The notes below the pieces were generated by a model that worked only from the letters and a program-made list of their open reading frames with translations, was not told the origin of the DNA and searched no databases. A stretch of DNA of 23,458 nt from contig JALGZR010000086.1 in the NCBI GenBank assembly GCA_025774805.1, positions 1-23,458 of the forward strand, in the 5' to 3' direction. Below, piece by piece: positions 1-23,458 of the stretch. The stretch comes from a bacterium (GTDB lineage Bacteria > ARS69). Every line of letters begins with the position of its first letter. Position 1 is the first letter of the stretch. Made by a program: the position numbers and the translations under genes.

Positions 1-654
1 CTCACCGGTCAACATGGAGTATAGCGTGCAGCCGAGGGCGAAGAGATCGCTGCGCGCGTCTCCCTGCTCGCCCCGCGCCTGCTCGGGCGACATGTACTGC
101 ACGGTGCCGGTGAACGTGCCCGGGGACGAGATCGCCACGGTCGGTGCCAGGCTGTCACTCCCGGCGATCGTGAGCGGAACGACCCGAGCCAGTCCGAAAT
201 CCAAGATCTTCACGATGTCATCGTGTGTGATGAAGATGTTTCCCGGCTTGAGATCTCCGTGAATGATGCCGTGTGTGTGTGCTGCGTGCAGCCCCTCCGC
301 GACGGGACGCGCGACCTCCACGGCTTCCTTCCACGAGAGCGAGGCGCGGTCGATGCGGCTCTGCAGGCTCTCCCCTTGGAGCAATTCCATGACCACGAAA
401 GCGACTCCACCCTCCGTGCCCACGTCGAAGACCGTGAGTATGTGGGGGTGGGAGACGGCGGCAAGCGCCTTCGCCTCGGCGTCGAACCGAGCCAGGGCGG
501 CCCGATCCTGCTGGAGGTGCTCCGGGAGGACCTTGATGGCGATCTCGCGCTCCAATGTCCGATCGAGAGCGCGGTACACCTCGCCCATCCCGCCCGCCCC
601 GAGCGGTGCTCGGATCTCGTAGCGACCCAACGGGGTTCCGGGCGACAAGCTCAT
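1..654 (-). CDS. Serine/threonine protein kinase, PknB-type, partial (C-terminus outside window)
   Basis: The frame is open from an ATG at 654 to the window edge, giving 218 residues of a Hanks-type kinase domain that phosphorylates Ser/Thr on partner proteins. Visible in order are the glycine-rich loop LGAGGMGEVYRA, the ATP-binding lysine in IAIKVL, HPHIL of the N-lobe, the catalytic loop HGDLKPGN, the DFG motif in KILDFGLARV, the activation segment end YMSPEQARG and the DARSDLFALG helix. The catalytic loop reads HGD where most kinases read HRD, making this a non-RD kinase, so activation may not rely on activation-loop phosphorylation. The catalytic Asp, the Lys and DFG are kept, so activity is likely. 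Any transmembrane or sensor region would be C-terminal and cannot be seen. No strong Shine-Dalgarno is visible. It lies directly downstream of a decayed second kinase. Confidence 0.93.
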   Translation of the reverse strand, partial: MSLSPGTPLGRYEIRAPLGAGGMGEVYRALDRTLEREIAIKVLPEHLQQDRAALARFDAEAKALAAVSHPHILTVFDVGTEGGVAFVVMELLQGESLQSRIDRASLSWKEAVEVARPVAEGLHAAHTHGIIHGDLKPGNIFITHDDIVKILDFGLARVVPLTIAGSDSLAPTVAISSPGTFTGTVQYMSPEQARGEQGDARSDLFALGCTLYSMLTGE

Positions 655-663
655 GACAGGAGA

Positions 664-1008
664 CTACGATGTTCGGTTTCGGTTGTCATCCCGATCGCGG
701 ACAGCAATTCGATATCCCCGTTCGTCAACCCGAAGCGCTCCGACCAGGAGCTCGTAGAGCAACGTGCCGGCCGAGCAGATGTCGGACCGCGCGTCGTACA
801 CCCCCGCGATGTTCGGATGGTTCATCATGGTGGGTGTCCGGCCCTCCCACTCGAACCGCGCCACGATCTGTCGACCGTCCATGCCCGCCTTGCCGATCTT
901 CAGCGCGACCCTTCGACGGACGGGCTTCCTGGAGGGCCTCGAAGACCTGCCCCATTCCTCCCTCACCGATCTTGCGGAGGATGGCGAAGACCCGAGAGGG
1001 AGGAGTCC
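664..1008 (-). pseudogene. Decayed serine/threonine kinase remnant (frameshift plus internal deletion)
   Basis: Kinase homology begins 5-10 nt after the stop of the upstream Asp-box gene, with FAILRKIGEGGMGQVFEAL in one frame (about 990-915). It continues in a second frame with RRRVALKIGKAGMD, VARFEWEG and MMNHPNIAGVYDA, which runs straight into RSDICSAGTLLYELLVG and stops at 664. In intact relatives the stretch between 'HPNIA..DAG' and 'RSDIYSLGVLLYELL' carries the HRD and DFG loops, roughly 150 residues, all missing here. There is therefore at least one frameshift plus an in-frame loss of the catalytic core, and no C-terminal region. The two frames retain different halves of a recognisable family (the VALKIIKAGMD type), which argues for real decay of a once functional gene. 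It cannot make an active kinase. It belongs to a different subfamily from the neighbouring partial kinase. Confidence 0.82.
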
Positions 1009-1013
1009 GCCGC

Positions 1014-3303
1014 CTACCGAAGCCGGATCGTCTTGGACGTCGTGACCTCTCCCGCGATCTCCAGGCGGACGAAGTAGACCCCGGCCGGAACCCGAGCTCC
1101 TCGGGTCGAGCGACCGTCCCAGGTGAGACTCCACGGCCCGGGAGGCATTCGCTCGTCGATCAGGTTTCGGACCCTTCTCCCGCTCGCGTCATGGATCGCG
1201 AGGTGCACCTCCGCCCCCGGTTCCGGGACCGAGAACTCGATCCGTGTCGCGCCGGTGGAGGGATTGGGAAGCACGGAGAGCGCGACCTCGCCCGGTGGCC
1301 TGTCGGCGCTCTCCGGCACGGCGATCGGGGGTGCGATCACCTGGTGCAACGCCCCGGCGTAGACCGTACCGAGAAGCAGGGTGTTCTGCGCCGGCGAAAA
1401 GTGGATCGTCTCGAGCGCGGTGGTCGGGAGAGATCCGGGGTTGAAGTTCGGGTGGGACGAGATCACCCCGGCGGTCGAGGTCGCCAAGAAGACGTGACCG
1501 GTCGCCGGATCCTGAGTCGCCTCCACGATGGAGGATCCCCCGAGATCGAGATCGAAGCGAAGCGTCCAGCTCGCGCCCCCGTCCGGCGTGCGGAAGACCC
1601 GCCCGTCCGAGAAGACCGCCTGGAGGTTGTCCGGATCGCTTCGATTCATCGACAGCCACGAGATCCAGCCCCCGGACGTCGGGAGGCCGGTGCTCCGCGG
1701 AACGAACGTGCTGCCGCCGTCCTCGCTCAGAAACACGTCTCTGCCGCCGGCGGTGAAGAGACGCATCTCGTCCGTAGGGTCGACGACCATGAGGGTGGGG
1801 TTGACGGTCCGCCCGCCGTCCCCGCGTGCGAACGGCGCCGGGTTGACCGGCGCGTAGCTGTCCCCCCCGTCATCACTCCGGTAGAGGCCGTAGTACGTCG
1901 GCACGTAGACGGTCTGCCCGCTGCCGTGGTTCGTGGCGACCCCTTGGATGATTCCCCCGATCGGCGGGAACCCGGGGGGGTAGAAAGTGCCCGGCCACCA
2001 GTTCGTGCCTCCGTCCGTGCTCCGATTGAGATAGTCGAACCCGATATCCCCCGCAACACCGGTTCCGTATTCGAAGAGAAGATCGCTCGTCGTGAGATTC
2101 ACCTCGAACCCCATCACGTGGATCCAGAGGGATCCGCCCGGCTGGGCGCCGAGATCGGACCACGCACCGATCGTCCCGGTCGACAATCACGGAGACCTCG
2201 AAGTTGCGAATGCCGGAGATCTTCGTGGTCCAGCTCGACCCGCCGTCCGAAGAGTGGCGAAAGCCCCGTTGCCGAACGCCGTTCTCGGAAAGATAGACGT
2301 GACTCGGATCGATCGGGTCGAAGGCAAGGGCGGTCGGAACGCCGGTGTTGCACTGCGGGTCGGCGAGAGGGCCGGACCAGGAGTCGCCACCCGACGTGGT
2401 CTTCCAGACGAACTCGCGGTACTCGTTGAAAGGCGCGCACCCGTATCCCGTACCGGCCGCAACGAGTGAGAGATACGAGAGGGGGTGCGCGGCGATTGCG
2501 TCCACGCTGTACCCGCCGGGCGAAGGGACGGACGTGAACGTCACCCCTTCATCCTCGCTCCGGTAGACGTCATTCGATGCCCGGGCATAGACCCAGTAGG
2601 GGCTGGCGGCGCTCCAGGAGACCGATCGGAATCGTACCCCGGGATTCCCACCGGGGCTCCACGTCGCGCCGCCGTCCGTGGATCTCACCGCCCCGTCGTC
2701 CACTCCTCCGAGGAGGACGTCCGGATTCGCGGGGTGAGCCGCGAGCGCGTAGACGGCGGTCGAGCCGGGCACCGAGCTCAGCCAGGCCCAGGTCCCGCCT
2801 CCGTTCGCGGTCTTGTAGATTCCGGGCGCGTTCCCTCCCGAGAGCGCGGCGTAGACGAGTTGCGGATCGGTCGCGTGCACGAGGAGATCCTGGACGTACG
2901 ACGCATCGATTCCGGACGAGGCCGCCGACCAGCGCGCCCCGCCGTTCGTCGTCTTGTAGACGGAGCCGCCCACGCCGGCGAAGACGAGGTCCGCATCTGT
3001 CGCGGCCGCCGCCAGGGCTCGGATCGTCGCATTCGCGGGCAGTCCGCTCGATCTTGCCGCCCAGCTCGAGCCGCGATTGTCCGTGCGATAGACTCCGAGT
3101 CCCGTCAGTCCGAGGTAGACTCGTGCAGGCTGGGACGGTGCGACGGCCAGGTCCCGGGCCTGGGCGTTCACGATGCCGAGATTTGTCGGCTGCCAGTTCG
3201 CGGACCGGGCGATCGGTGCTCCCGCGCCGCCGGCCAGGCCGGTGAGGAGGAGAGTCAAGGCGAGAGGGATCGCGTACGATCGAAGTGTGGCCGGGCGAGA
3301 CAC
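1014..3303 (-). CDS. Secreted Asp-box (BNR/sortilin-like) repeat protein with FlgD-like C-terminal domain, frameshifted
   Basis: Translation starts at a GTG (3303) behind a perfect AGGAGG. The N-terminus is a signal peptide (hydrophobic run AIPLALTLLLTGLAGG). Frame 1 (3303 to about 2186) has seven Asp-box repeats of the S/T-x-D-x-G-x-x-W type, e.g. YKTTNGGARW and VRSTDGGATW. Frame 2 (2186 to 1014) has four more, e.g. YRSDDGGDSY and FRTPDGGASW, followed by an Ig-like FlgD-type domain ending GVYFVRLEIAG and KTIRLR. The two halves fit one beta-propeller protein of about 760 residues; the frame change falls in 2160-2186, near a GGG run. Frame 2 has a stop immediately before 2186, so it cannot extend further upstream. 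It may be a sequencing or assembly error or a true inactivating mutation. Asp-box proteins act outside the cell as sialidase-like or photosystem-assembly-like propellers or as adhesive scaffolds; the substrate here is unknown. Confidence 0.85.
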
Positions 3304-3309
3304 GGTGTT

Positions 3310-3315
3310 CCTCCT
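3310..3315 (-). promoter_or_regulatory. Shine-Dalgarno AGGAGG deciding a GTG start
   Basis: The minus strand reads AGGAGG, then six bases, then GTG at 3303. This fixes the GTG as the start of the Asp-box protein, which is also where the signal peptide begins. Confidence 0.75.
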
Positions 3316-3453
3316 GTCCCAGGGGGAGCCGGGGGAGGGGCGTCGGGCAAGGAACGCCGCCGACGCCTTGACCGGTCGGTGGGGGCGATGCCGGTCGCAA
3401 GGACCGACAATCCGATTCTACCCGGCGGGGGAGGGGCGGCACAATCCCGGCCA

Positions 3454-3515
3454 CCGGTCGGCGGCGATCGGGGGGCAGCCGGCAACGATCGACCCCCCGG
3501 TCGGCGGCGATCGGG
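3454..3515 (+). repeat. Imperfect direct repeat, 43-bp period, in a divergent intergenic region
   Basis: CCGGTCGGCGGCGATCGGG (19 bp) occurs at 3454-3472 and again at 3497-3515. The flanks are also similar (GCAGCCGGC versus GCGGCCGGC), giving a 43-bp unit. A looser third copy, CCGGTCGGTGGGGGCGAT, lies near 3372. The repeats sit in the 265-bp gap between the divergent Asp-box gene and the CheR-like gene, 54 bp before the latter's start. They could be operator sites or a small tandem duplication; no function can be assigned. Confidence 0.6.
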
Positions 3516-3568
3516 ACGCGGCCGGCGAGGACCGGTTCACGGCCACCCATGACCGGCAGGCGATCCTC

Positions 3569-4417
3569 ATGAACGACAGGGACTGCGTTCGATTCCTCCA
3601 GGCAGCGTTGCCGGAGCTGCACCTGCGGTGGCCCGGATTCCGGCGTGTCCGGCGGCAGGTCTGCAAGCGAATCGGGCGACGCCTGCGGGAGCTCGGACTC
3701 CCGGACGTCGCGGCCTACGAGGACTTCCTCGAGCGACATCCAACCGAGTGGTCCCGTCTCGACGAGATGTGCCGCATCACGATCTCCCGGTTCTACCGGG
3801 ATCGCCGTCTCTTCGCGTTTCTCGAGGACGACGTCGTTCCTACGCTCGCTCGGATCGCGCGCGAGCGCGGGGACCCCGACGTGCGGTGCTGGAGCGCCGG
3901 GTGCGCGTCCGGCGAGGAGCCCTACACGCTCGCCATGGTCTGGCGCTTCTCCGTACAGGACCGGTTTCCGGGAAGCACGCTCCGCATCACGGCGACCGAC
4001 GTGGACGAGTTCCTGCTGGAGCGCGCTCTCTGCGGGGACTACGGTGCGAGCAGCCTCCGGGAGCTTCCGACGGCGTGGCGATCCCGGGCATTCGAGACGC
4101 GCGAAGGCGATTTTCGAATCCGACCGACACTCCGGGAGACGATCGAGTTCCGACCGGGAGACATCCGAAGGGAAGCGCCCGGCGGGCTCTTCGATCTCGT
4201 CCTGTGTCGCAACCTCGCCTTCACCTACTTCGACGAAGCTCGACAGCGGGAGGTCCTTCGACGGATAGAGGACCGTCTCCGGCCGGGCGGGGCTCTCGTG
4301 ATCGGAAGCGGTGAGGTTCTTCCCGCCGTCGGAGAGGGCTTCGTGCCCTGGCCGTCCGGACCGGGGGTCTTTCGGCGAATCCGATCCGCCGCGCCGGCCG
4401 GGCCGACAGAGAAATGA
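3569..4417 (+). CDS. CheR-type SAM-dependent methyltransferase, stand-alone
   Basis: This 282-residue protein matches the usual length of CheR, which methylates glutamates of chemoreceptors using S-adenosylmethionine. The N-terminal helical domain (residues 1-75) ends in ITISRFYRDRRLF, where CheR proteins have an 'FFR' motif. The SAM-binding signature is CWSAGCASGEEPYTLAM (107-123), followed by ITATDVDEFLLERA (140-153), FDLVLCRNLAFTYFD (208-222) and LRPGGALVIGSGEVL (237-251). The ATG at 3569 was chosen because the CheR_N homology begins there; the open frame extends upstream to 3173, but that part has no homology and overlaps the Asp-box gene. No receptor, CheB, CheA or CheW gene lies nearby, so this is an orphan that may methylate something other than a classical receptor. 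It converges with the decarboxylase gene, with 72 bp between their stops. Confidence 0.88.
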   Translation: MNDRDCVRFLQAALPELHLRWPGFRRVRRQVCKRIGRRLRELGLPDVAAYEDFLERHPTEWSRLDEMCRITISRFYRDRRLFAFLEDDVVPTLARIARERGDPDVRCWSAGCASGEEPYTLAMVWRFSVQDRFPGSTLRITATDVDEFLLERALCGDYGASSLRELPTAWRSRAFETREGDFRIRPTLRETIEFRPGDIRREAPGGLFDLVLCRNLAFTYFDEARQREVLRRIEDRLRPGGALVIGSGEVLPAVGEGFVPWPSGPGVFRRIRSAAPAGPTEK

Positions 4418-4489
4418 GGGCACGATTCGCCGCACCGTCGGGGCCGACAGCGCTCCCGGCGCCGGTTGCCGGCCTATCGAGGAACGAAC

Positions 4490-5920
4490 TCAGACCGGCC
4501 CCCCGGCCAGTCGCCTCGCGGTCTCCGCCACGAGACCGGACAGCCGGCGGATGTGTCTCTCCCGGGTGTACAGGTTGACGAGGTTGAAGCGGAGCCAGTT
4601 CCGGTCCGCGTGCCTCGCCGTCGAGAACCAGGCCAGGCCCGACCGAACGACATCTTCGGCAATCCGCGTCTGGAGGCGATCGATCTCGTCCGGATCACCC
4701 TCAGCCACCTCCCACCTGGCACACGCGATCGACAGCTCTCCCCCGGGGAGAACCTCGAACCCCTCCTCGGCCAGCAATCTCTCGAGCAGGCGGGTCAGCT
4801 CGATGTTGCGGCGAACCGCATCGCGAACGGCCGACAGACCGTGCGCCCGCAATCCCATCCAGATCCCGAGGCCCGACGAGCGACGAGATGTCGGAATGCC
4901 TCTGCGAAACGCGTCCGCCTCTCCATGCTGCGGGATGTAGGACGTGTCGCCGGCGGCGAACGTCCTGCACTCGAGCTCCGCGTGGCGGGTGAGAAACAGC
5001 GCCGCCGCGATCGGGATGAAGAACCACTTGTGGGGGTCGACGGCGATGGAATCGGCCCGCTCGATTCCCGCGAGGCGGGGACGCAACTCGTCGAGCAGGA
5101 CGGCCGCGCCGCCGTAGCAGGCGTCGACATGAAACCAGAGTCCGTGCCGGTGACAGAGGTCGGCGATGTCCGAAAGGGGGTCGATCGCGCCCGTGCCCGT
5201 GGTTCCGGCGGTCGCGACGACGGCAAACGGTCGGCTGCCCTGGCTGCGATCGCGCTCGATCCGATCCTCGAGCGCGGCGGTATCGAGTGAGCCGCGCCCC
5301 GTTCCGGAAAGCGCCACCACACCGTCGTCCCCGATCCCGACCGTGACTCCGCTGCGAGTCACCGAGAAGTGAGCCGCCTGCGAGGTGTAGAGCACGGGAC
5401 GCCCGTCGAGTGCCGCGGGGCCACGGGCCTGCCAGTCGGGGAAGTGCCGCGCGCGGGCCAGAGCGAGACCTTGCAGGGTAGCGAACGTCCCTCCCGGAAG
5501 GACCATCCCCGACCACGACGGATCCAAACCGAACAGACGGGTGAAGACGCGGACGACCTCCTGCTCGGCGGCACTGATCGCGGGGCTCTGGTGGACGGCA
5601 CCCCCGTTGTTGTTCAGGCAGGAGACGAGCAGATCGGCCAACGCAGCGGCGGGGAGGGGAGAGGAGTTGACCAACCCGAGGTAGAGAGGGTGGGGGGTCC
5701 CCATGCTGTTCGGGAGGATTCGATCCCGAAACTCCGAGAGCGTCGGGAGCAGGCCGATGCCCTCTTCGGTCAGCGTGTGTCGAAACAGACGCCGCAGCTC
5801 GTCGCGATCGACGCCCGGGTCGACCCGCCGGTCCTCCAGACCTCGGTAGATCTCCACGAACAGATCGGCCGCGCGGCCGGCCGCGTCCTCGAGAGGCTCG
5901 CGGGTCAGATCGAAGCTCAT
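4490..5920 (-). CDS. Pyridoxal-phosphate-dependent decarboxylase (group II, aromatic-L-amino-acid/glutamate decarboxylase family)
   Basis: This 476-residue protein has the full fold-type I PLP decarboxylase plan. TSQAAHFSV holds the His stacking on the cofactor (H184), FHVDACYGGAA the Asp contacting the pyridine nitrogen (D266), and AVDPHKWFF the Schiff-base Lys (K298). ATAGTTGTGAIDPL is the usual substrate-loop region, and a C-terminal domain follows. The family releases CO2 from amino acids such as Tyr, Trp, DOPA, Glu, Asp or 2,4-diaminobutyrate; the substrate cannot be read from sequence. The ATG at 5920 follows AAGGAGACGTC, a good ribosome binding site, and homology starts there. The upstream ORF ends in an ATGA overlap with this start. 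Position next to secreted-protein genes gives no pathway clue. Confidence 0.9.
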   Translation of the reverse strand: MSFDLTREPLEDAAGRAADLFVEIYRGLEDRRVDPGVDRDELRRLFRHTLTEEGIGLLPTLSEFRDRILPNSMGTPHPLYLGLVNSSPLPAAALADLLVSCLNNNGGAVHQSPAISAAEQEVVRVFTRLFGLDPSWSGMVLPGGTFATLQGLALARARHFPDWQARGPAALDGRPVLYTSQAAHFSVTRSGVTVGIGDDGVVALSGTGRGSLDTAALEDRIERDRSQGSRPFAVVATAGTTGTGAIDPLSDIADLCHRHGLWFHVDACYGGAAVLLDELRPRLAGIERADSIAVDPHKWFFIPIAAALFLTRHAELECRTFAAGDTSYIPQHGEADAFRRGIPTSRRSSGLGIWMGLRAHGLSAVRDAVRRNIELTRLLERLLAEEGFEVLPGGELSIACARWEVAEGDPDEIDRLQTRIAEDVVRSGLAWFSTARHADRNWLRFNLVNLYTRERHIRRLSGLVAETARRLAGGPV

Positions 5921-6429
5921 GACGTCTCCTTCGCGACCGCCTGGAAAGAAATGCAGGCTAGCACAGTATCCGCCCGCCCGTCCGCCGGCTCGGGTGCCGA
6001 CCCGGACACCGGCCGTCCGCCGAGACGGGCCTCGACGGGATATGGCTCGACGTGTCCCTGTTGAACGACAACGGAACGGAACGTGGGCGGAGGTGACGGG
6101 CCGCGAATCAGCCGGGCCTCCTGACGGTCCTTCCAGTAGGGATCGGCGTAGTAGTTCCCCTCGATCTCGGTCGCGTCGTCGTACCTCCAGCGGTAGCTTT
6201 CCCCGTCCTCCCGTCGAGTGCGGTAGCGAATCCCGGTCTTGTGATTCCCGTGCTCGGAGCTCGCCTGGAAATCCCACTGGTGGCCGGCGAACACGGTGTA
6301 GCTGTTTTGAAAGAACGCGTCGGCGTTGATGTACGAGTACCCGAAGATGCGACTGCATCCGGTCGTGGCCCATCCCCAGGTCAGACGCGGCAGGTCGTAC
6401 GTGATTCCGAATCGGGTGAACCGGAGCAA
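5917..6429 (-). CDS. Unidentified protein, possibly 5'-truncated
   Basis: A 170-residue frame runs from a TTG at 6429 and ends in the ATGA start of the decarboxylase. Third codon positions are strongly G/C in the middle (e.g. the stretch coding GCSRIFGYSYINADAFFQ), as in real genes of this genome, and aromatic residues are frequent (SYINADAFF, GHQWDFQ, SYRWRYDD, NYYADPYWKD). No ATG or GTG start exists in the open frame, which begins after a TGA near 6474, and no signal peptide is visible. Either TTG is used with a weak GGGG ribosome site, or the gene has lost its 5' end, as its upstream neighbour seems to have done. I recognise no family. The proline-rich tail (residues about 110-150) may be disordered. 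Confidence 0.45.
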   Translation of the reverse strand: MLRFTRFGITYDLPRLTWGWATTGCSRIFGYSYINADAFFQNSYTVFAGHQWDFQASSEHGNHKTGIRYRTRREDGESYRWRYDDATEIEGNYYADPYWKDRQEARLIRGPSPPPTFRSVVVQQGHVEPYPVEARLGGRPVSGSAPEPADGRADTVLACISFQAVAKETS

Positions 6430-6494
6430 GAGCCCCGAATTCAGAGGGTGCGCAACGATAGAACCGGGTCGTTGTTCAAGAGTTGCTCACTCCC

Positions 6495-7378
6495 TCACCG
6501 ACCACCGTCGCGGAAACGGGCCTTGATCCCGCCCCAGGTGAGGGTTTCGACCGATGCGCTCGGACAGTTCCCCGCACCCAGTGCGCCGATGAGACCGCAG
6601 CCGCCCGTGTAGACGGGAAGGCAGGGCGATCCCCACTGGAGATGGAAGTCGTCCGTCTCGGGGTCGCAGAACCGGGGGTCCGCGGAGATGTTTCCGTTCA
6701 CCCCGGTCTGGTCGTCGATCGCGCCGTACCAGTCGTCTCCGGCGTTTCCATACGAGTCACAACAGCTGGCGGAGATGAATACGCCGGGGAAGCAGCCGAT
6801 CCCTCCCCCGCCCATGCTGTGGGCCACGATCGTGTTCTCCAGAACGAGATCGTCCTCGCCGCCATGAAGAATCCCTCCGCCGAGGATCTGTCCGAGGTTT
6901 CGAACCAGCGTACAGCTCGTGATCGTGCACGGACTGACCGAGAAGATCCCTCCACCGAACTGAATCGCCTCGTTGTCGGCGATCACGCACTCGGAGATCG
7001 TGACGCTTCCCGCAACCGCCAAACCTGCTCCGAACTGGGCCGTGTTTCCGATGATTCGACAGGAAGTGATTTCGGACTGAGACCCGACGTCCTCGAGCGA
7101 GACCGCGCCGCCGGACTCGCCCGCCGTATTGCCGACCGCCACGACATTCTGCAGGATGACCGTGTCATAATAGCTGCGCACGGCGCCTCCGTGCCCATCG
7201 GCGGTGTTCCCCTCGAAAAGGCAGTCGGAGATGCTCAGAGATCGGCGGTCGCTGACCACGGCACCGCCATCTTCGGTACAGTTGTTTCCCCGGAACTCGC
7301 AGTTCTCGATCTCCGGTGACCCGTCGCCGTCAACGGAGGCGGACGCCTTTCCGAACGAGAGTCCGGGATCCGTCGGTG
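6495..7378 (-). pseudogene. Right-handed parallel beta-helix repeat protein, N-terminally truncated
   Basis: The frame shows repeated turns of the type 'ISxCxFxGNTAxxGGG': ENCEFRGNNCTEDGGA, ISDCLFEGNTADGHGGA, ITSCRIIGNTAQFGAG, ISECVIADNEAIQFGGG and ITSCTLVRNLGQILGGG. The C-terminus, with DFHLQWGSPCL, CGLIGALGAGNC and VETLTWGGIKARFR, looks complete. Repeats continue upstream of the first possible start (GTG at 7259) into GSPEIENCEF near 7310, and the frame stays open into the tail of the FG-GAP gene without any start codon, signal peptide or first repeats. The gene has therefore lost its 5' part and is probably dead, unless GTG 7259 is used. Such proteins are secreted surface proteins or Pmp-like passengers. 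The upstream boundary given is the limit of the open frame that I read, not of clear homology. Confidence 0.65.
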
Positions 7379-9555
7379 ACCCGCCAGAAGTAGACCCCGC
7401 CCGGAACGGGATGCCCTGCGTCGTTCCGACCGTCCCAGCGGAGAGTCGTGGTTCCGGCGGGTACCGTCCCTTCGGAGAGCCGCCGCACCCGCCGGCCGGA
7501 CACGTCGTGCACGGTCACCTCGATCCGAGTCGGGCGGTCGGTCGCCAGACACACTGCCTGGTCCGAGCGCGCCGGCTGGGGGGAGAGGGGAGAGAGGGCC
7601 CAGCCGGAGCCCGTGACCCTCGGGGAGAGGGAGGGGCCCGACGTGGGAATGCCCTCCTCGCTCAGCGTCCAAATGCCCTCCGGGAACGGAGTGACGACGT
7701 CGACTTTGCCGGACGTCCACTCGATGATCAGCGAATCGGCGAGCGTGGCCGGACCGATCCCGAAGTGAAGGCGGACAGGATCCTGAAATCCACGCCACGA
7801 GTTCGCGGTGACGTGCCGCTCGATTCGCTTCGATCCGGCGACGACCGTCGCGACCGAACCGAGAGCCGTAGGGCCCGACGCGAGACCGACCAGATCGATC
7901 TGGATCGAGTGCCCCCGGCTTCCCTCGTTCGCGAGAAGCCAGGATGGACCGAATAACGAGAACGCCAGGGGCCCCGTACCCTCGAGGAGGTAGAGGTCGA
8001 GATCCCCGTCGCCGTCGACGTCTCCCCATACGCCGCCGTCGCCCATTCCCTCGGAGCTGCCCGCGACGCCTTCCAGCGTCGTCACGTCGACGAAGGACGC
8101 GCCGTCGTTGCGGAAGAGGGCATCCGGACCGTTCGGATCGGCGCTCGTCCCCGTGTCTACGACGTGGAGGTCCAGATCCCCATCGTTGTCGTAGTCGACC
8201 CAGGAGATGTCCCGCGGGTTCGACATTGCCGCGGGAAGCCCGAGAAGCGAGGAGACCTCGACGAAGCTCCCCCCGTCGTTCCGCCAGACGCGAGGCGCAC
8301 CGGAGGTGAAGGGGGGGTGTTCGAGGTCGTGCTCGGTGACGTGGGGCACGGGCTCGATCTGCGTGAACCAGCCGTCGAAATTGTCAGCATTCAAATAGGG
8401 CGTGGAGCAGCGGAGCTCCCACGGGCCGCCGGCTTGCGCTCGCCACACGTAGATCCCCTGGTCCTCCCCGGGGGTGAACGAGGGAGCGCCGACGTACTCG
8501 TCGGTCAGGACGATAATGCTTCCGACGGGCGGATGCACACCGAACGGGCCGAGGAAGATCTTCTCCGGGTTCATGAAACCGCGAATCCGCAGATACGCGA
8601 TCACGATTTCCTCGCCTGCGGGGATGGTGAGCCCGTCGATGCCGGTATCGCCGTAGCGCGTGTTGAAGAAGAAGGTGACCGTATCTCCGGCGGCGTAGGC
8701 GTCGAAGATCCCGGTCTGTCCGTCGCACAAAGCGAGATCGAGATCCCCGTCGAGGTCGAAGTCCCCCCAGTCCGCGCCGGAGATCACCGGCAGGCCCGAG
8801 GCGAAGATCGCCGTGTCGTCGACGAACACGCCTCCGTCGTTTCGGTAGAGGATGGTCGGCCGCGTGAACTCTTCGCCGCCGACCAGGAGGTCGGGATCTC
8901 CGTCGTCGTCATAGTCGCCCCAGATGCCCCCCACGGTCCCGTGCGGCTCGTCGAGGCCAACGAGGGAGGCGACATCGGTGAAGGCGAACGAACCGTCGTT
9001 TCGGAAGAGGGAGTTCATGCTCACCGCGTCCGGCGCCTTGCCCACCCAGACGTCGACCGACCCGTCTCCGTCGTAGTCCGCCGCCGAGGCGCATCGGGAC
9101 CGGCCGACCGGGTCGTCCATGCCGGCCGCTCCGGGGAGGAGGAAGAAGACGCCGTCCCCGTCGTTTTGGTAGAGCTCGTTCGCCTCGGCTCCGGCACCCC
9201 CTCCGCCGCCATGGGTCACGAAGAGCTCGGGATCGTCGTCGGAGTCGAGGGAGAGGGCGAGGACGCCGTGACGGTCGGACAAGCCGGTCCAGGGCGGATC
9301 GTGCAAGAACATGTCGAAGAAGCCGGTGCCGTCGTTCCAGAAGAGGGTGGGCTCGAAGAAGTGGTGGCCGGCGTAGAGGTCGAGGTCGCCGTCCCGGTCC
9401 AGGTCGACCATCGCCGCTCCCCAGCTCGTCCGGTACCAGAGCAGCCCGGAATCGATCGTCCGGTCGACGAACTGGGATCGGGCGGGAGTGACGAGGGCGC
9501 CGATCAGCGAGAGGGCGAGATAGGCCGGAGAGCGCGGCAGGAATGAACAGAGCAT
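7330..9555 (-). CDS. Secreted FG-GAP/VCBS repeat protein with ASPIC/UnbV domain and FlgD-like C-terminus
   Basis: This 741-residue protein begins with a signal peptide (AYLALSLIGALVTPARSQ). It has integrin-type FG-GAP blades with Ca-binding loops DLDRDGDLD (51-59), DYDGDGSVD (160-168), DYDDDGDPD (214-222), DFDLDGDLD (265-273), DYDNDGDLD (454-462) and DVDGDGDLD (512-520), and a degenerate one at 103-110. Residues about 285-415 are a non-repeat insertion between blades. An ASPIC/UnbV domain follows (about 544-620), and the last 80 residues form an Ig-like FlgD-type domain (GRRVRRLSEG, WDGRNDAG, GVYFWRV, KGVRLR). It is likely exported and calcium-stabilised, perhaps an adhesin or surface propeller; the ligand is unknown. 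It starts 76 bp after the glycosyltransferase gene. Its C-terminal domain resembles that of the Asp-box protein, suggesting a shared fate after export. Confidence 0.9.
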   Translation of the reverse strand: MLCSFLPRSPAYLALSLIGALVTPARSQFVDRTIDSGLLWYRTSWGAAMVDLDRDGDLDLYAGHHFFEPTLFWNDGTGFFDMFLHDPPWTGLSDRHGVLALSLDSDDDPELFVTHGGGGGAGAEANELYQNDGDGVFFLLPGAAGMDDPVGRSRCASAADYDGDGSVDVWVGKAPDAVSMNSLFRNDGSFAFTDVASLVGLDEPHGTVGGIWGDYDDDGDPDLLVGGEEFTRPTILYRNDGGVFVDDTAIFASGLPVISGADWGDFDLDGDLDLALCDGQTGIFDAYAAGDTVTFFFNTRYGDTGIDGLTIPAGEEIVIAYLRIRGFMNPEKIFLGPFGVHPPVGSIIVLTDEYVGAPSFTPGEDQGIYVWRAQAGGPWELRCSTPYLNADNFDGWFTQIEPVPHVTEHDLEHPPFTSGAPRVWRNDGGSFVEVSSLLGLPAAMSNPRDISWVDYDNDGDLDLHVVDTGTSADPNGPDALFRNDGASFVDVTTLEGVAGSSEGMGDGGVWGDVDGDGDLDLYLLEGTGPLAFSLFGPSWLLANEGSRGHSIQIDLVGLASGPTALGSVATVVAGSKRIERHVTANSWRGFQDPVRLHFGIGPATLADSLIIEWTSGKVDVVTPFPEGIWTLSEEGIPTSGPSLSPRVTGSGWALSPLSPQPARSDQAVCLATDRPTRIEVTVHDVSGRRVRRLSEGTVPAGTTTLRWDGRNDAGHPVPGGVYFWRVTDGSRTLVRKGVRLR

Positions 9556-9631
9556 GGCGGCCTCGGGCGGTCAGTCGGGATGAGGAGCCAAGGATACCAG
9601 CTCTCGCCCCCCGATCTCAGGGAATCCGGCC

Positions 9632-10837
9632 TCACCGAGGACGGGAGATCGAGGCCTTCCGGGATCGAGCGGGGGTGAACGCCTCGATCGCGGACTCGTA
9701 GATCGACAGCAGCTGCCGGTAGTTCGGCTCCGCGGTGAATCGCTCTTCGAATTCCCGACGCGCTTCCCCACGCATCGGGCCGAGATCGCGCGTCTCGAGG
9801 GCCCGGATCTTTGCGGCGAGGTCGTCCGGATCCCCGGGGCGGAAGAGAAGACCCGTCCGTCCGTGGTCGACGAGCTCCTCCATCGCCCCCAGGCGAGAGG
9901 CGATCACGGGGACGGCGCGCGCGTAGGACTCCACGATGATCCGCCCGAACGTCTCGTACCATTCCGAGGGCATCACGGAGAATCGTGCATCCCCGAGGGC
10001 CGCGAGCACCTCCTCCGGAGGGCGATGTCCGCGCCACTCGATGCGGGGATCACCGGCGGCCGCGTCGCGCACGGCGTCCCCGAGAGGACCCTCTCCGAAG
10101 ATCCGCAGGCGGGGGGCGGACGGCGTCCGCGACCACGCCCCCAGCAGAGTTTGGACGCCCTTCTCCGCCGTCAGCCGCCCCGCGAAGACGGCGTACTCTC
10201 CGCGACCGGAGCCCGGGCCCGGATCGGGATGCACGAAGTTCGGCTTGCAGGCGATCCTTCCGGGCGGAAGGCCCCCTCCGATGAACTTCCTCCGCGCGAA
10301 CTCGGTGAGCGCGACATAGCGGTCGACCGCGCGTCTCCAGGTTCCCACCGCACGGTGAAGGCTGACCATCGTCGCCGTCACCGTGCTCGCGCCGAGACTG
10401 CCCCGGTAGCAACGGTGTCGGACCCCCGGCCACGGTACGCTTCGTCCCGCGCAGTCCTCGCAGATCCGGCCCCCGCGGTGGAGGATCGCGCTCGGACAGA
10501 GCAGCCGGTAGTTGCGGAGGGACTGGACGACCGGGACTCCCATCCGGCGCGCGGCGTAGTAGAGGGCGGGGGAGAGGAGAGGAAAGGGATTCGAGCAGTG
10601 CAGGATTCCGGGACGCTCCCGCCGGATCAGATCGCGAATCTCTCGGTAGACGGTCCGACTCCAGATCGTGCGGCCCGTGAGCTCGAATCCCGACATCTCC
10701 CGGATCGTGTCGTTGTGCTTCGTGTACGTGATGACCTCGTGCCCGCGGGAGCGGAGGAGGCGGACCTCGGTCGCGAACGACTCGTCCTCCCCGCCGGGGC
10801 TCTGGTAGTGATTGTGGCAGGCGAGAACTTTCAGCAC
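9632..10837 (-). CDS. GT4-family glycosyltransferase
   Basis: This 401-residue GT-B enzyme would transfer a sugar from a nucleotide-sugar donor to a growing glycan at the cytoplasmic membrane face. The N-terminus (VLACHNHYQSPGGEDES) carries the glycine-containing acceptor-side motif. A Cys-rich insert (CPSAILHRGGRICEDCAG) typical of one GT4 subgroup follows, then FAGRLTAEKGVQTLL and the donor-binding EWYETFGRIIVESYA with the E-x7-E pair. Start is GTG at 10837, 6 nt after the stop of the AEP transaminase gene and behind CCGAGGTGA, so it is almost surely the fourth gene of the phosphonate operon. The context suggests that it builds the glycan carrying or accompanying the phosphonate. Donor and acceptor are unknown. 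Confidence 0.9.
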   Translation of the reverse strand: MLKVLACHNHYQSPGGEDESFATEVRLLRSRGHEVITYTKHNDTIREMSGFELTGRTIWSRTVYREIRDLIRRERPGILHCSNPFPLLSPALYYAARRMGVPVVQSLRNYRLLCPSAILHRGGRICEDCAGRSVPWPGVRHRCYRGSLGASTVTATMVSLHRAVGTWRRAVDRYVALTEFARRKFIGGGLPPGRIACKPNFVHPDPGPGSGRGEYAVFAGRLTAEKGVQTLLGAWSRTPSAPRLRIFGEGPLGDAVRDAAAGDPRIEWRGHRPPEEVLAALGDARFSVMPSEWYETFGRIIVESYARAVPVIASRLGAMEELVDHGRTGLLFRPGDPDDLAAKIRALETRDLGPMRGEARREFEERFTAEPNYRQLLSIYESAIEAFTPARSRKASISRPR

Positions 10838-10843
10838 TTCGGC

Positions 10844-11938
10844 TCACCTCGGAAAGGCGGCGAGCGTGTCCACGAGCTCGTCGAGATCCGCCGTGGAGAG
10901 ATCGCCCATCACCGAGATCCGGAAGATCGACTTCATCAGGGACTTCTGTCCCGGGTAAATGACGAAGCCGGCCTCGTGGGCATACCGGAAGAGGTCGTCG
11001 AAATCGACGCCCGCGGGAAGCCGGAACGAGGTGAGGATGCTCGAGTACGCGGACTCGCTCTCCAGCAGAAGATCGTACCCGTGCCCCCGCAATCCACGGC
11101 GCACCCGGGCCGATCGACTCGCGTACTCCGCGTTTCGATTCCGCCAGCCGCCCGCCTCCTCGAGCTCGCGAAGCGCCTCCCGAAGCGCCGCAACGACCTG
11201 CACGGCCGGGGTGAACGGCGGATACTTCGACGACTGGGCCTGGGCATAGCGGTGCAGATCGAGATAGAGGCCCGGCGCGAAGGTCTCGGTCGCCTCGAGC
11301 GCGTCGCGGCGGACGATCACGAACGAGATTCCGGGAACACCGTGCAGGCACTTGTTGGCGCTCGCCGCGCACGCGATCAGATTCCATCCCGCGAAGTCGA
11401 CCCTCTCCCCGCCGAAGCTGCTCACCGCATCGAGGAGCAGAGGGACTCCGGCGTCGGCGCACATTCTCCCGAGGGCGGCGACGTCGTTGAGCCGGCCGGT
11501 CGTCGTCTCGTGATGGACCGCGATCACGTGACTCGGCCTCGGCTTCTCCCGAAGCGCCCGCTCGACCCGGTCGAGGTCCATGGCCGCGGTCCATTCGGAT
11601 CGGACCAGCTCCGAACGCTTCCCCTGCGCCCCGAGAATCGCGGCGATGCGCTCGCCGTAGACGCCGTTGGCGACGACGAGCGCCCCGCTCTCCGATGGAA
11701 CCAGAGTTCCGATCATCGCCTCGACCGCCGCCGTTCCCGACCCGGTGAGAAGCACCGCCGCGTGGGTCGACTCCGCCTCGGGATAGACGCGGCGCAAGAG
11801 GTCGAGGGTCTCGTCCTGCATCGAGGCGTACTCGGGTTCGCGGTGACAGAGATCCGTGCCGAGCAGCGCTCGGCGCACCCGCTCGGTGAGCGTGACCGGA
11901 CCGGGGTTGAGAAGCCGCACTCGGGTCGGGATGCTCAT
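10844..11938 (-). CDS. phnW/aepZ: 2-aminoethylphosphonate:pyruvate transaminase
   Basis: This 364-residue class V aminotransferase converts phosphonoacetaldehyde and an amino donor to 2-aminoethylphosphonate (or the reverse in catabolism). Seen directly: LLNPGPVTLTERV at the N-terminus, LTGSGTAAVEAMIGTL, HHETTTGRLND, LLLDAVSSFGGE with the cofactor Asp (D170) and ASANKCLHGVPGISFVI with the Schiff-base Lys (K196), the PhnW-type signature. Its ATG (11938) overlaps the TGA of the decarboxylase gene as ATGA and is preceded by GAGGGG, showing translational coupling. No PhnX (phosphonatase) gene is present and PEP mutase is in the same operon, so the biosynthetic direction is strongly favoured; in capsule loci such genes are called aepZ. 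Length and key residues are normal. Confidence 0.93.
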   Translation of the reverse strand: MSIPTRVRLLNPGPVTLTERVRRALLGTDLCHREPEYASMQDETLDLLRRVYPEAESTHAAVLLTGSGTAAVEAMIGTLVPSESGALVVANGVYGERIAAILGAQGKRSELVRSEWTAAMDLDRVERALREKPRPSHVIAVHHETTTGRLNDVAALGRMCADAGVPLLLDAVSSFGGERVDFAGWNLIACAASANKCLHGVPGISFVIVRRDALEATETFAPGLYLDLHRYAQAQSSKYPPFTPAVQVVAALREALRELEEAGGWRNRNAEYASRSARVRRGLRGHGYDLLLESESAYSSILTSFRLPAGVDFDDLFRYAHEAGFVIYPGQKSLMKSIFRISVMGDLSTADLDELVDTLAAFPR

Positions 11939-13083
11939 CCGTTGCCCCTCAGGAACGATTGCAGGCGCCGGACCACCTCGGGCGGCGTCTCCTTCGGTCG
12001 AGGAAGGCGACGGTTGCTCCGGGGAAGCGTTCTCACGTGCAGGAAGCGAGGACCCGCATCGGGACGCGAGACCTCTTCCCGCAGATGATCGAGGCTCTCG
12101 ACCCGCGTGGCGACGGAGTAGCCGCACGCGGCCGCGATCGACGCGAGATCGACCGAGGGCGACACCGTGGCCTGGCCCCCGGTGGAATCGTAGACGGCAT
12201 TGTCGAGAACGACGTGCAGGAGATTCGGGGGCCGCTCGTGCCCGATCGTGCTCAGCGCGCCCATCCTCATGAGGACGGCTCCGTCGCCGTCGATCGCCAC
12301 CGCCCGCCGCTCCGGTCGGACGGACGCGAGCCCGAGGGCGAGGCTCGAGACGCAACCCATCGAGCCGACCATGTAGAGCTGGTTGGGTCGATCATCGATC
12401 GCGTAGAGCGCACGTCCGGAGTAGCCGGTGGTGGCGAGGAGGACGTCCGTCTCCATCGCGCTCTCCTGGATCGCGGCCAGCACCGCGTCCGGGTCCAGCC
12501 GGGTCCGAGAGGCTCCCGCCTCCGGCGTGCTCTCCAGGCGGGGGTCCCGGATGAGATCGGGCCCGTTGCGGAGCTCGCGTGGAGCCACCGCTCCCTTGCT
12601 CAGGATCAGGGCATACGGTGTGCGGTGGGCCTCCATGTGGGCGATCGCTCGCCCGACGACGGGCCCCACCCCCTCCGGGCGGTCGGGAAAAGGCTCCCAG
12701 GGAATCTCGAGCAGATCGAGGAGGCGCGTCGTGATACGCCCCATGAAGTGGTGTTGCGGCTCGTCGGGTGGCTGCTCGGGATGGCCACGCCAGGTGACCA
12801 CGACGAGAATCGGCAACTCGAGCGTCGCCGTCAGCGAGGTCAGCGGATTCACCGCGTTGCCGAAGCCCGAGTTCTGGAACATGACGAGGCTGCGCACACC
12901 ACCCAGCTCCGCGCCGCAGGCGATCGCGACGCAGTCGCCTTCGTTCGCCCCGGGCACGTACCGCAGTTCCGGATCGTCGATCACGGCGTTGATGACCGGG
13001 GTCAGGTAAGAGCAGGGCACACCGGTGAAGAGACCGAAACCCGCGCGCTTCAGCTCGTCGAGAAGAGCCTGGGCCTCGATCAT
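11935..13083 (-). CDS. aepY: Phosphonopyruvate decarboxylase
   Basis: This 382-residue thiamine-diphosphate enzyme decarboxylates phosphonopyruvate to phosphonoacetaldehyde, the step that makes the unfavourable PEP mutase reaction irreversible. The start region has [32 protein letters not shown] with the cofactor-activating Glu (E48) and [17 protein letters not shown]. The C-terminal ThDP-binding motif runs from [13 protein letters not shown] (266-278) to [12 protein letters not shown]. These are hallmarks of the Fom2/AepY/Ppd family. The ATG at 13083 overlaps the TGA of the fusion gene upstream as ATGA, and its own stop overlaps the transaminase start, so the three steps are coupled in translation. 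Both ThDP halves are on one chain, as is usual. Confidence 0.95.
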
Positions 13084-16000
13084 CGGAAGGAGCTTCCCTG
13101 GAGCACGTCGTCGACGCTCTCGATGCCGAGCCAGTTCCCGGTGGTGTAGATCACTCGCACGGCCTTCCCCGATTCCGAGATCCGGCGCACGAGTCCGGCC
13201 AAGTCCATCGACGAGCGGGCCTCGGAAGTCGACGCGACCTCCGAGAGAAGCGCCCGCAGGTGGTGGGCCCCGTTGTCCGACACGGCGAGGAAACCCGTCC
13301 ATTCGCCGTGGATCCGATCGGGATCGAGGGAGCTTCCGATATCGGTGAGGGTGATCTCCCGGAAGGCGGAGGAACGGCAACAGGGCTCGCTGCAGCTCAC
13401 GTACTGTGCCCCCCCGGCGCGCTTCCGATTCTGCCCTTCCTTCCAGTCCGCGTCGACCAGAACGGCGAAGTCGTCCTCGGTCTCCATCAGCTCCTGGAGG
13501 AGGACCTTCTTGAACAGGACGTCGCCGGGGGAGATGATGCACCGCCCCTGCAGGGCCGGCGCCGCCCGGGAGAGCGAGAAGGCCTCCCCGGTGTTCTCGA
13601 CATCGTCGTTGTCGAAGTACTTCACTCCATCGAGATTGACGGCCTCCTTCCGGTAGCCGCGCACGATCGCGATGTCGCGAATGGACGTCGCGCGATAGGT
13701 CTCGACGGCATGGGAGAGAATCGACGCTCCGGAGATCTCGACCATGGCCTTGGGCCGATCCTCGGTGAGCGCACCGAGTTCCGGTCCCTGCTCCGTGGCG
13801 AGGATGATCGCGCGCGTCACGTCGGCGTTGCGGGGCAGGTAGCGCTTCTCGGCCTCCGTGAGCTCCTGCGCTCCCTGTAGCCGGAAGATCTCGGCCACGG
13901 AGCTGATGCGGTCCTCGGTGTTGATCAGGGACTGATCCTCGAAGATCTGTTGTGCGCTCCGCTGCATGGCGGTGATGCACGACCGGATCATGTGGTTCGC
14001 CCAGATCACGGCCGAGAATCCCACCTCACGAAACATCTCGGTCGGGGTCGAGTAGTACTTCGTGGGCACGATCACGACCGGAAGCCGACTGCCCCACTCC
14101 CGCTTGAACGCGAGAACCTCCCCGGGGTGGGCCTTCGCGCTGTGGATCAGGATCGCGTCGGCACCGGCCTGCCGGTAGGCTTCCGCCCGCTTGAGGGCCT
14201 CGGCCAGACCCCATCCCGCGATGAACGCCTCCACCCGGGCCACGATCACGAAGTCACTCGAGGACTGCGCTTCCTTTCCCGCCCGGATCCTGCCGGAGAA
14301 CTCCTCGATGGCCGCCAGGGGCTGACTCGTCCCCCGTATGAAGCTGTTGGTCTTCGGAAACGTCTTGTCCTCGATGCAGACTCCGGCGATTCCTCGCTGC
14401 TCGAGCTTGCGCACGAGCCGCCGCATGTTGTTGAAGTTCCCGTAACCGGTGTCTCCGTCTACGAGAATCGGAAGTCGCGTGGCGTCGCTCATGAATTCGA
14501 GCACTTCCAGGACCTGCGTCCAGCTCGCCTCGTTCGAGTCGCGGACTCCGAGAGCGGCGGAGATCGCGAGTCCGCTCGCCCAGATCGCCTCGAATCCCGC
14601 CTCCTCCACGATCTTGGCGCTCAGCCCGTCGTGCGCCTCCATGATGAACGAGAGCTCGGGACTGTCGAGGAGCGTGCGGAGGCGTTTCGCTCTCGCGGAC
14701 AATTCGTTCTCGGGGGGCGACGACCGAGGCGTCGAGTGGACTGCGGCCCGTGCCGCCGTCGTGCCGGGGGTCGAAGATCCACCCGCCTCCTCTCCCTCCC
14801 GTACCGCCCGCCCGGCCACCGGCTCTCTCCCGTTTCCCGCCGCGTCGACGAGGTCGGAGACGACCATCCGGTGCTTGCCGGCCGAGGTCAGGGGGAGGCT
14901 CTCGACAGTTTCGATCGTGACCGGATAGCCTTCCACGACTTCGACCAGATCTCGCTCCAGGCCGCGGAAGTCGATCGCGGCGAACGGGTCGTCCAGTTCC
15001 AGGGCGACGGCGAGCGTGCCGTCCGACCGCTGGCGCACGCGGAAACGGCGGACCGCGGTGGTTCCGTACTTGAAGAGGCCGTCGAACGTCGAAGAGTGGA
15101 GATGCCGGCCGGAGCGGCTGATGACGAGGTCGTTGTTTCGCCCGGAGACGTTCGACAGCGTGGCAAATCCCCGTTCGGGGGGCTCGATCGGCGCATCGGT
15201 GGTGTCTTCGATCGCATATCGAAGAAGGGGAAACGACGGGTTGTCGAGCACGGTGAGGACAATGTCGTACCGGCCGTCGTCGCGCCGAACGGTCTCGGCC
15301 AGCACCCGGTCGTCGCGGAGCCGCAGCGTTCGATCGGGCATCTCGCACGCCGTGATGCCGCACTCGTGGGATCCGTATTCGACCACCGCCGGGACGCCGA
15401 ACTGGTCCTCGATTCTGCGGACCATGTGGGGGAAGGCGGGCTCCCCGGTGAGCCGGAAGAGCCGCAACGAGTCACATTGATAGCCCTCGATCTCGGCCTC
15501 TCGGGCCAAAAGGTCGAGGGCGCTGCTGTATCCGTAGATCGAGGCCGGCCGGAATGCGGCGATGCGCCGCAGGTAGCGCCGGAGATCGTCCCGCCCGAGC
15601 CGGTAGGCCGACAGTCGAAGCCTGCCGCGAAGGCGGTCCTCGAGGGGCCGGCGAAATCTCACCAGCCGCCCTTCCCAGCCCGGGGCGAACTGAGCGCTGT
15701 GGCCCCACAAGTAGGCCTCGCGCTCCAGGATGTCGAGCCCCCAGGCGTCGTGGAATCGGTATTGCGCCCGCAGCGATTCCCGGTGGGCCTTCATCGACCA
15801 GTAGATCCGCATCGGGCTTCCGGTCGATCCCCCGGTTCGGTGCCACCTGCCGGGCTCCGCTTGCTCGGAGAGGAAGGCCCGAGTCGCGGATCGGACCTGT
15901 GGCTTGACGAGGATCGGCACCCGTTTCCGGAACTCGTCGAGGCTCTCGAACCGGTCGGGAAGGCCCGGGTCTCCCGACCTCTCCCGGCGGAGGCGCCGAT

Positions 16001-16157
16001 AGTGCGGAACGTGGGCGATGGCGTGCGCCCAGACCGCGTTCAGGCGCTCGAGCTGAAAGCTCTCGATCTCCTCTCGCGACCAGCGCTCGCGAGCTTCCAG
16101 CTTCGGCAGCTCGCGATAGGCTTCACGAAATCTGGGAAGGAGGCGCAGGACGTTCAT
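13080..16157 (-). CDS. aepX (pepM-pntC fusion): Three-module fusion: CapK/PaaK-like adenylate-forming enzyme + phosphoenolpyruvate mutase + PntC-like nucleotidyltransferase
   Basis: One uninterrupted 1025-residue frame. Residues 1-440 are a CapK/PaaK-like adenylating domain: nucleotide loop TGGSTGSPM (108-116), [10 protein letters not shown] (258-267), [12 protein letters not shown] (310-321), SGRNNDLVI (338-346) and the catalytic-Lys region [10 protein letters not shown] (423-432). A Ser/Thr/Ala/Pro-rich linker fills about 441-485. Residues 486-775 are PEP mutase: [13 protein letters not shown] with the key Asp (D540), Mg-binding VDGDTGYGN (D567, D569) and the diagnostic [10 protein letters not shown] (596-605). 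Residues 781-1025 are a nucleotidyltransferase with [14 protein letters not shown] (797-810), [23 protein letters not shown] (metal Asp 879) and VDADW (901-905). PEP mutase makes the C-P bond from PEP; PntC-type domains load AEP onto CMP. PepM-PntC fusions are known; the added CapK-like module is, to my knowledge, unusual. What it adenylates is unknown. The ribosome site before the ATG at 16157 is weak. Confidence 0.93.
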
Positions 16158-16329
16158 GGTCGGGTTCTCGGATCCGGCTTCTCAGGGGCGAACTCGTTCC
16201 CCGTGTCGTCCGTTTCGGTCGGATCGGCCGTTCCGGGACATCCGCGCGGCCGGGTCGATCGGGGGGGCATCCCGGTGCTCTCGGAAGTGAACGGCTTTCC
16301 CGCGAGATCGGAATTCTGACCCTCGTGTG

Positions 16330-16359
16330 ATCATATCATTGAGCTTGGACACATCACAA
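16330..16359 (-). promoter_or_regulatory. Putative sigma-70-type promoter of the phosphonate operon
   Basis: On the minus strand TTGTGA (16359-16354) and TATGAT (16335-16330) are separated by 18 bp: four of six matches at -35 and five of six at -10. Transcription would start near 16323 and leave a 5' leader of about 165 nt before the ATG at 16157. Consensus match only. Confidence 0.4.
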
Positions 16360-16485
16360 CAGCCTGAAGTCATAGACATTCAATTCAACTCGATAACAGC
16401 TCGGTCGCATTGTCCCATCGGGCAATAGGATCGGCAATCATATGCAAACACTCACTTTCTATGACATATCTCGCGCCGCATGTGA

Positions 16486-16515
16486 CTTCTTCGAGCTATC
16501 AATTGTTCGAGGAAG
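16486..16515. promoter_or_regulatory. Imperfect inverted repeat, possible operator
   Basis: CTTCTTCGAG (16486-16495) and TTCGAGGAAG (16506-16515) are complementary in 8 of 10 positions around a 10-bp spacer containing CAATTG. The site lies 45 bp before the Wzc-like start, in the AT-rich part of the divergent region. It could bind a dimeric regulator; this is inference from symmetry alone. Confidence 0.3.
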
Positions 16516-16559
16516 ATGCTAACGTTGATCGTCCGCTCCTGTCAGTACGGTGAACCTGA

Positions 16560-18926
16560 ATGCCTTTCACCCACTCTCGGCTGCCGGCGACCCGGCGCTT
16601 CGCGCCGAGGCCTCTACCGCCGCGACGCCGGGACCTGGCCGGTCCGGGGTCCTCGTCCTCCGTGGAGGGGGGACTGTCGCTCGGCGCCGTCCTTCGGCGC
16701 TGGCGGTCGGTGTCCCTCTCGATGCTCGCCGTGCTGGCCGCCGTCGCGGTGCTCACCTACTTCTGGCCGCCCAGCTACGAGTCCACGGCCCTGATTCTGG
16801 TCGAGCCCCGCGGCGAGGACGGGGGATCGTCCTCCCTCGAGATTCTCGAGAGGCTGGGACAGGTCAGTCGCGTCGAGACCGAGATCGAGTTGATCAAGAG
16901 CCGTCCCGTCATCGAGCAGGCCGTCGACGAACTGGACCTGCACGTCGTCGTCGAGGCCTCCGCGGGGAGCGCGGAACGGGCCGGCGAGTTCGAATCGCTC
17001 ACGGCCGGGCCCGACGCCGTGCCCGGGACCTACGATCTCGAGTGGAACGCCGGAGACCGGCCTCTCATCAGCGAGAGGACCACGGGCCACCGCGTGACCA
17101 CGGAGTTCGACCCCCCCACCCTCGGCTTCGCTCGCATCGGGGCCACTCTCTTCGATTCCACCGGTCCCGTCTCCCTCACCGTCCGGATCCTGCCGTTCGC
17201 CGAGGCGGTCGAGCAGACCCTGGAACGGGTCCGCGTGGGACGGCCCCAGCGCGACGCCACCCTGGTCGAGCTGGCCTGCCGGGGCTCGACTCCCACGGAA
17301 GCCCACGCGCTCTGCTCGACCGTGCTCGAGAGCTACGTCGAGTTGCGGACCGAGCTCCAGCGCGCCGAGGCAACGGTGACCGCCAAGTTCCTCCGAGAGC
17401 AGGTGACCCGCGTGGGCCAGCAGCTCGCCGAGGCGGAGGCGCGACTCGAGACCTACGAGCGCGAGAACAACGTGGTCGCCCTCGCGGATCGGGCGTCCGA
17501 GGGAGTCCGTCAGCTCAGCCGGGCTCGCGAGCAGCGCGACCAGCTCGAGGCCGAGCGGTCGGCGCTGGCCGCGCTCGTCCGGAAGATCGAGGCCGATGAG
17601 AGGGGGAGCCGGAAGTTTCGCGAGCTCGCGAGCTTTCCCACGTTCTTGGAGAACCCCGCCATCACCGAGCTCCTGACGAGTCTCACCGAGCTGGAGAATC
17701 GTCGGAGCGAGCTCGCCGTGCGGCGAAGCCCCCTGAACGCCGACCTCGCGGCCGTCGACGACCGGATCGCCGGAATCGAGCGCGATCTGCACCAGATCGT
17801 GATCGCTTACGAGCAGGCGCTCACGGCACAGGTCCACTCCCTCGACGAGACGCTCCGGAGGAGCCAGGCCAGTCTCGGCGTGATCCCCACGCAGAGGATC
17901 ACCTCCGCCCGACTCGAGCGCGAGACGAAGCTCCTGGGAGATCTGCATCGACTTCTCGAGACCCGGCTCCGCGAGGCCGAGGTCGCCCAGGCGGTCAACC
18001 TCCCGAACGTCCGGGTGGTGGGCACGGCGCTGTTCCCGTCCCGCCCGGCGTCACCCAGCTACCCGAAGAACCTGGCCGCGGGCGCCGTTCTCGGCCACGA
18101 CCGGGAGGAAGTGGAACGGCGGACCGGACTGCCCGTGCTCACCCTCATCCCGAGTCTGAGGCGCACCGGCCCCCTGCCCCAGATGCCCGCCATCGATGGG
18201 CAGCCCGCCGCTTCTTCGTTCCCGCTGGCGGGACGGTCCGCGAGGCGGAACGGTGAGCTCGCGTACGTGGCCGTCGAGGCCATACGCGGTCTCGCGTCCG
18301 ATCTCAGTTTCGCCTCCCGCGAGCTCGGCCTCGACCGAGTGAGCACCGTTGCGGTGACCAGCACCGGCCGGGGCGAAGGGAAGACGTTCACCGCGTGCAA
18401 CCTCGGCATCGTCCGTGGGTCGGCGTTCGTTCGGACCCTCCTGATCGACGCAGACCTGCGGGGCTGCGGAGTGGCCCGGTTCTTCGACCTTCCCACATCC
18501 TCGCCCGGCCTCAGCGACGTTCTGGCCAATGGAGCCGAGCCGGGAGGACTCATTCAGGAGGTCCAGGTGGAGGGAGCGTGGCTCTCGGTCCTTCCCGCGG
18601 GCACCCCGACCCTCAATGCGGCCGGGCTGCTGAGCTCTCCGGAGTTTCGGGCGCTTCTGAGTCGAATGAGCGAGGAATTCGACCTCGTCATCGTGGACAC
18701 GCCTCCACTCAGCATCTTCACGGACGCAGCGGAAATCGCGGCCACCGTGGACGCCGTTCTGCTCGTCGTTCGCGGCGGAGTCACGGACCGCGAGTCGATC
18801 GAGCAGACGGTCGAGCGTTTGAGGCGCGCACACGCCCACTTGGTCGGAGCGGTTCTGAACGACGTTCCATTCCCTCGCGGCAGCATGAGTCGCTACTACT
18901 ACCCACACCGAGGGACCGAGCCATGA
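16560..18926 (+). CDS. Wzc-like polysaccharide co-polymerase / BY-kinase, lacking the second transmembrane helix
   Basis: This 788-residue protein combines a Wzz chain-length domain with a C-terminal bacterial tyrosine kinase and normally controls polymer length and export with Wza. The first membrane helix (VSLSMLAVLAAVAVLTYFW, 51-69), a Wzz region (70-200), a long coiled-coil part (about 260-480) and the PxxP-like ASPSYPKN are visible. Kinase motifs follow: Walker A GRGEGKT (about 602-608), A' LLIDADLRG (about 627-635), Walker B LVIVDTPPL and a short Tyr tail RYYYP. Between ASPSYPKNLAAGAVLG and HDREEVERRTGLPVL the usual second helix and its cytoplasmic juncture (about 25-30 residues) are missing. 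With one helix, the kinase would sit on the wrong side of the membrane. The start at ATG 16560 has only a weak ribosome site. It is the first gene of the operon; its stop overlaps the next start as ATGA. Confidence 0.9.
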   Translation: MPFTHSRLPATRRFAPRPLPPRRRDLAGPGSSSSVEGGLSLGAVLRRWRSVSLSMLAVLAAVAVLTYFWPPSYESTALILVEPRGEDGGSSSLEILERLGQVSRVETEIELIKSRPVIEQAVDELDLHVVVEASAGSAERAGEFESLTAGPDAVPGTYDLEWNAGDRPLISERTTGHRVTTEFDPPTLGFARIGATLFDSTGPVSLTVRILPFAEAVEQTLERVRVGRPQRDATLVELACRGSTPTEAHALCSTVLESYVELRTELQRAEATVTAKFLREQVTRVGQQLAEAEARLETYERENNVVALADRASEGVRQLSRAREQRDQLEAERSALAALVRKIEADERGSRKFRELASFPTFLENPAITELLTSLTELENRRSELAVRRSPLNADLAAVDDRIAGIERDLHQIVIAYEQALTAQVHSLDETLRRSQASLGVIPTQRITSARLERETKLLGDLHRLLETRLREAEVAQAVNLPNVRVVGTALFPSRPASPSYPKNLAAGAVLGHDREEVERRTGLPVLTLIPSLRRTGPLPQMPAIDGQPAASSFPLAGRSARRNGELAYVAVEAIRGLASDLSFASRELGLDRVSTVAVTSTGRGEGKTFTACNLGIVRGSAFVRTLLIDADLRGCGVARFFDLPTSSPGLSDVLANGAEPGGLIQEVQVEGAWLSVLPAGTPTLNAAGLLSSPEFRALLSRMSEEFDLVIVDTPPLSIFTDAAEIAATVDAVLLVVRGGVTDRESIEQTVERLRRAHAHLVGAVLNDVPFPRGSMSRYYYPHRGTEP

Positions 18927-19591
18927 TCCGGATCCGGCAAAGAACGGTGAGCGCCCGGTGGGTCCGGGCCCTGGTCTTCGTCCTGACCCTTTCCACCGTG
19001 GGCGGCGCGACTCACGTCGCGGCCGATCCTCCGTACGCGCGCGGAAACCCCTCGATTCGCGGCGAAGGCGAAGGGCTCGAACCCGGCGATGCCATCGCCG
19101 TCCATTCGTGGCGCGAGCCCCAGCTCAGTGGTGAGTACCCGATCGACGAGGAAGGAACCGTGGTCCTCCCGCTTTTGGGAGTTCGGGAGGTGGTCGGGGT
19201 TCCGACCACCGCGTTCAAGCAGGACGCTTTGAGGGATTACGCCACCCAGTTTCCGAATCAAGAGATCCGCGTCACGCTTCTCCGCCGGGTGGGCATCTTG
19301 GGAGAGGTGAGGCGTCCCGGGCTCTATCACATCGACGCCACTCTGGATCTCGCCGACATCATCGCGCTCGGCGGCGGCCCCACCTCCCAGGGAAAGACTC
19401 GGGAGGTCGAGATCCGGCGGGGTCGTCGTCGGCTTCGGGTCTCCCTCGACAATGACATCACCGCGCTGGGTCCGTTCCGCTCCGGGGACCAGATCATCAT
19501 CCCCCAGCGGAGCTGGTTGTCCCGTCACAGCGGCATTCTCGTCGGAGCGTTTATCTCCGGTGCGGCAATCATCACGGCGGCGGGGAGATAG
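18923..19591 (+). CDS. Wza-like polysaccharide export protein (Poly_export + SLBB)
   Basis: This 222-residue protein has an N-terminal signal peptide (WVRALVFVLTLSTVGGATHVAA). A polysaccharide export domain follows (about 48-125: LEPGDAIAVHSWREPQLSGEYPIDEEG with the usual 'G..VxPllG' continuation), then an SLBB domain (VGILGEVRRPGLYHIDATLDLADIIALGGG). It ends in a short hydrophobic segment (ILVGAFISGAAIITAAG). The family forms the outer-membrane or periplasmic channel for capsule and exopolysaccharide. It is much shorter than E. coli Wza and has no lipobox Cys, as in many non-enterobacterial members. Start chosen at ATG 18923, which overlaps the Wzc-like stop (ATGA); the longer open frame upstream lies in the shadow of that gene. 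Confidence 0.9.
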   Translation: MIRIRQRTVSARWVRALVFVLTLSTVGGATHVAADPPYARGNPSIRGEGEGLEPGDAIAVHSWREPQLSGEYPIDEEGTVVLPLLGVREVVGVPTTAFKQDALRDYATQFPNQEIRVTLLRRVGILGEVRRPGLYHIDATLDLADIIALGGGPTSQGKTREVEIRRGRRRLRVSLDNDITALGPFRSGDQIIIPQRSWLSRHSGILVGAFISGAAIITAAGR

Positions 19592-21208
19592 ATGCTGTCG
19601 GCGTTCCGGATACGACCCGCGCGGGACTATTCCTCACCTCCCCCGCAGGGGCTGGGCGCCTCCCCCGGGCGCCGGGCCGGTGTCCGGATCGCGGAGCGGG
19701 TGCTCGTGGACGCGGCGTCCTCGCTCGTCGGCTTCGCGGTCGGTCATTCTCTGATTCCCTGGCCGATCATCCGGCCGGTCGTCGAGCCGGTTCCCCCCGG
19801 GCACTTCGCCGCCCTCTTCGCTCTCTTCTTCCTCCTTCTCCTTACCGCCTTCTGGCGCCACGGACTGTACGGCACCCGTGCGAGCGTTCTGAACCTCTGG
19901 GAGATGAGTCAGACCGTCAAAGCGTTCTTCATCTCCTCGGCGTTCTATCTGGCGCTTCTCTTCCTCTTGAACATCCCGGGCGACCGCGCCGCGGTCCTCC
20001 TCTCCCTCGCCGGATCGATCGCCCTCACCGTCCTCTCTCGGCGGGTCGTCGCGTGCGTGTCGCGCACGAGGCGGCTGCGGCAGGGGACCGGGCGGCGCGT
20101 GCTCGTGGTCGGGTGCGGCGAGATGGGCCGACTCGTGGTCAAGAAGATCCTCGACGCTCACCACACGGACCGGACCGTCGTCGGCTTCGTCGACGACACC
20201 TCGCCGATGGCCACGTACGTTCCCTTGGGCAACGGCGCCACGGCGCGCACGATGGACAGGTGCCGGGTGGTCGGTCGAACGAAGGACATCGAGACGATCG
20301 TGGGGGACCTGGACGTGGACGAGCTTCTCATCGATGAGACGACCGTCGGCGCCGAGGCGGTCGATGAGATGTTCGAGCTGACCCGCCGGATCGACGTCGC
20401 CGTCGGGATCGTTCCCCGGTTCGCGGATCCGGGGGTGGACAGGCTGTGCCTCGAGGATCTCGGGGCGCTGCCCGTTCTTCGACCACATCCTCCGACCCCG
20501 CGAAGAGCGTATCGGGCGGCCAAGCGCATCTTCGACCTCTGCGGCTCGCTCGCTCTTCTGGTTCTCACCGCGCCCCTGCTCATTCTGGCCTACCTGGCTC
20601 TCCGGATGGGTTCCCGTGGACCGGTCATCTTTCACCAGGAGCGCATCGGGCAGAACGGGAAGCCCTTTCGAATCTACAAGTTCCGAACCATGGACCTGGA
20701 CGCCGCCCCGTACGACTACTCACCGGCGAGCGACCATGATCCCCGGATCACGCGCCTCGGGCGCATTCTCCGGACCTCGGGCTTCGACGAGCTTCCCCAG
20801 CTCCTCAACGTTTTCCGCGGAGAGATGAGCCTCGTCGGACCTCGACCCGAGATGGCATTCATCGTCGACACGTACACCGAGCTCCAGAGGCGCCGGCTCG
20901 AGGTCAAGCCGGGGATCACCGGAGTCTGGCAGCTCAGCCCCGACCGGCACGCCCAGATCCACGAGAACATCGAATACGACTTCTACTACATCCACCATCG
21001 ATCGCTTCTGCTCGACGCGATGATCCTGGTGGAGACCGTGTTCGCCACGCTCGGGATGCTCTTCCGGAGAATCCGTCAGCGCTGGAGAGGACAGGACCCG
21101 ATTCGGGCCGCTGGGGGCGCGCCATCACTCGTTCCGTCGGTCGGCGCCGGGGCCGGTTCTCGGGCCGTCGAAGAGCGTCTGGCGGCGAGCGACCCGAGGC
21201 GGGAATAG
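19592..21208 (+). CDS. Polyprenyl-phosphate sugar-1-phosphate transferase (WbaP/WcaJ-like)
   Basis: This 538-residue initiating enzyme moves a sugar-1-phosphate from a nucleotide sugar to undecaprenyl phosphate and so starts each repeat unit. The N-terminal half has several membrane helices (LFALFFLLLLTAFW, AFFISSAFYLALLFLL, AVLLSLAGSIALTVL). A Rossmann-like CoA_binding_3 domain (RRVLVVGCGEMGRLV) follows. The catalytic domain has KRIFDLCGSLALLVLTAP, IFHQERIGQNGKPFRIYKF, RILRTSGFDELPQLLNVF with the Asp-Glu pair and EMSLVGPRPE. All signature residues are present. About 50 residues at the C-terminus look disordered (Ala/Gly/Arg-rich). The ATG directly follows the Wza-like stop codon, so the genes are coupled. 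The sugar is not predictable. Confidence 0.93.
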   Translation: MLSAFRIRPARDYSSPPPQGLGASPGRRAGVRIAERVLVDAASSLVGFAVGHSLIPWPIIRPVVEPVPPGHFAALFALFFLLLLTAFWRHGLYGTRASVLNLWEMSQTVKAFFISSAFYLALLFLLNIPGDRAAVLLSLAGSIALTVLSRRVVACVSRTRRLRQGTGRRVLVVGCGEMGRLVVKKILDAHHTDRTVVGFVDDTSPMATYVPLGNGATARTMDRCRVVGRTKDIETIVGDLDVDELLIDETTVGAEAVDEMFELTRRIDVAVGIVPRFADPGVDRLCLEDLGALPVLRPHPPTPRRAYRAAKRIFDLCGSLALLVLTAPLLILAYLALRMGSRGPVIFHQERIGQNGKPFRIYKFRTMDLDAAPYDYSPASDHDPRITRLGRILRTSGFDELPQLLNVFRGEMSLVGPRPEMAFIVDTYTELQRRRLEVKPGITGVWQLSPDRHAQIHENIEYDFYYIHHRSLLLDAMILVETVFATLGMLFRRIRQRWRGQDPIRAAGGAPSLVPSVGAGAGSRAVEERLAASDPRRE

Positions 21209-21229
21209 ACACCGGGAAAGGAGCGAACC

Positions 21230-22234
21230 ATGTCGGAGACACGCGTTCTGGTGACGGGAGCGGGAGGGTTCATCGGCCATCATCTGGTCTCGTACCTGAA
21301 GGGCATGGACTACTGGGTGCGAGGGGTGGATCTCGTGCATCCCCATTTCGCTCCGTCCCGGGCCGACGAGTTCCTGATTCTCGATCTACGCCGGTGGGAC
21401 AACTGCCTCGCGGCGACGGCGGACATCGACGAGGTGTACGCCCTCGCCGCCGACATGGGGGGCATGGGGTTCATCTCCGCGCACCATGCCGAGATCCTCC
21501 ACAACAACATCCTGATCAACACGCACACTCTGGAGGCCGCGCGGCAGAACGGAGCCGGTCGCTACCTCTTCACGTCCTCCGCCTGCGTCTACCCCGAGTA
21601 CCGTCAGACCGAGACCGAGGTGGTGCCTCTGAAGGAGGAGGACGTGTATCCGGCCCAGCCGCAGGACGCCTACGGCTGGGAGAAGTTGGTCTCGGAACAC
21701 CTCTGCCGCCACTACCGGGAGGAGACGGGGATCGAGACGCGAATCGTACGATTCCACAACATCTTCGGTCCGCTCGGAACCTGGGAGGGGGGGCGCGAAA
21801 AGGCTCCCGCGGCCCTCTGCCGCAAGATCGCGGTAGCGCGGCTCACCGGCGACCACGAGATCGAGATCTGGGGAGACGGCGAGCAGACCCGGTCCTTCTG
21901 CTACATCGACGATTGCGTCGCCGGCCTCCACAAGCTCATGCGCTCCGGTCATCACCAGCCGCTGAACTTGGGACAGGATCGACTCGTGAGCATCAACGAG
22001 CTCGCGACGATCATCGCTCGGGTCGCGGGAATCCGGATCTCGAGGAGGCACGTACCGGGACCCCAGGGCGTGCGTGGACGCAACTCGGACAACACGCGGC
22101 TGCGCGAGGTTCTCGACTGGGAGCCCGAGATCTCCCTCGAGGAAGGACTGGCGCGAACCTACCGTTGGATCGAGGGCGAAGTCCGGGAGAAGCTCGACGC
22201 CGAAGCGCGGAGCCCTCGGGCTCGGAGCGCGTGA
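21230..22234 (+). CDS. gme: GDP-mannose 3,5-epimerase
   Basis: This 334-residue short-chain dehydrogenase/reductase converts GDP-D-mannose to GDP-L-galactose (and GDP-L-gulose). Seen: the NAD loop TGAGGFIG (9-16) and the family-specific run AADMGGMGFIS (73-83). The catalytic region SSACVYPE has Ser117 and Cys119; QDAYGWEKL has Tyr148 and Lys152. Also present are FHNIFGPLGTWEGGREKAP with Lys191, GDGEQTRSF and GPQGVRGRNSDN with the GDP-binding Arg. These motifs agree closely with plant GDP-mannose 3,5-epimerases and are far more specific than a general 'NAD epimerase' label. A strong ribosome site (AAAGGAG) precedes the ATG. In this operon it most likely supplies L-galactose for the polysaccharide rather than for ascorbate. 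Confidence 0.9.
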   Translation: MSETRVLVTGAGGFIGHHLVSYLKGMDYWVRGVDLVHPHFAPSRADEFLILDLRRWDNCLAATADIDEVYALAADMGGMGFISAHHAEILHNNILINTHTLEAARQNGAGRYLFTSSACVYPEYRQTETEVVPLKEEDVYPAQPQDAYGWEKLVSEHLCRHYREETGIETRIVRFHNIFGPLGTWEGGREKAPAALCRKIAVARLTGDHEIEIWGDGEQTRSFCYIDDCVAGLHKLMRSGHHQPLNLGQDRLVSINELATIIARVAGIRISRRHVPGPQGVRGRNSDNTRLREVLDWEPEISLEEGLARTYRWIEGEVREKLDAEARSPRARSA

Positions 22235-22237
22235 TTC

Positions 22238-23050
22238 ATGGGATCCCGGGCGTCGGACTCGTGCACCCCCGGCCGGGACGGCGGAGGCGAGGTCGCGCGG
22301 GTGAACGTCCTCGGGGTGGGGGTGTGCGCCCTCGGTTTCGACCAAGCGCTGCGGATCATCGAGGGTTGGATCGATGCGGGGACGGGCGGCTACGTGTGCG
22401 TCACGGGCGTGCACGGAGTGATGGAGAGCCTCCAGGATCCTTCGCTGAGAGAGATCCACAATCGCGCCGGTCTGGTCACTCCCGACGGGATGCCGCTCGT
22501 CTGGTTGAGTCGACTTCACGGCTTCCGGCACGTCGAACGCGTTTACGGCCCCGACCTGATGCTGGCCCTCTGCCGGCGATCGATCGCGCGTGGTACCCGT
22601 CACTACCTGTACGGAGGGGCGGAAGGCGTCCCCGAGCGGCTGGCCCGCCGGCTCGGCCGGCGCTTCCCGGGTCTCAACATCGTGGGGGGATACTCGCCGC
22701 CCTTCCGGTCCCTCTCCCCGAAAGAGGATGCGGACATCGTGAGACGGATCAACGAGGCTCGCCCGGACGTCGTGTGGGTCGGGCTCAGCACGCCGAAGCA
22801 AGAGCGATGGATGGCGACCCACGTCGACGACCTCACCGCTCCCGTGCTCATCGGAGTCGGGGCCGCCTTCGACTTCCACGCCGGGCTCAAGCCTCAGGCT
22901 CCGCTCTGGATGCAGCACGGCGGACTCGAGTGGCTGTTCCGCCTGCTCTCCGAGCCGCGTAGGCTGGCCGGGCGCTACCTCGTCAACAATCCCCGCTTCC
23001 TCTGGCACACGCTTCTGCAGGGGATCCGGGTCCGCCGCTACGAGCCCTGA
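22238..23050 (+). CDS. WecG/TagA/CpsF-family glycosyltransferase
   Basis: This 270-residue GT26-family enzyme adds the second sugar (in relatives N-acetylmannosamine or its uronate) onto the polyprenyl-linked first sugar. Motifs: VNVLGVGVCALGFDQAL at the start of homology, LVTPDGMPLVW with the catalytic Asp, HYLYGGAEGVPERLARRL, DVVWVGLSTPKQERWM, GVGAAFDFHAG and a basic C-terminal membrane-associating tail (LAGRYLVNNPRFLW). Two starts are possible. ATG 22238 is 3 nt after the epimerase stop. GTG 22301 lies exactly where homology begins and has GAGG 8 nt before it; it would give 249 residues and may be the true start. Function in the operon fits the step after the WbaP-like transferase. Confidence 0.9.
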   Translation: MGSRASDSCTPGRDGGGEVARVNVLGVGVCALGFDQALRIIEGWIDAGTGGYVCVTGVHGVMESLQDPSLREIHNRAGLVTPDGMPLVWLSRLHGFRHVERVYGPDLMLALCRRSIARGTRHYLYGGAEGVPERLARRLGRRFPGLNIVGGYSPPFRSLSPKEDADIVRRINEARPDVVWVGLSTPKQERWMATHVDDLTAPVLIGVGAAFDFHAGLKPQAPLWMQHGGLEWLFRLLSEPRRLAGRYLVNNPRFLWHTLLQGIRVRRYEP

Positions 23051-23138
23051 TCGTGCACGCGACGCCGCAGACCGCGCTACCCGGTGATCGTCAGGCTCGC
23101 GCGATGGCTCGTGTGCCCCGAACGGTGACGAGCGCCTC

Positions 23139-23458
23139 ATGAGGTTGGCCGCGATCTCGGACGGCGGGCGCCCCGCGGTTTTTCTCGCCGGAGCAGTCCT
23201 GCTCGCGCTGGCCACGGTTTGGAACCCGCTCCCGGCGGTAGCACTCGCCGTGTCGGGAGCGCTGATTCTCGCGGTCCTGATGGCCGCGGAGCGCCGTCCC
23301 CGGGAGATGGTGGCGGTCCTCGTCTTTTTCGTACTTCTCGCCGGTACCAAGTTCCGGAGTCGCGATCCGACCCTTTCCACGGAAGCGGTCGCCGATGTCC
23401 AGATCCTGTTCGAGATCGCGGTCTACGGTTTGATCGCGGCGGCCGGTGTTGTGGTCGT
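23139..23458 (+). CDS. O-antigen ligase/polymerase-like membrane protein, partial (3' end outside window)
   Basis: An ATG at 23139 opens a frame that runs off the window (106 complete codons). It encodes successive hydrophobic segments (AVFLAGAVLLALATVW, AVALAVSGALILAVLMAA, MVAVLVFFVLLAGTKF) and then TKFRSRDPTLSTEAV, ILFEIAVYGLIAAAGVVVV. A 'KFR.RDP' turn followed by another helix is, from memory, common at the start of O-antigen polymerase/ligase-like proteins in exopolysaccharide operons. Such proteins join or polymerise lipid-linked repeat units in the periplasm. Its place after glycosyltransferase genes supports this. The loop with the key residues lies beyond the window, so Wzy and WaaL cannot be told apart. 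Confidence 0.65.
   Translation, partial: MRLAAISDGGRPAVFLAGAVLLALATVWNPLPAVALAVSGALILAVLMAAERRPREMVAVLVFFVLLAGTKFRSRDPTLSTEAVADVQILFEIAVYGLIAAAGVVV

Follow-up and report, generated by a model that had tools for sequence, protein, structure and literature searches.

Proteins that combine a PEP mutase (PepM) with other catalytic domains were inventoried previously by Rice et al. 2019 (PMC6697681), where approximately 33% of the surveyed Ppm proteins were fused to a PF12804 domain and only PF12804, PF01467 and TPP domains were recorded as fusion partners, the count being based on matches above the Pfam gathering thresholds. In the Ppm-PF12804 fusions, PepM is followed by a nucleotidyltransferase (NTP) domain in one chain, with a phosphonopyruvate decarboxylase (PPD) and a 2-aminoethylphosphonate (AEP) transaminase (AEPT) encoded next door, while 42 proteins are triple fusions of Ppm, PF12804 and PF01467. 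The PntCs characterized in the same work require a GXG(T/S)R...PK motif, and alanine at Arg15, Lys25 or Lys153 of Tde-PntC lowered activity to <10% (PMC6697681). The proteins studied there, Ari1348 and the PntC-AEPT Tde1415, are not PepM-fused.

The 23,458-nucleotide stretch of DNA analyzed here (hereafter the window) encodes a 1025-residue protein in a single open frame on the minus strand (13080-16157), in which a CapK/PaaK-type domain is joined to PepM and NTP domains (Table 1). This CapK-PepM-NTP chain is a real new domain architecture made of known enzymes and its single known instance. The order of the PepM and NTP domains and the adjoining PPD and AEPT genes are shared with the Ppm-PF12804 fusions, whereas the window chain adds the N-terminal CapK domain and has an NTP site without two residues of its subfamily, R790 and D1011. 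Three enzymatic domains per chain are also found in the triple Ppm fusions, but there the third domain is a second cytidylyltransferase and here it is an adenylate-forming ligase.

Table 1. Features of the fusion gene and its neighbors in the window (residue numbers refer to the 1025-residue protein).
Feature	Position	Strand	Basis
CapK/PaaK-type adenylate-forming (ANL) domain, residues 1-440	14838-16157	-	own-genome paralog, PaaK profile, core motifs
Linker, residues 441-485, Ser/Thr/Ala/Pro/Gly/Arg/Glu-rich, without homology	14703-14837	-	codon-position GC, codon use, pLDDT
TTG codon (Leu486), possible internal start of PepM-NTP	14700-14702	-	inference
PEP mutase domain, residues 489-775, with ten-residue motif (letters not shown)	13833-14693	-	TIGR02320, 1m1b/1pym
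PepM-fused NTP-transferase (PntC/LicC-like) domain, residues 781-1025	13083-13817	-	PF12804, motif survey, alignment to canonical PntCs and LicC
NTP P-loop, residues 788-793, TEQGPE vs ASRGxE in relatives	13779-13796	-	motif survey
Gly1011 at second metal-site acid; Asp in other 80/81	13125-13127	-	motif survey
PPD, ATG overlaps fusion stop (ATGA)	11935-13083	-	TIGR03297 367 bits, cut-off 312.5
2-AEP transaminase (PhnW/AepZ), overlaps PPD stop	10844-11938	-	TIGR03301 360.4 bits, cut-off 360.8
GT4 glycosyltransferase, final operon gene	9632-10837	-	PF13692/PF00534
Wzz/tyrosine autokinase, in divergent exopolysaccharide operon	16560-18926	+	PF02706, TIGR01007
Wza-type polysaccharide export protein	18923-19591	+	PF02563, SLBB
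Polyprenyl glycosylphosphotransferase	19592-21208	+	TIGR03025
NAD-dependent sugar epimerase/dehydratase	21230-22234	+	PF01370
WecG/TagA glycosyltransferase	22238-23050	+	PF03808

The initial annotation had regarded an N-terminal adenylating module on such a chain as being without known precedent, and in agreement with this the domain-architecture searches returned no second protein; the many described proteins of the same architecture that would have told against novelty were not found. PepM was present in 17 of 386 genomes spread over many families, with the window frame being the only one longer than 600 aa, and a further sample of the phylum added 12 new PepM frames, none longer than 554 aa. 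Among the 80 nearest PepM-NTP loci on genome contigs (54-61% identity), which came from Myxococcales, Nitrospira, Spirochaetales, Gammaproteobacteria and others, none had a CapK domain, either fused or neighboring. No CapK-PepM fusion occurred among 108 other PepM frames, nor among the approximately 150 CapK/PaaK matches listed from the 386 genomes, whose other frames had lengths between about 250 (partial) and 776 aa, and a first scan of genome contigs that used the CapK domain as query gave no relative. A same-phylum search covered five genomes, and four members of the organism's own family were without PepM. One candidate, an 887-aa frame at locus L066, was rejected since its extension was non-coding and without CapK homology, with PepM starting at an internal Met. 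The CapK domain scored 21.2 bits with PF00501 (AMP-binding), under the cut-off of 29.9, so that a fusion of this type would have been invisible to the survey of Rice et al.; fusion inventories that rely on Pfam thresholds can miss ANL fusions.

The solid evidence for the fusion is homology on both sides of the junction in one frame (CapK homology ends at residue 437 and PepM begins at residue 489), together with the absence of stops from codon 424 to codon 511 in all three frames. The single 1025-residue frame was thereby borne out, as was the Ser/Thr/Ala/Pro-rich linker described between the first two modules, and a stop or frameshift at residues 440-485, which would have divided the frame into two genes, was looked for and not found. 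The openness of the linker itself is weak evidence, because a 45-codon stretch of its base composition has an approximately 50% chance of being stop-free. Its predicted disorder (pLDDT ~25) comes from a whole-chain model built without relatives that is unreliable for the CapK half (pLDDT ~25-75). The fusion is known from one contig of an uncultured bacterium's metagenome-assembled genome (MAG; 96% complete, 5.06% contaminated), and loss of a stop or gene boundary by assembly or base-calling error would be favored by this level of contamination and by indel-type breaks elsewhere in the MAG, both in the window (1014-3303) and in a CapK-like gene on contig C169. Such an artefact is nevertheless very unlikely, as the other frames also lack stops over codons 424-511, so that the join is not accounted for by a simple indel and an indel alone could not separate the genes, a CapK paralog with 52% identity in the same genome indicates that CapK is not foreign there, and GC is uniform across the window. 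The break in the window affects a minus-strand gene for an exported BNR-repeat-like protein that carries a FlgD-type domain at its C-terminus; the gene is split over frames 1873-3303 and 1014-2186 and may represent a frameshift, an assembly indel or a pseudogene.

A genuine fusion could also be recent and without functional meaning, a neighboring capK having lost its stop before pepM-NTP, with PepM-NTP perhaps still translated from TTG486 and the activities independent. This is consistent with the position of TTG486, one residue before the start of the PepM relatives and 6 nt downstream of a weak GAG-type site, with the flat codon-position GC of linker residues 441-480 (0.72/0.78/0.75), with a synonymous codon choice that ranks at the 4th percentile among coding windows, and with the failure to find an orthologous fusion. 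However, the linker codons would be just as unusual for shuffled or off-frame DNA (top 4%), flexible linkers look alike, and the lack of CapK next to PepM at any of the 80 nearest loci gives no sign of ancestral adjacency. Stop-loss is considered a possible explanation, appreciably less probable than the reading favored below.

The CapK domain (residues 3-437) shared 52% identity (E 1e-131) with a stand-alone paralog on contig C247 of the same genome, and a family profile built from ten sequences and run against the PDB matched solved PaaK (phenylacetate-CoA) ligases with E values of 6e-54 to 1e-46. Comparison with nine relatives showed that the ANL core was kept (G110/G113, Y261/E265, R313-Y314, D318, G339-R340 and K428), corresponding to the Gly-rich loop at 109-113, YGxxE at 261-265, RYxxxD at 313-318, GR at 339-340 and the C-terminal Lys428 of ANL/PaaK enzymes. 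These core motifs and a length of approximately 440 aa are common to the fused domain, the PaaK structures 4r1l, 2y4o and 2y27 and the CapK/PaaK-like proteins of polysaccharide loci, but the last are stand-alone, with full-length matches in frames of ~420-780 aa, and the CPCG pair of most CapK relatives is absent from both the fused domain and its paralog. The PepM domain is likewise intact by its motifs, with EDKXXXXXNS at residues 596-605, and is predicted to convert PEP to phosphonopyruvate. It scored 383.8 bits with TIGR02320 over residues 493-764 (cut-off 319.55), matched the solved 1m1b/1pym with an E value of 6e-127 and had 1pym as its top structural match.

The third domain, although recognized by PF12804 (35 bits, cut-off 27), departs from this pattern. 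The PepM-fused NTP domains (81 including the window protein) have the signature AASRGxEL...PK in place of GXG(T/S)R...PK, with the Arg three places earlier and a Glu at the former Arg position. In the window protein this signature reads ATEQGPEL...PK, so that the Arg of the PntC motif is absent and the subfamily Arg790, present in 78/81, is replaced by Gln (R790Q). A second substitution, D1011G, is unique to the window protein and removes, at the C-terminal metal site, the Asp of WLD[IV] that is found in the other 80 of the 81; canonical PntCs adjoining relatives in genomes G057 and G022 have WLEID and WKEID at this site, aligned to the EID of LicC. When the columns with at least 95% conservation across the 81 sequences were compared, the window protein tied for first in deviation in its NTP domain and ranked twelfth in PepM. 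Tde1415 PntC-AEPT (PDB 6PD1/6PD2) and LicC (1JYK) share the fold and the PK lysine with the window NTP domain, but have the canonical GXG(T/S)R and the metal-site acid that it lacks. Because of Q790, G1011 and the joint-highest deviation among the 81, the NTP domain is probably impaired and no longer a normal cytidylyltransferase. The initial annotation described three complete enzymes with all catalytic motif sets intact; the motifs are indeed intact in CapK and PepM, but not in the NTP transferase, and its completeness is not supported, since it is without two conserved active-site residues. Across the PepM-fused NTP domains of the 80 relatives (L066-L145), AASRGxEL...PK constitutes a distinct and apparently uncharacterized signature in a very common fusion.

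An active AEP cytidylyltransferase, in which CapK would have been added to a PepM-PntC enzyme that supplies CMP-AEP to a transferase elsewhere, would be in line with retention of the PK lysine K803 (81/81) and of D879, the other metal-site acid, with the conservation of the PepM-fused subfamily in spite of its general lack of the canonical Arg position, and with a canonical NTP gene in only 19 of 80 relatives' loci within the fetched flanks. Set against the two substitutions, the loss of activity of the Tde-PntC mutants (PMC6697681) and the genome content, this is unlikely: neither LicD nor Glyphos_transf was found in the 96% complete window genome, and the one of its four CDP-alcohol transferases whose neighborhood was read is a PgsA-like housekeeping enzyme beside recA/cinA. 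A close stand-alone PntC gene was not found in this genome either; an apparent PntC/CDP-alcohol pair on contig C79 was rejected as RmlA-like and PgsA-like genes in the recA/cinA region. A Pfam scan of 59 neighbors of the PepM-NTP relatives gave five CDP-alcohol transferases and two Glyphos_transf.

The fusion gene is followed by PPD, AEPT and GT4 genes, the first two junctions being ATGA overlaps, and the contig end cuts off the rest of the polysaccharide cluster (Table 1). In the fetched flanks of the relatives' PepM-NTP clusters, PPD was present in 50/80 and AEPT in 29/80, and GT group 1 accounted for 16 of the 52 proteins flanking CapK relatives elsewhere. A link between phosphonate and glycan had been raised in the initial annotation, and the context supports it, with the PepM/PPD/AEPT/GT4 operon lying next to genes for the export and assembly of exopolysaccharide and with glycosyltransferases as the typical neighbors of CapK relatives. 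The literature search on CapK function in polysaccharide loci or on CapK-PepM links found nothing relevant. Elsewhere in the window, a pyridoxal-dependent decarboxylase-like gene (4490-6373, minus strand) and a CheR-like methyltransferase gene (3173-4417, plus strand) flank the region, and neither shows an evident connection with the phosphonate operon.

The reading we favor, at about even confidence, is that of a real and so far single-genome fusion that couples a polysaccharide-locus CapK-type enzyme to PepM-NTP within a pathway placing AEP on exopolysaccharide. By the known pathway, PepM would convert PEP to phosphonopyruvate, from which the products of the next two operon genes would form AEP by way of phosphonoacetaldehyde. 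The CapK domain may use ATP to convert a putative carboxylic acid to an acyl-adenylate for the same glycan, and the activated acid may be put on, or joined to, the glycan on which AEP would be placed; having the domains on one chain may bring a benefit. No acyl acceptor or carrier for CapK was identified in this analysis. In a more specific and rather improbable version, AEP would be joined to the glycan via its amine, with CapK adenylating a carboxylate (e.g. that of a sugar acid such as a uronic acid), AEP serving as the amide partner in place of CMP-phosphonate activation and the NTP domain persisting as a vestige or binding module. The initial annotation's suggestions that the acid is activated in step with phosphonate synthesis and that AEP is N-acylated are speculative. 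The failure to find a PntC-like gene, LicD or Glyphos_transf makes a non-CMP route slightly more plausible. For the favored association of CapK and PepM-NTP, the relevance lies in the way that bacterial surface glycans receive their phosphonates once AEP is made, since a PEP mutase tied to an acid-activating enzyme and an apparently damaged nucleotidyltransferase hints that a second chemistry of attachment may exist.

The CapK paralog on contig C247 (L034 14484-16121, minus strand) adjoins a Wzx-like flippase gene, with apparent type VI secretion-related genes (DUF2169-like and VgrG-like) upstream. The second CapK-like gene, on contig C169 (L035 1994-3325, minus strand), is frameshifted near its C-terminus and neighbors polysaccharide-pyruvyl-transferase-like and flippase-like genes.
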